Shown here piece after piece: positions 1 through 64,000 of a stretch of 64,000 nucleotides of DNA (its first letter is position 1; every line of letters begins with the position of its first letter). Below the pieces are notes generated by a model. That model was not told the DNA's origin and made no database searches. It worked only from the letters and a program-made list of their open reading frames with translations. Position numbers and translations under genes: made by a program. The DNA comes from Geodermatophilus sp. DSM 44513. GTDB lineage: Bacteria > Actinomycetota > Actinomycetes > Mycobacteriales > Geodermatophilaceae. The stretch spans positions 4,526,001-4,590,000 of the forward strand of contig NZ_CP135963.1 of assembly GCF_032460525.1 (NCBI RefSeq), read 5' to 3'.

Positions 1-497
1 GGCTTCTTCGTCAGTGACGGATCCGCGGCGGCGTCGGCCTCCGCGAGCAGGGCGGTGGCCGCGGCGCGGTCGGCGACCTGCCGAACGTGCACCGCCACGC
101 TGGCCGGCTTGACCTCCAGCCGCGCGCCGGGCACCGCCGCGACGAGCGGGGCCAGCCGCTCGGCGAGCGCGTCCCGCCGGGCGGCGAGCTGCCCGGTGAG
201 CGGGCCGTCGTACTCCGCCCCGTGACTGCCGATCCAGCGGTGGGCGCCCCGGAAGCCGCTGACCGCCTGCAGGTCGGCCACCCCGCGCCCGCTGACCAGC
301 GCCACCACGACGTCGTCGCGGGCGGCCAGCCGGGCCAGCGCCTCGGCCGCCCCGGGCACGGGGACGGCCGCCGACGGGTCACCGACGAGGGGGGCGAGGA
401 CGCCGTCGTAGTCGCTGGCCACCAGCAGCGGCCGCCGCCGGGCCAGCGCGGGCAGCGCCGCGGCGAGGTCCGCCGGGAGCACCCCGGCGGGGGTCAC
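1..497 (-). CDS. otsB: Trehalose-6-phosphate phosphatase, C-terminus cut by window edge
   Basis: Dephosphorylates trehalose 6-phosphate, the second step of OtsAB trehalose synthesis in the cytosol. The minus-strand reading frame starts at a GTG whose first bases overlap the otsA stop (GTGA, 494-497). The HAD motif I nucleophile pair is visible as D29-Y30-D31-G within [10 protein letters not shown], followed by a VSGR segment typical of OtsB. About 165 codons are present and the rest lies outside the window. The 4-nt overlap implies translational coupling to otsA. The family call is secure; only the 3' part is unseen. Confidence 0.9.
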
Positions 498-1909
498 GCC
501 TGCGCCTCGAGCGCCTCGATGAAGGAGGTGGCCCAGTGCTCCAGGTCGTTCTTGGCCAGGTGCCGGCGCATGGCGCGCATCCGCTTGGCCGCCTCGGCCG
601 GCTCGATCCGCAGGGCCCGCAGCAGCTGGTTCTTGACCCCGGCGATGTCGTGCGGGTTGACCAGGAACGCCTGGCGCAGCTCCGCGGCCGCGCCGGCGAA
701 CTCCGAGAGCACCAGGGCACCGCCCAGGTCGCTGCGCGCGGCGACGTACTCCTTGGCCACCAGGTTCATCCCGTCGCGGTACGGGGTCACGAGCATGACG
801 TCGGCGGCGCGGTACAGGGCGGCCAGCTCCTCGCGGGGCACCGACTGGTTGATGTAGTGCACCGCCGGGCTGCCGAGCGTGCCGTGGACGCCGTTGATGT
901 GCCCGACCTGCTGCTCGATCGTCTCCCGCATGTGCACGTAGTGCTCGACCCGCTCCCGGCTGGGCGTCGCGACCTGCACCATCACCGTGCCGGGGACCTC
1001 GACCGCGCCCTCCTCCAGCAGCTCCTGGAAGGCGTCGAGGCGGACGGTGATGCCCTTGGTGTAGTCCAGCCGGTCCACACCCAGGATGAGCTTCTCCGGG
1101 TTGCCGAGCTCGGCCCGGACCTCCTCGGCCCGCTTGACGACCTCGGGGGAGGCGGCCAGCTCCTCGAAGGCCCGGACGTCGATGGAGATGGGGAAGGCCC
1201 GGGCGGTGACCGTCCGGCCGTCGTACTCGATGGCGGAGCTGCGGGCGGGGAGGTCGTGCAGCCGGCGGGCCAGCTGCACGAAGTTGGCCGCCGCGCTGGG
1301 CCGCTGGAAGCCGACCAGGTCGGCGCCGAGCAGACCCTCGACGATCGCCGAGCGCCACGGCAGCTGGGTGAACAGCTCGTAGGGCGGGAAGGGGATGTGC
1401 AGGAAGAAGCCGATCGTGAGGTCGGGGCGCCGCTGGCGCAGCATCGCCGGCACCAGCTGCAGCTGGTAGTCGTGCACCCAGACGACGGCGCCCTCGCCGG
1501 CGACCTCCGCGGCGCGCTCGGCGAAGCGCTTGTTGACCTGGACGTAGGTGTCCCACCACGTGCGGTGGTACTCCGGCTTCTCGACCACGTCGTGGTACAG
1601 CGGCCACAGCGAGGCGTTGGACATGCCCTCGTAGTAGCGGTCGACCTCCTCGGCGGACAGCTCCACCGGGACCAGCGACATCCCGCCGGACTCGAACGGC
1701 TCCGGCGCGTCCCCGGCCGACCCCGACCAGCCGACCCAGGCGCCGTTCCGGCCGGCCACGAACGGCTCCAGCGCGGTCACCAGCCCACCGGGGCTGCGCT
1801 GCCAGCTCGTCGTGCCGTCCGGCGCGGTCACCTGGTCGACGGGCAGCCGGTTGGCCACCACGACGACCGGGCTGTCCGCCTGCCCGTCTCCTGCTGAGGT
1901 CCCAGCCAT
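494..1909 (-). CDS. otsA: Alpha,alpha-trehalose-phosphate synthase (GT20)
   Basis: Transfers glucose from a nucleotide sugar to glucose 6-phosphate, giving trehalose 6-phosphate. The 471-aa length is normal for OtsA. Visible GT20 landmarks are NRLPV (20-24), the G-G-L loop (41-43), HDYQ (146-149), HIPFPP (171-176), the R280/K285 pair in DRLDYTKG, and [10 protein letters not shown] (379-388) near the donor site. It is followed at once by otsB with a 4-nt overlap. Upstream on the minus strand, TAGGCT sits 9 nt before the ATG, so the transcript probably has almost no leader. Trehalose is a compatible solute, in keeping with the NAGGN genes further right. Confidence 0.96.
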
Positions 1910-2029
1910 ACCGCTGCGAGCCTACTGAGCCGTCCCGTCAGGGACACTTCGAGGACCAGGACGACGCAGCGGCCCGCTCCGCGGGCCCGACGACGGGCCA
2001 CCCGCTCCGGGTGGGCGGGCGGGGGCGCA

Positions 2030-3745
2030 GTGCAGGTCGACGGCGAGGAGACCGACGGACCGGTCGGGGGGACGGCAGCCGCCCTGGCCGCGGTCGTCTC
2101 GATCGCCCAGGAGCACGGCGAGGAGGCCGTCCTCCGGCGGGCGGTGACGGTCGGCTGCTCGCTGCTGCACGCCGGCAGCGGTCACGGGTGGCTGGGCAGC
2201 CCGGACGGCGGTTCGTCGCTGGTCGTCGTGGAGTCCTGTGCCGCCGGTCCGGCGGCGGTGGGGGAGGACCACCCCCCGCTGGTCGCCCCGGTGGCGACGG
2301 AGCAGGAACCGCTCGGTTGGCTCACCTTCACGCCGGCGCCCGGTGCCCGCCCGTTCTCCCCCCGCGACCGGCGGGTGGCCGAGTCCCTCGGCCGGCAGTC
2401 CGGTGCGGTCATCGCCCGGGTCCGCGCGCGGCTGGCCACCGACGCCGTGCTCACGGCGCTGGACCCCATCGGCACGCGCGCCGGCGACCCGCCCCCGGTC
2501 GCCGGCGAGGCGTCCCCGACCATCCGCCGGCTGTTGGGGTCCGCCCGGGCGCTGCTCGGCATGGACCTCACCTTCCTGTCGCACGTCGCCGACGGCCGCC
2601 AGACCTTCGACGCCGTCGACGCGGGTACGGCCGCACCGGCGCTGCGCCCGGGCACCACCATCGACGCCGACGAGGGCTACTGCAGCCTGCTGCTCGACGA
2701 CGCCATCCCGGCGGCGGTACCCGACGTCCCGGCCCACCCGCTCCTGGGCGCGCTGGCCGTGACGGCGGACCTGCGGATCGGGGCCTACTGCGGGGTGCCG
2801 GTGCGACTCCCCGACGGGTCCCTGTATGGCACGCTCTGCGGCCTGCACTCCCGCACCACCACCGCACCGGACCCCGCCCGGATGGACGCCCTGCGCCTGG
2901 TCGCCGGCCTGGTGGGGGAGTGCCTGCACGACGAACGGCTGGCGGCCGCCCGGCAGGAGGAGCGGCGTGCGGCGCTCCGCTCGGTCATCGCCGGCCGGTG
3001 CCGGCGCACCGTCGTCCAGCCGATCGTCGACCTGCGCGACGGCACCGTGGTCGGCCAGGAGGCGCTGACCCGGTTCGGCGACGCGGGGGAGGCACCCGTG
3101 CCGGCCGACCGGGTGTTCGCCGACGCCCGCGAGCTGGGCCTGTCCGTCCAGCTCGAGCAGGCCACCGCCCGCGACGCGCTGGCTCTGCTGCCCGCACTGC
3201 AGCCGGGCACCTACCTGTCGGTCAACCTCTCCCCCGCCGCACTGCTGCACCCTGGCACCGACGCACTGCTGGCCGCCGTACCGGCCCCCCGCCTGGTCGT
3301 GGAGATCACCGAGCATGAGGCGGTCACCGACTACGCCGCCGTCCGGCAGGCGCTGGCCGCCCACCGGGCCCGCGGGGTGCGGCTGGCGGTCGACGACACC
3401 GGGGCGGGCTTCGCCAGCCTGTACCACCTCACCCAGCTGGGCCCTGACGTCATCAAGCTGGACGGCGCCTTCGTCCGGGGGCTGCTGCACGAGCCCGCCT
3501 GCCGCGCGGTCGCTGCCGCGGTCGCGGGCTACGCCACCGAGGTGGGCGCCGTGCTCGTCGCCGAGGGCGTGGAGACCGCGGAGCAGGCCGCCGCGCTGCG
3601 CGACCTCGGCGTCGGGTTCGGCCAGGGGTACCACTTCGGCCACCCGCGGGAGCCCGTGGCCGGCCCGGCCCACCGGAGCGGCCTGCCCGGCACCCTCGGC
3701 ACACCCCGCTCCGGCGCCGTCGCGGACCTGCCCCCGGGAGCCTGA
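2030..3745 (+). CDS. GAF-GAF-EAL protein, putative c-di-GMP phosphodiesterase
   Basis: Predicted soluble c-di-GMP-degrading enzyme of 571 aa. Residues about 20-125 form a first GAF-like domain and about 165-300 a second GAF domain. An EAL domain fills 320-560. Catalytic signatures look intact: EAL at about 344, EITEHE, the DD pair in AVDDTGAGF, the KxD in IKLDGAF, and VAEGVE. No GGDEF domain is present, so it should only degrade c-di-GMP. The start is a GTG with a poor ribosome site, so the true start could lie slightly elsewhere. It is divergent from otsA and convergent with a second c-di-GMP protein. Confidence 0.87.
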   Translation: MQVDGEETDGPVGGTAAALAAVVSIAQEHGEEAVLRRAVTVGCSLLHAGSGHGWLGSPDGGSSLVVVESCAAGPAAVGEDHPPLVAPVATEQEPLGWLTFTPAPGARPFSPRDRRVAESLGRQSGAVIARVRARLATDAVLTALDPIGTRAGDPPPVAGEASPTIRRLLGSARALLGMDLTFLSHVADGRQTFDAVDAGTAAPALRPGTTIDADEGYCSLLLDDAIPAAVPDVPAHPLLGALAVTADLRIGAYCGVPVRLPDGSLYGTLCGLHSRTTTAPDPARMDALRLVAGLVGECLHDERLAAARQEERRAALRSVIAGRCRRTVVQPIVDLRDGTVVGQEALTRFGDAGEAPVPADRVFADARELGLSVQLEQATARDALALLPALQPGTYLSVNLSPAALLHPGTDALLAAVPAPRLVVEITEHEAVTDYAAVRQALAAHRARGVRLAVDDTGAGFASLYHLTQLGPDVIKLDGAFVRGLLHEPACRAVAAAVAGYATEVGAVLVAEGVETAEQAAALRDLGVGFGQGYHFGHPREPVAGPAHRSGLPGTLGTPRSGAVADLPPGA

Positions 3746-3866
3746 GACCGTCCGGGCCTCAGCCCGACACACATGGGCCGCGGCGAGCGCCGGGGCACCG
3801 GCCTCCGGAACGACCGGACGGCGGGTCCGGCCGTCGGCCGGGACGGTGGCCGGCCTGGTGGCCCGG

Positions 3867-6416
3867 TCAGCGCGGGGCCGGGACCTGCACCGATCCGGGC
3901 GCCGACGCAGCGGCCAACCGGTCACCCACCTCGGCGGCCGACGCAGGCCGGCCGAGGAGGTATCCCTGACCGAGGTCACAGCCCAGTTCCTGCAGCACCC
4001 CCGCCTGCTCGTCGGTCTCGACGCCCTCGACGACGACGTCGAGCGCCATGGACCGCGCCAGCTCGACGACCGCCCGGACGATCGCCACGTCGCGCTCGTC
4101 GGAGGCCAGCTGCTCGACGAAACCCCTGTCGATCTTGAGGCAGGTAACCGGCAGCTTCTTGAGCCGGCCCAGCGCGGAGTACTCCTGCCCGAAGTCGTCG
4201 ATCGCCAGCCGGATCCCCCGGGCGCTGATGCCCTCGAGCAGGGCCCGGACCACCTCGTCGTCGTCCAGCAGCAGGCTCTCGGTCACCTCCAGGCAGAGCC
4301 GGTCCGCGGGGAAACCGGTCGCCGACAGCACCTCGTCGATCTCCTCGAGGAGGCCCACCCGCACCTGCCGTGCCGAGACGTTGACGTGCAGGAGGAACTC
4401 GAAGGGCAGGCCGTGCCGCTCCCGCCACTGCTGCGCGGTGCGGCACGCCTCGTGCAGGATCCACCGCCCCAGCGGGACGACCAGGCCCACCTCCTCCGCC
4501 AGCGGCAGGAACTCCGCCGGGGGGAGCAGGCCACGCTCGGGGTGGTGCCAGCGGACCAGCGCCTCGACGCCGGTGGTCTCCCCCGTCGCCAGCCGGACGA
4601 TCGGCTGGTAGTGCAGGGTGAACAGTTCCTCCTGGACGGCGACCCGCAGGTCGGCCTCCAGGGCCAGCCGGGCGAGTGACCGGACGCGCTGCTCCGGGCC
4701 GGCCACGCGGTACTGGTCCTTGCCCGCCGTCTTGGCCTCGTACATGGCGACGTCCGCGTCGTGCAGCAGGTCGTCAGCAGCGACCTCCTCGGTCCCGAGC
4801 GCCGCGTACGCGATGCCGACGCTGGCCGAGCACACGATGGGCCGACCGTCGAGGACGACCGGTTCCCGGGCCACCGCCAGGACGCGCTCGGCGACGTGGA
4901 CCACCTCGGCGGTGTCCCGCACGTCGGTGAGCAGCACGATGAACTCGTCCCCGCCGAACCGGGCGACGGTGTCGCCGCGGCGCAGGCAGGTCTCGATCCG
5001 CCGCGCCGTCGCGACGAGCAGCTCGTCGCCGGCCCGGTGCCCCAGGACGTCGTTGACGAACTTGAAGCGGTCGAGGTCGACGAACAGGACCGCGTGCAGC
5101 GCTCCTGGCCGGTCCACCGCCAAGGCCGCCCGGAGCCGCCGGAGGAAGAGGCTGCGGCTGGGCAGACCGGTCAGGCTGTCCCGGTGGGCCAGGTGCTCCA
5201 GCTCGACGGTGGCCCGCCGCGTGTCGGTGACGTCGACGACCTGCAGCAGGCAGTGCGTGGGGCGGTCGGTGCGGCCGAGGACGACGGCCGCGCTGATCTC
5301 GGCCACCACGAGCCGCCCGTCGGGGCGCAGGTAGCGCTTGTCCCGGATGTGCCGAGGCGCAGCGGCGCCGGCCACGATGCCGGTGGCCACCGCCTCGCCG
5401 AGCACGGCACGCAGCACGTCCCGCTCGACCTGCTCGTCCCCGGGGTGGGTGACCGCCGCCGAGCCGCCGGCCACGAGCTCGGCCGCCGACCGGCCGAGCA
5501 TGGCGGACAGGGCCGCGTTGACCTCCTGCCACCGGCCGTCCAGCGTGACGATCGCCATGCCCACGGGCGCGTTCTCGAACGCGGTCCGGAACCGGTGCTC
5601 GTTCTCCCGGAGGGAGTCGAGCGCCTCACGGCGCTCGGCGTCGGTCTCCAGCAACCGGCGCTGGGTGTTGCCCAGCGCCGCCATGACCTCGCCCATCTCG
5701 TCGGGACGGCCGACCGGCACCTCCTGACCGAGGTCACCGGACTCGATGCGGCGGAAGTGGGCGATCAGCTCGCGCAGTGGTCCCAAGACGCTGCGGCTGA
5801 GCCGGGCACCGATCACCCGGCCCAGCGCGGCGATGACCGCGGCGACGATCAGCAGGGCGACGACCGAGGTGAGGTACAGCCGGCGCGCCTCCTCCGAGCG
5901 CTCCTCGGCACGCTGCAGCGCGTAGTCCATCAGGTCGTTCATCGCCTCACGGGCGGCCCGGAACTCCTCGACGGCGTCGCCGCGGGCCAGTTGTTCGGCG
6001 AGTTCCTTGTCCCCGGCCGCGCTGCTGGGCAGGATGTCGGTCCGCACCCGCCCGGTGTAGACGTCGAAGTGGCGCAGGAACGTGCCGAGCAGTTCCCCCT
6101 CCTCCGCGGACAGCCGGGTCCGGCGGTACTCCTCCAGCCGCTCGCGGGCTCGCCGCTCCTGGTCGGCCACCTCGCCGGCCAGCCGGGTCTCCGAACCCAC
6201 CGACCCGGCCAGGATGTGCTCCAGGGCGTCCCCACGGATGCGGTAGAGCGCGGACTTGACGTCGTCGAGCGCCTCCAGCGCCACGACCTCCTGGGTGTAC
6301 ATCCGCTCGACGTTGCGGTTCACGTGACCGAGGAAGTACAGCCCGGCACCGGCACACACGGCGGACAACAGCACCAGGGTGGTCAGGCCCAGGGCGAGTC
6401 GGCGGCGCAGGGACAC
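3867..6416 (-). CDS. Membrane-bound HAMP-PAS-GGDEF-EAL bifunctional c-di-GMP enzyme
   Basis: An 849-aa sensor enzyme. Order: transmembrane helix (about 3-30), extracellular helical sensor region (30-195), second transmembrane helix (about 195-215), HAMP, PAS (285-400), GGDEF (motif at 488-492, RFGGDEF), EAL (motif at 618-620). An RRGD product-inhibition site lies five residues before GGDEF, and the EAL catalytic residues (EVTES, AIDDFG, KIDRGF, VVEGVE) are present, so both activities are possible. I chose GTG 6416 because GGAGG lies 4 nt upstream; the longer reading frame to 6515 adds a poor N-terminus. It is likely a signal-dependent switch between synthesis and breakdown. Confidence 0.9.
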   Translation of the reverse strand: MSLRRRLALGLTTLVLLSAVCAGAGLYFLGHVNRNVERMYTQEVVALEALDDVKSALYRIRGDALEHILAGSVGSETRLAGEVADQERRARERLEEYRRTRLSAEEGELLGTFLRHFDVYTGRVRTDILPSSAAGDKELAEQLARGDAVEEFRAAREAMNDLMDYALQRAEERSEEARRLYLTSVVALLIVAAVIAALGRVIGARLSRSVLGPLRELIAHFRRIESGDLGQEVPVGRPDEMGEVMAALGNTQRRLLETDAERREALDSLRENEHRFRTAFENAPVGMAIVTLDGRWQEVNAALSAMLGRSAAELVAGGSAAVTHPGDEQVERDVLRAVLGEAVATGIVAGAAAPRHIRDKRYLRPDGRLVVAEISAAVVLGRTDRPTHCLLQVVDVTDTRRATVELEHLAHRDSLTGLPSRSLFLRRLRAALAVDRPGALHAVLFVDLDRFKFVNDVLGHRAGDELLVATARRIETCLRRGDTVARFGGDEFIVLLTDVRDTAEVVHVAERVLAVAREPVVLDGRPIVCSASVGIAYAALGTEEVAADDLLHDADVAMYEAKTAGKDQYRVAGPEQRVRSLARLALEADLRVAVQEELFTLHYQPIVRLATGETTGVEALVRWHHPERGLLPPAEFLPLAEEVGLVVPLGRWILHEACRTAQQWRERHGLPFEFLLHVNVSARQVRVGLLEEIDEVLSATGFPADRLCLEVTESLLLDDDEVVRALLEGISARGIRLAIDDFGQEYSALGRLKKLPVTCLKIDRGFVEQLASDERDVAIVRAVVELARSMALDVVVEGVETDEQAGVLQELGCDLGQGYLLGRPASAAEVGDRLAAASAPGSVQVPAPR

Positions 6417-6554
6417 GGGGCCTCCGGAGGGGGACGAGCCGGGGCGGGGGAGACCCCGAGGTGTACTGCGTCCTCGTCGGCACGCCACGGTAACCCCGTA
6501 GGTGGTGCGTGGCACAGTTGCGTGCCATCGTCGTCCCGGAACAGAACCGCGACG

Positions 6555-6923
6555 TCACCCCCGCGCCAGGGCCCACCCCAGTGCGGCGGCCCCCACCGCC
6601 AGGACGGCGGTACCGAGCAGGTGGCCCAGGCCGCGGGCCAGCTGCCGCTGCTCGACCAGCCGGAGCACGTCGGCGCTCGCGGTGGAGAAGGTGGTGAGGG
6701 CGCCGCAGAAGCCGGTGCCCACCAGTGCCACCACGGCCGGGGGAGCGGCCGCGGACCCCAGCACCACGCCGAGCAGCGCACTGCCGGCGACGTTGACGGC
6801 CAGCGTCCCCCACGCGGTGTCCCACCCGGCGCGGGCGGCCAGCCGGGTGGCCAGCAGCCGCAGCGGCGCACCGGCCAGCGCGCCGGCCACCACGAGCAGC
6901 GCCGTGACGAGCGGCCCGGTCAC
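6555..6923 (-). CDS. crcB: CrcB/Fluc fluoride channel subunit, second gene
   Basis: A 122-aa four-helix membrane protein of the Fluc/CrcB fluoride-export family. The GTG start overlaps the stop of the upstream crcB gene by 4 nt (GTGA). Family features are the asparagine-containing LAVNVAGSALLG segment and the GTGFCGALTTFST segment with the phenylalanine/threonine track. Together with its neighbour it should form a heterodimeric channel, as in organisms with two adjacent crcB genes. No fluoride riboswitch is visible upstream of the pair. Confidence 0.92.
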   Translation of the reverse strand: MTGPLVTALLVVAGALAGAPLRLLATRLAARAGWDTAWGTLAVNVAGSALLGVVLGSAAAPPAVVALVGTGFCGALTTFSTASADVLRLVEQRQLARGLGHLLGTAVLAVGAAALGWALARG

Positions 6924-7309
6924 CGGCCCCGGGCCCCCGTCCGGGACTCCCGGACCGCCACCGCCCCGGCGGCGACGGCGAGCAGGCCGCCGAGCAGCGA
7001 GACGACCACGTACGCCGCGGCCAGCGCCGGGGCACCGGCCTCGACCAGGACGACGACCTCCACGGCGAAGGCCGAGTACGTCGTGTAGCCGCCCAGCACG
7101 CCGACGCCGAGCAGCGGCCGCGCCCACGCCGGCTCGGGGGAGCGGGCGGTGAGGGCGGCGAGCAGGACGCCCATGAGCAGGCAGCCGGTGAGGTTGACCA
7201 GCAGCGTGCCCCAGGGCCACTCGCCGGGGGCCTGCGGCAGCGCCGTCCCGACGCCCCACCGGGCCAGCGCCCCCAGGGCCCCGCCCACCGCCGCGAGCAG
7301 GTACGCCAC
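6920..7309 (-). CDS. crcB: CrcB/Fluc fluoride channel subunit, first gene
   Basis: A 129-aa four-helix membrane protein of the fluoride exporter family. It carries GTLLVNLTGCLLMG and GVLGGYTTYSAF segments that match the Fluc pore region. GTG 7309 was chosen over the upstream ATG at 7357 because GGAGGAG lies about 7 nt before it and the length then fits the family (about 125 aa). It overlaps the second crcB by 4 nt. The only object between it and terC is a long hairpin (7331-7400). Confidence 0.9.
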   Translation of the reverse strand: MAYLLAAVGGALGALARWGVGTALPQAPGEWPWGTLLVNLTGCLLMGVLLAALTARSPEPAWARPLLGVGVLGGYTTYSAFAVEVVVLVEAGAPALAAAYVVVSLLGGLLAVAAGAVAVRESRTGARGR

Positions 7310-7330
7310 CGGCTGCTCCTCCCCGTCCCC

Positions 7331-7400
7331 GCGATCATGACGTGCCGGAGGCGACACACCGGGCCGAGCCGGCGTGTCGCCTCCGCACCTCCATGATCGC
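7331..7400. repeat. Dispersed 3'-end hairpin element, copy A
   Basis: Long inverted repeat: GCGATCATG (7331-7339) pairs with CATGATCGC (7392-7400), and GGAGGCGACAC pairs with GTGTCGCCTCC around a CCGG core. It lies just after the terC stop and before crcB. Copies B (23203-23274) and C (48434-48499) share the GATCAT...ATGATC outer arms and an ACCGGCGTGTCG-like core. It may act as a terminator for terC. Confidence 0.8.
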
Positions 7401-7406
7401 GGTCGG

Positions 7407-8456
7407 TCAGGGAGCCGGGCTCAGCGGCTCCCGGTCCCGGTCCTGGTCGCGGCCGCGGCGCCACAGCGGCTCCACCTCGGCCATCTCCTCGGCGGTCGCC
7501 ACCCGGAACGGGGGAGCGGCGGGCGCCTCGACGGCCCGGCGTCCCTGACCCCGGGTGGCGCGCAGGCTGGCCCACACCGAGACGGCGAGGATCGTGGCGA
7601 TCACCGCGAGGCTGACGGTGGTGGGGATGTAGTAGACGTCGATCTTGAGCAGCATCTTGACGCCCACCCACATGAGCACCAGCGCCAGGCCGGCCTTCAG
7701 GTAGACGAAGCGGTGGATGAGGTCGGCGAGCAGGAAGTACATCGCCCGGAGGCCCAGGATGGCGAACGCGTTGGCGGTGAAGACGAGGAACGGCTCGTCG
7801 GTCACGGCGAAGATCGCCGGGATCGAGTCGACCGCGAACACCACGTCGGTGACCTCGACGAGCACCAGCACCGCCAGCAGCGGGGTGGCCAGCAGGACCC
7901 CGCCCCGCCGGACGAGGAACCGCTGCCCGTGGTAGGCGTCGGTCATCGGCACGAACCGGCGGAACAGCTGCAGGGTGCGCGACCGGGAGGGGTCGATGTG
8001 CTCGTTGCGCTGCCGGAGCATGCGGTAGCCGGTCCACAGCAGGAACGCGGCGAACAGGTAGAGCACCCAGCCGAAGCTCTCGATCAGCGCCGAGCCGCCG
8101 GCGATGAACAGACCGCGGAGCACCAGGGCGCCCAGCACGCCGTAGAACAGCACCCGGTGCTGGTACTCCCGGGGCACGGCGAAGAAGGTGAAGATGATCG
8201 CCCAGACGAACACGTTGTCGACGGCGAGGGACTTCTCGATCAGGTAGCCGGCGAAGTACTGCTGGCCGAACTCCGACCCGTAGGCCGACCAGATCCAGGC
8301 GCCGAACCCGACGCCGAAGGCCACCCACACCGCCGACCACACCGCGGCCTCGCGCACGCCGATCACGTGGGCGCGGCGGTGGGCGAACAGGTCGATGGCC
8401 AGCATGCCGACGATCACGCCGAGCACGGCCGTCCAGAGCCAGAAGGGGACGTCCAC
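7407..8456 (-). CDS. TerC/Alx-family integral membrane protein, probable manganese exporter
   Basis: A 349-aa TerC-family polytopic protein with about 8-9 helices. The signature acidic motifs are visible: DLFAHRR near the N-terminus, KSLAVDNVFVW, and VEVTDVVFAVDSIPAIFAVT with membrane-embedded aspartates. Members of this family (Alx, MntP-linked TerC) export Mn2+ or handle metal in the exoenzyme pathway. The manganese reading is supported by a yybP-ykoY riboswitch in its leader. GTG 8456 has GGAGGAGA 4 nt upstream. The C-terminal about 40 residues are charged and cytosolic. Confidence 0.93.
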   Translation of the reverse strand: MDVPFWLWTAVLGVIVGMLAIDLFAHRRAHVIGVREAAVWSAVWVAFGVGFGAWIWSAYGSEFGQQYFAGYLIEKSLAVDNVFVWAIIFTFFAVPREYQHRVLFYGVLGALVLRGLFIAGGSALIESFGWVLYLFAAFLLWTGYRMLRQRNEHIDPSRSRTLQLFRRFVPMTDAYHGQRFLVRRGGVLLATPLLAVLVLVEVTDVVFAVDSIPAIFAVTDEPFLVFTANAFAILGLRAMYFLLADLIHRFVYLKAGLALVLMWVGVKMLLKIDVYYIPTTVSLAVIATILAVSVWASLRATRGQGRRAVEAPAAPPFRVATAEEMAEVEPLWRRGRDQDRDREPLSPAP

Positions 8457-8485
8457 GAACTCTCCTCCAGTCGGTGGTGCACCAA

Positions 8486-8584
8486 CCGGAGGTCTCTCCG
8501 ACGCCCCGCAGGGCGCCCGCTCGGCCGGACCCCGTCGGTCGGGGCCGTAGTGACGACACGAGCGTGGGGGATACTCCCCTCCTG
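8486..8584 (-). promoter_or_regulatory. yybP-ykoY (Mn2+) riboswitch upstream of terC
   Basis: On the minus strand the leader shows the family's conserved parts in order: GGAGGGGAGTA (closing stem plus L1), GTCGTCACTACGGC (matching the conserved GUCGUCA-UACGGC block), a GC-rich variable arm, then GGAGAGACCTCC, which closes P1 (GGAGG with CCTCC) and supplies the L3 GAGAC. In known examples Mn2+ bridges the L1 and L3 loops and raises expression. The terC ribosome site lies about 20 nt downstream. Recognition was by motif, not by a covariance search. Confidence 0.9.
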
Positions 8585-8586
8585 AA

Positions 8587-8610
8587 AACAGTGAAGCAGA
8601 CTTCACCTGT
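8587..8610. promoter_or_regulatory. Palindromic operator candidate in the terC/GGDEF-EAL divergent region
   Basis: ACAGTGAAG (8588-8596), a 4-nt spacer and CTTCACCTGT form an imperfect palindrome in an otherwise GC-rich intergenic region. On the minus strand it overlaps a possible promoter (TTGCCT, 17 nt, TTCACT) just upstream of the manganese riboswitch. It could bind a regulator of terC; the regulator is unknown. Confidence 0.4.
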
Positions 8611-8726
8611 CGAGGCAAGCGAGGTGCCCGGTGACCGGTTGCCGTCCGCACCCCCTTGGGGGGAAGCCGGCCGGCTACCCGGCGGCTGCGCTCAACCGGG
8701 GCCGGTGGCCGACCGATCACGACCGC

Positions 8727-10463
8727 ATGCAGCTGTCCTCGGCCACCCCCGACGTGGCCACGCCGCGGGTGATGGGGTGCACGGCCGGGTTCCTCTACAC
8801 GGTCGGCGGCTGCGCCATCCTCGCGCTCGCGGCCGGGTCCGGCCCCGGCGTGACGGCGCTGTGGCTGGTGGGCACCCTGGCCGTGGCCTGCGGCGGCGTC
8901 CTGCTGTGGGCCGGTCGCCGGCTGCCGCACCCCGCCTTCCACGGCGTCGTCCTCGCCGGCACCGCCCTGATCAGCACCGCCGTGGCCCAGGCGCCCTCGG
9001 CGCAGGTCGCGCTGGCGGTCGCCGCCATCTACGCCTTCGTGGCGATCGGCAGCTTCCTGTTCTTCTCCTGGCGCCAGGCGCTGGTCCAACTGCTGGTCGT
9101 GCAGGCCGCGCAGTCCGCGGCGCTGCTGGGCCACCCGGGCACCGGCCCGGAGGCCGCCGTCGCCGTCGGCCTGGTGTGCGTCGGGGTGTCCCTGGTCGTC
9201 GGTGCGCTGGTGCAGCGGGCCTCCAGCGCCAGCCGCGACGGCCTGACCGGGCTGCTCAACCGGCACGGGTTCGACGTGGCCCTGGAGGCCGCCGCGGCCG
9301 CCGCCGTCCGCGGGTCCCGGCCACCGGCCGTGGCGCTGCTGGACCTCGACCGCTTCAAGGCGGTCAACGACGGCCAGGGACGCGCGGCCGGCGACCAGCT
9401 GCTGCGGTCGGTGGCCCTCGCCTGCCAGCAGACCCTGCCCGCCGGGGTGCTCGTGGCCCGGCTGGGCGGCGACGAGTTCGCGCTGCTGTTCCCCGGCGCC
9501 ACGGCGGCGGGCGCGCTGGCGCGTGTGGAGCAGGTCCGCGCCGCCCTGCAGGACTGCGAGCTCTCCGGCGGCGTGGCCCAGCACCTGCCCGGGGAGAGCG
9601 GCGCCGAGCTGCTGCGCCGCGCCGAGACCGCCCTGTACGCCGCCAAGGCCGCCGGCCGCGGGCGCGTCGAGGTCAGCGGTGCCGACGCCGACGACCTGGC
9701 CGTCGCCCTGTCGGCGGCCATCGACGACGGGGTCATCGCGGTGGCCTTCCAGCCCGTCCTGTCCCTGCCCGACCGGCAGCTGGTCGGCGTCGAGGCGCTG
9801 GCCCGCTGGTGGGACCCCGAACGCGGCGCGGTCCGCCCCGACGAGTTCATCCCGGTCGCGGAGCGCACCGGGCAGGTGCCGGCCCTCGGCCGCGCCGTCC
9901 TGACCGCGGCCTGCCGCCAGGTGCGCACGCTGCAGGACGCGGCCGGGCGCCCGCTGCTGCTCACCGTCAACGTCTCCGGCCGCGAGCTGGTCGTCCCCGG
10001 CTACAGCGACTCGGTGCTGCGCACCCTGGCCGAGACCGGGTGGCCGGCCGAGCGGCTGGTGCTGGAGGTGACCGAGAGCGTCGTCGACGCCTCCTCCGGC
10101 GTCGCGCTGGAGACCCTCGCCGAGCTGCGCGGGCACGGCATCGCCATCGCCATCGACGACTTCGGCACCGGGTACTCCTCGTTCAGCCGGCTGGACACGC
10201 TGCCCGCGGACTACCTGAAGCTGGACTCCACCTTCATCGCCACCACGACCAGCTCACCGCGGCGGGCCGGGATGCTGCAGGCGCTGCTCTCGCTCAGCCG
10301 CACCCTGGGGTTGACGGTCATCGCCGAGGGCGTGGAGACCGAGGCGCACGAGGCGCTGCTGGTGTCGCTGGGCTGCCCGCTGGTGCAGGGATACCTGTAC
10401 GACCCCCCGCGCCCGGTGGACGAGCTGGTCGCCGCCCTGCGCGCCCCCGCCGTGGCCGGCTGA
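8727..10463 (+). CDS. Multi-helix membrane GGDEF-EAL protein
   Basis: A 578-aa protein. Five or six hydrophobic helices (about 14-165) form an N-terminal membrane sensor without close resemblance to MASE domains I know. A GGDEF domain follows (motif at 247-251, RLGGDEF) and then an EAL domain (EAL at 356-358; EVTESV, AIDDFGTGYS, LKLDSTF and VIAEGVE intact). The RxxD inhibitory site is absent. ATG 8727 is preferred; an upstream GTG at 8631 would add 32 residues that read poorly. It is divergent from terC and convergent with the NAGGN operon. Confidence 0.86.
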   Translation: MQLSSATPDVATPRVMGCTAGFLYTVGGCAILALAAGSGPGVTALWLVGTLAVACGGVLLWAGRRLPHPAFHGVVLAGTALISTAVAQAPSAQVALAVAAIYAFVAIGSFLFFSWRQALVQLLVVQAAQSAALLGHPGTGPEAAVAVGLVCVGVSLVVGALVQRASSASRDGLTGLLNRHGFDVALEAAAAAAVRGSRPPAVALLDLDRFKAVNDGQGRAAGDQLLRSVALACQQTLPAGVLVARLGGDEFALLFPGATAAGALARVEQVRAALQDCELSGGVAQHLPGESGAELLRRAETALYAAKAAGRGRVEVSGADADDLAVALSAAIDDGVIAVAFQPVLSLPDRQLVGVEALARWWDPERGAVRPDEFIPVAERTGQVPALGRAVLTAACRQVRTLQDAAGRPLLLTVNVSGRELVVPGYSDSVLRTLAETGWPAERLVLEVTESVVDASSGVALETLAELRGHGIAIAIDDFGTGYSSFSRLDTLPADYLKLDSTFIATTTSSPRRAGMLQALLSLSRTLGLTVIAEGVETEAHEALLVSLGCPLVQGYLYDPPRPVDELVAALRAPAVAG

Positions 10464-10488
10464 GCCCGCGCGGTCGGCCCTGGCGGCG

Positions 10489-12249
10489 TCAGCGGCGGCG
10501 GGTCTCGGGGAACAGCAGGTCCACGAAGCGTTCCACCGTCGGCTGCGGCTCGTGGTTGGCCAGCCCGGGCCGCTCGTTGGCCTCGATGAACACGTGCTCG
10601 GGACCGATCGGACCGGACGCACCGACGTCGGGCACCAAGAAGTCCAGCCCGGTCACCGGGATGCCGATGGCCCGGCTGGCCCGGACGGCGGCCTGCGCGA
10701 CCTGGGGGTGCAGCCGGTCGGTGACGTCCTCGATCGTCCCGCCGGTGTGCAGGTTCGCCGTCCGCCGCACCCGGATCCGCTCCCCCGCGGGCGGGACGTC
10801 GTCCATGGCGTAGCCGGCCTCCGCCACCACCTCGGTGGTCGCGGCGTCCAGCGGGATGCGCGACTCCCCCCCGGTGGCGCGCTCGCGCCGGCGGCTGGTG
10901 ACCTCGACCAGCTCGGTGACCGGGCTGCGGCCGTCACCGACGACCTCGGCCGGACGGCGCACCGCGGCGGCCACCACCTCGTGGTCGATGACGACGACCC
11001 GCAGGTCCTCGCCGGCCACCAGCTCCTCCACCAGGACGTCGGGACAGAACTGGGTAGCCAGCGCCACCGCCCGCTCCAGGGCCTCCGCCGAGGCCACGCC
11101 CACCGTGATGCCCTTGCCCTGCTCGCCGCGGGCGGGCTTGACGACCACCTCGCCGCACTCGGCCAGGAGGGCACGGGCGGCGACCAGGTCGCCGTCGCCG
11201 GCGGCCGCCCCGCGGGGGACGCGGACGCCGGCCCGCTCCATGATCCGCCGGGTGACCCGCTTGTCGTCGCAGCGGCTCATGGCCACCGCGCTGGTGAACT
11301 CCGAGAGCGACTCCCGGGTGAGGACGGTGCGCCCGCCCAGCGCCAGCCGCATCTCCCCCCACCCGGGGTCGGTCACCTCGACCCGGACGCCGCGCCGCAG
11401 CGCCTCCTCGGCGATGATCCGCGCGTAGGGGTTGAGGTCCTCCAGGCCCGGCGGCCGGGCGGCGAACAGCGGGGTGTTGATCGGGTTCTTCCGCTTGACG
11501 CACACCGCCGGGGTCCGGTGGAAGCCGAGCTTGCGGTAGAGCGCGATCGCGCCGGTGTTGTCGTGCATGACCGAGAGGTCCAGGTAGGCGCGGCCGCGGC
11601 CGACGTAGCGCTCGGCCAGCACGCGCACGAGCGCCTCGCCGGTCCCGGGTGGGGCGTCCTGGGCGTGCACCGCCAGGCACCACAGGCTGGCGCCGCCCTC
11701 CGGGTCGCCGAAGGCCAGCACGTGGTCCACGCCGGTGACCGTGCCGACGACCGCCCCGGTCCGCCGGTCCTCGGCGACCAGGTAGGTGAAGCAGCGGGTG
11801 CGGTGGTTGGCCCACATGGTCGCGGGGTCGCCGGTGACCATGCCGTTGCGCAGGTAGATTCCGTTGATCTGCTCCATCTCGGCCAGCGAGGTGACCGTGC
11901 GGACGAACACCCCGCGGATCAGGTCCGTGCGCGGCCGGTAGCGGTGCAGGTCCAGGCGGTAGGTGTAGCTGGGGTCGATGAACAGCTCGTCGGGCGCCAT
12001 GCCGACCAGGACGTGCGGGTCGCGCGGGTAGATGCAGATGTCGCGCTGGCCGCTCTCCTCCGAGCGCAGCGCCGTCACGATGCCGTCCAGGGCGGCGAAC
12101 GTCTGCCCGAAGACCAGCCGGCCCCAGGCCAGGTCCAGGACGACGTCGGCGTCCATCCCCTGCCGCTGGTGCTCCGACAGCTGCTGCCACGGCCGGCTGG
12201 TGGGCACCGGCGCGTGCCGGCGGTGCCCGGCGATCCGGGGCACCGTCAC
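10489..12249 (-). CDS. ngg: N-acetylglutaminylglutamine synthetase (GNAT + ATP-grasp)
   Basis: A 586-aa two-domain enzyme. An N-terminal acetyltransferase (about 100-260; GVDHVLAFGDPEGGASLWCL and VMHDNTGAIALYRKLGF) is fused to an ATP-grasp ligase (about 290-580; KPARGEQGKGI, VEELVAGEDLRVVVI, EANERPGLANH). This is the architecture of the enzyme that acetylates and joins two glutamines to make N-acetylglutaminylglutamine. The GTG start overlaps the amidotransferase stop by 4 nt (12246-12249). Its partner amidates the dipeptide, giving the osmolyte NAGGN. The role is inferred from domain pairing and gene order. Confidence 0.88.
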   Translation of the reverse strand: MTVPRIAGHRRHAPVPTSRPWQQLSEHQRQGMDADVVLDLAWGRLVFGQTFAALDGIVTALRSEESGQRDICIYPRDPHVLVGMAPDELFIDPSYTYRLDLHRYRPRTDLIRGVFVRTVTSLAEMEQINGIYLRNGMVTGDPATMWANHRTRCFTYLVAEDRRTGAVVGTVTGVDHVLAFGDPEGGASLWCLAVHAQDAPPGTGEALVRVLAERYVGRGRAYLDLSVMHDNTGAIALYRKLGFHRTPAVCVKRKNPINTPLFAARPPGLEDLNPYARIIAEEALRRGVRVEVTDPGWGEMRLALGGRTVLTRESLSEFTSAVAMSRCDDKRVTRRIMERAGVRVPRGAAAGDGDLVAARALLAECGEVVVKPARGEQGKGITVGVASAEALERAVALATQFCPDVLVEELVAGEDLRVVVIDHEVVAAAVRRPAEVVGDGRSPVTELVEVTSRRRERATGGESRIPLDAATTEVVAEAGYAMDDVPPAGERIRVRRTANLHTGGTIEDVTDRLHPQVAQAAVRASRAIGIPVTGLDFLVPDVGASGPIGPEHVFIEANERPGLANHEPQPTVERFVDLLFPETRRR

Positions 12250-14027
12250 ACCCCGTGGGTCTGCAGCCAGAGCTCCAGCAGGCCCAGCTGCCACAGCTGG
12301 TTGCCACGCAGGGGCGTGAGCTTCCCGTTGGGGTCGGCCAGCAGCGCGTCGACGTACTCGGGGCGGAACAGCCCGCGGTCACGGGCGGTGTCCCCGGTGA
12401 GCGCGTCGCGCACCAGGTCGAGCACCTTGCCCTCGAGGTGGGTGATCGCCGGGACCGGAAAGTAGCCCTTGGGCCGGTCGATGACCTCCGGCGGGATGAT
12501 CCGCCGTCCGATCGCCTTGAGCACGCCCTTGCCGCCGTCGGCCAGCTTCAGCTCCGGCGGGCAGGCGGCGGCCAGCTCCACCAGGTCGTGGTCGAGGAAC
12601 GGCACCCGGGCCTCCAGGCCCCAGGCCATGGACATGTTGTCCACCCGCTTGACCGGGTCGTCGACCAGCATCACCTCGCTGTCCAGGCGCAGCGCGGCGT
12701 CCACGGCGGTCTCCGCGTGCGGCGCGGACATGTGCTCGCGCACGAACTCCAGGCTCGGGTCGCCGGCCACGGCGTACCGGTCGGCGACCAACCGGGCCGT
12801 GTCGGCGGCGTCCCGGTCGAAGAAGGCCCGCGCGTAGCGCTCGACCGCCCGGTCGCGGCCGACGCCGGCCAGCGGCGGGTACCAGTGGTAGCCGGCGAAC
12901 ACCTCGTCGGCGCCCTGCCCGGACTGCACCACCCGGATGGACTGGCTGACCCGCTCGGACAGCAGGTCGAAGGCGACCACGTCGTGGCTGACCATCGGCT
13001 CGGCCATCGCGCCGATGGCGTGACCGAGGGCCGCGGCGAGCTCGTCACCGGCCACCCGGATGCGGTGGTGGTCGGTGCCGAAGCGCTCGGCGACGACGTC
13101 GGAGTAGACGAACTCGTCGCCCTCGCGCCCCGCCACGGCCTCGAAGCCGATCGAGTAGGTGGCCAGGCCGGTCTGCCCCTCCTGGGCGAGCAGGCCGACG
13201 ATGAGGCTGGAGTCCAGGCCGCCGGAGAGCAGCACCCCGACCGGGATGTCGGCGACCAGCCGGCGGCGGACGGCGACCCGCAGCGCCTCCTCGATCGCGT
13301 CCTCCCAGTCCCGGGCCGACCAGCCGGCGTGCTCGGCACGGCGCTCGTAGCGGGCCTCCCAGTAGCGGTGCTCGCGGGACGTGCCGTCGGCCTCGACCAC
13401 CCGCACGGTGGCCGGGGGCAGCTTGCGGACGCCGGCGAGGATCGTCCGCGGCGCGGGGACGACGGCGTGCCAGGTGAGGTAGTGGTGCAGCGCCACCGGG
13501 TCGATGGCGGTGTCGACGTCGCCGGCCTGCACCAGCGCCGGCAGCGAGCTGGCGAACCGCAGCCGGCCGGGGGTCTCGGCCAGGTACAGCGGCTTGATGC
13601 CCAGCCGGTCGCGGGCCAGCACCGTGCGGCCGGTGTCCCGCTCAGTGATGACGAAGGCGAACATGCCGTGCAGGTGGGAGACGACGTCGGTGCCCCAGTG
13701 GTGGTAGCCCTTGAGGATCACCTCGGTGTCGCTGGTGGAGAAGAACCGGTACCCGTGCCCCTCCAGCTCGGCGCGCAGCTCCTGGTAGTCGTAGATGCAG
13801 CCGTTGAAGACCGCGGTCAGGCCCAGCTCGTTGTCGACCATCGGCTGGCTGCCCGCGGGGGACAGGTCGATGACCGACAGCCGCCGGTGCCCGAAGGCCA
13901 CCCGACCGTTGCTCCAGGCGCCCTGACCGTCCGGCCCGCGGGGGACCAGGCACTCGACCATCCGCGCCACGGCGGTGGTGTCGGCCAGGGAGCCGTCGAA
14001 CCGGATCTCACCGGAGAGGCCGCACAT
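12246..14027 (-). CDS. asnO: N-acetylglutaminylglutamine amidotransferase (AsnB-type)
   Basis: A 593-aa class II glutamine amidotransferase. Cys2 after the initiator Met is the glutaminase nucleophile (MCGLSGEIR). The N-terminal Ntn domain shows PRGPDGQG and HRRLSVIDLSPAGSQPM. The synthetase domain carries the PP-loop SGGLDSSLIVGLL. The start is fixed by the required Cys2; longer in-frame extensions are not plausible. It is coupled to ngg by a 4-nt overlap. Without the ngg partner it would be called a generic asparagine synthase, but the pair marks NAGGN dipeptide amidation. Confidence 0.9.
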   Translation of the reverse strand: MCGLSGEIRFDGSLADTTAVARMVECLVPRGPDGQGAWSNGRVAFGHRRLSVIDLSPAGSQPMVDNELGLTAVFNGCIYDYQELRAELEGHGYRFFSTSDTEVILKGYHHWGTDVVSHLHGMFAFVITERDTGRTVLARDRLGIKPLYLAETPGRLRFASSLPALVQAGDVDTAIDPVALHHYLTWHAVVPAPRTILAGVRKLPPATVRVVEADGTSREHRYWEARYERRAEHAGWSARDWEDAIEEALRVAVRRRLVADIPVGVLLSGGLDSSLIVGLLAQEGQTGLATYSIGFEAVAGREGDEFVYSDVVAERFGTDHHRIRVAGDELAAALGHAIGAMAEPMVSHDVVAFDLLSERVSQSIRVVQSGQGADEVFAGYHWYPPLAGVGRDRAVERYARAFFDRDAADTARLVADRYAVAGDPSLEFVREHMSAPHAETAVDAALRLDSEVMLVDDPVKRVDNMSMAWGLEARVPFLDHDLVELAAACPPELKLADGGKGVLKAIGRRIIPPEVIDRPKGYFPVPAITHLEGKVLDLVRDALTGDTARDRGLFRPEYVDALLADPNGKLTPLRGNQLWQLGLLELWLQTHGV

Positions 14028-14102
14028 GGTGTCGATCCAACCCCACCCTGCGTACCGGCGCGAGCGGCCCGCGCGGACGTCACGTCGACGCAACACGGCC
14101 GC

Positions 14103-14116
14103 GTTCCACGTGGAAC
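14103..14116. promoter_or_regulatory. parS-like palindrome, site 1
   Basis: GTTCCACGTGGAAC is a perfect 14-bp palindrome that differs from the widely conserved ParB site GTTTCACGTGAAAC by one symmetric pair. It is intergenic, between asnO and the MDR gene. Confidence 0.65.
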
Positions 14117-14170
14117 AGGTCACCCGGGGGTGCGGCCTCCCGCGCGCGACCGGCCCCGCCCCCGTCGCCT

Positions 14171-14182
14171 TTATCGCGATAA
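14171..14182. promoter_or_regulatory. TTATCGCGATAA palindrome over a divergent promoter
   Basis: A perfect 12-bp palindrome in a small A+T-rich island between the divergent asnO and quinone-reductase genes. It contains GATAAT, which resembles a -10 box for the plus strand. It may be a regulator site for either gene. The rest of 14028-14308 shows nothing else I can name apart from the parS-like site. Confidence 0.4.
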
Positions 14183-14308
14183 TGGCCACCCCCAGGGGGT
14201 CTCCCGCGCGCGGGGCCGGGTGCCGTCGAGTCGCCGTCCGGTGGGCGCGGGGCCAGGGTGGGGCGGCGGTCCGTGGCGGGCACGGACCCAGGGACGGCGG
14301 GAGACGAC

Positions 14309-15265
14309 GTGCAGGCGGTGCTCCACGAGCGGCCGGGTGGGCCCGAGGTGCTCACGGTCGGCGACGTGCCCGACCCCGAGCCCGGCGGCGGGCAGGTGCT
14401 GGTCGACGTGGCGGCGGTGGGGGTCAACTTCCGGGACGTCTACGAGCGCGAGGGCCGCCCGCCCTACAGCGGCGGTGACTTCCCCTCCGTCCTCGGCGCG
14501 GAGGGCGCGGGCACCGTCGTCGGCACCGGCGAGCGGGTCGCCTGGCTCGACGTCGCCGGCAGCTACGCCGCCCGGGTCGCCGCGCACCGGGACGCGCTCG
14601 TCCCGGTGCCCGACGGCGTCCCGCTGGACGTGGCCGCCGCGGTCATGCTCCAGGGCTGCACGGCGCAGTACCTGGTCGGCGACTCCCACCCCGTGGCCGA
14701 GGGTGACTGGGTGGTCGTGCACAGCGCGGCCGGCGGCGTCGGGCTGCTGCTCACCCAGCTGGTGCGCGCCCGTGGCGGGCACGTGCTGGCCACGGTGTCC
14801 ACCGAGGACAAGGCCGCGCTGGCCCGGGAGGCCGGCGCCGACGACGTGGTCGTCGGGTACGACGGCTTCGCCGAGCGGGTGCGCGAGCTGTCCGGGGGCG
14901 AGGGCGCCGCGGCCGTCTACGACGGCGTGGGCCGGACGACGTTCGCCGCCGGGTTGACCGCGCTGCGGCCCACCGGCCGGATGATCGTCTACGGCGCCGC
15001 GAGCGGGCAGCCGGAGCCGCTGGAGGTGCAGTCCCTCGCCGGGCACGGCTCGCTGTACGTGCAGCGGCCCACCCTCAAGACCTACACGCGCACCCCGGAG
15101 ATGCTGCGCGAGCGGGCCGGCGCCGTCCTGGACCTGGTGGCCGCCGGGCGGCTGGACGTGCGCATCGGCGGCCGGTACCCGCTGGCCGAGGCCCGCCGGG
15201 CGCACGAGGACCTCGAGGGACGCCGGACCACGGGCAAGCTGCTGCTGGAGCCGTCGGCGTCCTGA
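14309..15265 (+). CDS. Zinc-free MDR quinone oxidoreductase (QOR family)
   Basis: A 318-aa medium-chain reductase, predicted to reduce quinones or enones with NADPH. N-terminal GroES-like domain shows GVNFRDVYEREG; the nucleotide-binding fold carries VVVHSAAGGVGLLLTQL (about 145-160). Zinc-ligand cysteines and the structural zinc lobe are missing, which separates QOR from alcohol dehydrogenases. GTG 14309 follows GGGAG at a normal distance; an upstream start at 14258 would add 17 unlikely residues. It stands alone with its own promoter region. Confidence 0.87.
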   Translation: MQAVLHERPGGPEVLTVGDVPDPEPGGGQVLVDVAAVGVNFRDVYEREGRPPYSGGDFPSVLGAEGAGTVVGTGERVAWLDVAGSYAARVAAHRDALVPVPDGVPLDVAAAVMLQGCTAQYLVGDSHPVAEGDWVVVHSAAGGVGLLLTQLVRARGGHVLATVSTEDKAALAREAGADDVVVGYDGFAERVRELSGGEGAAAVYDGVGRTTFAAGLTALRPTGRMIVYGAASGQPEPLEVQSLAGHGSLYVQRPTLKTYTRTPEMLRERAGAVLDLVAAGRLDVRIGGRYPLAEARRAHEDLEGRRTTGKLLLEPSAS

Positions 15266-15278
15266 GGAGGCGCCTGCC

Positions 15279-15392
15279 TCACAGGAGCAGGTGCAGCCGC
15301 AGGGCGTCGTCCAGGGCCGCCGTCGCGGCCGGTGGGACGTGGCCCAGGACGGGTCCGAGCCGGTCCACGGACACGGCCGGCGGTCGCTCCGA
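15279..15392 (-). pseudogene. C-terminal remnant of a MazF/PemK-type toxin
   Basis: On the minus strand one frame reads ERPPAVSVDRLG, then GHVPPAATAALDDALRLHL, then a TGA at 15279-15281. This resembles the final about 35 residues of actinobacterial MazF endoribonucleases (a DRLG motif followed by a terminal helix ending in LRLHL). An in-frame stop (15393-15395) directly precedes it and no N-terminal domain or antitoxin is present. It is too short to be functional and is likely a decayed gene. The rest of 15266-15513 holds nothing recognisable. Confidence 0.42.
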
Positions 15393-15513
15393 TCAGTCCC
15401 ACGCGGGATCCGCGCCGCGTCCCCCGCGCCGGGCACAGGGCCCCGGCCGGCCTGCGCCCGGCACGCGGGAGGATGGCGGCCGTGCCCGACACCACCGCCA
15501 CGGGGTCCACCCG

Positions 15514-15879
15514 GTGACCGCCGCCCTGGTGGTCGCGGTGACGGTGACGGCGGTGCTGCTCACGCTGGCCGGGATCGCCTCGACCCTCGCCCGCCGGCGC
15601 ATCGGCCTGCTGCACCTGGTCGGCGCCGCACTGCTCGAGGTCCTGCTGCTGGTGCAGGCGGTCGTGGCCGTCGTCCGGCTGGCGCAGGGGGAGACCCCGG
15701 CCGACACGCCCACCTTCCTCGGCTACCTGGCCGGCGCCGTGCTGCTGCCGATCGCGGGGGCGCTGTGGGCGCGCACCGAGCCGACCCGCTGGGCGGGCAC
15801 GGTGCTGGCGGTGGCCGCCGGGACGGTCGGCGTGATGGTGTGGCGGCTGCAGCAGCTGTGGGAGGCGACGGGTGGCTGA
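15514..15879 (+). CDS. Small four-helix membrane protein, unknown function
   Basis: A 121-aa protein with four predicted membrane helices (about 2-22, 28-52, 67-84, 92-110). The helix 2 segment reads IGLLHLVGAALLEVLLLVQ. No catalytic motif is seen and I do not recognise the family beyond generic actinobacterial membrane proteins. Its 3' end overlaps the next gene by 8 bp, so the two are probably co-translated partners. Confidence 0.7.
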   Translation: MTAALVVAVTVTAVLLTLAGIASTLARRRIGLLHLVGAALLEVLLLVQAVVAVVRLAQGETPADTPTFLGYLAGAVLLPIAGALWARTEPTRWAGTVLAVAAGTVGVMVWRLQQLWEATGG

Positions 15880-16279
15880 CCGGGCGGGGACCACCGGACC
15901 CGGTCGGGTGCTGGTCGCGGTGTACGGCGTGTTCGCGCTGGCCGCCGGGGCGCGGGCCGTCGTCCAGCTGTCCACCCGGTTCGCCGATGCGCCGGTCGCC
16001 TACCTGCTGTCCGCGCTCGCCGCGGCCGTGTACGTCGTCGCCACCGTGGCCCTGGCCCGCGGCGGCCGGCGCACCGCGCTCGTCGCGATCGGCGTCGAGC
16101 TGGCCGGCGTCCTCGTCGTCGGCACGCTGTCGCTGCTGGAGCCGGCCGCGTTCCCCGACGAGACGGTGTGGTCGGCCTACGGCCGCGGCTACCTGTTCGT
16201 CCCGCTGGTGCTGCCCGTGCTCGGGCTGCTCTACCTGCGGCGCACCGCCCGGCGACGTCCTGGAACGGCCCCGTCGTAG
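15872..16279 (+). CDS. Small four-helix integral membrane protein, unknown function
   Basis: A 135-aa protein with four predicted helices (about 12-33, 41-62, 67-85, 103-122) and a basic C-terminal tail (RRTARRRPG). It starts with GTG inside the end of the previous gene (8-bp overlap), so both belong to one transcript. Actinobacteria often carry such genes in pairs. No motif allows a functional call. Confidence 0.7.
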   Translation: MADRAGTTGPGRVLVAVYGVFALAAGARAVVQLSTRFADAPVAYLLSALAAAVYVVATVALARGGRRTALVAIGVELAGVLVVGTLSLLEPAAFPDETVWSAYGRGYLFVPLVLPVLGLLYLRRTARRRPGTAPS

Positions 16280-16324
16280 GGGCCCGCCGCGAGCCTGCGA
16301 GCGGTGGGGGACGACGGGGTCCTT

Positions 16325-17029
16325 CTAGAAGTCCCCGCCGCCGAAGTCCCCGCCGCCGAAGTCCCCGCCGCCGAAGTCCCCGCCGCCGAGGTCCCCGCTC
16401 GGGTCGGCGCCGCCGGCGAGGTCACCACCGGGGTCGCCGCCGGCGTCCTCGTTGCCCTGGGCGTAGGCCTCCTCGTCCCCACCGCCGAACAGCCCGCTGT
16501 CGCCGATGCCGCTGTCGAACAGCGCGTCCGCGACCGCCGTGCCGACCACCAGCCCCCCGACGGTGCCGAGGAGGCTGGCACCGACCATGCTGCCGAAGCC
16601 GGGACCGCTGCGGCCGTAGCCGCCGTGGCCACCCCCGTACCCGCCGTAGCCACCGCCCCCGCCGGGGCCGAAGGCCCGCTCCAGCGTGCCGGGCTGGCGC
16701 ACCTCGGCGCGGGTCGCGGCACGGGCGAGGGTGTGCGGGTCGTCGGAGCGCGGCCGCTCGGACGCGGGCACCGCGGCCGCCAGCTGCACCAGCACCTCCT
16801 GGCGCTGCTGCGGGGTGAGCTGTGCGAAGGCCTCGGCGTGCGCCTCCTCGATCTTGTCCGGTGGTGCGGTCCGCAGCAGGTAGCGGTAGCGCTCGACCGC
16901 CTGCTGGTCGGCGGGGGCACCCCCCTGCGGCTGCTGGTGACCGCCGTACGACGGCGCGGTGCGCTGGTAGCCGTCGTACTGGTCGTGGGTGGGTCGGCCG
17001 CGCCCGAAGAGCCGGTCGAGCAGTCCCAT
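16325..17029 (-). CDS. Uncharacterised glycine-rich protein with C-terminal GGGDF repeats
   Basis: A 234-aa protein starting MGLLDRLFGRGR. The middle part (about 40-110) is a conserved-looking helical region (RYLLRTAPPDKIEEAHAEAF, LTPQQRQEVL). Then come a Gly/Tyr-rich linker, a hydrophobic stretch (MVGASLLGTVGGLVVGTAVADALF, about 150-173), and an acidic Gly/Asp tail ending in four GGGDF units. Homologues in actinobacteria are often called hypothetical or loosely cation-transporting ATPase, which nothing here supports. ATG 17029 has GGGAGA upstream. It could be a membrane-associated protein with a disordered tail. Confidence 0.72.
   Translation of the reverse strand: MGLLDRLFGRGRPTHDQYDGYQRTAPSYGGHQQPQGGAPADQQAVERYRYLLRTAPPDKIEEAHAEAFAQLTPQQRQEVLVQLAAAVPASERPRSDDPHTLARAATRAEVRQPGTLERAFGPGGGGGYGGYGGGHGGYGRSGPGFGSMVGASLLGTVGGLVVGTAVADALFDSGIGDSGLFGGGDEEAYAQGNEDAGGDPGGDLAGGADPSGDLGGGDFGGGDFGGGDFGGGDF
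16328..16387 (-). repeat. Four perfect 15-bp tandem repeats encoding GGGDF
   Basis: GAAGTCCCCGCCGCC occurs four times head to tail on the plus strand, with a diverged fifth unit after it. Read on the minus strand it encodes the GGGDF repeats at the end of the glycine-rich protein. Perfect identity between units suggests recent slippage or conversion. Confidence 0.95.
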
Positions 17030-17178
17030 GGCGATCGTCTCCCTCCGGTCCGGGAACGGTGTGCTCCCGTGGTGGGGTTCCCCCCGCGGGGCGCGCCACA
17101 CCTGCCCCGGCGCGCCCGCTGGTCCGCCTCCTGCACGCGCGTCACCCGGCGGCCGCCCCCCGCGGCCGCCGGGCGGGT

Positions 17179-17194
17179 TAGGGTCGTCGTCGTG
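17179..17194 (+). promoter_or_regulatory. Leaderless promoter of the LOV-SpoIIE gene
   Basis: TAGGGT (17179-17184) is a TANNNT -10 box followed by exactly 7 nt and the GTG start. Transcription should begin at or next to the start codon, so no ribosome site is needed. Confidence 0.6.
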
Positions 17195-19516
17195 CCGGCC
17201 GAGCGGGACCGACCGCGGGACACCTCCCCCGCTCCGCCCCCCGAGGCGGTCGTGGGCCGGGAAGCGGCTGGCGTGGTCTCCGCTGCCAGCGCCGTCCTCA
17301 CCGAGCGCACCGGCGGCGAACCGGCGTCGGCCGCGCTGCCCGAGGTGCTGTCCGAGGTCCCGGTGGCGGTGCTGCTCATCGACCGCAGCGCCGGCGCGGT
17401 CACCTACGCCAACAGCGCGGCGGTGGAGCTGGCCGGCAACGTCCGCCTGCCGGTCGACATCGACACCTGGGGCACCGCCGCCGGGCTGACCGACCTGGGC
17501 GGGCAGCCGCTCGTCCGCACGTCCGGTCCGCTGTCACTGGTCGCGGAGGGGCAGCCGGTCACCGGCGAGGCCGTGCGCCTGGCCCAGCACGGCGGTGACC
17601 AGGACGCGGCCGCCGACGACCGGCTGCTCTGGGTCACCGGCTTCCCCCTGTCGCGGGCCGACGGCGAGGAGCAGCTGTCGCTGGTCGTCTTCCTGGAGGT
17701 CGAGGGCGGGCCCGACCGGTCCGAGGACCAGATGCAGGCGCTGCGCGAGCGGGCGGTGGTGGCCACCGACATCGCCTTCACCATCTCCGACCCCCGCCAG
17801 CCCGACGACCCGCTGGTGTGGGTCAACCCCTCCCTCACGCGCATCACCGGCTACGAGTACGGCGAGGCCGTCGGGCGCAACTGCCGCTTCCTGCAGGGCC
17901 CCGCCACCGACCCCCACGCCGTGGCGGAGATCCGTGCGGCACTGGACGAGGGCCGACCGGTCACCACGACGCTGCTCAACCACCGCAGGGACGGCACGGC
18001 GTTCTGGAACCAGCTGGCGATCAGCCCGGTGTTCGACGGCGAGGGTCAGCTGGTCAGCTTCGTCGGCGTGCAGACCGACGTCACCGAGCGGGTGCGGGTC
18101 GAGCGCGAGCGCGAGGCGGCGTTCGCCGCCGAGCAGGCCGCCCGCCGCGAGGCCGAGCTGGCCCAGGCGGCGGCCGAGCAGGCGCGGGCGGACGCCGAAC
18201 GGGCGCAGGCCGTGGCCGAGCAGGCGCAGGCCGACGCCGAGCGGGCCCGCTCGGACGCCGAGCGCATGCAGGGCCGCCTCGCGCTGATGGCCGAGGCGAC
18301 CAGCACGCTGATCGCCACCCTCGACCTCTCCGACGTCCTCGACCGGCTGGCCCGCCTCTGCGTGCCGCTGCTGGCCGACTGGGTGTTCATCTCCCTGGTC
18401 GACGACGCCGGCACCGTCCGCGAGACCGCGTCGCGGCACCGGGACGGGCTCGAGGAGGAGCTGCACCTGCTGGCCACCGAGTACGTGCCGCACCTGCCGC
18501 CGCACTCCCCCACCCGGCGCAGCATGGCCACCTCCCGGCCGGTGCTGGCCCAGCTCACCGCCGGCGACCTGGACGCCCTGCTCACCTCCGACGCGGCTCG
18601 CCGGGCGGTCGACGTGCTCGGCACCGGTTCGCTGGTCGCCGTCCCGATGGTCGCCCGCCGGCGGACCCGCGGCGCCATCCTGCTGGTCCGTGCCGACCCC
18701 GGCCGGCCGTTCGACCAGGAGGAGGTCGACCTCGCCGAGGACCTCGCCCGCCGGGCCGCCCTGGCGATGGACAACGTGCGCCTCTACCAGCAGGAGCACG
18801 TCGTGGCCGACACGCTGCAGCGCTCGCTGCTCCCCGAGCTGCCGGACATCCCCGGGGTCGAGTCGTCCGCGCACTACGTCAGCGCCTCGACCGCGTCCGA
18901 CGTCGGCGGTGACTTCTACGACCTGCTGCACCTGCCGGACGGGTCGATCGGCGTGGTGATCGGTGACGTCGTCGGCCACGACGTGGTGGCGGCGGCCGCG
19001 ATGGGGCACCTGCGCGGCCTGATCCGCGCCTGCGCCTGGGAGGCGGCCGACCCCGACCCGGGCATCGTCCTGGCCCGGGTGGACCGGCTGGTGCAGGGCC
19101 TGCGGGTGGCCGCCATGGCCACGCTGGTCTACGCGCGGGCCGTGCCACCGGCCGGGGACGGCGACCCGTGGCGGCTGCACGTGGCCAGCGCCGGTCACCC
19201 GCCGGTGCTGCTGCGGGCCCCCGACGGCGGGGTGCGGGTGCTCGACGAGGTGGCCGGTCTGCTCGTCGGCGTCGACGGCGGAGCGGAGCGGCCGTCGACG
19301 ACGCTGGAGGTGCCGCCGGGGACCACGCTGCTGGCCTACACCGACGGGCTCATCGAGCGGCCCGGCACCGACCTGGACGAGGGCATCGCCGAGCTGGTCG
19401 ACCGGCTGGCGGCCACCCGGGCCGGGGCTGGCCCCCGGGAGCTGTGCGACGCCGCGGTGGCCGGGTCCATCGACGGCCGGGACGACGTCGCGCTGCTCGC
19501 CGTCCGCTTCAGCTGA
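17192..19516 (+). CDS. PAS-LOV-GAF-SpoIIE/PP2C phosphatase, candidate blue-light sensor
   Basis: A 774-aa soluble sensor phosphatase. Order: PAS-like domain (about 45-150), LOV domain (about 185-305), a long alanine/glutamate-rich coiled coil (about 310-370), GAF (about 375-545) and a SpoIIE-type PP2C domain (about 560-774). The LOV signature GRNCRFLQG is present; its cysteine (about 231) is the residue that forms the flavin photoadduct. The phosphatase domain shows GGDFYDLLHLPDG, IGDVVGHDVVAAAAMG and DGRDDVALLA with metal-binding aspartates. Proteins of this type act on anti-anti-sigma factors, coupling light to sigma-factor control. No anti-sigma gene is adjacent, so its target is unknown. 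Confidence 0.9.
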   Translation: MPAERDRPRDTSPAPPPEAVVGREAAGVVSAASAVLTERTGGEPASAALPEVLSEVPVAVLLIDRSAGAVTYANSAAVELAGNVRLPVDIDTWGTAAGLTDLGGQPLVRTSGPLSLVAEGQPVTGEAVRLAQHGGDQDAAADDRLLWVTGFPLSRADGEEQLSLVVFLEVEGGPDRSEDQMQALRERAVVATDIAFTISDPRQPDDPLVWVNPSLTRITGYEYGEAVGRNCRFLQGPATDPHAVAEIRAALDEGRPVTTTLLNHRRDGTAFWNQLAISPVFDGEGQLVSFVGVQTDVTERVRVEREREAAFAAEQAARREAELAQAAAEQARADAERAQAVAEQAQADAERARSDAERMQGRLALMAEATSTLIATLDLSDVLDRLARLCVPLLADWVFISLVDDAGTVRETASRHRDGLEEELHLLATEYVPHLPPHSPTRRSMATSRPVLAQLTAGDLDALLTSDAARRAVDVLGTGSLVAVPMVARRRTRGAILLVRADPGRPFDQEEVDLAEDLARRAALAMDNVRLYQQEHVVADTLQRSLLPELPDIPGVESSAHYVSASTASDVGGDFYDLLHLPDGSIGVVIGDVVGHDVVAAAAMGHLRGLIRACAWEAADPDPGIVLARVDRLVQGLRVAAMATLVYARAVPPAGDGDPWRLHVASAGHPPVLLRAPDGGVRVLDEVAGLLVGVDGGAERPSTTLEVPPGTTLLAYTDGLIERPGTDLDEGIAELVDRLAATRAGAGPRELCDAAVAGSIDGRDDVALLAVRFS

Positions 19517-19529
19517 GGCCGGTCCGCGG

Positions 19530-20048
19530 TCAGCCGCGCGGGGTCTCCAGCAGCCCGTAGGCGCCGCGGTGGAACAGCAGCGGCCGCCGGCCGGGGTCGG
19601 CGCCGAGGTCCAGCACCCGGGCCGCGACGAGGGTGTGGTCGCCGCCGTCGTACTCGGCCCACAGCTCGCAGTCGATCCAGGCCACGACGCCCTCGAGCAC
19701 CGGCTGGCCCAGCCCGCTGGGCCGCCACGGGACGCCGGCGAACTTGTCGCTCCCCGAGCGGGCGAAGGTGACCGACAGGTCGGTCTGGTCCTCGGCCAGC
19801 ACGTTGACGCAGAAGCGGCCCAGTGCCCGCAGCTGCGGCCAGGTGCGCGACGTGCGGGCCGGTGCGATGACCACGAGCGGCGGGTCCAGGGACAGCGAGC
19901 TGAACGACTGGCAGGTGAAGCCGATGGGGCCGGAGTCGGCCTGGGCGGTCACCACGGTCACCCCGGAGGCGAAGTGGCCGAGGACGTCCCGCATGGTGCG
20001 GGGGTCCACCACGCCGTCCCCCGACGACGGCTGGCTCATGACCTCCAC
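19530..20048 (-). CDS. Flavin reductase-like protein (FMN-binding split barrel)
   Basis: A 172-aa protein of the flavin reductase family, which supplies reduced FMN/FAD to monooxygenases. It shows FASGVTVVTA, GFTCQSFSSLSLDPPLVVI and GRFCVNVLAEDQ, all hallmarks of the FMN-binding split barrel. The start is uncertain between GTG 20048 and ATG 20039. It lies 30 bp after the HMG-CoA-lyase-like gene on the same strand, so they are likely co-transcribed. Its monooxygenase partner is not in the window. Confidence 0.88.
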   Translation of the reverse strand: MEVMSQPSSGDGVVDPRTMRDVLGHFASGVTVVTAQADSGPIGFTCQSFSSLSLDPPLVVIAPARTSRTWPQLRALGRFCVNVLAEDQTDLSVTFARSGSDKFAGVPWRPSGLGQPVLEGVVAWIDCELWAEYDGGDHTLVAARVLDLGADPGRRPLLFHRGAYGLLETPRG

Positions 20049-20078
20049 TCAACCACGGCGCCGCGACTCCCGGCGGCC

Positions 20079-21017
20079 TCACGCGGGGGTGCCGGCCGAG
20101 CGGGGGACCGAGCGCCCACCCGCCCGGTACAGCGAGCTGGGCAGCGGCCGGCCCACCGCCTGCTCGGTGACGCGGGCGGCGGCCAGGACGGCGTCGAGGT
20201 CCAGCCCGGTGTGCACGCCGGACTCCTCCAGCATGTACACCAGCTCCTCGGTGGCGATGTTGCCGCTCGCGCCCGGCGCGAAGGGGCAGCCGCCGAGGCC
20301 GCCGACGGAGGAGTCCAGCTGGGTCACCCCGGCCTGGACGGCGGCCAGCGCGTTGGCCTGGCCCGTCCCGCGGGTGTCGTGGAAGTGCACGCCGACGTCC
20401 ACGCCCGGGCACGCCCGGCGGACGGCGTCGACCAGCTGCACGACCCGAAGCGGCGTGGTGGTGCCGATCGTGTCGCCCAGGCAGAGCCGGCCGGCGCCGG
20501 CGGTCACCGCGGCGCGGGCGACGTCCACGGTGCGCCTGATCGGCGTCCGGCCGTCGAACGGGCAGTCCCACGCGGTCGCGATGACCACCTCCAGCGAGCC
20601 GCCGGCAGCGGAGGCCAGGGCGGCGATCTCGCCGACGGCCGCCAGCGCCTCGGCGGTGGAGCGTCCGGCGTTGGCCCGGCTGTGCCCGTCGGAGGCGGAG
20701 ACGACGTACTCCAGGTGGGCCATGCCGGCGTCCACGGCCCGGGTGGCCCCGCGGGGGTTGGCGACCAGCGCGGAGAAGTGCACGCCGTCGAACCGGTGCA
20801 GCTCGGCAGCGAGCTCGGCGGCATCGGCGAGCGCCGGCACCGCTCTCGGGGAGACGAAGGAGGTCACCTCGATCCGGCGGACGCCGGTGGCCACCAGCGC
20901 CTCCAGCATGGCCAGCTTGTCCGTCAGGGGCACGGGCGCCTCCAGCTGCAGGCCGTCGCGCATGCCCACCTCGCGGACGTCCACCGTGGCCGGCAGCACC
21001 AGGTCGAACTCGTTCAC
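20079..21017 (-). CDS. Hydroxymethylglutaryl-CoA lyase family protein
   Basis: A 312-aa HMGL-like TIM-barrel lyase, predicted to split 3-hydroxy-3-methylglutaryl-CoA or a related acyl-CoA into acetyl-CoA and a keto acid. Visible residues include REVGMRDGLQLE near the N-terminus (catalytic Arg/Asp), EVTSFVSPRAVPALAD, HFHDTRGTGQANA with metal-binding histidines, and GGLGGCPFAPGASGN with the catalytic-loop cysteine. GTG 21017 has GAGGAGGG about 7 nt upstream. Other activities in this superfamily cannot be excluded. Confidence 0.9.
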   Translation of the reverse strand: MNEFDLVLPATVDVREVGMRDGLQLEAPVPLTDKLAMLEALVATGVRRIEVTSFVSPRAVPALADAAELAAELHRFDGVHFSALVANPRGATRAVDAGMAHLEYVVSASDGHSRANAGRSTAEALAAVGEIAALASAAGGSLEVVIATAWDCPFDGRTPIRRTVDVARAAVTAGAGRLCLGDTIGTTTPLRVVQLVDAVRRACPGVDVGVHFHDTRGTGQANALAAVQAGVTQLDSSVGGLGGCPFAPGASGNIATEELVYMLEESGVHTGLDLDAVLAAARVTEQAVGRPLPSSLYRAGGRSVPRSAGTPA

Positions 21018-21063
21018 GGACACCCTCCTCGATCGTCGCCGTGCCATCCTGCCCCCTCCGCCG

Positions 21064-21077
21064 GTTCCACGTGGAAC
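21064..21077. promoter_or_regulatory. parS-like palindrome, site 2
   Basis: GTTCCACGTGGAAC, perfect; with flanking bases the palindrome extends to 16 bp (21063-21078). It lies between the divergent HMG-CoA lyase and PAS-GGDEF genes. Confidence 0.65.
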
Positions 21078-21146
21078 CGCCCAGGGCGACCGAACGTGCA
21101 GCAGGAGGGCACTCCTCCTGCAGGATGTCCGGCACGGAGGTGGGAG

Positions 21147-22034
21147 TTGACGGAGGAGATCCGCGGGTTGCCGCCGGCCGACCGGCGCAGCGCGTTCGCC
21201 AACGCCCCCATGGGGATCGCGCTGGCGACGACCACCGGTCTCGTCGTCGACGCCAACCCGGCCCTCACGGCGATGGTGGCCGTGCCGGCCGGGGAGCTCT
21301 ACGGCTCCTCGATGCTCGACCTCGTCCACCCCGACGACCGTGCGGCGGCCGCGGAGGCGTTCGCCGAGCTCCTCGAGCGGCGCCGGATGATGCGGCACGA
21401 GACCCGGCTGGTCCGCGCGGACGGCAGCGTCGTCCCCGTCCAGGTGACCTCGTCCTGGGTGGACGGCACGCCGGACGGCGACCCGCCGCACGTGGTGGCC
21501 ATCGTCGAGGACATCACCGAGCGCAAGGCCCTGGAGGCCTCGCTGGTGCACCGCTCGCTGCACGACCCGCTGACCGGGCTGCCCAACCGGATCCTCTTCC
21601 GCGACCGGCTGCGGCACGCGCTGGAGCGCGGCCACCGGGAGCGGACCGCCACCTGCGTGCTGGGCATCGACCTGGACGGGTTCAAGGAGATCAACGACCG
21701 GTACGGCCACCCGGTCGGCGACGCGGTGCTGGTCGCGATCGCCGAGCGGCTGACCTCGGTGCTGCGCTCCAGCGACACCGCCGCCCGGGTGGGCGGGGAC
21801 GAGTTCAGCATCGTCTGCGAGAACAGCGCCCGCACCGACGCCGAGGCGCTGGCCGCGCGGCTGCGCACCACGGTCACCGAACCGCTGCGGGTCGGCGACG
21901 TGGACGTGCCGATCGGCATGAGCATCGGGGTCGGCACCGTCGCCGGCGGTACCGACCCCGAGCGGGCCCTGGAGCGGCTCGTCCGCGAGGCCGACGACGC
22001 GATGTACGCCGACAAGGCCGCCCGCCGGCGCTGA
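21147..22034 (+). CDS. PAS-GGDEF diguanylate cyclase
   Basis: A 295-aa soluble protein with a PAS domain (about 15-125) and a GGDEF domain (about 135-290). The active-site motif RVGGDEF is at 216-220, with an RSSD product-inhibition site five residues earlier, so active and feedback-inhibited c-di-GMP synthesis is expected. The start is a TTG preceded by GGAGG at 6 nt; no ATG/GTG in frame fits as well. It is the only pure cyclase among the four c-di-GMP proteins in the window. Confidence 0.85.
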   Translation: MTEEIRGLPPADRRSAFANAPMGIALATTTGLVVDANPALTAMVAVPAGELYGSSMLDLVHPDDRAAAAEAFAELLERRRMMRHETRLVRADGSVVPVQVTSSWVDGTPDGDPPHVVAIVEDITERKALEASLVHRSLHDPLTGLPNRILFRDRLRHALERGHRERTATCVLGIDLDGFKEINDRYGHPVGDAVLVAIAERLTSVLRSSDTAARVGGDEFSIVCENSARTDAEALAARLRTTVTEPLRVGDVDVPIGMSIGVGTVAGGTDPERALERLVREADDAMYADKAARRR

Positions 22035-22052
22035 ACCGGGCCGGCCGGGCAG

Positions 22053-23147
22053 TCAGCCGCCCCAGCGGGTGAGGACGGCGCCGAAGGCTTCCGCGGCCTG
22101 CTGCACCTCGGCGAGCTCCACGTACTCGTCGACGGCGTGCATGACCGCGGGGGTGCCCGGCCCCCAGACCACGATCGGCGCCCCGCCGACCACGCGGACC
22201 AGCACCGACGCGTCGGTGAAGTAGGTCGCGGGCACGGGCCGGACCGCGGCCGGCAGGGAGGCCACCCAGGGGTCGTCGGCGGGGGTGCCGACCGGCGGCA
22301 GGTCCACCCGCACCTCGACGTCGGCCACCTCCGGCTGCGCCCGCCACCAGGCCAGCAGGTCGGCGCCCTCGCCCACGGTGCGCATGTCGACCAGCACCTC
22401 GGCCCGGTCGGGGACGACGTTGAACACCGTGCCGCCGGAGACCACGCCGGGGTTCCAGGTCTCGGTGCCGAGGAAGGGGTCGGTGCGCAGCGGCAGCGCG
22501 CCGCCGGCCCGGCCGAGCAGCGCGACCAGGTCCAGGACGGCGTTGTGCCCCCGCTCGGGGGTGCTGCCGTGCGCGGCCCGCCCGGCGGTGCGCACGGCCA
22601 GCCACAGGGCGCCCTTGTGACCGAGGACGACCTGGTTGCCGGTGGCCTCGGGGACGACGACCGCGCCGACCGGGAGCCCGTCGACCGCTTCCGCCGCGGC
22701 GGCGGCGCCCTGCGAGCCGGTCTCCTCGTCGCTGGTCAGCAGCAGCGCGACCGGCGTCTGCGGGTCGGCGGCCGCCAGTGCGGCCGCGGCGGCGACCACC
22801 CCGGCCTTCATGTCGCTGCCCCCGCGGCCCCACACCCGGCCGTCCTCGAGGTCGGCGCCGAACGGGTCGCGCTGCCAGGCCCCGGCGTCGGGCACCGGCA
22901 CGGTGTCGACGTGGCAGGCCAGCAGCAGCACCGGGCGGCCGGGGTCGGCCGGCGTGCGCAGCAGCGTCCACGGGTGGTCGGCGTCCCGGCCCTCGGTGAC
23001 CTGCACGTGGGGGGCCCGCCCGCGCACCACCTCGGTGAGCAGGCCGAGCACGTCGCGCTGGGCGGCGGCGTCCCCGGACACGGTGCTGCGGCCGACCAGC
23101 TCCCGCACCAGCGCGGTCAGGTCGAGGGCAGGAGCGGTCGCGGTCAT
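22053..23147 (-). CDS. M20-family metallopeptidase/deacylase (ArgE/DapE type)
   Basis: A 364-aa cytosolic zinc amidohydrolase. Metal-binding and catalytic signatures: ACHVDTVPVPD, GRGGSDMKAGVV and TSDEETGSQGA with the catalytic Glu-Glu. A dimerisation lid domain (about 175-290) has HGSTPERGHNAV. It resembles succinyl-diaminopimelate desuccinylase and acetylornithine deacetylase; the exact substrate cannot be told. The gene stands alone between the GGDEF gene and the hairpin after glpD. Confidence 0.88.
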   Translation of the reverse strand: MTATAPALDLTALVRELVGRSTVSGDAAAQRDVLGLLTEVVRGRAPHVQVTEGRDADHPWTLLRTPADPGRPVLLLACHVDTVPVPDAGAWQRDPFGADLEDGRVWGRGGSDMKAGVVAAAAALAAADPQTPVALLLTSDEETGSQGAAAAAEAVDGLPVGAVVVPEATGNQVVLGHKGALWLAVRTAGRAAHGSTPERGHNAVLDLVALLGRAGGALPLRTDPFLGTETWNPGVVSGGTVFNVVPDRAEVLVDMRTVGEGADLLAWWRAQPEVADVEVRVDLPPVGTPADDPWVASLPAAVRPVPATYFTDASVLVRVVGGAPIVVWGPGTPAVMHAVDEYVELAEVQQAAEAFGAVLTRWGG

Positions 23148-23202
23148 GGGCTGATCCTGCTCACCCGAGGGCCACCGCGCAGCCCGGGTGCGCCCGCCCC
23201 GC

Positions 23203-23274
23203 GACGATCATGGCACCGAGGAAGCGACCCACCGGCGCTGACCGGCGTGTCGCGTCCCGGACGCCATGATCGTC
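23203..23274. repeat. Dispersed 3'-end hairpin element, copy B
   Basis: GACGATCATGGC (23203-23214) and GCCATGATCGTC (23263-23274) are perfect 12-bp outer arms. Inner GCGACCCACCGG and CCGGCGTGTCGC pair partly. It sits 25 bp past the glpD stop and before the peptidase start. It shares its outline and core with copies A and C. Confidence 0.85.
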
Positions 23275-23298
23275 AGGAACAGGGGGCTGAGAGACTCC

Positions 23299-25026
23299 TC
23301 AGACGAGCGCGCGACCCACCGCCACCGCGCGGGTGTCCGGTGCGGCGACCCGGACCGCGTCGGCCTCCTGGTCGCCGGGCTCGCCCTGCGAGCGGCGCTC
23401 GGCCTCCACCCGGGCGGCGTAGCTGTCCACCTCGCTGGCGATGCGCTCCTCGTCCCAGCCCAGCACGCCGGCGACCGCGCGGGCCACCGGTTCGGCGGAC
23501 GCGGCGCCGCGGTGCGAGGTCTCGATGGAGATGCGGGTGCGCCGGGCCAGCAGGTCGTCGAGGTGCAGCGCCCCCTCGCGGGCGGTCCCCCACACCATCT
23601 CCACCATGAGGTACTCCTCGGCACCGGGCACCGGCTCCAGCAGCGAGCGGTCGCCGGCGGCCAGCGCCAACACCTCGGGGGTCTCCGAGCCGTAGCGGTT
23701 GAGCAGGTGCTCGGCGCGGAAGCGCGGGATGCCCCAGCGCTGGCTGAGCCCGTGCAGCTGGTTGACCATCGCGTGGTAGCCCTCGGCGCCGACCAGCGGG
23801 ATGTTCTCGGTGACGCTCGGCGGCACCGACCGGGTGACGTCGGCGACGACGGCGTCCACCGCATCGGCGGCCATCGGCCGGTAGGTCGTGTACTTGCCGC
23901 CGGCCACCGCGACCACCCCGGGCATCGGCCGGGCGACGGCGTGCTCGCGGGAGAGCTGGCTGGTGACCTCGGACTCGCCGGCCAGCAACGGCCGCAGCCC
24001 CGCGTACACACCGGTGATGTCGTCGTGCGTGAGCGGCACGGCGAGCACCTGGTTGACGTGCGTGAGGATGTAGTCGATGTCGGCCCGGGACGCCGCCGGG
24101 TGGGCCTTGTCGAGGTCCCAGTCGGTGTCGGTCGTCCCGACGATCCAGTGGCTGCCCCACGGGATGACGAACAGCACGGACTTCTCGGTGCGCAGGATCA
24201 GCCCGGTCTCGCCGTTGATCCGGTCCCGCGGGACGACGATGTGCACGCCCTTGCTCGCCCGCACGTGGAACCGGCCGCGCCCGCCGATGAGGGTCTGGAT
24301 GTCGTCGGTCCACACGCCGGTGGCGTTGACGACGACCTCGGCCTGCACGTCGACCTCGGCGCCGGTCTCCACGTCGCGCACCCGCACCCCGGTGACCCGG
24401 CCGCCGGCGTGGTTGAAGGCCACGACCTCCGCGGAGTTGAGCACCGTGGCGCCGTAGGCCGCGGCGGTGCGGACCACACCCAGGGTGTGCCGGGCGTCGT
24501 CGGCCTGCGCGTCGTAGTAGCGGACGGCGCCCACGAGGGAGTCCGGGCGCAGCGCGGGGAACAGCTTGCGCGCCCCGGTGCGGGTGAGGTGCCGCTGCGG
24601 CGGGAGGGGGGTGGACAGCGAGCCGATGCGGGCCAGCCCGTCGTAGAGGGTGAGCCCCGCGGTCACGTAGGGCCGCTCCCAGTGCCGGGTGAGCGGGTAG
24701 AGGAACGGCACCGGCTTGACCAGGTGCGGGGCGAGCCGGGTGACGCTGAGGTCGCGCTCGTGCAGGGCCTCGCGGACCAGCCCGAAGTCGAAGGACTCCA
24801 GGTAGCGCAGCCCACCGTGGAACAGCTTGGAGGACCGCGACGAGGTGCCGCTGGCGAAGTCGCGGGCCTCGACCAGCGCCGTCCGCAGGCCGCGGGTGGC
24901 CGCGTCGAGCGCGACGCCGGCTCCGGTCACCCCGCCTCCGACGACGAGGACCTCGAACGGGTGCTCCGCCAGGTCCGCCCAGGCGCGGGCGCGCTGCTCG
25001 GGACCGAGTGCGGGGACTACGGGCAT
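23299..25026 (-). CDS. glpD: Glycerol-3-phosphate dehydrogenase, FAD-dependent
   Basis: Oxidises sn-glycerol 3-phosphate to dihydroxyacetone phosphate, passing electrons to quinone at the membrane. The 575-aa protein has the FAD-binding VVGGGVTGAGVALDAATRG near residue 32, then GTSSRSSKLFHGGLRYLE, a GlpD/GlpA hallmark, and the C-terminal helical domain. ATG 25026 has AGGAG 5 nt upstream. It is divergent from the IclR regulator across a 111-bp region carrying a palindromic operator, so glycerol-responsive control is likely. Confidence 0.95.
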   Translation of the reverse strand: MPVVPALGPEQRARAWADLAEHPFEVLVVGGGVTGAGVALDAATRGLRTALVEARDFASGTSSRSSKLFHGGLRYLESFDFGLVREALHERDLSVTRLAPHLVKPVPFLYPLTRHWERPYVTAGLTLYDGLARIGSLSTPLPPQRHLTRTGARKLFPALRPDSLVGAVRYYDAQADDARHTLGVVRTAAAYGATVLNSAEVVAFNHAGGRVTGVRVRDVETGAEVDVQAEVVVNATGVWTDDIQTLIGGRGRFHVRASKGVHIVVPRDRINGETGLILRTEKSVLFVIPWGSHWIVGTTDTDWDLDKAHPAASRADIDYILTHVNQVLAVPLTHDDITGVYAGLRPLLAGESEVTSQLSREHAVARPMPGVVAVAGGKYTTYRPMAADAVDAVVADVTRSVPPSVTENIPLVGAEGYHAMVNQLHGLSQRWGIPRFRAEHLLNRYGSETPEVLALAAGDRSLLEPVPGAEEYLMVEMVWGTAREGALHLDDLLARRTRISIETSHRGAASAEPVARAVAGVLGWDEERIASEVDSYAARVEAERRSQGEPGDQEADAVRVAAPDTRAVAVGRALV

Positions 25027-25096
25027 GCCGACTCCTAGGGCGGGGACTGCTCGCCGTCCACGGTAGGCGCGCCTCCCGGGCGGGTCGACGCCCTCC

Positions 25097-25113
25097 GTTC
25101 GACAATGTCGGAC
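25097..25113. promoter_or_regulatory. Glycerol-regulon operator candidate, site 1
   Basis: GTTCGACAATGTCGGAC is an imperfect palindrome between glpD and the IclR gene. Its reverse complement matches 15 of 17 bases at 27426-27442 upstream of the aquaglyceroporin. It overlaps the presumed -35 (TCGACA) of the regulator gene, consistent with autorepression plus control of glpD. Confidence 0.65.
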
Positions 25114-25123
25114 GTCGAGGCCC

Positions 25124-25140
25124 TAGGGTGACCGCCCGTG
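25124..25140 (+). promoter_or_regulatory. Leaderless promoter of the IclR regulator
   Basis: TAGGGT (25124-25129) lies 8 nt before the GTG start, with TCGACA as a possible -35 at 19-nt spacing. The transcript should start at or very near the start codon. Confidence 0.55.
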
Positions 25141-25890
25141 CCAGGCACCGTGCAGTCGATCGAGCGGGCGGCCACCCTGCTGCACGCCATCGTCGAGTCC
25201 GGCGGGCAGATGGGCGTCACCGAGCTGGCCGCCGCGGTCGGCCTGCCGAAGACGACCACCCACGGCCTGCTGCGCACCCTGCTGGCGGTCGGCTTCGTCG
25301 AGCAGGACCCGCGCACCGGCCGCTACGCCCTCGGCGCCGGCCTGCTCGGCCTGGGGTCGCACTACCTGGACGCCAACGAGCTGCGCTCCCGGGCGTCGAA
25401 CTGGGCGGACTCCCTGGCCGGGCGCAGCGGCTGCGCCGTCCGGCTCGGGACGCCGGCGGGGCCGCAGGTGGTCGTCGTCCACCACGTGTTCCGGCCCGAC
25501 GACTCGCCGCAGGAGCTGGAGGTCGGCGCGCTGCTGCCCGCGCACGCCACGGCGGTGGGCAAGGTGCTGCTGGCCGGGCGACCGGCGATGGCCCGGGCGC
25601 TGGCCGACGCCCCGCTGGAGGCGCTCACCGGGCGCACCGTCGTCGACCCGGCGGTCCTGCTCACCCAGCTGCAGGCGGTGCGGGCACGGGGCTGGGCCGA
25701 CCAGCGCGACGAGTACCGGCTCGGCACGGGCGGGATCGCCGCGCCGGTGTACGGCCCCGGCGGGCAGGTGGTCGGGGCGCTGGGCATCAGCGGGCCGGTC
25801 GAGCAGCTGTTCACCGACACCGCCCGGCCGGCGCTGCGCGCGATGGTGGTGGAGGCCGCGGCCGCCGTCTCCCGGGAGCTCGCCTCGTGA
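25138..25890 (+). CDS. IclR-family transcriptional regulator of glycerol metabolism
   Basis: A 250-aa IclR regulator. Winged helix-turn-helix at about 5-65 ([40 protein letters not shown]) and C-terminal effector domain at about 75-250 with AVGKVLLA. By family and position it resembles GylR of Streptomyces, the glycerol-inducible repressor next to glycerol genes; the effector is probably glycerol 3-phosphate. It precedes glpK by 13 bp and is divergent from glpD. The two matching operators are its likely targets. Confidence 0.9.
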
Positions 25891-25903
25891 CCGGGGTGCG
25901 GCG

Positions 25904-27412
25904 GTGAGGGAGCGGTACGTGCTGGCGGTGGACCAGGGGACCACCTCCACCCGGTCGATCGTGTTCGACCGCGCCGGCCGGCTGGTCGCCGTTCGCCAGC
26001 GCGAGCACCGCCAGCACTTCCCCCGGCCGGGCTGGGTGGAGCACGACCCGGAGGAGATCTGGGCGAACACCCAGCTCACCGCCGCCCAGGCGCTGCGCGA
26101 CGTCGCCGCAGCGCCGGGGCAGGTGGTGGCGCTGGGCATCGCCAACCAGCGGGAGACGACGGTGGTCTGGGAGCGGGCCACCGGCCGGCCGCTGGTCAAC
26201 GCGCTCGTCTGGCAGGACACCCGCACCGGGCCGCTGGTGGAGCAGCTGGCCGGGCGACCGGAGGCCGCGCTGGTCCGCGAGCGCACCGGGCTGGAGCTGG
26301 CCGGCTACTTCGCCGGACCGCGGCTGTGCTGGGTGCTCGACGCCGTCCCCGGCGCGCGGGCGCGGGCCGAGCGCGGCGAGCTGCTGTTCGGCACGATGGA
26401 GAGCTGGCTGGTCTGGAACCTCACCGGCGGCACCGACGGCGGGGTGCACGTCACCGACGTGACCAACGCCAGCCGCACCCTGCTCATGGACGTGCGCACC
26501 TGCGCCTGGGACCGTGACCTGCTCGACTTCTTCGGCGTCCCGGCCGCCATGCTCCCGGAGATCCGTCCGTCGGTCGGCGTGCTCGGGACGGCGCGTGCCC
26601 TGCCGGTGCCCCTGCCCATCGGCGGTGCCCTCGGTGACCAGCAGGCGGCGCTGTTCGGGCAGACCTGCTTCGCCCCCGGCGAGGCCAAGTGCACCTACGG
26701 CACCGGCAGCTTCCTGCTGCAGAACACCGGCACCGACCTGGTCCGCTCGCGGCACGGGCTGATCAGCACGGTGGCCTACCAGCTGGCGGGGGAGCCGGTG
26801 CACTACGCGCTGGAGGGCTCCATCGCCGTCACCGGGGCCCTGGTGCAGTGGCTGCGGGACAGCCTGGGGCTGATCGGCTCGGCGGCGGAGGTGGAGACCC
26901 TCGCCCGCACGGTCACCGACAACGGCGGCTGCTACGTCGTCCCGGCGTTCTCCGGGCTGCTCGCGCCGCACTGGGCGGGCCGGGCCCGCGGCCTGGTCGC
27001 CGGCCTGACGTCCTACGTGACCAAGGGGCACCTGGCCCGCGCGGCACTGGAGGCGACCGGCTGGCAGACCCGCGACGTCGTCCGGGCCATGGACGCCGAC
27101 TCCGGGCTGCCCATGACGGCGCTCCGGGTGGACGGCGGGATGACCACCAACAACCTGCTCATGCAGTTCCTCGCCGACGTCCTCGGCACCCCGGTGGTGC
27201 GCCCCATGGTGGGGGAGACGGTGTCCCTGGGCGCGGCCTACGCGGCCGGGCTGGCGGTCGGGGTGTGGTCGGACACCGGGGCGCTGCGGCGCAACTGGCA
27301 CCGGTCGGCGCAGTGGTCGCCCGACCCGGCGCGGGTGGCGGCCCTCGACGCGGCCTACCCGGAGTGGGAGCGAGCCGTGCGGCTGAGCATCGCGTGGGGC
27401 GAGCGGCCCTGA
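25904..27412 (+). CDS. glpK: Glycerol kinase, first copy
   Basis: Phosphorylates glycerol with ATP. A 502-aa FGGY kinase with [13 protein letters not shown] at the N-terminus, [41 protein letters not shown], and the ATP-site YGTGSFLL. It starts with GTG 13 bp after the IclR gene and forms an operon with it. A second glycerol kinase with the same motifs lies 930 bp downstream. Sequence between the two is similar but not near-identical, so this is an old paralogue rather than a recent duplication. Confidence 0.94.
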
Positions 27413-27425
27413 TCGCCGGCGAGTT

Positions 27426-27442
27426 GTCCGACATCGTCGTAC
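27426..27442. promoter_or_regulatory. Glycerol-regulon operator candidate, site 2
   Basis: GTCCGACATCGTCGTAC, palindromic in outline (GT-CGAC-GTCG-AC) and 15 of 17 identical to the reverse complement of site 1. It lies upstream of a promoter-like pair TTGTCC (27451) - 18 nt - TAGCGT (27475) that should drive the aquaglyceroporin-glpK operon. Confidence 0.65.
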
Positions 27443-27558
27443 AGCAGCCATTGTCCCCCGGTCACCTGTGTGAATAGCGTCACCGCTCCAGTCGGCTCCC
27501 GGCCGTCCCCCGGCCCCGGACCGCACCCCCGCACCACCGGCGACGAGGAGCAGCGCGC

Positions 27559-28290
27559 ATGGAAGAGATCGGTCTGTGGACCGTGTTCGGCAGCGAGGTG
27601 GTCGGGACGGGGGTCCTGCTGCTCCTCGGCATCGGTGTGGTGGCCAACGTCGTCCTCCCCCAGACCCTGGGCAACGGCGGTGGCTGGCTGCTGATCACCA
27701 TCGGCTGGGGGTTCGCGGTCTTCGCCGGCGTCTTCGCCGGGGCCAGCTCGGGGGCGCACATCAACCCGGCCGTGACGGTCGGGCTGTGGGCCAGCGGCAC
27801 CGACCAGTACGCGCCGGGCGTGCCGATCACGCTCACCAGCACGCTGGTGTACCTCGCGGGGCAGCTGGTGGGCGCCTTCCTCGGCGCCGTCCTGGCGTGG
27901 CTCACCTACCGCAGCCACTACGCCGCGGCCACCGAGCCGGTGCTGGGCACGTTCGCCACCGGGCCGGCCATCCGGAACACCCCGAACAACGTGCTCGCCG
28001 AGTTCGTCGGCACCTTCGTGCTGGTCTACATCATCCTGCGGTTCGGCGACACGCCCAGCCAGCTCGGCCCGCTGGCGGTCGCGCTGCTGGTCGTCGGCAT
28101 CGGCGCCTCGCTCGGCGGACCGACCGGCTACGCCATCAACCCGGCCCGCGACCTGGGCCCGCGGATCGCCCACGCGGTGCTCCCCATCCGCAACAAGGGC
28201 GGCAGCGACTGGGGCTACTCGTGGGTGCCGATCGTCGGCCCGCTGCTCGGCGGGATCGTGGCCGGCCTGTTCTCCCGCGTGCCGATCTGA
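27559..28290 (+). CDS. glpF: MIP-family aquaglyceroporin (glycerol facilitator)
   Basis: A 243-aa channel with six helices that lets glycerol enter the cell. Both NPA boxes are present ([10 protein letters not shown] and AINPARDLG). An aspartate directly follows the second NPA arginine, which is typical of glycerol facilitators rather than strict water channels. It is followed by the second glycerol kinase 53 bp downstream. It has its own promoter with operator site 2 upstream. Together the genes bring in glycerol, phosphorylate it and feed GlpD. Confidence 0.93.
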
Positions 28291-28343
28291 CCCACTCCCC
28301 GACCCGTCCGACCCCCGCACCGACCGATCGAGAGGAACCCCCC

Positions 28344-29861
28344 GTGAGCCAGTACGTGGCCGCCATCGACCAGGGCACCACCAGCACCCGCTGCATGATC
28401 TTCGACCACGACGGCGCCGTGGTCTCGGTCGGGCAGAAGGAGCACCGGCAGATCTTCCCGCGCGCCGGGTGGGTCGAGCACGACGCGAACGAGATCTGGG
28501 GCAACACCCGCGAGGTGGTCGGCCAGGCCCTCGCCCGGGGCAACGTCGGCACCGGCGACATCGTCGCGGTCGGCATCACCAACCAGCGCGAGACCACCGT
28601 GGTGTGGGACCGGGCCACCGGCGAGCCGGTGTACAACGCGATCGTCTGGCAGGACACCCGCACCCAGGGGATCGTCGAGCAGCTCGGCGCCCTCGGCGGC
28701 GGCGCCGACCGGTACAAGGACAAGGTCGGCCTGCCGCTGGCCACCTACTTCGCCGGGCCCAAGGTGCGCTGGATCCTCGACAACGTCGACGGCGCCCGGG
28801 AGCGGGCCGAGCGCGGCGAGCTGCTCATGGGCACCATCGACTCCTGGCTGATCTGGAACATGACCGGCGGGGCCGACGGCGGGCTGCACCTCACCGACGT
28901 CTCCAACGCCTCCCGCACGATGCTCATGGACTACCGGTCGCTGTCCTGGGACGCCGGCATCGCCGAGGAGATGGGCATCCCGACGTCCATGCTCCCGGAG
29001 ATCCGGTCGAACTCCGAGGAGTACGGCCAGGGCCGCAAGGCCGGCTTCCTCGCCGGGGTGCCGATCGCCGGGTCCCTCGGCGACCAGCAGGCGGCCACCT
29101 TCGGCCAGGTCTGCTTCACCAAGGGCATGGCCAAGAACACCTACGGCACCGGCAACTTCATGCTGCTCAACACCGGCGAGGAGGCCGTCCCCTCGCAGAA
29201 CGGCCTGCTCACCACGCTGTGCTACCAGCTCGGCGACGGCAAGCCCGTGTACGCCCTGGAGGGCTCGATCGCGGTCACGGGGTCGCTGGTGCAGTGGGTG
29301 CGGGACAACCTGGGGATGATCTCCAGCGCGCCGGAGATCGAGGACGTCGCCCGCACCGTGGAGGACAACGGCGGCGCCTACTTCGTGCCCGCCTTCTCCG
29401 GGTTGTTCGCCCCGCACTGGCGCTCCGACGCCCGCGGCGCGATCGTCGGGCTCACCCGGTACGTCACCAAGGGCCACCTGGCCCGGGCGGTGCTGGAGGC
29501 GACGGCGTACCAGACCCGCGAGGTGCTGGACGCGATGAACGCCGACTCCGGGGTGGACCTCACCGAGCTGCGGGTGGACGGCGGGATGGTCGGCAACGAG
29601 CTGCTCATGCAGTTCCAGGCCGACCTGCTCGACGTCCCGGTGATCCGGCCGAAGATCGCCGAGACCACGGCGCTGGGGGCCGCCTACGCCGCGGGGCTCG
29701 CCGTCGGCTTCTGGTCCGACCTCGACGAGCTGACCGCCAAGTGGGCCGAGGACAAGCGGTGGGACCCGCAGATGCCGGCCGAGGAGCGCGAGCGCAGCTA
29801 CCGCAACTGGCAGAAGGCGGTCACCAAGAGCCTCGACTGGGTGGACGAGGACGTGAGCTGA
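28344..29861 (+). CDS. glpK: Glycerol kinase, second copy
   Basis: A 505-aa FGGY kinase with [47 protein letters not shown] and [16 protein letters not shown] 28344 has GAGAGGAA upstream. It has the same signature set as the copy at 25904-27412, and the C-terminal half is the most alike ([19 protein letters not shown] against [19 protein letters not shown]). Its position after glpF is the standard glpFK arrangement, so this is probably the main glycerol kinase. Confidence 0.95.
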
Positions 29862-29916
29862 GCCGACCACCGCACCGCCCGACCCGGTCCGCGACACCAC
29901 TCCAGGGGGACACGTC

Positions 29917-31548
29917 ATGACAGCCGCTCGACCGAGGACCACGCCCACCAGGACCGCCCGGACACGGGGCACCGGTCGCCTCCTGCTCACCGTGGCCCTG
30001 GCCGCGGGGCTGTCCGGTGCGGTCCTGGCACCCGCCGCCGCGCACGACCCGGGACCGGCCGCACCCGACGCGGCCGGTCCCGTCCCGGACGTCACCGGCC
30101 CGTTGCCGGTGACGACGGACTCCCACCCCTTCGGCGCCGCCGACCGGACGCAGGTCCCGCAGGACCTGGCGGCGTCGGGCTACCTGGAGGAGGAGTTCCT
30201 GGCCAGCGGCACCTCCAACGTCTACAGCTGGCCGGCCGACGCACCGGCGGTCGTGCGCACCCCCGACGCCCCCTACACCACGCGGGTGCTGGTCCGGCGT
30301 CCCGCCGACGGTGCGGACTTCAGCGGCAACGTCGTCGTGGAGATGCTCAACCCCTCCAACCTCTTCGACCTGAACATCGGCTGGGCGATGGCCCACCGCC
30401 AGATCCTGGAGAACGGCGACGCGTGGGTCGGGATCACCGCGAAGCCCGTCGCGGTCGAGGCGCTGAGGACCTTCGACCCCCAGCGCTACGGTCCGCTGTC
30501 CTTCGCCAACCCCCTCCCGGTCGAGGACCCGGCGAACTGCTCGACGGTGGACGCGGACGCCGACCCGGCCACGCCGCCGACACCGCTGCCGGCGGACACC
30601 ACCCAGGCCACCGAGAACGGCCTGATCTGGGACGTCTACACCCAGGTCGGCAACTGGCTGCGCGGGGACGGCGCGACCAACCCGCTCACCTACGGGGGGT
30701 CGCGGACCCGGGTGGAGCACGCGTACGGCTTCGGCTACTCCCAGACCGGCGGCTACCTCGTCAACTACGCCAAGGCGGTGCACCCCCTCGTCGTCGCCGA
30801 GCAGGGGCGGCCCACCTACGACGGCTACCTCATCGGCGTGGCCGGCGGCGGTTTCGCCGGCGCCTACCCGATGAACCAGTGCGAGGCCGCCCCGCCGGTC
30901 GACGACCCCCGTCGGGACCTCTACGGGATCGGGGTGCCGGTCATCCAGCTGATGTCGCAGTCGGACTACCTGCGCGGCATCGGCTCCCGGCGTCCGGACA
31001 GCGACGTGGCCCCGGACCAGTTCCGGCACTACGAGATGGCCGGCGCCGGGCACGCCACACCGGACGAGCTGGACTTCTCCGCGGCGGCGGAGGACATCGT
31101 GCAGGCCGGCCGGACGGTGCCACCGGCGGCCTGCGACCAGGGGCCGCGCAGCCGCTTCCCCAGCTCGATCTTCTTCGACGCCGCGCTGCGCAACCTCGAC
31201 GTCTGGGTCCGTGACGGCGTCGCCCCGCCGCGGGCCGACCCGATCGTCGTCCGGTACGGCGAGCCGGTCCTCGACCGGTTCGGCAACGTGCAGGGCGGCC
31301 TGCGCTCGCCGTACCTCGACGTGCCGCGCAGCACCTGGTACGGCACGGCCACCGGCGCCTCGTTCTGCTACATCGCCGGCTACGAGGTGCCCTTCGACGA
31401 GGCGACGCTGGCGGAGCTGTACCCGTCGCCACAGGACTACGTGCAGCAGGTCCGGGACGACGTCCGGGCGTTGGTGGACGCCCGCTTCCTGACGCCCTCC
31501 GACGGCCGGCGGCTCGTCGAGGAGGCGGAGGCGGTCGCCGGCGGGTAG
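29917..31548 (+). CDS. Secreted alpha/beta hydrolase-domain protein
   Basis: A 543-aa exported protein. A signal peptide is visible (basic start, then LLLTVALAAGLSGAVLAPAAAH, cleavage near residue 42). The rest is an alpha/beta hydrolase domain of the large uncharacterised type, with GYSQTGG as the nucleophile elbow (about 277) and a late His in GAGHATPDEL. Substrate is unknown; esterase or lipase-like activity is likely. It has its own ribosome site and ends at a strong bidirectional terminator. Confidence 0.83.
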   Translation: MTAARPRTTPTRTARTRGTGRLLLTVALAAGLSGAVLAPAAAHDPGPAAPDAAGPVPDVTGPLPVTTDSHPFGAADRTQVPQDLAASGYLEEEFLASGTSNVYSWPADAPAVVRTPDAPYTTRVLVRRPADGADFSGNVVVEMLNPSNLFDLNIGWAMAHRQILENGDAWVGITAKPVAVEALRTFDPQRYGPLSFANPLPVEDPANCSTVDADADPATPPTPLPADTTQATENGLIWDVYTQVGNWLRGDGATNPLTYGGSRTRVEHAYGFGYSQTGGYLVNYAKAVHPLVVAEQGRPTYDGYLIGVAGGGFAGAYPMNQCEAAPPVDDPRRDLYGIGVPVIQLMSQSDYLRGIGSRRPDSDVAPDQFRHYEMAGAGHATPDELDFSAAAEDIVQAGRTVPPAACDQGPRSRFPSSIFFDAALRNLDVWVRDGVAPPRADPIVVRYGEPVLDRFGNVQGGLRSPYLDVPRSTWYGTATGASFCYIAGYEVPFDEATLAELYPSPQDYVQQVRDDVRALVDARFLTPSDGRRLVEEAEAVAGG

Positions 31549-31558
31549 CCGCCCCCTC

Positions 31559-31596
31559 GGCTGACCCTCTCCGCCCGAGGGTGGAGGGGGTCAGCC
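31559..31596. terminator. Bidirectional hairpin terminator
   Basis: GGCTGACCCTCTCCGCC and its near-complement GGTGGAGGGGGTCAGCC flank a 4-nt loop between the convergent hydrolase and phosphoglucomutase genes. The minus-strand gene's stop is inside the right arm. Confidence 0.75.
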
Positions 31597-33225
31597 GCCG
31601 AGCGCCGCGGTGACCACCGCCTGGGCCTCCTCCTGCACCCGGGCCAGGTGGTCGGCGCCGCGGAAGGACTCCGCGTAGACCTTGTAGACGTCCTCGGTGC
31701 CCGAGGGACGGGCGGCGAACCAGGCGTTCTCCGTGGTCACCTTGAGCCCGCCGATCGGAGCGTCGTTGCCGGGCGCGCGGGTGAGCCTGGCGGTGATCGG
31801 CTCGCCGGCCAGCTCGGTGGCGGTGACCGCCTCGGGGGTCAGCCGCCCCAGTGCCGCCTTCTGCTCCCGGGTGGCCGGCGCGTCGGTGCGGGCGTACGTC
31901 GACTCCCCGTACCGGGCGGTCAGGTCGGCGTGCAGCTGCGAGGGGGACCGTCCCGTCACGGCCTGGATCTCGCTGGCCAGCAGGGCCAGCAGGATGCCGT
32001 CCTTGTCCGTCGTCCACACGCTGCCGTCGCGGCGCAGGAACGAGGCCCCGGCGGACTCCTCCCCGCCGAAACCGACCGACCCGTCGAGCAGGCCGGGCAC
32101 GAACCACTTGAAGCCGACCGGCACCTCGACCAGCCGCCGGCCGAGCCCGCCGACGACGCGGTCGATGAGGGACGACGACACCAGGGTCTTGCCCACGGCG
32201 ACGTCGGCACCCCACTGCGGGCGGTGCGCGAACAGGTGGGCGATCGCGACGGCGAGGAAGTGGTTGGGGTTCATCAGCCCGCCGTCGGGGGTGACGATGC
32301 CGTGCCGGTCGGCGTCGGCGTCGTTGCCGGTGGCGATCCCGTACTGGTCCTTGGCGCCGATCAGCGAGGCCATGGCGCTCGGCGAGGAGCAGTCCATCCG
32401 GATCTTGCCGTCCCAGTCCAGCGTCATGAACCGCCAGGTGGGGTCCACCAGCGGGTTGACCACGGTGAGGTCCAGGCGGTGCCGCTCGGCGATGACCGCC
32501 CAGTAGTCGACGCTGGCGCCGCCCAGCGGGTCGGCGCCGATGCGCACCCCGGCGTCGCGGACGGCGTCCAGGTCGAGCACCGACGGCAGGTCGTCGACGT
32601 AGTCGCCGAGGAAGTCGTGCGCGGTCGCCGCGGCGCGGGCCCGGGCGAACGGGACCCGCCGGACGCCGTCCAGGCCGCTGCGCAGCAGCTCGTTGGCACG
32701 GGCGGCGATCGCCTTGGTGGCGTCGGTGTCGGCCGGGCCGCCGTTCGGCGGGTTGTACTTGAAGCCGCCGTCGCGGGGCGGGTTGTGCGACGGGGTGACG
32801 ACGATGCCGTCGGCCAGGCCCGTCGTCCTCCCCCGGTTGGCGCGCAGGATCGCGTGGCTGACCGCCGGGGTGGGGGTGTAGCGGTCGGCGGCGTCGACCA
32901 GCACGGTCACGTCGTTGCCGACCAGCACCTCCAGGGCGCTGGCCCAGGCCGGCTCGGACAGCGCGTGGGTGTCCCGGCCGACGAACAGCGGCCCGTCGTA
33001 CCCCTGCGCGGCGCGGTACTCGCAGATGGCCTGCGTGGTGGCCAGGATGTGCGCCTCGTTGAACGCCCGGTCGAACGCCGAGCCGCGGTGCCCCGAGGTG
33101 CCGAAGGCGACCTGCTGGGCGGGCTCGGCCGGGTCCGGCTCGAGCGTGTGGTACGCGGTGACCAGCGAGGCGACGTCGACCAGGTCGCTGGGCTGGGCGG
33201 GCTGTCCGGCGCGGGGGTCGGTCAT
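31591..33225 (-). CDS. pgm: Phosphoglucomutase, alpha-D-glucose-phosphate specific
   Basis: Interconverts glucose 1-phosphate and glucose 6-phosphate. The 544-aa length matches E. coli Pgm. Motifs: [12 protein letters not shown], the phosphoserine loop [13 protein letters not shown], metal-binding [10 protein letters not shown], sugar-binding [10 protein letters not shown], and phosphate-binding [13 protein letters not shown] 33225 is preferred over an upstream GTG at 33249. It links central carbon to glycogen and to the trehalose pathway at the other end of the window. Confidence 0.95.
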
Positions 33226-33277
33226 GGGCCGATCCTGGCCCGGCGTCACCCCGGCGCGCGACCCGGGTCAGCCCTGG

Positions 33278-33394
33278 TCAGGCGGAGGAGGCGACAGCGG
33301 CGACCAGCCCGAGGAGCAGGAAGCCGACCCCGATCCAGCCCAGGACGAGGCCCTCGGCCTTCCTGCCCCGTGGAGCGGTGTCCCCGGTGGCCAC
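33278..33394 (-). CDS. Small single-helix membrane protein
   Basis: A 38-aa reading frame (VATGDTAPRGRKAEG then a 20-residue hydrophobic helix). GTG 33394 has GAGGA 5 nt upstream, and the composition is clearly membrane-like with a basic N-terminal side, so translation is credible. Function unknown. It could be co-transcribed with pgm, 52 bp downstream. Confidence 0.5.
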   Translation of the reverse strand: MATGDTAPRGRKAEGLVLGWIGVGFLLLGLVAAVASSA

Positions 33395-33422
33395 GCCGGT
33401 CCTCGACGTCCTGGCGAGGCGT

Positions 33423-33444
33423 CCTCGACCCAGGTGGGTCGAGG
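33423..33444. terminator. Perfect 9-bp hairpin
   Basis: CCTCGACCC and GGGTCGAGG surround a 4-nt loop, upstream of the 38-aa gene on the minus strand. It may be an attenuator or a terminator. The remainder of 33395-33670 shows no gene. Confidence 0.45.
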
Positions 33445-33617
33445 TGTGGCCTGGCGTCGTGCGACGAGCCCCCGTGGGCCATGTGCGGTGCAGGAGGCGG
33501 TGAGCGCGCCGGCTGTCCGTGCGTGTCGAGATCGAGCACCGGCGGCTCGGTCCCGTCTCGTCGACCGAGCTCCCGAGCGGGTCGATCTCCTCTCTGAGCT
33601 GCGGTTTCTGTCGTGCC

Positions 33618-33633
33618 TCGGTCGTGTGTTCGA
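33618..33633. promoter_or_regulatory. Degenerate SOS (LexA) box-like site
   Basis: TCGGTCGTGTGTTCGA keeps the right half GTTCGA and four of six bases of the left half of the mycobacterial SOS box TCGAAC-N4-GTTCGA. It lies 38 bp upstream of the first DUF222-HNH gene. The second such gene has a perfect box. Confidence 0.35.
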
Positions 33634-33670
33634 CTCGTCGATCCGGTGCACGGCGGGAAGGGGCGGGCGC

Positions 33671-34885
33671 GTGTCGGAGCTGCGTTCGGCCCTGGACGAC
33701 CTGGCCGCGGTGGACCTGGTCGGGTTGTCCGATGACGCGCTGCTGGACCTGGTGGGGGAGCTGTCGGTGGCGGCGAACCGGGTGGCCGCGGTGTTGACCT
33801 CGGCGGTGCGGGCGGTCGACCGCCGCGAGGCCCACCGCCGCGACGGGGCGCTGTCGGTGAGGGGCTGGCTGGTGGGGTCGGTCCGGCTGGCGCCGGCGGA
33901 GGCTACCGCGATCGTCACGACCGGGCGGCGGCTGGAGCAGCTGCCCGCGGTCGCGGCCGCGTTCGCCGCCGGGGAGGTCACCGCCACTCACGCCCGGGTG
34001 ATCACCGAGGCCATCACCCCGCGCCGGGTGGCCACGGCCGCCGCGGCCGGGATCGACCTGGCCGAGACCGACCAGATCCTGGCCGAGCTGGCCCGCCGCA
34101 CCACGCCGGGGGACACCGCCCGCGGGGTGGCCCGCTGGGTGGCCGGCGTCGACCCCGACGGCGCGCTGGCCGACGCCGCCGACGTCCGCCGCTCGTTCAG
34201 CATGGCCACCGGCCTGGACGGGCGGGTACACCTGCGCGGCGAACTGGACCCGGTCGGTGGGGAGTACCTGCGCACCGCGTTGGCCGCGCGCATGAACGGC
34301 GACCGCCCGGCCGGGGACGCCCGCGGGCACGCCGAGCGCCAAGGCGACGCGCTGGTCGCCATCGCCCGCGACGCCCTGGACGCCGGGTCGCTGCCGGCCG
34401 TCCGGGGGGAGCGCCCGCACCTGCGGGTGACCATCGACTGGCAGGCCCTGTGCGCCGCCCGCGGCGCCCCCGGCGTGGCCGGCGGCGAGCTGGGCTGGGC
34501 CGGGCCGATCACGCCGGAGACCGCGCGGCGGCTGGCCTGCGACGCCGCCGTCGCCCGGATGATCACCGGCCCCGACGGGCTGCCGCTGGACGTGGGCCGC
34601 GCCCAGCGCACCGCCACCACCGCGATCCGCCGCGCCGTGGAGGTCCGCGACGGGCAGTGCGTGTTCACCGGCTGCGACGCCCTCCCGCAGTGGTGCGACG
34701 TGCACCACCTGGTGCACTGGGCCCACGGCGGCCCCACCAGCTGCGACAACGGGGCGCTGCTGTGCGAACGCCACCACACCGCCGTCCACGAAGGCGGCTT
34801 CACCATCCACCGCGACCCCGGCACCAGCCGCTGGCACACCCACCGCCCCGACGGCACCGAGGTCCTCAGCCGCGCCGGCCCCTGA
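33671..34885 (+). CDS. DUF222-HNH endonuclease domain protein (13E12-like), copy 1
   Basis: A 404-aa protein of the actinobacterial DUF222/13E12 family. The N-terminal helical DUF222 region (about 1-280) is followed by an HNH domain (about 310-375): CVFTGCD, CDVHHLVHWAHGGPTS, NGALLCERHHTAVHEGG, with the metal-binding histidines intact. GTG 33671 fits the natural start of the family (SELRSALDDLA). Such genes are multicopy in actinobacteria and may be selfish or damage-inducible nucleases; no target is known. A second copy is at 52225-53430. Confidence 0.87.
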   Translation: MSELRSALDDLAAVDLVGLSDDALLDLVGELSVAANRVAAVLTSAVRAVDRREAHRRDGALSVRGWLVGSVRLAPAEATAIVTTGRRLEQLPAVAAAFAAGEVTATHARVITEAITPRRVATAAAAGIDLAETDQILAELARRTTPGDTARGVARWVAGVDPDGALADAADVRRSFSMATGLDGRVHLRGELDPVGGEYLRTALAARMNGDRPAGDARGHAERQGDALVAIARDALDAGSLPAVRGERPHLRVTIDWQALCAARGAPGVAGGELGWAGPITPETARRLACDAAVARMITGPDGLPLDVGRAQRTATTAIRRAVEVRDGQCVFTGCDALPQWCDVHHLVHWAHGGPTSCDNGALLCERHHTAVHEGGFTIHRDPGTSRWHTHRPDGTEVLSRAGP

Positions 34886-35293
34886 CCCACCGGCGGCCCG
34901 CCGCCGCCCTACGCGCCACCGGCCAGCAGAACAGCGCCCGCCGGTCGGGGACGTGGTTCTCCGGAGCGGCGTGGCTGACGCCGACCTCGCGGGCGGCGCC
35001 GCCGTCTGGACCCGGCGACCCAGCAGGGCACCGGCCCGGCGGCCGCCTGGCGGGCCGGCGCGCTCGCCCTGCCCCTGCGGCTGGACCCGGCGGGGTCCGT
35101 CCGGCTGCTGCGCGACGGGGCCGCCACCGACGCCGTCCTCCATCCCCTGCTCGGCCCGGCGGACTCCCACCCGTGGGCGGCGTCCGCCGCAACCGGCACG
35201 GGCGCAGGTCGCCGCCGCCGCCGAGGCGGCGGGCTCCGGCCGGCTGACCCTGGACACCGACGACCCGGCCGACGTCGCGGTGAGACCGGGAGG
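34886..35293 (+). pseudogene. Decayed, frameshifted gene remnant of unknown family
   Basis: A 408-bp stretch with no intact gene. Protein-like pieces appear in different plus-strand frames: VADADLAGGAAVW near 34970, then GALALPLRLDPAGSVRLLRD and LLGPADSHPWAAS (35010-35190), then AQVAAAAEAAGSGRLTLDTD near 35210-35270. Switching between frames recovers one continuous-looking domain. This suggests a gene broken by at least two indels. I do not recognise the family. Confidence 0.38.
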
Positions 35294-36199
35294 TCAGGAC
35301 GGAGCTGCCGCCTGCTGCAGCCGGCTGCTGAGCACCTGCGCCGCCCACTCCCGCGCCAGCGTCGGGGTGACCCCGAGCTCCGCCCAGGCCGCGCTGCTGT
35401 CGACCGCCATCAGCGGGTTGGGCTCCTCGGGCATCGCCGCGTACCCGCCAGCCACCCCGGCCGCGGCCTCGGGACCGAGCACCGGGCGCAGCAGGTCGGC
35501 GAACTCGTCCGGCGTGATCCGCCGGTAGACGACCTCGCGGCCGAGGCCCGCGCCGACCTCGGCGGCCAGCTGGTCGAAGGAGAGCACCGTCGGCCCGCTC
35601 AGCTGCAGCGCCCGGCCGCGCACGTCCCGGGCCAGCGCCGCCACCGCGGCCGCCGTGACGTCGCGGGCGGTCATCCAGGCGATCGGGTCGCCGGCCGGCC
35701 GCGGGTAGACCAGCTCGCCCCGGGACAGCGGTCCCAGCGCCCACGGGGTCGCGTGGTTCTCCAGGTAGGCGGTCACCCCGAGGACGGCGGCGCCGGTGCC
35801 CAGCAGCCCCTCGGCCAGCGCGGCGGCGCCGAACGGGTCCGGCGCACCGGGCGGCGGCAGCACCGTGCCCAGGTTGACCGCGACCGGCAGCCCCGCGGCG
35901 GTCAGCGCGCCGACCGAGGCGACCACCGAACCGGCGCCGCCGCGCGTGCTCACCGCCAGCGGCACGTGCAGCACCGCGGCGACCGCGCCGGCCTCGCCCG
36001 CCGCGGCGGCCACGGCGTCCGGCGCGGTGAGGTCGGCCTGCACCGCCTCCTCGCCGTCGGCCCGCAGCTGTGCCACCCGGCCGGCACGGCTGGTGGCCAC
36101 CACGGGAACGGCGCCGTGGGCGCGCAGCGCCTCCACCAGACCCGACCCCTGGTCCCCCGAGGTGCCGAAGGCCAGCACCCGTGCCCCGCTGAGTTCCAC
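35294..36199 (-). CDS. NmrA-like NAD(P)-binding protein
   Basis: A 301-aa atypical short-chain-dehydrogenase-like protein with an N-terminal Rossmann turn ([22 protein letters not shown]) and the NmrA/NAD(P)H-binding organisation. No Tyr-x3-Lys catalytic pair is evident, so it may be a redox sensor or a quinone-reductase-like enzyme. GTG 36199 has AAGGAGGGG upstream. It is divergent from an HxlR regulator over about 77 bp, a common arrangement in which the regulator controls the reductase. Confidence 0.82.
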
Positions 36200-36206
36200 G
36201 TGGACC
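36193..36206. promoter_or_regulatory. Near-match parS-like site
   Basis: GTTCCACGTGGACC matches 13 of 14 bases of the repeated palindrome. It spans the start codon of the NmrA-like gene, so a coincidental match with coding sequence is possible. Confidence 0.3.
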
Positions 36207-36217
36207 CCTCCTTGTGT

Positions 36218-36236
36218 TGGTTCCTGAGGAGAACCA
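36218..36236. promoter_or_regulatory. HxlR operator candidate
   Basis: TGGTTC and GAACCA flank a 7-nt spacer in the short region between the divergent NmrA-like and HxlR genes. Its place in the shared promoter suits autoregulation by the HxlR protein. Confidence 0.45.
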
Positions 36237-36276
36237 GGGCACCATGGAGAACCGACGGCCACAAGGAGGCACTTCC

Positions 36277-36672
36277 GTGACCACTGCGCACACCGGTGTG
36301 CCCCGGCCCGGGGACCCGGCGCTGGACCCCTGCCCCGTCCGCGACGTCCTCGAGCGGGTGGGGGACAAGTGGTCGGTGCTGCTGGTCGCCCAGCTGCAGG
36401 ACGGGCCGCGGCGGTTCTCCGCCCTGCTGCGCGGCACCGAGGGGCTCTCCCAGCGGATGCTGACCCGCACCCTGCGGCTGCTGGAGCGCGACGGGCTGGT
36501 CGCCCGCGAGGTCCGGCCCACCACGCCGCCGCAGGTGACCTACTCGCTGACCCCGCTGGGCGCCGGCCTGGGCCGCGCGCTCGCCGAGCTCACCCGGTGG
36601 GCGGTCGAGCACCGGGACGACGTGGCCGCTGCCCGCGCCGACTTCGACGCCCGCACGCCGTCGGTCCCCTGA
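36277..36672 (+). CDS. HxlR-family winged-helix regulator
   Basis: A 131-aa regulator with the HxlR core: [39 protein letters not shown] and a wing [19 protein letters not shown]. The conserved cysteine before the domain (Cys in DPCPV) is the residue used for redox or electrophile sensing in some members. GTG 36277 follows AAGGAGG at 8 nt. It is divergent from the NmrA-like gene and most likely represses it. Confidence 0.88.
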
Positions 36673-36688
36673 CCACCGCCCGGGCCAG

Positions 36689-38401
36689 TCAGCCGACCCG
36701 GGCGGTGGTCCGGCGGACCCGCAGCCCGTCGAGCAGCAGCCCGGCCGCCAGCGCCGCCCCGGCGCCCTCCCCGGCCCGCAGCCGCAGGTCCAGCAGCGGC
36801 TCCAGGCCCAGGGCCTGCAGCACCGGGCCGTGCCCGCGCTCCCGGCTGCGCTGCCCGGCGACCAGGCAGGCCTGCGCGCCCGGCTCGAGCAGGACGGCGG
36901 CCAGCGCGGCCACCGAGACGGCGAACCCGTCCAGGACGACGGCGCTGCGCGCCTCCGCGGCGCCGAGCACCACCCCGGTGAGCACGGCGAGCTCCGGTCC
37001 GCCCAGCTCGGCCAGCGCCCGCGCCGGGCCCAGGCCGCGCCCGGCGCGTGCCACGGCGGCCGCGACCACGGCGAGCTTGCGCTCCAGCACGGCACTGTCG
37101 GCGCCGGAGCCCAGACCGGTGACCTCGGCCGGGTCGGCGTCCAGCAGCCCGGCGGCCAGTGCGGCGGCGACGGTGGTGTTGCCGACGCCGACCTCGCCGA
37201 GGGCGAGCAACCCGTCCCGCGCACCCAGCGCGCGCCCGGCGTCGAGCAGCCGGGCCACGTCGTGCCCGGTCATCGCGGGCGCGGTGGCGAGGTCGCCGCG
37301 GAGGCCGGCCGGGCGGGCGTCGACCGTCCCGGGCAGCGGGTCACCGCCGACCCCGGCGTCGACCACGACGGCGGTCAGTCCGGCCGCGGCCGCGGCGGTG
37401 ACGCCGACCGAGGTGCCCGCCAGCGCGGCGCGGACCACGTCGCGGGTGACCGCCGCCGGGTAGGCCGACACCCCCAGCGCCGCCACCGGGTGGTCGGCGG
37501 CGGCCAGCACCAGCGTGCCGCCGGTCAGCTCCCCGCGGCCCAGCGCCACGACCCGGTCGACGGCGCGGTCGAGCACGCCGAGCGAGCCGGGCGGGGTCAG
37601 CAGCCGGTCGGCCTCGTCGCGGGCGCCGACCACGGCCTCGCGCCCGGGGGCGCGCAGGGAGGACGGCGGCACGGGCGGGCCGCCGTCGTCGGCCGGCCAC
37701 CGGTCCTCGACGACGACGGCGTCCAGCGGCAGCCGCCGCGACCAGCCGGCCCGCTCCAGGCCCGGTGCGGGCGGGCGCTCGTCCGGCCAGCCCAGGCACA
37801 ACCAGCCCAGGGTGGCCACCCCGTCGGGCAGGCCGACCAGACCGGCGAGCTCCTCGGGGCGGAACAGGGTCACCCAGCCCAGGCCCAGCCCCTCGGCGCG
37901 GGCGGCCAGCCAGAGGTTCTGGATGGCCGCGGCACAGCTCCACAGGTCGGCGTCGGGGAAGGTGGCCCGGCCCAGCACGCCGGCCGCGGGCACGCGCCGG
38001 TCGCAGCAGACGACGATCCCCAGCGGCGCCTCGCGCACGCCCTCCAGCTGCAGGTCCAGCAGGCGGCGGGCGGCGTCCGGCTCCAGCTGCTCAGCCTGCC
38101 GCAGCCGCTCGCGGTCGGTGAGGACGGCGGCGCGGTCGCGCAACGCGGGGTCCCGGACGACGACGAACCGCCACGGCTGGCTGTGCCCCACCGACGGCGC
38201 GGCGTGCCCGGCGGCCAGCACCCGGCGCAGGACATCGCCGGGAACCGGGTCGGGCCGGAACCGGCGGACGTCGCGGCGGGCGGCGAGCACGGCGTAGAGG
38301 CCGGCGGCGTCGTCGGACATCGCCCAGCCGGCCGGGTCGCCGGCGCGCTGGGCGGCCGAGCTGGGGTCGCCGACGACCGGGACCGGGCGGGGGTACGTCA
38401 C
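36689..38401 (-). CDS. BluB-CobT fusion: DMB synthase + DMB phosphoribosyltransferase
   Basis: A 570-aa fusion for the lower ligand of vitamin B12. Residues about 30-235 match BluB, the flavin-destroying 5,6-dimethylbenzimidazole synthase (RRDVRRFRPDPVP, GHAAPSVGHSQPWRFVVV, EGLGLGWVTLF). Residues about 250-570 match CobT, which attaches ribose phosphate to DMB (TPPGSLGVLDRAVD, AADHPVAALGVSAYP, LGEVGVGNTTVAAAL). GTG 38401 overlaps the stop of the upstream gene by 4 nt. Such fusions occur in some actinobacteria and would channel DMB. No cobalamin riboswitch or other cob gene is visible nearby. Confidence 0.9.
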   Translation of the reverse strand: MTYPRPVPVVGDPSSAAQRAGDPAGWAMSDDAAGLYAVLAARRDVRRFRPDPVPGDVLRRVLAAGHAAPSVGHSQPWRFVVVRDPALRDRAAVLTDRERLRQAEQLEPDAARRLLDLQLEGVREAPLGIVVCCDRRVPAAGVLGRATFPDADLWSCAAAIQNLWLAARAEGLGLGWVTLFRPEELAGLVGLPDGVATLGWLCLGWPDERPPAPGLERAGWSRRLPLDAVVVEDRWPADDGGPPVPPSSLRAPGREAVVGARDEADRLLTPPGSLGVLDRAVDRVVALGRGELTGGTLVLAAADHPVAALGVSAYPAAVTRDVVRAALAGTSVGVTAAAAAGLTAVVVDAGVGGDPLPGTVDARPAGLRGDLATAPAMTGHDVARLLDAGRALGARDGLLALGEVGVGNTTVAAALAAGLLDADPAEVTGLGSGADSAVLERKLAVVAAAVARAGRGLGPARALAELGGPELAVLTGVVLGAAEARSAVVLDGFAVSVAALAAVLLEPGAQACLVAGQRSRERGHGPVLQALGLEPLLDLRLRAGEGAGAALAAGLLLDGLRVRRTTARVG

Positions 38402-38715
38402 GGGCGGTCCCGCCGCAGCCGGGCCGGTGCGCGCCGGGTCCAGGCGTCGTCCAGCAGGTCGGCGACCAGGGTCCCGTCGGCCGCGGCGAGGTCGACTTGC
38501 ACGCCGGCCAGGCGCCGGCCCCACTCCAGCAGGGTGACCGCGCCGCCCTCGGCCGCCCGCGCCTCCGACTCCCCCGCCATGACGTTCAGCTTGCCGGGCG
38601 CCCACAGCGTGGCGAGCACCGCGGTGCCCAGCCGGAACGACGGGCGGCCGTGGTGGTCGGCCTCAGTGACCTCCGGGAGGGCGAGGGCGAGCGCGCGGAC
38701 GTCGTCGTCGGTCAG
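38398..38715 (-). CDS. MmcQ/YjbR-family protein, probable CTG start
   Basis: A 105-aa MmcQ/YjbR-like protein (LTDDDVRALALALPEVTEAD, RPSFRLGTAVLATLWAPGKLNVM). The family has a DNA-binding-like fold of unclear function. No ATG, GTG or TTG exists in frame near the natural start. A CTG overlaps the previous stop as CTGA, in line with the 4-nt overlaps on either side of this gene, so a translationally coupled CTG start is the best reading. It overlaps the BluB-CobT gene by 4 nt at its 3' end. Confidence 0.72.
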   Translation of the reverse strand: MTDDDVRALALALPEVTEADHHGRPSFRLGTAVLATLWAPGKLNVMAGESEARAAEGGAVTLLEWGRRLAGVQVDLAAADGTLVADLLDDAWTRRAPARLRRDRP

Positions 38716-38903
38716 TCCCGTGGCGCACCCCGGTGGTCGCCGCCGCTCCAGCTGTCGCCCTCCGGGTCGCGCACGGTGGACTCCTGCGCCCCGTACGCGG
38801 TCTGCTGCAGGGGCCGGCCGAGGACGTCGACCAGCCAGCGGACCCGGGCGGGGGCGTCGGCGGCGCGGAGGGCCGGCCAGACGGTGGGTGGTGGGGTGGT
38901 CAT
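38712..38903 (-). CDS. Internally deleted VOC/glyoxalase-like mini-protein
   Basis: A 63-aa reading frame with 4-nt overlaps on both sides (ATGA with the AraC gene, CTGA with the MmcQ gene). It starts TTPPPTVWPALRAADAPARV, like the beginning of glyoxalase-like VOC proteins. It then jumps to a VOC C-terminus (TAYGAQESTVRDPEGDSWSG). About 60-70 middle residues of the family are missing, including metal-ligand positions. It is probably inactive but kept because it couples translation along the operon. Confidence 0.55.
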   Translation of the reverse strand: MTTPPPTVWPALRAADAPARVRWLVDVLGRPLQQTAYGAQESTVRDPEGDSWSGGDHRGAPRD

Positions 38904-39739
38904 GCCGCCGACCCCGCCGCGGCGCGGTCTCGGCCGTCGGGGACGGATCCGGACTCGGCGGCCAGCCAGCGCAGCGGGGCCAGCCCGGTGAACGCCCGCC
39001 ACTCCCGGCACAGGTGGGCCTGGTCGGCGTACCCGGCCGCCGCGGCCAGCCCGGCGAGGTCCGGGCGCGGGTGGACGGCGAGCGCCCGGCGGGCCCGGTC
39101 GAAGCGCACCACCCGGGCGGCCTCCTTCGGGCGGAGGCCGGTCTCCGCGCGGAACCGGACGGTGAGGTGCCGGGCCGACCAGCCGACCCGGCGGGCGACC
39201 TCGGCCACGGGCACCCGGCCGCCGCCGGCCAGGGTGAGCCGCCACGCCTCGGCGACCTCGGGAGCCGGGTCGCCGTCGCGGGCGACCCGGCGCAGGACGT
39301 CGTCGGCGGCGGCGAGGCGCCCGTGCCAGGTCGTGGCGGCACGCACCCGCTCGACCAGCTCGCCCGCGGCCGGCCCGAGCACGTCGGCGAGGTCGAGGTC
39401 GAGGGAGCCGAGCGCCCCGGCGGGCACACCGAGCAGCCGGCGGGCGCCCAGCGGGGACAGGTCGAGCTGCAGGCCCGACTGCCGGCCGGGGGAGCGGATC
39501 AGCGCGGGGGCGGTGTGCAGGCCCCCGAGCAGGGCGTCGTAGCGGCCGGGGGACTGCGCCGGGTCGGGGTGGGCCGCCACGTCGAGCGGCTCGTCGAGGG
39601 TGACGACCAGCGTGAGCGCGGGGGAGGGCAGGCCGCGGTGCACCCCCGCCGGGAGGCCCTCCTGCCGGTAGCCGACCGCGCCGGTGACCAGCCCGCGCAG
39701 CGCCGCGTGCGGCCGGTGCGCGACGACCTGGCTGACCAC
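38900..39739 (-). CDS. AraC-family transcriptional regulator
   Basis: A 279-aa regulator. The N-terminal domain (about 1-150) shows HTAPALIRSPGRQSGLQLDL, seen in several actinobacterial AraC regulators. The C-terminal AraC DNA-binding domain (about 170-265) has two helix-turn-helix units (VAEVARRVGWSARHLTVRFR and AGLAAAAGYADQAHLCREWR). It heads the chain with the VOC remnant, MmcQ and BluB-CobT genes. The start GTG lacks a clear ribosome site. The effector is unknown. Confidence 0.86.
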   Translation of the reverse strand: MVSQVVAHRPHAALRGLVTGAVGYRQEGLPAGVHRGLPSPALTLVVTLDEPLDVAAHPDPAQSPGRYDALLGGLHTAPALIRSPGRQSGLQLDLSPLGARRLLGVPAGALGSLDLDLADVLGPAAGELVERVRAATTWHGRLAAADDVLRRVARDGDPAPEVAEAWRLTLAGGGRVPVAEVARRVGWSARHLTVRFRAETGLRPKEAARVVRFDRARRALAVHPRPDLAGLAAAAGYADQAHLCREWRAFTGLAPLRWLAAESGSVPDGRDRAAAGSAA

Positions 39740-39941
39740 CGCGCCAGGATGGCAGCGGCGGCGCCGGACGTGCACCCGCCGGGCCGCCGGAGCGCCCCGA
39801 CCGGGGGACCGGGCGGGCTCCGGCCACCGGGGCTTCGCGTCCTCGTCGCCTCCCGGGACGCCGCGCAGCACCCGGGGTTCACGGCCGGCGCGCAGGGTCG
39901 CCCGCGACCGCCCGCCGTCCCACCGCTCCCCCGGAGGCCCC

Positions 39942-41240
39942 GTGAGCCCGTCCCGACCCGCCCCCGCCGCCGGCCTGCTGCTCGCCGGCGCGCTGGCACT
40001 GCCCCTGCTGACCGCCGCCCCGGCGGCCGCCCACGACCGCGGCGGCTCCGCCGACCCGGTGCGCTTCGCGTCGTTCAACGTGTCGATGTTCCGCGCCACC
40101 GAGGGCGAGCTGGCCGCCGACCTGGCCGACGCCGACGACGAGGCCCAGGACGCCGAGGTGCGCAACGTGGCCGAGATCATCCAGCGGCAGCGCCCCGACG
40201 TGCTGCTGGTCAACGAGTTCGACTTCGACGCCGAGGGCGTGGCCCTGGAGCGGTTCCAGGAGGACTTCCTCGGCGTGGGCCAGGGGGACGCCGACCCGAT
40301 CGAGTACCCCTACGCGATGGCCTTCCCGTCCAACACCGGCGTGGCCACCGGCTTCGACCTCAACGGCGACGGCCAGGTCGGCGAGTCGGGTCGGGCCTAC
40401 GGCGACGACTCGTTCGGCTACGGCGAGTTCCCCGGCCAGTACGCCTTCGCGGTGCTGTCGAAGCACCCGATCGACACCGACGCCGTCCGCACCTTCCAGA
40501 CCTTCCGCTGGGCCGACATGCCCGGTGCCCGGCTGCCCGACGACCCGGCCACCCCGGAGCCCGCCGACTGGTACTCCGAGGAGGAGCTGGCGGTCTTCCG
40601 GCTGTCCAGCAAGAACCACGTCGACGTCCCGGTCCGGATCGGGGGGCGCACCGTGCACGTGCTGGCCAGCCACCCCACCCCGCCGGGCTTCGACGGGCCG
40701 GAGGACCGCAACGGCACCCGCAACGCCGACGAGATCCGCTTCTGGGCCGACTACGTCACCCCGGGCGCGGCGGACTACGTCTACGACGACGCCGGGGAGA
40801 CCGGCGGGCTGGCGGCGGGTGCGCGCTTCGTCGTCATGGGCGACCTCAACGCCGACCCGGCCGAGGACGGCAACGGCCTGCCGGGCGCGGCCGACCAGAT
40901 CGTCGAGCACCCGCGCGTCCACGACCCGCTGCCGGCCAGCGAGGGCGCCGTCGAGGCGACCGCGCTGCAGGGCGGGGCCAACCTCGCGCACGAGGGCGAC
41001 CCGGCGTACGACACCGCCGACTTCTCCGACGGCGAGACCGGCCCGGGCAACCTGCGGGTGGACTACGCGCTGCCCTCGCGCGGCCTGCGGGTGGCCGGCG
41101 CCGGGGTGTTCTGGCCGCCGCTGGCCGACCCGCTGTCCCGGCTGACCGGCGTCTACGACCCGCAGTACACCAACGGGTTCCCCAGCTCCGACCACCGCAT
41201 GGTGTGGGTCGACGTCGCCGTCCCCGGCGGCCGGCGGTGA
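39942..41240 (+). CDS. Secreted endonuclease/exonuclease/phosphatase-family protein
   Basis: A 432-aa exported EEP-fold enzyme. Signal peptide: LLLAGALALPLLTAAPAAAH, cleavage near residue 31. EEP hallmarks are RFASFNVSMFR (metal-site Asn), LLVNEFDFD (catalytic Glu), MGDLNADPAEDG and SSDHRMVWVDV (catalytic Asp-His). It could be a secreted DNase or phosphodiesterase; extra repeats or binding domains are absent. GTG 39942 has GGAGG 4 nt upstream. It is coupled by a GTGA overlap to the secreted phospholipase-like gene. Confidence 0.86.
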   Translation: MSPSRPAPAAGLLLAGALALPLLTAAPAAAHDRGGSADPVRFASFNVSMFRATEGELAADLADADDEAQDAEVRNVAEIIQRQRPDVLLVNEFDFDAEGVALERFQEDFLGVGQGDADPIEYPYAMAFPSNTGVATGFDLNGDGQVGESGRAYGDDSFGYGEFPGQYAFAVLSKHPIDTDAVRTFQTFRWADMPGARLPDDPATPEPADWYSEEELAVFRLSSKNHVDVPVRIGGRTVHVLASHPTPPGFDGPEDRNGTRNADEIRFWADYVTPGAADYVYDDAGETGGLAAGARFVVMGDLNADPAEDGNGLPGAADQIVEHPRVHDPLPASEGAVEATALQGGANLAHEGDPAYDTADFSDGETGPGNLRVDYALPSRGLRVAGAGVFWPPLADPLSRLTGVYDPQYTNGFPSSDHRMVWVDVAVPGGRR

Positions 41241-42112
41241 GCCTCCCCGGCAGGGTGCTGACCCTGCTCCTCGGTGTCGTCGCGGCCACCCTGGCGCCGG
41301 CCGTGGGACCGGCGGCCGCCGCCCCGCCCACCACCTCCGACGTCCAGCCGCTCGAGCGGGCGCACGCGCACAACGACTACGAGCACGACCGCCCGCTGCT
41401 CGACGCGCTGGAGCACGGCTTCACCAGCGTGGAGGCCGACGTGTGGCTGGTGGACGGCGAGCTGCGGGTCGCCCACGACCTCGTCGACGCTTCTCCGGGC
41501 GTGACGCTGGAGTCGCTGTACCTGCAGCCGCTGGCCGAGCGGGTCGCGGCCAACCGCGGTTCGGTGTACCCGGGCTGGGACGGCTCCCTACAGCTGCTCG
41601 TCGACGTCAAGAGCGAGGCGGCGGCCACCTACGCGGCCATCGACGCCCAGCTGCGGGAGTACGCGGTGCTGATGACCCGCTGGACCGACGGGCGGGAGAA
41701 GGAGCGGGCGGTCACCGCGGTCATCAGCGGCAACCGCGACCTGCCGGCCATGGCCGCGCAGCGCACCCGCTTCGCCGGCTACGACGGCCGGCTGGCCGAC
41801 CTCGGGTCCGGGCTGCCGGCCACGCTGGTGCCGCTGGTCAGCGACAACTGGACCCGGCACTTCACCTGGCTGGGCATCGGCCCGATGCCGGAGGCCGAGC
41901 GGGCGCGGCTGCGGGAGATCGTGGCCGAGGCGCACGCCGAGGGGTACCGGGTGCGCTTCTGGGCCACGCCGGACCTGCCCGGACCGCAGCGCGACGCGCT
42001 GTGGGGCGAGCTGGTGGCCGCCGACGTCGACCACCTCAACACCGACGACCTGCCCGGGCTGCAGGCGTTCCTGCTCGAGGAGGACCCGCAGGAGCAGCGG
42101 GCCGCGGCCTGA
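41237..42112 (+). CDS. Secreted PI-PLC/GDPD-like phosphodiesterase
   Basis: A 291-aa exported TIM-barrel protein. Signal peptide LLLGVVAATLAPAVGPAAAA near 10-28. It shows RAHAHNDYEHDRPLLDALEH and VEADVWLVDGELRVAHD, the catalytic histidine/glutamate/aspartate arrangement shared by PI-specific phospholipase C and glycerophosphodiesterase families, and a late LNTDDLPG. It overlaps the preceding EEP gene by 4 nt. A role in releasing phosphate or glycerol phosphate from extracellular phosphodiesters is an inference. Confidence 0.8.
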   Translation: MSLPGRVLTLLLGVVAATLAPAVGPAAAAPPTTSDVQPLERAHAHNDYEHDRPLLDALEHGFTSVEADVWLVDGELRVAHDLVDASPGVTLESLYLQPLAERVAANRGSVYPGWDGSLQLLVDVKSEAAATYAAIDAQLREYAVLMTRWTDGREKERAVTAVISGNRDLPAMAAQRTRFAGYDGRLADLGSGLPATLVPLVSDNWTRHFTWLGIGPMPEAERARLREIVAEAHAEGYRVRFWATPDLPGPQRDALWGELVAADVDHLNTDDLPGLQAFLLEEDPQEQRAAA

Positions 42113-42130
42113 CCGGGTCCTGAGCGACCG

Positions 42131-42166
42131 GCGCCGGGCCGGGACGGCGACGTCCCGGCCCGGCGC
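42131..42166. terminator. Strong bidirectional terminator hairpin
   Basis: Perfect 16-bp arms GCGCCGGGCCGGGACG and CGTCCCGGCCCGGCGC around a GCGA loop between convergent genes. Outer GTCCTGAGC (42117-42125) and GCTCAGGAC (42170-42178) also pair, giving a nested stem. No U-tract follows, as is usual in actinobacteria. Confidence 0.85.
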
Positions 42167-42171
42167 ACGGC

Positions 42172-43014
42172 TCAGGACTCGACGCGGTCGAGGAAGGCCC
42201 GCACCGACTGCAGGAAGACCTCGGGCTGCTCGGAGTGCACCCAGTGGCCGGCGCCCTTCACCCGCACCAGCCGGGTGTTCGGGAACAGCTCCTCCATGCG
42301 CGCGCGGTCCTGCGGGAGCACGTAGTGGGAGGTGGCGCCGGCGAGCCACAGCACCGGCCCGTCGTAGCGGGCGCCCGGCGGCGGCTCGGGGAAGCCGCGC
42401 AGCTCACCGAGGTCGCGCTCGAGCACCGCCAGGTTCAGCCGCCAGCGCCAGCCGCCGTCGGGGCCCACCCCGTCGCGCACCAGGGACTGCAGCAGGAACG
42501 AGCGCACCATCGTGCTGGGGACGGCGTCCCGCAGCGCGGCGTCGGCGTCCTCGCGGGTCTCCAGCCGGTCGAGGTCCACGGCGCGCATCGCGGCGATGAA
42601 GGCGGCGAACGGCGAGGCCTCCTCGTCGGGGTCGCCGGTGCGACCGCCGGAGACCGGGTACTCCACCGGGGCGACGTCGACGACGACCAGCGCGCGCAGC
42701 AGCTCCGGGTGCCGCAGCGCCAGCTGCATGGCCACCTTGCCGCCCATCGAGTGCCCGACGAGGGTGACCGGCTCCCCGGACGAACGCAGCTCCACGGCCA
42801 GCAGCTCGGCCATGTCGACGTAGTCGACCCGGTCGGTCCACGGCGAGTGCCCGTGGTTGGGCAGGTCCAGCAGGGTGACCCGGTGGTCGCCCGCCAGGCC
42901 CTTGGCGATCGTCGTCCAGTTCCGGCCCTGGCCGAACAGGCCGTGCACGAACGCCACCCGCGGCCCGGCGTCCCCCAGCGTCCGGGCGTGCAGCCGTTCC
43001 TCCGCGTCGGTCAC
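42172..43014 (-). CDS. Alpha/beta-hydrolase (YbfF-like esterase)
   Basis: A 280-aa cytosolic alpha/beta hydrolase with FVHGLFGQGRNWTTIAKGL (oxyanion region), LDLPNHGHSPWTDRVDY, the nucleophile elbow LVGHSMGGKVA, and catalytic His in VKGAGHWVHSEQPE. It resembles E. coli YbfF and similar esterases; the substrate is unknown. The start is GTG 43014 with no ribosome site, but TGCGAT lies 6 nt upstream, so it may be leaderless. It ends at the strong terminator at 42131-42166. Confidence 0.88.
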   Translation of the reverse strand: MTDAEERLHARTLGDAGPRVAFVHGLFGQGRNWTTIAKGLAGDHRVTLLDLPNHGHSPWTDRVDYVDMAELLAVELRSSGEPVTLVGHSMGGKVAMQLALRHPELLRALVVVDVAPVEYPVSGGRTGDPDEEASPFAAFIAAMRAVDLDRLETREDADAALRDAVPSTMVRSFLLQSLVRDGVGPDGGWRWRLNLAVLERDLGELRGFPEPPPGARYDGPVLWLAGATSHYVLPQDRARMEELFPNTRLVRVKGAGHWVHSEQPEVFLQSVRAFLDRVES

Positions 43015-43157
43015 CGGGTCATCGCACCACAGCCGGACACGACGCCACGCGGCTCACGGTCCGGCGGGGCGCCACCGGACCGGCGCCGGGCCGACGCACC
43101 ATCCCTGCGGCGGCCCGGCTCCCCGGGCCACCGCCGGAGGAGAGGAGCACCGCGACC

Positions 43158-44876
43158 GTGCCCGGACGGCGACGCCGGACCACCAGCCGCTCCACGGGCA
43201 CCACCACGACCTCGCGCCGGAAGGCGCCCGCCCGCCGCACCGCGCAGCCCGCCGCCGAGCGGCCGGTCGCCCGGCCGGGGGAGCGGGTGTGGGTGCTCGC
43301 CGTGCCCTTCCGCGCCCCGGCGCCGGGCGCGCAGTGGCACGCGGAGCTGCAGGCGCACGTGTGGGTCGGCCGCGAGCTGCCCCCGGCGCTGGCCGCCTAC
43401 GACCCGCCGCCGTACACCCTCGAGCGGTTCCTCGAGGACGAGCTCAACGACACCCCCCGCCCGGTGCCGCCCGGCCGGCCGCTGGTCCCGCGCGAGGAGC
43501 AGTGCACCGGCGCGGAGGCCGTGGTCGCCTCCGCCGCCGCCGGGCACCGGGTCTTCCTGCTCGGCGACGACCCCGGCGTGGGCAAGACCGGCACCGCCGT
43601 CCTGGCCGCCCGTGAGGTCTGCGAGGCCCGCGGCGGCGACCGGGTGCTGGTCGTCGCCGACCGCCCGGCCGCGATCACCGTCCCGCACTGGACCCGCTCG
43701 ATCGCCGGCTTCGGCGACGGCGGCCTGCGCTGGTGCGTCACCACCTGGGACCGGCTGGCCAAGGTCGCCGGCCTGCGGTTCGACGTCGTCATCGCCGACG
43801 AGGCGCACATGGTCCGGCACACGACCACCCAGCGGTGGAAGCACTGGCGGGCCGTCTCCGGCGCCGGCCGGGTGAGGGACGTGCCGTTCGTCGTCGCCGC
43901 GACCGCCACCCCGGCGCACACGCCGCTGGAGCTGCCCTACCTCGCGCCGCAGTTCGCCCAGCGGCACGGCGACCCGCTGCGCGCCTGGGCGGACCTGCCC
44001 GCGAGGCTCGCCGAGCACGGGTTCCACGTGGAACGTGGGCGGTACGGGTGGGCGTGGACCGAGGACGCCGACGCCCGCCGCGCGGACCTGGCCCGGCTGC
44101 AGGGCTGGCTGGCCGGCGGGGACCCGCCCGCCACGCTGCACCGCCCGGCGCCGTGGGGTCCGGTGTCGGTCACCGGAACGCCGGTCGCACTCACCCCGGC
44201 CGAGCGGACCGCCTACGAGTCGGAGTGGCAGGAGTTCCGGGCGGAGATGCAGCTGGCCCGCCGCGCCCGGCAGACCGCGCGCGGGCGGGCGGCGCTGCTG
44301 CGGTTCCGGCAGAAGGCCGGGCTGATCCGCGCGCAGGCCACCGTCGACTGGGTGCGGGCCCAGGTGGAGGCCGAGCGCCAGGTCGCGGTGTCGGTGGAGT
44401 TCGTGGAGACGGCCGCCGATCCCATCCGCGAGGCGCTGCAGGACTCCGGCGTCGCGGTGGCGTCGATCTACGGGCGCGACCGCTTCGACGTCGAGGCCGA
44501 GCGGTTGCGCTTCCAGACCGGGGTGGCGCCGGTGTGCGTGTTCACCGTGACGGCGTCGATCAGCCTGCACGCTGGCGAGCTGCTGCCCGGCGGGGCGACG
44601 GCGTCCACCACCCCGCGGGTCGGACTGTTCCACCAGCCGCGGTTCTCCGGCATCCAGGCCCGCCAGGTCACCGGCCGCACCCACCGCGACGGCCAGGTCT
44701 CCCCGTGGCGGGTGGCCTTCGCCGCGGACACCGTGGAGGAGCAGGTGGCCCGGGTGATGGTGGAGCGGCTGGCGGTCAGCGGCTCGACCGCGGGCGCGGA
44801 CACCTCCGCGCTGCGGGAGGTCGCCGAGCTGCTGGACGCCGACTGGCTGCCACCGGCCACCCTCACCGACGGCTGA
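43158..44876 (+). CDS. Solitary SNF2/SF2-type helicase-like ATPase
   Basis: A 572-aa superfamily 2 protein. A basic, low-complexity N-terminus (about 1-35) precedes a leading domain. Motor motifs: Walker A GDDPGVGKTG (about 137), DEAH-type box ADEAH, TATPAHT, and motif VI QVTGRTHRDGQ, which is SNF2-like. No nuclease, methylase or substrate-recognition domain is fused, and no restriction or phage genes adjoin. It could remodel or translocate on DNA; the cellular role is unknown. GTG start. One parS-like palindrome lies within the coding sequence. Confidence 0.8.
   Translation: MPGRRRRTTSRSTGTTTTSRRKAPARRTAQPAAERPVARPGERVWVLAVPFRAPAPGAQWHAELQAHVWVGRELPPALAAYDPPPYTLERFLEDELNDTPRPVPPGRPLVPREEQCTGAEAVVASAAAGHRVFLLGDDPGVGKTGTAVLAAREVCEARGGDRVLVVADRPAAITVPHWTRSIAGFGDGGLRWCVTTWDRLAKVAGLRFDVVIADEAHMVRHTTTQRWKHWRAVSGAGRVRDVPFVVAATATPAHTPLELPYLAPQFAQRHGDPLRAWADLPARLAEHGFHVERGRYGWAWTEDADARRADLARLQGWLAGGDPPATLHRPAPWGPVSVTGTPVALTPAERTAYESEWQEFRAEMQLARRARQTARGRAALLRFRQKAGLIRAQATVDWVRAQVEAERQVAVSVEFVETAADPIREALQDSGVAVASIYGRDRFDVEAERLRFQTGVAPVCVFTVTASISLHAGELLPGGATASTTPRVGLFHQPRFSGIQARQVTGRTHRDGQVSPWRVAFAADTVEEQVARVMVERLAVSGSTAGADTSALREVAELLDADWLPPATLTDG
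44021..44034. promoter_or_regulatory. parS-like palindrome, site 3
   Basis: GTTCCACGTGGAAC, perfect, inside the helicase gene where it encodes FHVE. Chromosomal parS sites are often found within genes. Confidence 0.6.
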
Positions 44877-44924
44877 CCCGCGCGGGCCGCCACCGGGACG
44901 AGCGGACGGCGGAGCGACGGGTGG

Positions 44925-45938
44925 TCAGGGCACGAGCACCGCGCGGCCCACGACGCGGCCGGCGCGCAGGTCCTCGAGCACCCGCGGGGCGTCGGCCAGC
45001 GGGTGCGTGCTCACGCTGGTGACCAGCCGGCCGCGGGCGGCCAGCTCCAGGGCCTCGACCAGCTCGGCGCGCCGGTTGCCGACGGAGGTGACGATCCGCT
45101 GCTCGGGCACCACCATCGCCAGCGGGTCGACCTCCACCCGCTCGGCGGAGTAGCCGACGTAGACCAGCGTGCCGCGCTTGCCCAGGGCGGCCAGCGCGGC
45201 GGCGCCGGTCTCCCGGGTGCCGACCAGCTCGAACACGACGTCCGCCCCACGGCCACCGGTGGCCTCCCGGACGGCGCCGGCGACGTCCCCGGCCGACGCG
45301 TCCACGGTCACCGCGGCGCCCAGCTCGCGGGCCAGCTCCAGCCGCCGTGCCGACCGGGCCACCGCGACCACCCGCGCGCCGGCCTCCCGCAGCACCTGCA
45401 CCAACGCCAGCCCGACCCCGCCGACGCCGTACACGACGGCGTCCGACCCGGGCCGCACGCCGGCGACCGACACCGCGTGCAACGCCGTCGTCCCGCTGCA
45501 GCACAGCGTGGCCGCGGTGGGCAGGTCCACCCCCGCCGGCACGGGCACCACCGACGAGGCCGGGACGGCGACCTGCTCGGCGAACCCCCCGTCGGTGGCG
45601 AACGCGAGGAAGCCCAGCGGCGCGTCGCACAGGTGGTCGTCGCCGGCCCGGCACCAGCGGCACCGGTGGCAGGCGTGCAGGTAGTGGACGGCGACCCGGT
45701 CACCCACCGCGACGCCGTCGACCCCCTCGCCGAGCGCGGCCACCACCCCGGCGACCTCGTGGCCCAGGGTGATCGGGGTGCGGGCCGGGGTGAGCAGGCC
45801 GTCGAGGAAGTGCAGCTCGGTGCCGCACACCCCGGCCGCGGCGACGTCGAGCAGCACCTCGCCCGGACCGGGGCGAGGGGACTCGACGTCCTCGACGGTC
45901 AGGGGGTGTCCCACCCCGGAGAAACGGACAGCACGCAC
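44925..45938 (-). CDS. Zinc-dependent alcohol dehydrogenase under TPP riboswitch control
   Basis: A 337-aa MDR alcohol dehydrogenase. Catalytic zinc ligands are GVCGTE (Cys38) and LGHEVAGVV; the structural zinc lobe shows [15 protein letters not shown]; the cofactor site is [15 protein letters not shown]. The GTG start lies 7 nt after GGGAGG, which is also the 3' end of a TPP riboswitch, so translation should fall when thiamine pyrophosphate is high. It is divergent from thiM-thiE-thiD. A function in thiamine or thiazole/pyrimidine alcohol metabolism is suggested by regulation only; the enzyme family gives no specific substrate. Confidence 0.88.
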
Positions 45939-45945
45939 GCAACGG

Positions 45946-46030
45946 CCTCCCTACGCCGGCACGACCCGGACAGGTTCGGACGGTCGGCGGCCCCAGCCGC
46001 CCTCTCAGCCCGCTCGGCGCGGGCTCCCGT
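45946..46030 (-). promoter_or_regulatory. TPP riboswitch controlling the alcohol dehydrogenase
   Basis: The minus strand carries the THI-element blocks in order: GGAGCCC paired with GGGCTGAGAGGGCGGC, then CCGAACCTGTCCGGGTCGTG, then CCGGCGTAGGGAGG. CTGAGA, ACCTG and the GGCGTAGGGA end are the conserved pyrimidine- and pyrophosphate-binding segments. The final GGGAGG doubles as the Shine-Dalgarno site, pointing to translational control. Confidence 0.92.
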
Positions 46031-46083
46031 GGTCAGGGCCGGGACGCTACCGGGCCGACCGGCCGGTGTTACGTTCGGCTCGG
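46031..46083. promoter_or_regulatory. Bidirectional promoter between two TPP riboswitches
   Basis: About 50 bp separates the two aptamers. TACGTT (46070-46075, plus strand) and TAGCGT (46044-46049, minus strand) are suitable -10 boxes with start points close to the 5' ends of the respective riboswitches. Confidence 0.55.
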
Positions 46084-46158
46084 CACGGGGTGTCCCCTCC
46101 CGGGGACTGAGAGCACACCCGTCGAACCTGCTCCAGTTCGCACTGGCGAAGGGATGTC
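46084..46158 (+). promoter_or_regulatory. TPP riboswitch controlling thiM-thiE-thiD
   Basis: GGGGTGTCCC, GGGACTGAGAGCACACCC, TCGAACCTGCTCCAGTTCG and CACTGGCGAAGGGATG are the ordered conserved blocks of a TPP aptamer. GAAGGGA near its 3' end lies about 10 nt before the thiM ATG, so binding of thiamine pyrophosphate would hide the ribosome site. Confidence 0.95.
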
Positions 46159-46164
46159 ACCGGC

Positions 46165-46953
46165 ATGCCGGTCCTCGACCTGCGGGCCGCCTCCGCGGCG
46201 CTGCGCACCCGCACCCCCCTGGTGCACTGCCTGACCAACACCGTCGTGCAGACCGTCACCGCCAACGCCCTGCTGGCCGTCGGCGCCGCGCCGGCGATGG
46301 TGGACGCCCCGGAGGAGGCCGGCGACTTCGCCGCGGTCGCCTCCGCGGTGCTGGTCAACGTGGGCACCGTCTCCGCCCGCACCGCCGAGGCCATGCGGCT
46401 GGCCGCCCGCGCGGCCGGGACGGCCGGCACGCCGTGGGTGCTCGACCCGGTCGCGGTCGGCGGGCTGGCGTTCCGCACCGGACTGGCCGCCGAGCTGGTG
46501 GGGCTGCGGCCGACCGTCGTCCGCGGCAACGCCTCGGAGGTCATGGCGCTGGCCGGCGCGGGCGCCGGCGGCCGCGGCGTGGACAGCACCGACAGCGCCG
46601 AGGACGCCGCGAAGGCCGCCGCCGAGCTCGCCGCCCGCACCGGCGGGGTGGTCGCGGTCAGCGGCGCGGTCGACCTGGTCACGGACGGGCGGCGCACGGT
46701 CCGCGTCGGCGGCGGCTCGGCGCTGCTCACCCGCACCACCGGTGCCGGCTGCGCGCTGGGCGCCCTGGTCGCCGCCTACGTGGCCGCCACCGGCGACCCG
46801 CTCACCGGGGCGGTCGCCGCGCACGCGCACGTCGCCGTCGCCGCCGAGCGCGCCGCGGCGGTGGCCGGCGGCCCCGGCACCTTCACCCCCGCCTGGCTCG
46901 ACGCGCTGGACGCCGTGGACGGCGACGCGCTGGCCGCGGCCGACGTCCGATGA
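46165..46953 (+). CDS. thiM: Hydroxyethylthiazole kinase
   Basis: Phosphorylates hydroxyethylthiazole, the salvage route to the thiazole half of thiamine. The 262-aa protein has [41 protein letters not shown] and the ATP/anion-hole motif [15 protein letters not shown]. It is led by a TPP riboswitch and its stop overlaps the thiE start (ATGA). The operon has no thiC or thiG, so it looks like a salvage unit that also completes coupling through thiE and thiD. Confidence 0.96.
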
Positions 46954-47606
46954 GCAGGGCGTTCGACCCGACCCTCTACCTGGTCACCGACACCGCGCTG
47001 TGCCGCCCCCGCCCGGTGGCCGACGTCGTCCGCGCGGCCGTGGCCGGTGGCGTCACCACCGTCCAGGTCCGGGACAAGACCGCCGCCCGCCGCGAGCTGC
47101 TGGCGCTCACCCGGGCGGTGCAGGACGCGCTGGCCGGCCGGCCCGACGTCGCGCTGTGGGTCAACGACGCGGTCGACGTCGCGCTGCTCGCCGGGGCCGA
47201 CGGCGTGCACCTCGGCCAGGACGACCTGCCCCCCGCCGAGGTGCGGGCCCTGCTCGGTCCCGACCGGCTGCTCGGGTTCAGCGTCTCCTCCGTCGCCGAG
47301 CTCGACGTCGCCCGCGCCCTGCCGCCCGGCACCGTCGACCTGGTGGGCATCGGCCCGGTGTGGTCGACGCCGACCAAGCCCGACGCCGGCACCGCGCTCG
47401 GCCCGGACGGCGTCCGCGCGCTGGCCGACGAGGCCCGGGCCGCGGGGTTCACCACCGTCGCGATCGGCGGCATCGACGCCGACCGGGCCGGCGAGGTGGC
47501 CGCCACCGGGGTGGACGGCGTGTGCGTCGTCTCGGCGATCTGCACGGCGGAGGACCCGCAGCGGGCGGCCCGCCGGCTGGACGAGTCGATCGGGGCGGCC
47601 CGGTGA
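46950..47606 (+). CDS. thiE: Thiamine-phosphate synthase
   Basis: Joins hydroxymethylpyrimidine diphosphate with thiazole phosphate to give thiamine phosphate. The 218-aa TIM barrel shows [60 protein letters not shown] and [13 protein letters not shown], all standard for ThiE. It overlaps thiM by 4 nt (ATGA) and thiD by 4 nt (GTGA), so the three are translationally coupled. Confidence 0.96.
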
Positions 47607-48418
47607 GCGGGGTCGCGGTGGCGCTGACCGTGGCGGGGAGCGACCCCAGCGGCGGCGCCGGCATCCAGGCCGACCTGAAGACCTTCAGCGCGCTGGGCGT
47701 CTACGGCACCGCGGTGCTCACCGCGCTCACGGCGCAGAACACCCGCGGCGTCACCGGCGTGCACGCCGTCCCCGCCGCCTTCGTCGCCGAGCAGCTGGCC
47801 ACGCTGTTCGCCGACGTCGGGGTGCACGCCACCAAGCTCGGCATGCTCGGCACCGCCGACGTGGTCCACGCGGTCGCGGAGGCGCTGGCCGCCCGCCCGG
47901 GCGGGCCGGTGGTGTGCGACCCGGTGATGGTGGCGACCAGCGGCGACCGGCTCATCGACGACACCGCCGTCGACGCCGTCCGCGCCGAGCTGCTGCCCCA
48001 TGCCGACCTGGTGACGCCGAACGTGCCCGAGGCCGCCGTCCTGCTCGGCGTCGACCCGGCGACCGACGTCGACCAGCTGCCCGGCCAGGCCACCGCGCTG
48101 CTGGCGCTCGGCCCGCGGGCGGTGCTGCTCAAAGGCGGCCACCTGGGCGGCGAGGACAGCGTCGACGTGCTGGCCACCGCCGACGGCGTGACGGTCACCC
48201 GGCGGCCCAGGGTGCACACCACCTCGACGCACGGCACCGGGTGCACGCTGTCCTCCGCGCTCGCCGCGCTGGCCGCCCGCCACCGCACCGACGACTGGAC
48301 CCGGCTGGTCGACCCGGCGCGGGACTACCTGCAGCGGGCGCTGCAGGCGGGCGGCACCCTGGGCGTCGGCTCCGGGCACGGTCCCGTGCACCACTTCGCC
48401 GGCGTCTGGGAGCGGTGA
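47603..48418 (+). CDS. thiD: Hydroxymethylpyrimidine (phosphate) kinase
   Basis: Phosphorylates HMP and HMP phosphate. The 271-aa ribokinase-fold protein has [55 protein letters not shown] and the anion-hole motif [17 protein letters not shown] start overlaps the thiE stop by 4 nt. It ends the TPP-regulated thiMED operon and converges with the flotillin gene at hairpin copy C. Confidence 0.95.
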
Positions 48419-48433
48419 GCCCACCGCCACCCA

Positions 48434-48499
48434 CCGTGATCATCGGCGAGTGGTGGGCCTACACCGGCGTGTCGAGCCGCCGGATGCCGATGATCACGG
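48434..48499. repeat. Dispersed 3'-end hairpin element, copy C
   Basis: CCGTGATCATCGGC (48434-48447) and GCCGATGATCACGG (48486-48499) are perfect 14-bp arms with ACACCGGCGTGTCG between them. It lies between the convergent thiD and flotillin genes and overlaps the flotillin stop region. It resembles copies A and B. Confidence 0.87.
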
Positions 48500-50017
48500 G
48501 CGGGGCGGGGCGTCCCCGTCGGTCGTGATCGGCACGCGGGTGGCACCACCGCCGTCCGCGGCGAAGCGGCGCAGCAGGGCGGCGACGTCCACGCCGGTGA
48601 GGTCGCCGGACAGCTGCAGCCCCTGGGCGACGTTGGCCGCGACCGAGCGACCCAGCGCGCCGGCGCCGTCGGCGGAGATGACGGTCATCTTGTCCACGCC
48701 CGCCAGCGGGGCGGCCGCGGCCTGCACGACCTCCGGCAGCACCTTGACCAGCATCTCCAGGACCGCGGCCTCGCCGTACTTGGCGAAGGCCTCCGAGCGG
48801 GCGTCCAGCGCCTCGGCCTCGGCCTGACCACGGGCGAGGATCGCCGCGGCCTCGGCGGTGCCCTCGCGCTCGACGGCGTCCGCGACCGCCTGCCGGCGCA
48901 GCTTCTCGGCCTCGCCGCGCTTGGCGCCCTCGACCGCCTCGGCCTCGGCCAGCGCCGACCGCCGCGCCCGCTCGCCCTCACCGGACAGCCGGGCCTGCTC
49001 GGCGGCGGCCTGCGCACCGGCGATCGTCGCCTGCCGCTGCGCCTCGGCGGTCAGGATGGCGGCGTTCTTGCGCGCCTCGGCCTCCTGCTCGACCTTGTAC
49101 CGCTGGGCGTCGGCGGGCCGGCGCACCTGGGTGTCCAGCTGCCGCTCGGTGAGCGACGCCGTCCGGACGGCGACCTTCTCCTGCTCGGCGAGGATGGCCT
49201 GGTCCTGCGCGGCCTGCGCCAGCGGGCCGGCCGCCGCCGCGCGGGCCGTGGCCGCGTCGGTCTCCGCGGTGATCTCGGCCTGCCGCAGCGCCAGCTGCCG
49301 CTTGGCCACCGCGATCGCCTCGTCGGCGAGCAGCTGCTCCTGCTCGGCGGCCTGCCGGGCGCGCGCTTCGGCGATCGACGCCTCCTTGAGCACCCGGGCG
49401 GCCTCCGGGCGGCCCAGGTCGGCCAGGTAGCTGCCCTCGGCCTGGATGTCCTGCAGCTGGAAGGTGTCCAGCACCAGCCCCTGCCCGGTGAGCGAGGACT
49501 CCGCCTCCTCGGCGACGGCGGAGGCGAAGGCGGCGCGGTCGCGGATGATCTCCTCGATGGTCAGCCGGCCCACGATCGACCGCAGCGCCCCGGCGAGCAC
49601 CTCCGAGGTGAAGGTGTCGATGCCCTCCTGCTGGTTGAGGAAGCGCTGCGCGGCGGCGCGCACGGAGTCCTCGGTGCCGCCGACCTTTACGATGGCCACG
49701 CCCTCCAGGTCGCACTTGACGCCTTGCTTGGACACCGCGCCGCGGATGCCCACCGGGATGCGCCGGCTGGACAGGTCCAGGGTGTGCAGCTTCTGCACCA
49801 CCGGCAGCACGAACACGCTGGCGCCCATGACGACCTTCTGCCCGGAGGCGTCCCGCGAGGTGATCCCCGCCGCGCTGGTGACCTCCCGGCCCTGCCGGCC
49901 GGTGACGATGAACGCCTGGTTGGGCCCGGCCACCTTGATCCGGGACAGCACGAACAGCACGAGCACGAGCACCAGGACGGCGAGGCCGCCCAGCGCGATG
50001 AGCAGGGTCAGGTCCAC
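48494..50017 (-). CDS. floT: Flotillin-like SPFH-domain protein
   Basis: A 507-aa membrane scaffold protein. One N-terminal helix (LTLLIALGGLAVLVLVLVLFVL, about 3-24), an SPFH/PHB domain (about 30-210), and a long Ala/Glu/Gln-rich coiled coil (about 210-420), ending in a conserved tail. Flotillins oligomerise in membrane microdomains and scaffold signalling or transport proteins. It overlaps the 3' end of the NfeD-like gene by 10 bp; GGAGG lies 9 nt before its GTG. This is the same pairing as YuaF-FloT in Bacillus. Confidence 0.92.
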   Translation of the reverse strand: MDLTLLIALGGLAVLVLVLVLFVLSRIKVAGPNQAFIVTGRQGREVTSAAGITSRDASGQKVVMGASVFVLPVVQKLHTLDLSSRRIPVGIRGAVSKQGVKCDLEGVAIVKVGGTEDSVRAAAQRFLNQQEGIDTFTSEVLAGALRSIVGRLTIEEIIRDRAAFASAVAEEAESSLTGQGLVLDTFQLQDIQAEGSYLADLGRPEAARVLKEASIAEARARQAAEQEQLLADEAIAVAKRQLALRQAEITAETDAATARAAAAGPLAQAAQDQAILAEQEKVAVRTASLTERQLDTQVRRPADAQRYKVEQEAEARKNAAILTAEAQRQATIAGAQAAAEQARLSGEGERARRSALAEAEAVEGAKRGEAEKLRRQAVADAVEREGTAEAAAILARGQAEAEALDARSEAFAKYGEAAVLEMLVKVLPEVVQAAAAPLAGVDKMTVISADGAGALGRSVAANVAQGLQLSGDLTGVDVAALLRRFAADGGGATRVPITTDGDAPPRP

Positions 50018-50544
50018 TGGATGGTGCCTCCGGGGTCGGGTGCGGTCGAGACGACGTGGACGGCGGTGTCGCTGAGCGCCTCGACGACGTACACGGGGGT
50101 GCCGGCGGGCAACGGGGTGTCGCTGCTCGCCGCGAACTTCAGCTGCTGGCCGGCGAGCACCAGCCGGACCTCGCCGTAGCCCGGCGCGGGGACGGCGGAC
50201 ACGACGACGCCCTGGGTGCCGACCAGGTCGGAGCGGGTGAGCGTGGGGGCCGTCGGCATGTCGCGCAGCCCGCGGGAGAGCCGGACCGTGGCCCACGCCA
50301 GCGGGACGGCGAGCACCAGCCCGGCCGCCAGCGCCAGCGCGGCGCGTCCGGCGTCCGGCAGCTCCTCGGGCAGCACGGAGGCGGCGGCCGCACCGCCGAA
50401 GCCCACCCCGCCGGCCAGCGCGGCCAGCGCCGGGACGGAGAACGGACCGTCGGCGTCACCGAGGTCACCGACCTCGCCGACGACCAGGGCCAGCAGCAGG
50501 ACGCCGACGCCGAACGCCCCGAGGACGAGGAAGAGCACCTCCAC
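50008..50544 (-). CDS. NfeD-like membrane protein
   Basis: A 178-aa partner of flotillin. Two or three helices (about 2-22, 37-58, 67-90) are followed by a small OB-fold-like domain (about 105-170; DLVGTQGVVVSAVPAPGYGEVRLVL, GTPVYVVEALSDTAV) typical of short NfeD proteins. GTG 50544 has GAGAGGGG 4 nt upstream. The tight overlap with the SPFH gene supports a shared complex. Confidence 0.87.
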   Translation of the reverse strand: MEVLFLVLGAFGVGVLLLALVVGEVGDLGDADGPFSVPALAALAGGVGFGGAAAASVLPEELPDAGRAALALAAGLVLAVPLAWATVRLSRGLRDMPTAPTLTRSDLVGTQGVVVSAVPAPGYGEVRLVLAGQQLKFAASSDTPLPAGTPVYVVEALSDTAVHVVSTAPDPGGTIQWT

Positions 50545-50687
50545 GCTGCCCCTCTCCGGTCGGTGTCCGCCCGACACTGGCAGGCGGGGGCGCCGGTGAT
50601 CAACGAGATCCGGCTCCGGGGCGTCCGCTCTCACCCGTGCGGAGGACGGGCGACCATGGAGTGCGACGACGGGCGGGGAGGTGGGGC

Positions 50688-52031
50688 GTGCGGCGGGAGG
50701 CGGGCATCCTGCACCTGGACCTCGACGCCTTCTTCGCCGCGGTGGAGCAGCGCGACAAGCCCTCGCTGCGCGGGCGGCCGGTGGTCGTCGGTGGCACCGG
50801 CGGCCGCGGGGTGGTGGCGACGGCGTCCTACGAGGCCCGCGCCTACGGGGCGCGCTCGGCGATGTCGACGGCCGAGGCCCGGCGGCGCTGCCCGTCGGGG
50901 ACGGCGTTCCTCGGCGGCCGGTTCGCCGCGTACCGGCGCACCTCCGACGTGGTCATGGAGCTGCTGCGCGAGCTCTCGCCGCTGGTGGAGCCGGTGTCGA
51001 TCGACGAGGCCTACGTCGACCTGGCCGCCGGCGGGGTCGCGGACCTGTCGGTGGACGGCGTGACCGCCCTGGCCCGCGGCCTCAAGGAGCGGATCGCGGC
51101 GGCCACCGGCGGGGTGACCGGCTCGGTGGGCATCGGGACGTCCAAGCTGATGGCGAAGATCGCCTCGGACCTCGACAAGCCCGACGGCCTGGTCGTCGTC
51201 CCCCCGGGCGGTGAGCTGGCGGTGTTGCACCCGCTGCCGGTGACCCGGCTGGGCGGCGTGGGGCCGGCCACCGCCGAGCGGCTGCGCCAGGTGGGCGTGG
51301 CCACCGTCGCGGACCTCGCCGCCAAGCCGCTGTCGGACCTGGTCGCGCTGGCCGGCCGGGCGCACGGGACGGGGTTGTACGCGCTGGCCCGCGCCGAGGA
51401 CGACCGGCCGGTGGTCGCCGAGCGCGAGGCCAAGTCGGTCTCCCAGGAGGAGACCTTCGCCCGTGACCTCACCGACCGTGCCGTGCTGGGCCGGCACGTG
51501 GAGAGCATGGCCGCGCGGGTGGGCAGCCGGCTGCGCAGCGCCGCCTACTCCGGCCGGACGGTGACGCTGAAGCTGCGCCGCTACGACTTCACCACGCTCA
51601 CCCGCTCCCAGACCCTGCCCCAGCCGACCGACGACCCGCGGGTGATCGCCGCCGTGGCGCACCGGCTGCTCGCCGAGGCCGGCACGCAGGGCGGGCTGCG
51701 GCTGCTCGGCGTCGGCGTCTCCGGGCTGTCGCTGTACGCCCAGGGGGACCTGTTCGCCGTGGACGACGACCCGCCGCCGGACGACGCGGTCGAGGGCGAA
51801 CCGGCCGAGCAGGCGCCGGAGCCGGTGACCGCCGAGGCGCGGTGGTGGCCGGGCCAGGACGTGCGACACGACGACCTCGGCGCCGGGTGGGTGTGGGGGC
51901 GCGGGCTCGGGCGGGTCACGGTCCGCTTCGAGGGCCCGCTCACCCCGCCCGGACCGGTGCGCACGCTGTCCGCCGACGACCCCGCCCTGCACCCCGCCGA
52001 CCCGCCGGACTGGCGGCCTCGGGCTCGGTAG
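50688..52031 (+). CDS. dinB: DNA polymerase IV (Y family)
   Basis: Error-prone translesion polymerase of 447 aa. Catalytic signatures: ILHLDLDAFFAAVEQ, SYEARAYGARSAMS, and VEPVSIDEAYVDLA with the Asp-Glu pair. The helix-hairpin-helix region is LGGVGPATAERLRQVG and the little finger domain follows. The final about 60 residues extend beyond the usual Pol IV end, with WWPGQDVRHDDLGAGWVWG, a C-terminal extension also seen in other actinobacterial DinB2-like proteins. No beta-clamp motif is obvious. GTG 50688 has GGGAGG 6 nt upstream. No SOS box is seen before it. Confidence 0.94.
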   Translation: MRREAGILHLDLDAFFAAVEQRDKPSLRGRPVVVGGTGGRGVVATASYEARAYGARSAMSTAEARRRCPSGTAFLGGRFAAYRRTSDVVMELLRELSPLVEPVSIDEAYVDLAAGGVADLSVDGVTALARGLKERIAAATGGVTGSVGIGTSKLMAKIASDLDKPDGLVVVPPGGELAVLHPLPVTRLGGVGPATAERLRQVGVATVADLAAKPLSDLVALAGRAHGTGLYALARAEDDRPVVAEREAKSVSQEETFARDLTDRAVLGRHVESMAARVGSRLRSAAYSGRTVTLKLRRYDFTTLTRSQTLPQPTDDPRVIAAVAHRLLAEAGTQGGLRLLGVGVSGLSLYAQGDLFAVDDDPPPDDAVEGEPAEQAPEPVTAEARWWPGQDVRHDDLGAGWVWGRGLGRVTVRFEGPLTPPGPVRTLSADDPALHPADPPDWRPRAR

Positions 52032-52182
52032 GGCCGGCGTCCAGACCCGACACACCTACCGCGTGGTCGAGCTCGACGAGGACTTCCCCGAGTCGCCGAC
52101 CAGCCGATCACAGAGGCCGAATCTTGACGGAAACAAGCCTCTGAGCTGGACTTTCACCTTGCGCAGGCGTCCCTCCCTCCGG

Positions 52183-52203
52183 TATCCTCGAACACGAGTT
52201 CGA
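52183..52203 (+). promoter_or_regulatory. SOS (LexA) box overlapping the promoter of DUF222-HNH copy 2
   Basis: TCGAACACGAGTTCGA (52188-52203) is a perfect match to the mycobacterial-type SOS box TCGAAC-N4-GTTCGA. It overlaps the end of TATCCT (-10, 52183-52188); TTGCGC 18 nt upstream is a plausible -35. A bound LexA would block transcription starting near 52195. Confidence 0.85.
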
Positions 52204-52224
52204 TGGATCGAGGAGGTGACGGCA

Positions 52225-53430
52225 GTGGGCGAACTGGCCTCCGCGCTCGACGCCCTGTCCGCCGTCGACCTCGACGAGTTCAGCGATGCCGAGCTGCTCG
52301 ACCAGGCGCGCGACCTCATCACCGCCGCCCACCGCGTCCACGCGCAGCTGACCCGCGTGGTCCGCCGCAGCGACGTGCGGGGCGCGAGCGAGCACGACGG
52401 GGCGAAGAACGTCCGGGCCTGGCTGCGCGGCGTCCCCCGGATCTCCGGCGCGTGGGCCGGCGACCTGGTGGACCACGGGCGCGTCCTCGAGTCGCTGCCC
52501 GCCACCGCGCACGCCTTCGCCGAGGGATCGATCGGCCCCGACCAGGTCGAGGTCATCGCCGTCATCGCCGAGCCCGCCAACGTCGATCTGGCGCGGGCAC
52601 AGGGCATCGACGTCGGCGCCATCGAGGGCGCCCTCGTGCAGCTGGCCTGCGTCGGCACCCACCGGCAGTTGCAGCAGGCAGTCGGCGAGTACCTGGCCAA
52701 GCTCGACCCCGACGGCACCGAACCCGACCCGACCTCCGAGCGCGCGGTCACCCTCGTCCAGCACCCCGACGGGACGTGGACCATCGGCGGGCACCTCGAC
52801 GCCGTCGGCGGGCAGAAGGTCGCCACCGCGCTCGAGTCCGTCCAGGCCGCGTCCCGGTGCGCCGGCGACGAGCGCACCCGCGCCGAGCGCACCGGTGACG
52901 CACTCGTGCAGCTGGCCGACAACCAGCTCACCGGCGGACAGCTGCCGGTCCTGCGGGGCACCAAGCCCCAGGTCATCGTCACTGTGCCGCTGTCCGACCT
53001 CTCCGGCAGCCACACCGCACCGGGGGCGGCGCAGACCTCCACCGGCGCCACGATCTCCGCAGCCCGCGCCCGCTGGGTGGCCTGCGACGCCGGCATCACC
53101 CGGATCGTGCTCGACCCCGACGGCCTCCCCCTCGACGTCGGCCGCACCCAGCGCATCGTCCCGCCGCACATCCGCCGGGCGGCCGAACTCCGCGACGCCG
53201 GTTGCGTCTTCGCCGGCTGCGAGGCTCCCGTCTGGTTCTGCGACGTGCACCACCTGCTGCACTGGGCGCAGGGCGGCGCGACGAGCCTGGAGAACTCCGC
53301 ACTGCTCTGCGAACGCCACCACACCAAGGTCCACCACGGGTACCGCGTCGAACGCATCGACGATCGATGGCGTACCTGGCGGCCTGACGGCACCGAGATC
53401 CTCATCGCCGCCACCCGCTTGCGCACCTGA
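52225..53430 (+). CDS. DUF222-HNH endonuclease domain protein (13E12-like), SOS-controlled copy 2
   Basis: A 401-aa DUF222-HNH protein. Helical DUF222 region (about 1-290), then an HNH domain (about 315-385): CVFAGCEAPVWFCDVHHLLH, GGATSLENSALLCERHHT, all metal-binding residues present. GTG 52225 follows GAGGAGG at 8 nt. The perfect SOS box and promoter sit directly upstream, and some 13E12 genes in mycobacteria are LexA targets, so damage-induced expression is likely. It is only moderately similar to copy 1. Confidence 0.9.
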   Translation: MGELASALDALSAVDLDEFSDAELLDQARDLITAAHRVHAQLTRVVRRSDVRGASEHDGAKNVRAWLRGVPRISGAWAGDLVDHGRVLESLPATAHAFAEGSIGPDQVEVIAVIAEPANVDLARAQGIDVGAIEGALVQLACVGTHRQLQQAVGEYLAKLDPDGTEPDPTSERAVTLVQHPDGTWTIGGHLDAVGGQKVATALESVQAASRCAGDERTRAERTGDALVQLADNQLTGGQLPVLRGTKPQVIVTVPLSDLSGSHTAPGAAQTSTGATISAARARWVACDAGITRIVLDPDGLPLDVGRTQRIVPPHIRRAAELRDAGCVFAGCEAPVWFCDVHHLLHWAQGGATSLENSALLCERHHTKVHHGYRVERIDDRWRTWRPDGTEILIAATRLRT

Positions 53431-53514
53431 CCGCACCGCCTCCGCCCAGCCGCTGCCCATCCGGACGGCGGCCCGCCGGCATGCCCGGCACCTGATCCGC
53501 ACGAGCCGCACCGG

Positions 53515-53664
53515 CGCATGTCCGCGGACAACGGGGGAGTGGCGGACGTTGCCGGTCAGCAGCCGGCCGTCGAGCTGGACGACGGTGGCCGCGATGGCCA
53601 GGATCAGGGCCGAGATCGACCGGCCGGTCCGCGCGGCCTCGCGGTCCACGAGGCGGCGCTCGCG
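53515..53664 (-). pseudogene. C-terminal remnant of a PIN-domain (VapC-like) toxin
   Basis: The minus strand reads RERRLVDREAARTGRSISA, then LAIAATVVQLDGRLLTGNVR and HSPV. This resembles the end of VapC PIN nucleases, where an ISxxDxxIAAT helix is followed by LxTxNxRxFP. The acidic residue of that helix is replaced (ISALILAIAAT), and the N-terminal half and any VapB antitoxin are missing. The frame runs on without a stop, so this is a fragment, not a gene. The rest of 53431-53710 shows nothing else. Confidence 0.5.
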
Positions 53665-53710
53665 GACGCCGGTCCCTCGCGCTCGCAGCGTGCGGGTGAG
53701 GATGGGCGCC

Positions 53711-54316
53711 ATGGTCGAGCAGAGCGCGTGGGTGCGGATCACCGAGCAGGACCCGGGCCACTCGGCCGCCTACGTGCAGCGGTTCCGCGACCTGGCCGCC
53801 CAGGGCTTCGACCTGGCCGGCGAGGCGCGCATGGTCGACGCGATGCTGCCCCGCGGCTCGCGGGTGCTGGACGCCGGCTGCGGCCCGGGGCGCACCGGCG
53901 GCTGGCTGGCCCGCGCCGGTCACGACGTCGTCGGGGTGGACGTGGACCCGGTGCTCGTCGCCGCCGCGGAGGAGGACCACCCGGGCCCGCGGTGGCTGGT
54001 CGGGGACCTGGCCGAGCTCGACCTGCCCGCCCGCGGCGTCGCGGGTCCCTTCGACGTCATCGTGTCCGCCGGCAACGTGATGGCCTTCGTGGCGCCGTCC
54101 ACCCGGGCGGCGGTGCTCACGCGGCTGCGTGCCCACGTCGCCGACGGCGGGCGGGCGGTGATCGGCTTCGGGGCCGGCCGCGGCTACGCCTTCGACGACT
54201 TCCGGGACGACGCCCGCGCGGCCGGCTGGGCGGAGGACCTGCTGCTGTCCACCTGGGACCTGCGACCGTTCACCGCCGAGGCGGACTTCCTGGTCGCCGT
54301 CCTCCGCCCCGCCTGA
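53711..54316 (+). CDS. SAM-dependent methyltransferase (class I), copy 1
   Basis: A 201-aa class I methyltransferase with the SAM-binding motif VLDAGCGPGRTGGWLA (about 52-67), an acidic loop VVGVDVDP, and a motif post I region WLVGDLAELDLP. No substrate-binding domain hints at the target. ATG 53711 is preceded by GGTGAGGA. A second, different methyltransferase starts 14 bp downstream on the same strand, so they probably share a transcript. Confidence 0.85.
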   Translation: MVEQSAWVRITEQDPGHSAAYVQRFRDLAAQGFDLAGEARMVDAMLPRGSRVLDAGCGPGRTGGWLARAGHDVVGVDVDPVLVAAAEEDHPGPRWLVGDLAELDLPARGVAGPFDVIVSAGNVMAFVAPSTRAAVLTRLRAHVADGGRAVIGFGAGRGYAFDDFRDDARAAGWAEDLLLSTWDLRPFTAEADFLVAVLRPA

Positions 54317-54330
54317 GCCCCCGTCCCGCC

Positions 54331-55059
54331 GTGCCCGACGCCCACTTCGCCGACCCCAGACTCGCCCGCCTGTACGACGTCCTCGAGGGCGAGCGGTCGG
54401 ACCTCGACTCCTACGTCGCCCTGGTCGGGGAACTGGGCGCACGCACCGTCCTGGACGTCGGGTGCGGGACCGGCAGCCTCGCGTGCCTGCTCGCCGACCG
54501 AGGCGTGCAGGTGGTCGGCGTCGACCCCGCGGCGGCCTCCCTGGACGTCGCACGTGCGAAACCGCAGGCCCGGCACGTGCGCTGGGTGACCGGGGACGTC
54601 CGGTCCCTGCCGCCCCTGCAGGTCGACCTGGCCACCATGACGGGAAACGTCGCCCAGGTCTTCCTCACCGACGAGGAGTGGGCGGCGACGCTGTCCGCGG
54701 CACGGGCAGCGCTCCGCCCGGGCGGGTACCTCGTCTTCGAGACCCGCCGCCCCGAGCGGCAGGCCTGGCGCACGTGGACCCGGGAACGGTCGGCGCGCCG
54801 GGTGGACGTCCCTGGGGTCGGGGTCGTCGAGGCGTGGGTGGAGGTCACCGACGTCCGGGGCGACCTCGTGTCGTTCCGGTCGAGCTTCGCCTTCCACGAG
54901 GACGGCGCGCTGCTCACCTCGCGGTCCACGCTCCGGTTCCGCGGTCGCGAGGAGATCGCCGACTCTCTCGCAGCCGCCGAGCTGGTGCTCGAGGAGGTCC
55001 GGGACGCCCCCGACCGCCCCGGCCTGGAGTGGGTCCACCTGGTGCGCCGGCCGGACTGA
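54331..55059 (+). CDS. SAM-dependent methyltransferase (class I), copy 2
   Basis: A 242-aa class I methyltransferase with VLDVGCGTGSLACLLADRG, VVGVDPAAASLDVARAKPQA and a late PGGYLVFETRRPE. The C-terminal part (FRSSFAFHEDGALLTSRSTL) resembles small-molecule methyltransferases of the UbiE-like group. GTG start 14 bp after the previous gene; no strong ribosome site, so coupling is possible. Substrate unknown. Confidence 0.85.
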   Translation: MPDAHFADPRLARLYDVLEGERSDLDSYVALVGELGARTVLDVGCGTGSLACLLADRGVQVVGVDPAAASLDVARAKPQARHVRWVTGDVRSLPPLQVDLATMTGNVAQVFLTDEEWAATLSAARAALRPGGYLVFETRRPERQAWRTWTRERSARRVDVPGVGVVEAWVEVTDVRGDLVSFRSSFAFHEDGALLTSRSTLRFRGREEIADSLAAAELVLEEVRDAPDRPGLEWVHLVRRPD

Positions 55060-55073
55060 CCCGGGTGCGGCCG

Positions 55074-56405
55074 CTACCCCCGGTCGCGCCAGGCCGGGCG
55101 CTCGGTGGCGGCGAGGAACCGGGCCGGCGCGGACCACCGCGGCGACCCCGGCGGGGCGAGCACCGTCACCTCGCCGTCCGTCGACGGGAGCGTCAGCAGG
55201 TACGGCGCCGGGTCGGCCGGCTCGCCGACCGGCTCGGCGCGGCGGGGGGCGGCGAGCAGCCAGGCCGCCGTCCGCGCGAGCGACAGCTCCCCGTGCCACC
55301 CGCCGCCCTCGACCCGTCGCCGGGCGAGCCCCGCCAACACCGCCGCCGCGGCGAGGTGGCCGGTGGCGTGGTCCAGCGCCTGGGCGGGCAGCACGCCGGG
55401 CGCCTCGGCCGTCCCGCACTCCAGGGCGATGCCGCAGGCGGCCTGCACCAGCGAGTCGAAGCCGCGGCGGTCCGCCCACGGCCCGGTCGTCCCCCACGCC
55501 GAGAGGCTGACCACCACCAGGTGCGGGTGCCGCTCGGCGAGGGACGCCGGGTCGAGCCCGAACCGGGCCAGCGCGCCGGGCCGGTAGCCCTGCACGACGA
55601 CGTCGGCCGCGCCGAGCAGCTCCTCGACGGTCCGGCGGCCGGCCGCCGACGCCAGGTCGAGCACCGCGTGCCGCTTGCCCGGGCCGGTGTCGACGAGGGC
55701 GGCCGGGTCCTCGGGCAGCGCGGGTCCGTCCAGCCGCAGGACGTCGGCGCCGTGCGAGGCCAGCGTGCGGGTGGCCACCGGACCGGCGATCACCCGGGTC
55801 AGGTCGAGCACCCGCACCCCCTCGACCAGGACCGCGCGAGGCGGGCCGTCGGCCGTGCGGCGCAGCGCGACCAGCGGTGCGGACGCGGCGGCCCGTCCCT
55901 GCGGGCTGGCCGCCCACGCCACGGCCGGGCGGACGGCGGCCGCCGCGCCCCCGGCCGCGACCACGGCGTCGGCCAGCTCTCCGGCCGTCCGGTCCAGCGC
56001 CGCCGCCTCGACGTCCTGGCCCAGCACCCGGTGCACCGCGGCCCGGTGGTGGGGGTAGTTGGCGTGCAGACGGACCCAGCCGTCCGCGGTGCGGCAGAAG
56101 CGGGACAGCGGGTGCAGGCGCAGCCCGGCCGGCGTGCCGTCCACCGCGGCGTACCGCTCGCTGCGGAAGGCGAGCCCGACGTGGGCGGCGTCCACGTCCA
56201 GCGGGCCGCCGTCCTCGCGCAGCACCCGTGCGGCGGCGAGCTGGGCGGCGACGGAGCCGACCGCGAGGTCGGGTACCGGCAGCGGGGACGCCAGGCCGGT
56301 CGCGCCGGTGACCCGCAGCTGCGGCGGTGGTCCGTCGGTGCCGGTCAGCAGCGGCCACACCTGCGCCAGCAGGTCCACACCTCGTCCGCGCAGGTCCTCC
56401 GGCAC
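55074..56405 (-). CDS. CoA-transferase family III (CaiB/BaiF)-like protein
   Basis: A 443-aa family III CoA-transferase-like protein. Motifs: VRVLDLTRVIAGPVATRTLA at about 205 and LRLDGPALPEDPAALVDTGP. These are followed by KRHAVLDLASAAGRRTVEEL, VVVQGYRPGALARFGLDP and WGTTGPWADRRGFDSLVQAA. The unusually long N-terminal region (about 1-195) looks like a second, rearranged half of the fold. The catalytic aspartate is not secure in this alignment, so activity is uncertain. The GTG start is 7 nt after TACGCT, so it should be leaderless. Confidence 0.8.
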   Translation of the reverse strand: MPEDLRGRGVDLLAQVWPLLTGTDGPPPQLRVTGATGLASPLPVPDLAVGSVAAQLAAARVLREDGGPLDVDAAHVGLAFRSERYAAVDGTPAGLRLHPLSRFCRTADGWVRLHANYPHHRAAVHRVLGQDVEAAALDRTAGELADAVVAAGGAAAAVRPAVAWAASPQGRAAASAPLVALRRTADGPPRAVLVEGVRVLDLTRVIAGPVATRTLASHGADVLRLDGPALPEDPAALVDTGPGKRHAVLDLASAAGRRTVEELLGAADVVVQGYRPGALARFGLDPASLAERHPHLVVVSLSAWGTTGPWADRRGFDSLVQAACGIALECGTAEAPGVLPAQALDHATGHLAAAAVLAGLARRRVEGGGWHGELSLARTAAWLLAAPRRAEPVGEPADPAPYLLTLPSTDGEVTVLAPPGSPRWSAPARFLAATERPAWRDRG

Positions 56406-56418
56406 GACGCCGAGCGTA
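56403..56418 (-). promoter_or_regulatory. Leaderless promoter of the CoA-transferase-like gene
   Basis: On the minus strand TACGCT, a TANNNT -10 box, lies exactly 7 nt before GTG 56405. Confidence 0.5.
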
Positions 56419-56437
56419 GGGCCGGGACCGCCCGCGG

Positions 56438-57625
56438 TCAGGCCTCCGGGACGCCGAGGGCCAGGGTGAGCTCCAGCACCGACCGCGGGTCCTCCAGTCG
56501 GGTGCCGTAGAGCTCGCGCAGCTGGCCCATGCGGTAGCGGACGGTCTGCGGGTGCACGAACAGCTCGGCGGCGACCCGCTCCCGCCGCCCGTGGTGCAGC
56601 AGCCAGGCGCGCAGCGTCTCCACGAGCTTCTCCCGCGGGCCGGGGCCCAGCTCGTCCAGCGGACCCAGCACCTGGGCGCGCAGGTCGGCCAGCGCCTCGC
56701 CGTCGGCCCGCAGCACCAGGTCGGCCAGCCGCAGCTCGGTGTCCACCGGCAGGTCGCCGTCCGGGCGCAGGTCCAGCTGCACCGCCCGCAACGCCCGCGA
56801 GTAGGACGACCGGGCCTGCTGCCACGGCCGGGCCGGGCCGACGACGGCCTCCCGCCCGGTCAGCGCACGGACCAGCTGGCCGCGGGCGTACCCGTCGGCG
56901 TCCGGCACGAGCAGCACCGCGCGCTCGCCGCCGGACTCCGCACCCGGCGCGTCCTCACCGGCCTGCAGGGTGCGCACGTCGAGCACGCCGAGCGCGCCCC
57001 GCACCCGGGCCTCGGGCACCAGCACGGCGGTCAGGGTCCGCGGCGGCGTCCAGTCCGCACGCTCGGCGGCGGTGCCGAGGTCGTAGGGGGGCGCACCGGT
57101 GAGCAGCAGCTCGGCCAGCCGCTCCAGGTGCCGGCGGCGCTGCCGGCCGCTGGTGTCCAGCTGGTCGGCGTGCCCGGAGGCGCTGGCCGCCGACAGCTGG
57201 TCGATGTAGGCGAACACCAGCTCGGCGAAGCGGGCCAGCGAGCCGGCGGGCATGCCGGCCGCGACGGCCGTCTCGCTCATGTGCCGCCACGCGACGCGCG
57301 CGCCCACCCGGTAGGCGGCGAGCAGCGCGTCCATGGTCCGTCCGGACCGGGCCTCCCCGCGACCGAGCGCGTACGCGCCCTCGAGGGCCGGGCCGATGGG
57401 CCGGCTCGGGGCGGTGCCGCCGCTGGTCGCCGCCAGCTCCAGGAAGGCGGCCAGCGCCAGCTGGACGGCGTTCTCGATCTTGCGGCCCATGACACCGCTG
57501 AAGGCCTCGGTGTAGCTGGGGACCTCGACCACGATCGCGGCGACGGTGCGCTCGGCGACCGCCGGCAACTGGCCCTGCATCGCGGCGGCGACCTCCGGCG
57601 GGAAGGTGTCCTGCTGCGGCGCCAT
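56438..57625 (-). CDS. PucR/CdaR-type transcriptional regulator
   Basis: A 395-aa regulator with a C-terminal PucR helix-turn-helix (about 330-390: LLHHGRRERVAAELFVHPQTVRYRMG) and a large N-terminal domain (about 15-170) of the RsbT co-antagonist-like type. ATG 57625 has GGGAGG 7 nt upstream; an upstream GTG at 57646 is less likely. It is divergent from the reductase-desaturase operon across a palindrome. By position it should control that lipid operon, possibly in response to a lipid or purine-like ligand. Confidence 0.86.
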   Translation of the reverse strand: MAPQQDTFPPEVAAAMQGQLPAVAERTVAAIVVEVPSYTEAFSGVMGRKIENAVQLALAAFLELAATSGGTAPSRPIGPALEGAYALGRGEARSGRTMDALLAAYRVGARVAWRHMSETAVAAGMPAGSLARFAELVFAYIDQLSAASASGHADQLDTSGRQRRRHLERLAELLLTGAPPYDLGTAAERADWTPPRTLTAVLVPEARVRGALGVLDVRTLQAGEDAPGAESGGERAVLLVPDADGYARGQLVRALTGREAVVGPARPWQQARSSYSRALRAVQLDLRPDGDLPVDTELRLADLVLRADGEALADLRAQVLGPLDELGPGPREKLVETLRAWLLHHGRRERVAAELFVHPQTVRYRMGQLRELYGTRLEDPRSVLELTLALGVPEA

Positions 57626-57654
57626 CGGCACGCCTCCCGTCGGCACGGCCCCGT

Positions 57655-57669
57655 TGTTCGGACCGAACA
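57655..57669. promoter_or_regulatory. PucR operator candidate
   Basis: TGTTCGGACCGAACA is a perfect palindrome (7-bp arms, 1-nt centre) in the region between the divergent PucR and reductase genes. On the minus strand GATACT next to it could serve as -10 for the regulator. Confidence 0.6.
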
Positions 57670-57736
57670 GTATCCGGCCGCAGGTTCACGCCCAGGGCAC
57701 AGGTGATTGCACGTTCGGCTGGGAACCATCAGGGGC

Positions 57737-58837
57737 ATGACCGCGACCGTCCCGCGCCCTTCGCCGGCCCGGTCGGCCCTGGGCGGCCTGCGCGACCGCG
57801 TGCTGCGCCTGGCCGAGCTGGCCACCACGCCGCTGCTGCCCGCCGACTACCTGGACATGGTCAGCCCGCTGCGTGCCGGCGCCGACCTGCGCGGCCGCGT
57901 CGTCGAGGTGCGGCGGGAGACCCGGGACGCCGCCACCCTGGTGATCCGCCCGGGTGCGGACTGGCAGCGGCACGTCCCCGGCCAGTGGGTGCGCATCGGC
58001 ATCGACGTCGACGGCATCCGCATGTGGCGCGCCTACTCGCTGACCTCGCACCTGGACCGGCGTGACGGCTGCATCAGCATCACCGTCAAGGCCATCCCGG
58101 GGGGCAAGGTCAGCAACCACCTGGTGCACCGGACGCAGCCGGGCACGCTGGTGCACCTGGACCAGGCCACCGGGGAGTTCGTGCTCCCGGCGCAGGCACC
58201 GGAGAAGGTCCTGTTCGTCACCGCCGGCTCGGGCATCACCCCGGTCATCGGCATCCTGCGCAACCACTCCGAGCTCCGCGACGTCGTCGTCGTGCACTCC
58301 GCGCCCACCGCGGACGACGTCGTGTTCGGCGCGGACCTGCGCGAGCTGGCCGCCGCCGGCCGGATCCGGCTGGTCGAGCAGCACACCGACACCGCCGGGC
58401 TGCTGGACGCCGCCGCGATCGCCGCGCTGGTGCCCGACCTGGCCGAGCGCGCCACCTGGGCCTGCGGGCCGGTGGCCATGCTCGAGGCCCTGGAGGAGCA
58501 CTGGAGCGCCGCCGGCATCGCCGACCGGCTGTTCACCGAGCGCTTCCGCGCCACGGTCCTGGTCCCCGGCGAGGGCGGCACGGTCACCTTCACCCGGAAC
58601 GGCGCGGCCGTCGAGGCCGACGGCGCCACCCCGATCCTCGACGCCGCCGAGTCCGCCGGCGTCCTCATGCCCAGCGGCTGCCGGATGGGCATCTGCTTCG
58701 GCTGCGTCCTGCCGCTGCGCGAGGGCGCCGTCCGCGACCTGCGCACCGGCGAGGTCACCACCGCCGCCCCCGGCGACGGCGTCCTCGTCCAGACCTGCAT
58801 CAGCGCCGCCGCCGGCGCCTGCGACATCGACCACTGA
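57737..58837 (+). CDS. Ferredoxin-NADP reductase-type electron donor for a fatty-acid desaturase
   Basis: A 366-aa flavin reductase with a C-terminal plant-type 2Fe-2S domain. FAD site MWRAYSLTSHLD, NAD(P) site FVTAGSGITPVIGIL, and 2Fe-2S ligands in SGCRMGICFGC with a distant QTCIS. It precedes the desaturase by 23 bp. The pairing matches mycobacterial Rv3230c-DesA3 (Rv3229c), where the reductase hands electrons to the desaturase. Start ATG 57737 lacks a strong ribosome site. Confidence 0.9.
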   Translation: MTATVPRPSPARSALGGLRDRVLRLAELATTPLLPADYLDMVSPLRAGADLRGRVVEVRRETRDAATLVIRPGADWQRHVPGQWVRIGIDVDGIRMWRAYSLTSHLDRRDGCISITVKAIPGGKVSNHLVHRTQPGTLVHLDQATGEFVLPAQAPEKVLFVTAGSGITPVIGILRNHSELRDVVVVHSAPTADDVVFGADLRELAAAGRIRLVEQHTDTAGLLDAAAIAALVPDLAERATWACGPVAMLEALEEHWSAAGIADRLFTERFRATVLVPGEGGTVTFTRNGAAVEADGATPILDAAESAGVLMPSGCRMGICFGCVLPLREGAVRDLRTGEVTTAAPGDGVLVQTCISAAAGACDIDH

Positions 58838-58860
58838 CCCCGAGCCGGAGGAGTACCCGC

Positions 58861-60096
58861 ATGACCGTGCTGCAGAAGAAGACCGACAACCCGATCGAGC
58901 ACCTCACCGCCGAGGACATCGAGCTCATCGGCAAGGAGCTCGACGACATCCGGCAGAGCGTCATCGACACACGTGGCGAGAGCGATGCCCGCTACATCCG
59001 CAAGGTCATCGACGTGCACCGCAAGCTCGAGCTGGGCAGCCGCGCGGTGCTGCTCGCCTCCGGCTTCCCGCCGGCGTGGGTCCTCGGCACGGTCGGCCTC
59101 ACGGTGGCCAAGATCCTCGAGAACATGGAGATCGGGCACAACATCCTGCACGGCCAGTGGGACTGGATGCGCGACCCGAAGATCCACTCCACGACGTGGG
59201 AGTGGGACATCGTCAGCCCGGCCGACCAGTGGAAGCACTCGCACAACGAGCTGCACCACACGTACACCAACGTGATCGGCAAGGACAACGACCTCGGCTA
59301 CGGCATCATGCGCGTCGACGAGGACCAGCCGTGGCAGCCGTTCCACCTCGGCCAGCCGCTGTGGAGCTTCATCAACGCCTGCTTCTTCGAGTACGGCATC
59401 GCTGCCTACGACCTGGAGCTCGGCGCGGTCATCGCCAAGAAGCAGACCGGGGACCCGGAGTTCCGCGCCCGCCTCAAGGCGGTGATGGGCAAGATCGGCG
59501 CCCAGGTGCGCAAGGACTACGTCATCCACCCGCTGCTGTCCGGCCCCAACTTCCTGGCCACGCTCGCCGCCAACTTCACCGCGAACCTGGCGCGCAACCT
59601 GTGGACGAACTCCGTCATCCTCTGCGGGCATTTCCCCGAGGGCGTCGAGACGTTCGAGAAGAAGTCGATCGAGGGCGAGACGCGTGGCGAGTGGTACCTG
59701 CGCCAGATGCTCGGCTCGGCCAACATCTCCGGGTCGAAGGCCATGCACGTCATGACCGGGAACCTGTCCCACCAGATCGAGCACCACCTGTTCCCGGACC
59801 TGCCGAGCAACCGGTACGCCGAGATCGCCCCGAAGATCCGCGACCTGTTCGACCGCTACGGGCTGAACTACCACACCGCGCCGCTGCCCCAACAGGTCGG
59901 CTCCGCCTGGCACAAGATCATCCGACTGTCGCTGCCGAACGGCTGGCTGGAGCTGACCAACCGGCGCAACCTGCCCCAGCAGCTCGCCGTCCTCTACAAG
60001 ATGACCACGGGCAGCCCCAAGGTGCGCCGCACGCTGCAGCGCAAGCTGACCGCCGGTGTCCGCCTGACCCGGGCCGCGGCCGCCGCCCAGGCCTGA
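58861..60096 (+). CDS. Membrane fatty-acid desaturase (DesA3-like)
   Basis: A 411-aa acyl-CoA-type desaturase that inserts a cis double bond using a di-iron centre. The three histidine boxes are present: GHNILHG (about 97), HSHNELHHTYTN (about 126) and HQIEHHLFP (about 304). GGAG precedes ATG 58861. It forms an operon with its ferredoxin-type reductase 23 bp upstream. Base composition is slightly less GC-biased than neighbouring genes, probably reflecting strong conservation. Control by PucR and lipid or cold stress is an inference. Confidence 0.94.
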   Translation: MTVLQKKTDNPIEHLTAEDIELIGKELDDIRQSVIDTRGESDARYIRKVIDVHRKLELGSRAVLLASGFPPAWVLGTVGLTVAKILENMEIGHNILHGQWDWMRDPKIHSTTWEWDIVSPADQWKHSHNELHHTYTNVIGKDNDLGYGIMRVDEDQPWQPFHLGQPLWSFINACFFEYGIAAYDLELGAVIAKKQTGDPEFRARLKAVMGKIGAQVRKDYVIHPLLSGPNFLATLAANFTANLARNLWTNSVILCGHFPEGVETFEKKSIEGETRGEWYLRQMLGSANISGSKAMHVMTGNLSHQIEHHLFPDLPSNRYAEIAPKIRDLFDRYGLNYHTAPLPQQVGSAWHKIIRLSLPNGWLELTNRRNLPQQLAVLYKMTTGSPKVRRTLQRKLTAGVRLTRAAAAAQA

Positions 60097-60167
60097 GGGA
60101 GGACCTCCCTGCCCTCCACCGCTCGCGAGCTCGCGGCGGGACCCTGCAGGGAGGCCGCGCACCACGA

Positions 60168-60202
60168 CAGGGGCCCGGGACCGACACGGTTCCGGGCCCC
60201 TG
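60168..60202. terminator. Hairpin terminator between desaturase and rhodanese
   Basis: CAGGGGCCCGGGA and TCCGGGCCCCTG form a strong stem around an approximately 10-nt loop, with both neighbouring genes converging on it. Confidence 0.75.
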
Positions 60203-60214
60203 CGCAGTCTTCTG

Positions 60215-60228
60215 ATCCACGTGGAACA
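60215..60228. promoter_or_regulatory. Near-match parS-like site
   Basis: GATCCACGTGGAAC matches 13 of 14 bases of the repeated palindrome. Intergenic, just after the rhodanese stop. Confidence 0.4.
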
Positions 60229-60237
60229 GCGCTGCGG

Positions 60238-60579
60238 TCAGGCGTGCACCGCCCGGCCCGTCTCCACCGGCAGGCCCGCCTCGACCCAGTCGGCGATGCC
60301 CTCGGCGTACTTGCGGACGTCGGTGTAGCCCAGCTGCTCCAGGCGCTGCGCGACCCGCGTGGAGTTGGCGCACGCGGGGTTGGAGCAGTACGTGACGATC
60401 GGCGTGCTGCGGTCCGGGACCAGGCGGGGAGCCTCGGCCTCGACCTCGTCCTCCACCAGGGGCAGCGCACCGGGCAGGTGCTGCTGCTCGTAGTAGGAGC
60501 CGCCGAGGGCGTCGAGGACGACGACCGACCCTGCGGCCATCTCCTCCTGCAGCTGCTGTCGGGTGATGGTGGCGACCAC
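60238..60579 (-). CDS. Rhodanese-like sulfurtransferase
   Basis: A 113-aa single-domain rhodanese. It shows LQEEMAAGSVVVLDALGGSY, HLPGALPL and the active-site loop IVTYCSNPACANS with the catalytic cysteine, then YAEGIADWVEAGLPV. GTG 60579 has AGGAGG 7 nt upstream; longer frames to 60816 are not credible. It is divergent from a TetR regulator, with two palindromic operators between them. Sulfur transfer or redox detoxification is the likely role; no partner gene is adjacent. Confidence 0.88.
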   Translation of the reverse strand: MVATITRQQLQEEMAAGSVVVLDALGGSYYEQQHLPGALPLVEDEVEAEAPRLVPDRSTPIVTYCSNPACANSTRVAQRLEQLGYTDVRKYAEGIADWVEAGLPVETGRAVHA

Positions 60580-60604
60580 GGGTGCACCTCCTGTGTCGGT
60601 GTAA

Positions 60605-60618
60605 CGGACTAAAGTCCG
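60605..60618. promoter_or_regulatory. TetR operator candidate, site 1
   Basis: CGGACTAAAGTCCG, 6-bp arms with a 2-nt centre, contains the TAAAGT -10 box (60610-60615) of the TetR gene. It shares the CGGAC half-site with site 2. Confidence 0.6.
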
Positions 60619-60622
60619 CTTC

Positions 60623-61237
60623 ATGCCGGCCCAAGTTAGCGGACCGCGGTCCGCTTCGTCAAGGGAGCTGCTGCCCGAGCCCCCGCGGGAGCGGGCGGAC
60701 GCGGCGCGCAACCGCCGGCGGGTGCTGGACGCGGCCGAGCGGCTGTTCCGCGAGCACGGGGTGGACGCGGTGTCCATGGACGCCATCGCCCGCGCGGCCG
60801 GCGTCGGCAAGGGCACGGTGTTCCGACGGTTCGGTGACCGGTCGGGCCTGGCCGCGGCGCTGCTGGACGAGCGGGAGCGGGCGCTGCAGGAGCTGATGCT
60901 CAGCGGCCCCCCACCGCTGGGCCCGGGGGCTCCGGCGGCCGAGCGCGCCGAGGCCTTCGTGCGCGCCTACCTGGCCCACCTGCGCCGGGCGTTGCCGGTG
61001 GTGCGGCTGTCGGAGACGGCCTCGCCCGGGGCCCGCTACCGCATCGGCAGCTACCGGCTGTGGCGGGCCCACCTGGCCGCGCTGGCCGGGGGCGCGCCGG
61101 ACGCCCGCTACCGGGCCGAGGCCGTGCTGGCGCTGCTGGCCGCCGACCTGGTGACCGCCCAGCTCGCCGAGGGCGCCACCTGGGCGGACCTGGAGGAGGC
61201 GGCGGTGGCCGCGACCGGCCGGCTGCTGGCCTGCTGA
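60623..61237 (+). CDS. TetR-family regulator
   Basis: A 204-aa TetR regulator. DNA-binding domain at about 22-75 (RNRRRVLDAAERLFREHGVD, AIARAAGVGKGTVFRRFGDR) and a variable ligand domain. TAAAGT lies 7 nt before ATG 60623, so the gene is probably leaderless, and operators at 60605 and 60638 allow autorepression. It is divergent from the rhodanese gene, its most likely target. Confidence 0.9.
   Translation: MPAQVSGPRSASSRELLPEPPRERADAARNRRRVLDAAERLFREHGVDAVSMDAIARAAGVGKGTVFRRFGDRSGLAAALLDERERALQELMLSGPPPLGPGAPAAERAEAFVRAYLAHLRRALPVVRLSETASPGARYRIGSYRLWRAHLAALAGGAPDARYRAEAVLALLAADLVTAQLAEGATWADLEEAAVAATGRLLAC
60638..60655. promoter_or_regulatory. TetR operator candidate, site 2
   Basis: AGCGGACCGCGGTCCGCT is a perfect 18-bp palindrome within the first codons of the TetR gene and upstream of the rhodanese promoter. 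With site 1 it gives two dimer-binding sites in 51 bp. Confidence 0.65.
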
Positions 61238-61249
61238 GCCCGGCAGTGG

Positions 61250-61290
61250 CCGGCCGGGCCCGGGGACGCGCGGGTCCCGGGCCCGGCCGG
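61250..61290. terminator. Bidirectional terminator hairpin
   Basis: CCGGCCGGGCCCGGGGAC and GTCCCGGGCCCGGCCGG form a near-perfect stem between the convergent TetR and lipase-like genes. Confidence 0.8.
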
Positions 61291-61298
61291 CGCCGCCG

Positions 61299-63209
61299 TC
61301 AGGGCCGCGTCGCGGGGGAGGGGTAGTTCAGCGGCAGCAGCAGCGCCGGGTCGCTGATCGGCACCTCCCACACCGGCAGCGGGCCGTCCGGGTCCACGAC
61401 CTCCCCGTCGCCGAGGAACTCGGCCACCTGCTGCTGGGCCTGCTGCGTCCCGGGGGAGAACCGGGGGTCGAGCAGGAAGCCGTGCGGGTTGAGGCCCGCC
61501 TGCGGCGTGCGGTCGTTGCGGTAGAGGCTCGTGCGCGACCACAGGTCCCCGGCGTCGACGACCGTGTAGGACGTCGGGTTGGGCACCGTCTGGTCCCCGA
61601 ACGCCACCTGGAACACCACCCGCTCCGGCTCGATGAGCGGGGCGAAGGTCTCCGGGCTGCCGGCGCGGGACAGCCAGGTGGCCCGCGACAGGTACTCCTG
61701 GATCTCCACCGCGCCCGGCACGGTGACCGTCACCGGGCCCTCCCCGCGCAGCGGCATCTGCTCCTGGAACCGGTTGCGGGTCGGGTCGTCGCTGTTGAGC
61801 AGCCCGGCGGCCGCCAGGGCGGCCTCCGTCCCCGGCCGGAAGGCCGGCGACAGCCGAGCGATCTCGCTGATGGGGCCGCCGGGCACGTTGAGCACCGAGC
61901 GGGCGACGGTGGGGTCGGCGCCGGTGAGCATGGTGCCGTAGATGCCGCCGAAGCTCTGCCCGAAGTAGGTGACGTCCTCGCCGGACAGGTCGGCCGACCC
62001 GTCGGCGTCGACGTCGGTGCCGCCGACCGCACGCACCAGCGTCATGACGTCCGCGGCGGTCTGCCGCAGCGCGTCGCGGGACGTGGCCGGGGCGGCGTCG
62101 CCGGTCGCCGAGGAGCCCTCGGTGGTGCCGATGGTGCCGTCGCCGTTCTGCTCGACCCCGCGGCCGTAGGTGGGCAGTTCCGCGCTGCCAGCGGTGCTGG
62201 TGACCAGCCACCGGCTGTCCGGGCCCGTGCCGTGCCCGACGACGTTGGTGGCGACGGTGGCGATCCCGCTGAGGGCGTTGGTGGCCGCCGCGAGCAGGAC
62301 GTCGGCGGTGGAGCGGGTGAAGCCGTGCCCGTAGACGGCGACCGGCCAGCCACCGTCCGGCGCCGGGCCGGGCGGGAGGACGGCGAGGAACGGCAGCTGC
62401 TCGGCGCCGACGGGCTTCGGGCCGGCGTCCCCGGTGGGGGTCTGCTCGATCGTGACGTCCTCGCCCAACCAGGACGGTGCCGCGAAGGAGCCGAAGGCCA
62501 GCCGGCTGGTCGGTGGCAGCTGGACCAGCGGCTGCGGAGCCGGTGCCGGGTCGGTCACGCCCTCGTCCCGGGCCCAGCTGAGGACCGTGCCGCCCACCGG
62601 GAACACGCCCTCGACCCGCAGGCCGCCGTCGACGATCCCGGCGACCGTGGCGGCCTCGCCGCTGTCGATCTGCCGGCGCAGGTCGAGCAGGCCGTCGGTG
62701 GCACTCATCGTCGTGAACGTCTCCTGGGCGCCCCTGCCCTTGCGGCCGGCGTCCACGGAGATCCGGTAGGTCGTGCCCGGCGCCAGCTGCTCGGCGGGGT
62801 GCGCGTAGAGGGTCTTCGTGGCCGGGTCCCAGACGACCCGGTCGACACCGGTGTGCCACCCGCCGTCGACCGCCTCGACCCGGACGCGCTGCGCGGCCGC
62901 GGCCGGGTCCACCGCCCGGTCGAAGCGGATGGCGATCCGCGGGTCGAGGTCGAAGCCGTCGAGCTCGTTGAGCTCGCGCACCAGGCCGCAGCGCACCGGC
63001 TGCCCGCAGTCGCCGGTGGGCAGCGCGACCCGGCGCCCGGTCAGCTGGGCCGGGTCGCGGACGGTCAGGTCGTTCGACGGGAACACCGAGACCGGCTGGG
63101 CGTTCGGTGACCCGGCTGCTGCCGGGGTCGCGGTGATGGTGAGGGTGGCCGTCATGGCCAGGACGCCGAGGACCGACGAGGTCGCCCGAGGCCAGCATCG
63201 TCGCTGCAC
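61299..63209 (-). CDS. Secreted lipase-like alpha/beta hydrolase with Ig-like N-terminus
   Basis: A 636-aa exported protein. A signal peptide is visible (SSVLGVLAMTATLTITATPAAAG; cleavage near 33). About 35-190 resemble the SbsA/Ig-like N-terminal region of VolA-type lipases, and 220-560 an alpha/beta hydrolase with YFGQSFGGIYG as nucleophile elbow. Two acidic loops read DVDADGSADLSGED and NGDGTIG and could bind calcium. GTG 63209 has GGAG 6 nt upstream; a TTG at 63221 is an alternative start. Likely acts on lipids outside the cell. Confidence 0.83.
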   Translation of the reverse strand: MQRRCWPRATSSVLGVLAMTATLTITATPAAAGSPNAQPVSVFPSNDLTVRDPAQLTGRRVALPTGDCGQPVRCGLVRELNELDGFDLDPRIAIRFDRAVDPAAAAQRVRVEAVDGGWHTGVDRVVWDPATKTLYAHPAEQLAPGTTYRISVDAGRKGRGAQETFTTMSATDGLLDLRRQIDSGEAATVAGIVDGGLRVEGVFPVGGTVLSWARDEGVTDPAPAPQPLVQLPPTSRLAFGSFAAPSWLGEDVTIEQTPTGDAGPKPVGAEQLPFLAVLPPGPAPDGGWPVAVYGHGFTRSTADVLLAAATNALSGIATVATNVVGHGTGPDSRWLVTSTAGSAELPTYGRGVEQNGDGTIGTTEGSSATGDAAPATSRDALRQTAADVMTLVRAVGGTDVDADGSADLSGEDVTYFGQSFGGIYGTMLTGADPTVARSVLNVPGGPISEIARLSPAFRPGTEAALAAAGLLNSDDPTRNRFQEQMPLRGEGPVTVTVPGAVEIQEYLSRATWLSRAGSPETFAPLIEPERVVFQVAFGDQTVPNPTSYTVVDAGDLWSRTSLYRNDRTPQAGLNPHGFLLDPRFSPGTQQAQQQVAEFLGDGEVVDPDGPLPVWEVPISDPALLLPLNYPSPATRP

Positions 63210-63297
63210 AGGGATCTCCAAGCTGTGGGGACTCCCTTCCTAGCTCACCGTGATTGGGGTCACCACCGCGGGTGGCTGCCGGCGGACGGCGCCGGTG

Positions 63298-63744
63298 TCA
63301 CCGCGCCGGCACGGACCCCGGTCGCGGCACGTCCGGCGCCGCGCCGTCCGGGGCGCTGTCGTAGCGCTCGCGGGCCGCGGCCATGGCGTCGACGTGCTGC
63401 TCCGACCAGGTCTTCAGGGCCTGCAGCACCGGCAGCAGGCTGCCGCCGAGGTCGGTGAGCCGGTAGTCGACGCGCACCGGCACCTCGGCGGTCACCGTGC
63501 GCTGCACCAGCCCCTCCCGCTCGAGGCTGCGCAGGGTCTGAGTGAGCATCTTCTGGCTCACCCCGGCGATCTCGCGGCGCAGCTCGCTGTAGCGCTTCGG
63601 CCGCTCACCGAGGGCCGAGACGACCAGGCCGACCCACTTGTCGCTGAGCACCGACAGCACGTGGCGGGCCGGGCAGGACGCGAGGAACGCGTCGTAGGCC
63701 TCCTTCGCCTCGGCGCGGTGCTGGGCGGCGGTGCGGGTGGTCAT
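63298..63744 (-). CDS. HxlR-family winged-helix regulator
   Basis: A 148-aa regulator with the HxlR core [21 protein letters not shown] (cysteine retained), [20 protein letters not shown] and [24 protein letters not shown] 63744 has GGAGGAG 3-4 nt upstream. It is divergent from an MDR quinone oxidoreductase, the same arrangement as the HxlR/NmrA-like pair at 36 kb and as QorR-QorA. A weak palindrome (GCAC-N6-GTGC, 63766-63779) lies between them. Confidence 0.88.
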
Positions 63745-63866
63745 GGTCTCCTCCGCGGTACCAACGCACTTTCAGGTGCCTGCTCTCCGACAGGAAGCAG
63801 TATGCCCGCCGGGCTGCTCCCCCGGGCGACGGCGGGAGGGGCCTGCCGCCGACCGGGGAGGTGGCC

Positions 63867-64000
63867 ATGCGTGCCGTGGTGGTGGAGGAGTACGGCGACC
63901 CGGAGGTGCTCCGGGTGGGAGAGGTGCCCGAGCCGACGCCGTCGGCGGGCCAGGTGCGGGTCCGGGTCCGGGCCGCGGCGGTGAACCCGGTGGACCTGGC
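63867..64000 (+). CDS. MDR quinone oxidoreductase, partial at window end
   Basis: The first 44 codons of an NADPH:quinone-reductase-like MDR protein: [20 protein letters not shown] then [18 protein letters not shown], with the NPVD segment typical of QOR. GGGGAGG lies 5 nt before ATG 63867. The rest is outside the window. It is probably controlled by the divergent HxlR gene. Confidence 0.85.

Follow-up and report, generated by a model that had tools for sequence, protein, structure and literature searches.

TPP riboswitches (RF00059) nearly always mark thiamine genes, so that one conserved in front of a dehydrogenase yet to be characterised is a sign of a missing reaction. In thiamine salvage TenA yields HMP and ThiD uses it; to our knowledge, the salvage route YlmB-TenA-ThiD includes no oxidoreductase step. 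We analyzed a window of 64,000 nucleotides from the genome of Geodermatophilus sp. DSM 44513, in which a predicted TPP aptamer is found directly before the gene of a zinc-dependent alcohol dehydrogenase (ADH) of the MDR family. The element is like described TPP riboswitches in its conserved blocks, its P2-P5 architecture and its position over the ribosome-binding site, and a neighbouring instance leads thiM; it differs from them in the gene that it leads, an MDR dehydrogenase. The ADH is presumably co-regulated with, or a neighbour of, the salvage enzymes ThiM, ThiD and TenA, from which it differs in that these are kinases and a hydrolase. Both switch and fold are known, and the comparison suggests that the new part is a candidate unassigned thiamine step. 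Among the open-access papers searched, no title or abstract dealt with a TPP-led MDR dehydrogenase or with an HMP or HET alcohol dehydrogenase, although a THI-element survey of 2002 in J Biol Chem might mention one. The main text of a comparative riboswitch-regulon study (PMC3766115) does not contain the words dehydrogenase or oxidoreductase. The features of the locus are as follows.

44925..45938, minus strand: MDR zinc-dependent alcohol/aldehyde oxidoreductase (the ADH), 337 aa, GTG start; PF08240, PF00107
45941..46035, minus strand: TPP riboswitch aptamer, leader of the ADH; RF00059, 49.3 bits, E 9.7e-9
45952-45946, minus strand: Shine-Dalgarno AGGGAGG in the 3' end of the aptamer, read from the sequence
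46044..46049, minus strand: putative -10 element TAGCGT, found by eye in the leader sequences
46076..46171, plus strand: second TPP riboswitch, divergent, leading thiM; RF00059, 56.0 bits, over cut-off
46165..46953, plus strand: thiM, hydroxyethylthiazole kinase; PRK09355, 278.6 bits (cut-off 180); PF02110
46950..47606, plus strand: thiE, thiamine phosphate synthase; TIGR00693, 196 bits (cut-off 145.1)
47603..48418, plus strand: thiD, HMP/HMP-P kinase; TIGR00097, 298.2 bits (cut-off 204.95)

The initial annotation had described a THI element as leader of the MDR gene, with the Shine-Dalgarno sequence built into its 3' end, and both descriptions hold. The blocks CTGAGA, GAACCTG and GGCGTAGGGA are present, and the alignment to RF00059 (model positions 6-95 in a 501-base scan) contains the core blocks and the P2-P5 helices. 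The aptamer stops 2 nt from the GTG start; AGGGAGG lies 7 nt from this start codon (45938) and, in the Rfam structure, shares bases with the 3' strands of P4 and P1. The score is another matter. At 49.3 bits the window element is under the RF00059 gathering score of 54.3, and a default whole-window Rfam scan therefore reports the element at 46076-46171 alone; the check by Rfam score is negative in the window and positive in 15 of 23 orthologous leaders, which are over 54.3 (up to 69.3 bits), the other eight being under it (down to 39.6). The putative TAGCGT element would put the transcript start at about the first aptamer base; a sigma-70 consensus scan gave no promoter at that site.

Five TPP matches at E <= 1 are present in the 4.63-Mb one-contig genome, two of them in the ADH/thiM intergenic region at a spacing of 40 nt. 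Elsewhere in this genome, two TPP-led cytX-like permeases (C1:4099904 and C1:81931; 206 and 213 bits against a CytX cut-off of 310) each have a ThiG nearby, and this cytX-like/ThiG module looks duplicated; two tenA copies are divergent to a TPP-led cytX-like gene. The fifth, weak match (C1:2112213-2112325, 44.5 bits) leads an SSF-type symporter, possibly a transporter of thiamine or a precursor, and a LuxC-like acyl-CoA reductase gene is found 277 nt past it. In the window itself, a long minus-strand ORF (36689-38605) resembles, by eye, a fusion of a BluB-type nitroreductase with a CobT-type phosphoribosyltransferase; BluB and CobT are B12 lower-ligand genes.

The association of the element with the ADH was followed in other genomes. 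Among 61 genomes, six carry the ADH, the Geodermatophilus genome included (E 1e-60 or better), and in 6/6 a TPP element is present at the ADH start. Two peptide patterns were run against 84,980 species genomes, a scan that misses relatives lacking them, and gave 51 loci. L069 was removed before counting: it has 34% identity, lacks the zinc-site cysteines in the alignment and is an unrelated oxidoreductase. The remaining 50 loci are distributed as follows: 32 are on the Arg195 side, Arg being seen in 31 of them and L070 (50 residues) being placed by its 86% identity, and 18 have Asp195. The Rfam model was applied to 25 ADH genomes, which stand for 25 of the 32 Arg195-side loci; it places the element at the start of the ADH in 23 and misses L037 and L047. 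With a custom covariance model (14 instances, 11 base pairs), a full element is found directly before the ADH in 29 of the 32, the model sharing sequences with some of the loci searched; six of its instances are ADH leaders (window, L020, L021, L023, L034, L045). L038 has the 3' half of the element, its contig starting inside it, and is not counted as a full aptamer. The custom model finds no element at L037 (Halosaccharopolyspora) and L047 (Actinomycetospora), both in the Arg195 clade, nor in any of the 18 Asp195 loci (0/18), nor in L104. The genome and locus sets overlap (G008 is L020, G013 is L023, G016 is L021, G020 is L034, G030 is L045, and G361, L102, is L036).

The riboswitch-ADH link is therefore conserved in relatives, as the initial annotation expected of a functional switch: the pair recurs across several genera, and two MAGs from other families have it too, one of Gaiellaceae (69.3 bits) and one of Egibacteraceae (50.2 bits). 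This conservation across genomes rules out a chance match. In a phylum scan the ADH is present in at least 5 of 396 genomes, a lower bound because five candidates were scored per genome; plasmids gave no match at 1e-50. In the window's family, 6 of 37 genomes have the ADH and 30 of 37 have thiM, which indicates that the ADH is not required for salvage in general.

Pairing in the leaders was examined on the window and 26 of the 29 full-aptamer loci (L043, L045 and L070 left out), which together give 24 distinct leaders. Paired cells amount to 89.5%, against 86.7 in shuffles and 28-52 in slides; the Rfam-derived structure was drawn on the window sequence and so has an advantage over the slides. 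For covariation the score is 0.128 versus 0.068 in shuffles, and 0 of 500 shuffles score as high. Five pairs are changed on both sides, a number equalled by 175 of 500 shuffles, and there are 18 further pair types, equalled by 69 of 500. Helices 2-5 are paired at 95.7-100% and P1 at 50.9%; the double-sided changes fall in P2, P3 and P3a. The ADH leader by itself shows no folding advantage over shuffled sequence (z +1.26).

On the other side of the intergenic region lies the thiM-thiE-thiD operon, of which the initial annotation makes no mention; thiM is identified by PRK09355 and stays under the TIGR00694 cut-off (239 bits for 256.4). A survey of relatives for MDR genes beside thiMED shows that the divergent arrangement, thiM having its own TPP element, is kept in 14 of 17 loci (L020-L034, L050, L070). 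The exceptions are L025, L031 and L033; in the last two, thiM is located elsewhere in the genome. L032 also has a TenA-like gene (37%) behind thiD. In G018 (L075), which has no ADH, a helicase-like gene and thiM are adjacent, so that the ADH was gained or lost at that site. Other relatives show further variation. ADH-less G015 has a TauE/SafE permease gene (PF01925; L092 552-1340) beside thiM, at the relatives' ADH site, and G025 (L099) has an ORF of the same size there. In the ADH-less Geodermatophilus relative G024 (G024:C1:5273782-5274493), the thiM match is in two adjoining pieces after an over-cut-off TPP element, which reflects either a broken gene or a sequencing error.

The ADH protein is over cut-off for both of its domains, PF08240 (GroES-like, 103.7 bits) and PF00107 (Rossmann, 99.1 bits). 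It matches 27 NCBIfam families, among them AdhP, Ahr, tdh and mycothiol-dependent FDH, and none is over cut-off among the 25 matches listed, the best listed score being 190.2 for AdhP (cut-off 344). It is like the zinc MDR enzyme 1rjw (Alcohol dehydrogenase), with a full-length profile match of 272.6 bits, both zinc ligand sets and the GVGGVG motif. It is unlike the zinc MDR ADHs in staying under the cut-offs of all 25 listed families, in a 10-residue motif that is partly a product of the search patterns, and in Arg195 with a non-acidic residue 194. In the alignment, all rows of the ADH branch have C38, H60, E61 and C147, which we take to be the catalytic zinc ligands, and C90, C93, C96 and C104, presumably the structural ones; L105 and the paralogues L106, L108 and L109 deviate at the first set.

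Residue 195 separates the element-led clade from the related ADHs. Every element-led row that reaches this residue has Arg195, and the 18 rows outside this clade, as well as L104, have Asp195; residue 194 is non-acidic in both groups. Under the general cofactor rules of MDR enzymes, Arg195 with a non-acidic 194 goes with NADP(H), and Asp195 with NAD(H). The split thus suggests an NADP(H)-using Arg195 clade facing NAD(H)-using Asp195 relatives, the NADP(H) reading resting on one position and these general rules. Arg195 is not diagnostic by itself, since L105 and the paralogue L106 have it as well; no thiamine gene was seen beside L105. In the tree, the Arg195 clade has support of 99/96. The Asp195 rows form several lineages, and the branch joining them against own-genome paralogues is weak (38/88), so they may not be one clade. 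The tree leaves out L063 (cut) and L070 (50 residues), and its long branches meet in the outgroup.

The neighbours of the element-led ADHs were then considered. The TPP element leads a thiamine-related row in several lineages. In L025, a MAG, a ThiD gene (TIGR00097, 295 bits, over cut-off) lies 10 nt downstream of the ADH on the same strand; it is overlapped by a thiE-like ORF (7852-8568, 49% to ThiE over part), which is followed by an AIRS gene. A reading of the ORF from 8052 as one ThiL-like protein was discarded, since its start is over-long and the thiE-like ORF occupies a different frame. Although the MAG carries the label Acidimicrobiia, its ADH is 79% identical to the Geodermatophilus ADH, so that a binning error or a transfer is possible. 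G117 (L103/L131), from the phylum scan, has a tandem of three overlapping genes: the ADH, thiE (TIGR00693 at 162 bits, above its cut-off) and one with an AIRS domain. Against ThiL and HypE the AIRS proteins of the two loci, L025 and L131, score nearly equally and under both cut-offs, and the name ThiL was dropped for them. Before the L131 row (4968-5041), half a TPP element is present, mainly the 3' arm and the AGGGA box. It scores 25.1 bits (E 0.0044) in a 251-base scan and 24.9 bits with the custom model, and escaped a 15-kb scan at E 0.05; it is either a switch in decay or a variant whose 5' half differs. 2-Oxoacid dehydrogenase genes are found nearby. All ten Modestobacter loci with downstream DNA (L038-L046, L066) have an MFS permease after the ADH; L063 is cut, and Pfam was applied to three of the ten. 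In L035, a Gaiellaceae MAG, the same-strand partner is a PfkB kinase, which resembles a general sugar kinase and was rejected as a specific partner kinase.

The Asp195 relatives have another type of neighbourhood. An aldehyde dehydrogenase (ALDH) and TenA are close to the ADH in 6 of the 18 loci (L048, L049, L052, L054, L056, L059), and L104 has the order TenA-ADH-ALDH; those of L052, L054 and L056 also contain Amidohydro_1 and Amidohydro_2 amidohydrolases. Cluster coordinates are 4464-12316 (L052, with two Amidohydro_1 genes and one Amidohydro_2 gene), 2357-7998 (L056) and 4480-8413 (L049). The ADHs of these seven clusters belong to the same branch, with a weak root, and the TenA-linked ones have 40-46% identity; the clusters differ from the Geodermatophilus locus in the lack of any TPP element found, in Asp195 and in the ALDH partner. 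Cluster proteins were assigned by Pfam for some and by tblastn similarity for others. The TenA of related clusters matches solved TenA/thiaminase II structures, and the two TenA proteins of L049 score 134.3 and 126.8, over and under the NCBIfam salvage-TenA cut-off of 130. These ALDH-Asp195 ADH-TenA(-amidohydrolase) clusters are a candidate thiamine-pyrimidine catabolic pathway. Amidohydrolase neighbours are also present in L051 (Peptococcaceae), together with an AllG-type gene, and in L057. The ten other loci (L053, L055, L058, L060-L062, L064, L065, L067, L068; tree support 100/100) combine an Amidohydro_3 gene with an ABC transporter whose binding protein is NMT1/THI5-like; eight are labelled Acidimicrobiia, and eight of the ten have an adenosylhomocysteinase-like gene. 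The binding protein matches solved structures weakly only (best 3qsl, E 6.1e-6). As the NMT1/THI5-like family also serves other ligands, the thiamine link of these ten loci is weak.

The genomes that carry the ADH show a salvage-dependent background, which does not prove a substrate. Of 27 ADH genomes, 19 lack a ThiC match, the Geodermatophilus genome among them; the other eight match, two by fragments. The same lack is seen in 35 of the 37 genomes of the window's family, with or without the ADH, so we do not count it as support for HMP: it is a family trait (2/37 have ThiC) and does not single out ADH carriers. TenA is present in 24 of 27 ADH genomes, and PF02110, for thiM, matches in 22 of 25 and in 6/6 of the carriers among the 61 genomes; no PF02110 match was obtained in G066 (a 2.3-Mb MAG), G074 and G075.

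These contexts favour the proposal of the initial annotation that the enzyme acts on a thiamine-related alcohol or aldehyde. The conserved element-ADH pair and the divergent, element-led thiMED argue for it, as do the rows with thiD, thiE, AIRS, MFS and PfkB genes and the relatives with TenA and ALDH. The caution given there, that the family by itself assigns no substrate, extends to family and context taken together. That the ADH is a thiamine-moiety enzyme seems to us highly probable, and the MDR branch as a whole probably serves thiamine-moiety metabolism. We consider it likely that the ADH is an NADPH reductase of the TPP regulon which restores a thiamine moiety for salvage. When TPP is plentiful, it would bind the aptamer, the Shine-Dalgarno sequence in P4/P1 would be held back and the ADH would stay untranslated; when TPP is low, the ADH would be made along with the thiM-thiE-thiD products, which are under the divergent switch. 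The ADH would then use NADPH to reduce an oxidised thiamine moiety to an alcohol accepted by the salvage kinases. PMC2258182 states that its term attenuation does not imply OFF logic. A degradative enzyme repressed by TPP would be odd and a salvage reductase would not, which makes us lean slightly towards a reductive role in vivo. The first-choice reaction would be the reduction of 4-amino-2-methylpyrimidine-5-carboxaldehyde to HMP, ahead of ThiD. HMP is common to TenA, ThiD and the amidohydrolases, which in some related clusters could act on the pyrimidine; we therefore place HMP-aldehyde reduction first and thiazole chemistry second, the choice of HMP-aldehyde in particular being a tentative one. 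Equally tentative is a reading of the whole branch, in which a TPP-repressed NADPH clade would restore HMP-aldehyde while NAD relatives, with TenA, ALDH and, in some genomes, amidohydrolases, would burn the same moiety.

Other explanations can be weighed against this reductase. The enzyme might act on the thiazole half, interconverting 5-(2-hydroxyethyl)-4-methylthiazole (HET) and its aldehyde and feeding ThiM. The divergent operon is headed by thiM, the PF02110 counts given above fit such a role, and TenA acting as thiaminase II yields both HET and HMP. But the same-strand partner in L025 is thiD and not thiM, three ADH genomes have no PF02110 match, thiM often occurs without the ADH, and the amidohydrolases of some related clusters would suit the pyrimidine better; we regard the thiazole as a rather unlikely substrate. 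An oxidative enzyme that degrades a thiamine moiety from alcohol to aldehyde to acid, as the TenA/ALDH-linked relatives probably do, would agree with the seven clusters of ALDH, ADH and TenA. An OFF switch, however, would turn such an enzyme on during TPP shortage, the available flanks of the 32 Arg195 loci (up to 6 kb, some shorter) show no relative of that ALDH, and the Arg195/Asp195 split sets the two groups apart, which makes this role improbable for the Geodermatophilus ADH.

It is slightly less probable still that the ADH deals with some wider consequence of TPP shortage, such as aldehydes or keto compounds from stalled TPP enzymes, with no thiamine-derived substrate. MDR enzymes are broad, L035 has its sugar-kinase-like PfkB partner and L131 its 2-oxoacid dehydrogenase genes; against this, the partners found are thiD, thiE and AIRS genes, with TenA in relatives, and no TPP element was found at the TenA-linked relatives. 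A last reading is that the element before the ADH, next to the thiMED switch, is a decayed or accidental copy with no control over the gene; this would account for the under-threshold score, the P1 mismatch and the second element 40 nt away. Yet the element precedes the ADH without an adjacent thiM in Modestobacter, Gaiellaceae, Egibacteraceae, L025, L031 and L033, and pairs of P2, P3 and P3a change on both sides; we give a decayed copy hardly any weight, and rejected a decoy of the thiMED switch on the Modestobacter loci.

If the two-clade reading of the MDR branch is true, it adds an oxidoreductase step to thiamine salvage and describes a thiamine-pyrimidine catabolic pathway, the relatives of the ADH being candidates for thiamine breakdown. 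With 35 of 37 genomes of the family giving no ThiC match, pyrimidine salvage is probably vital there. One may speculate that an enzyme widening the range of salvageable compounds would be important on stone and soil exposed to sunlight, where thiamine breaks down.
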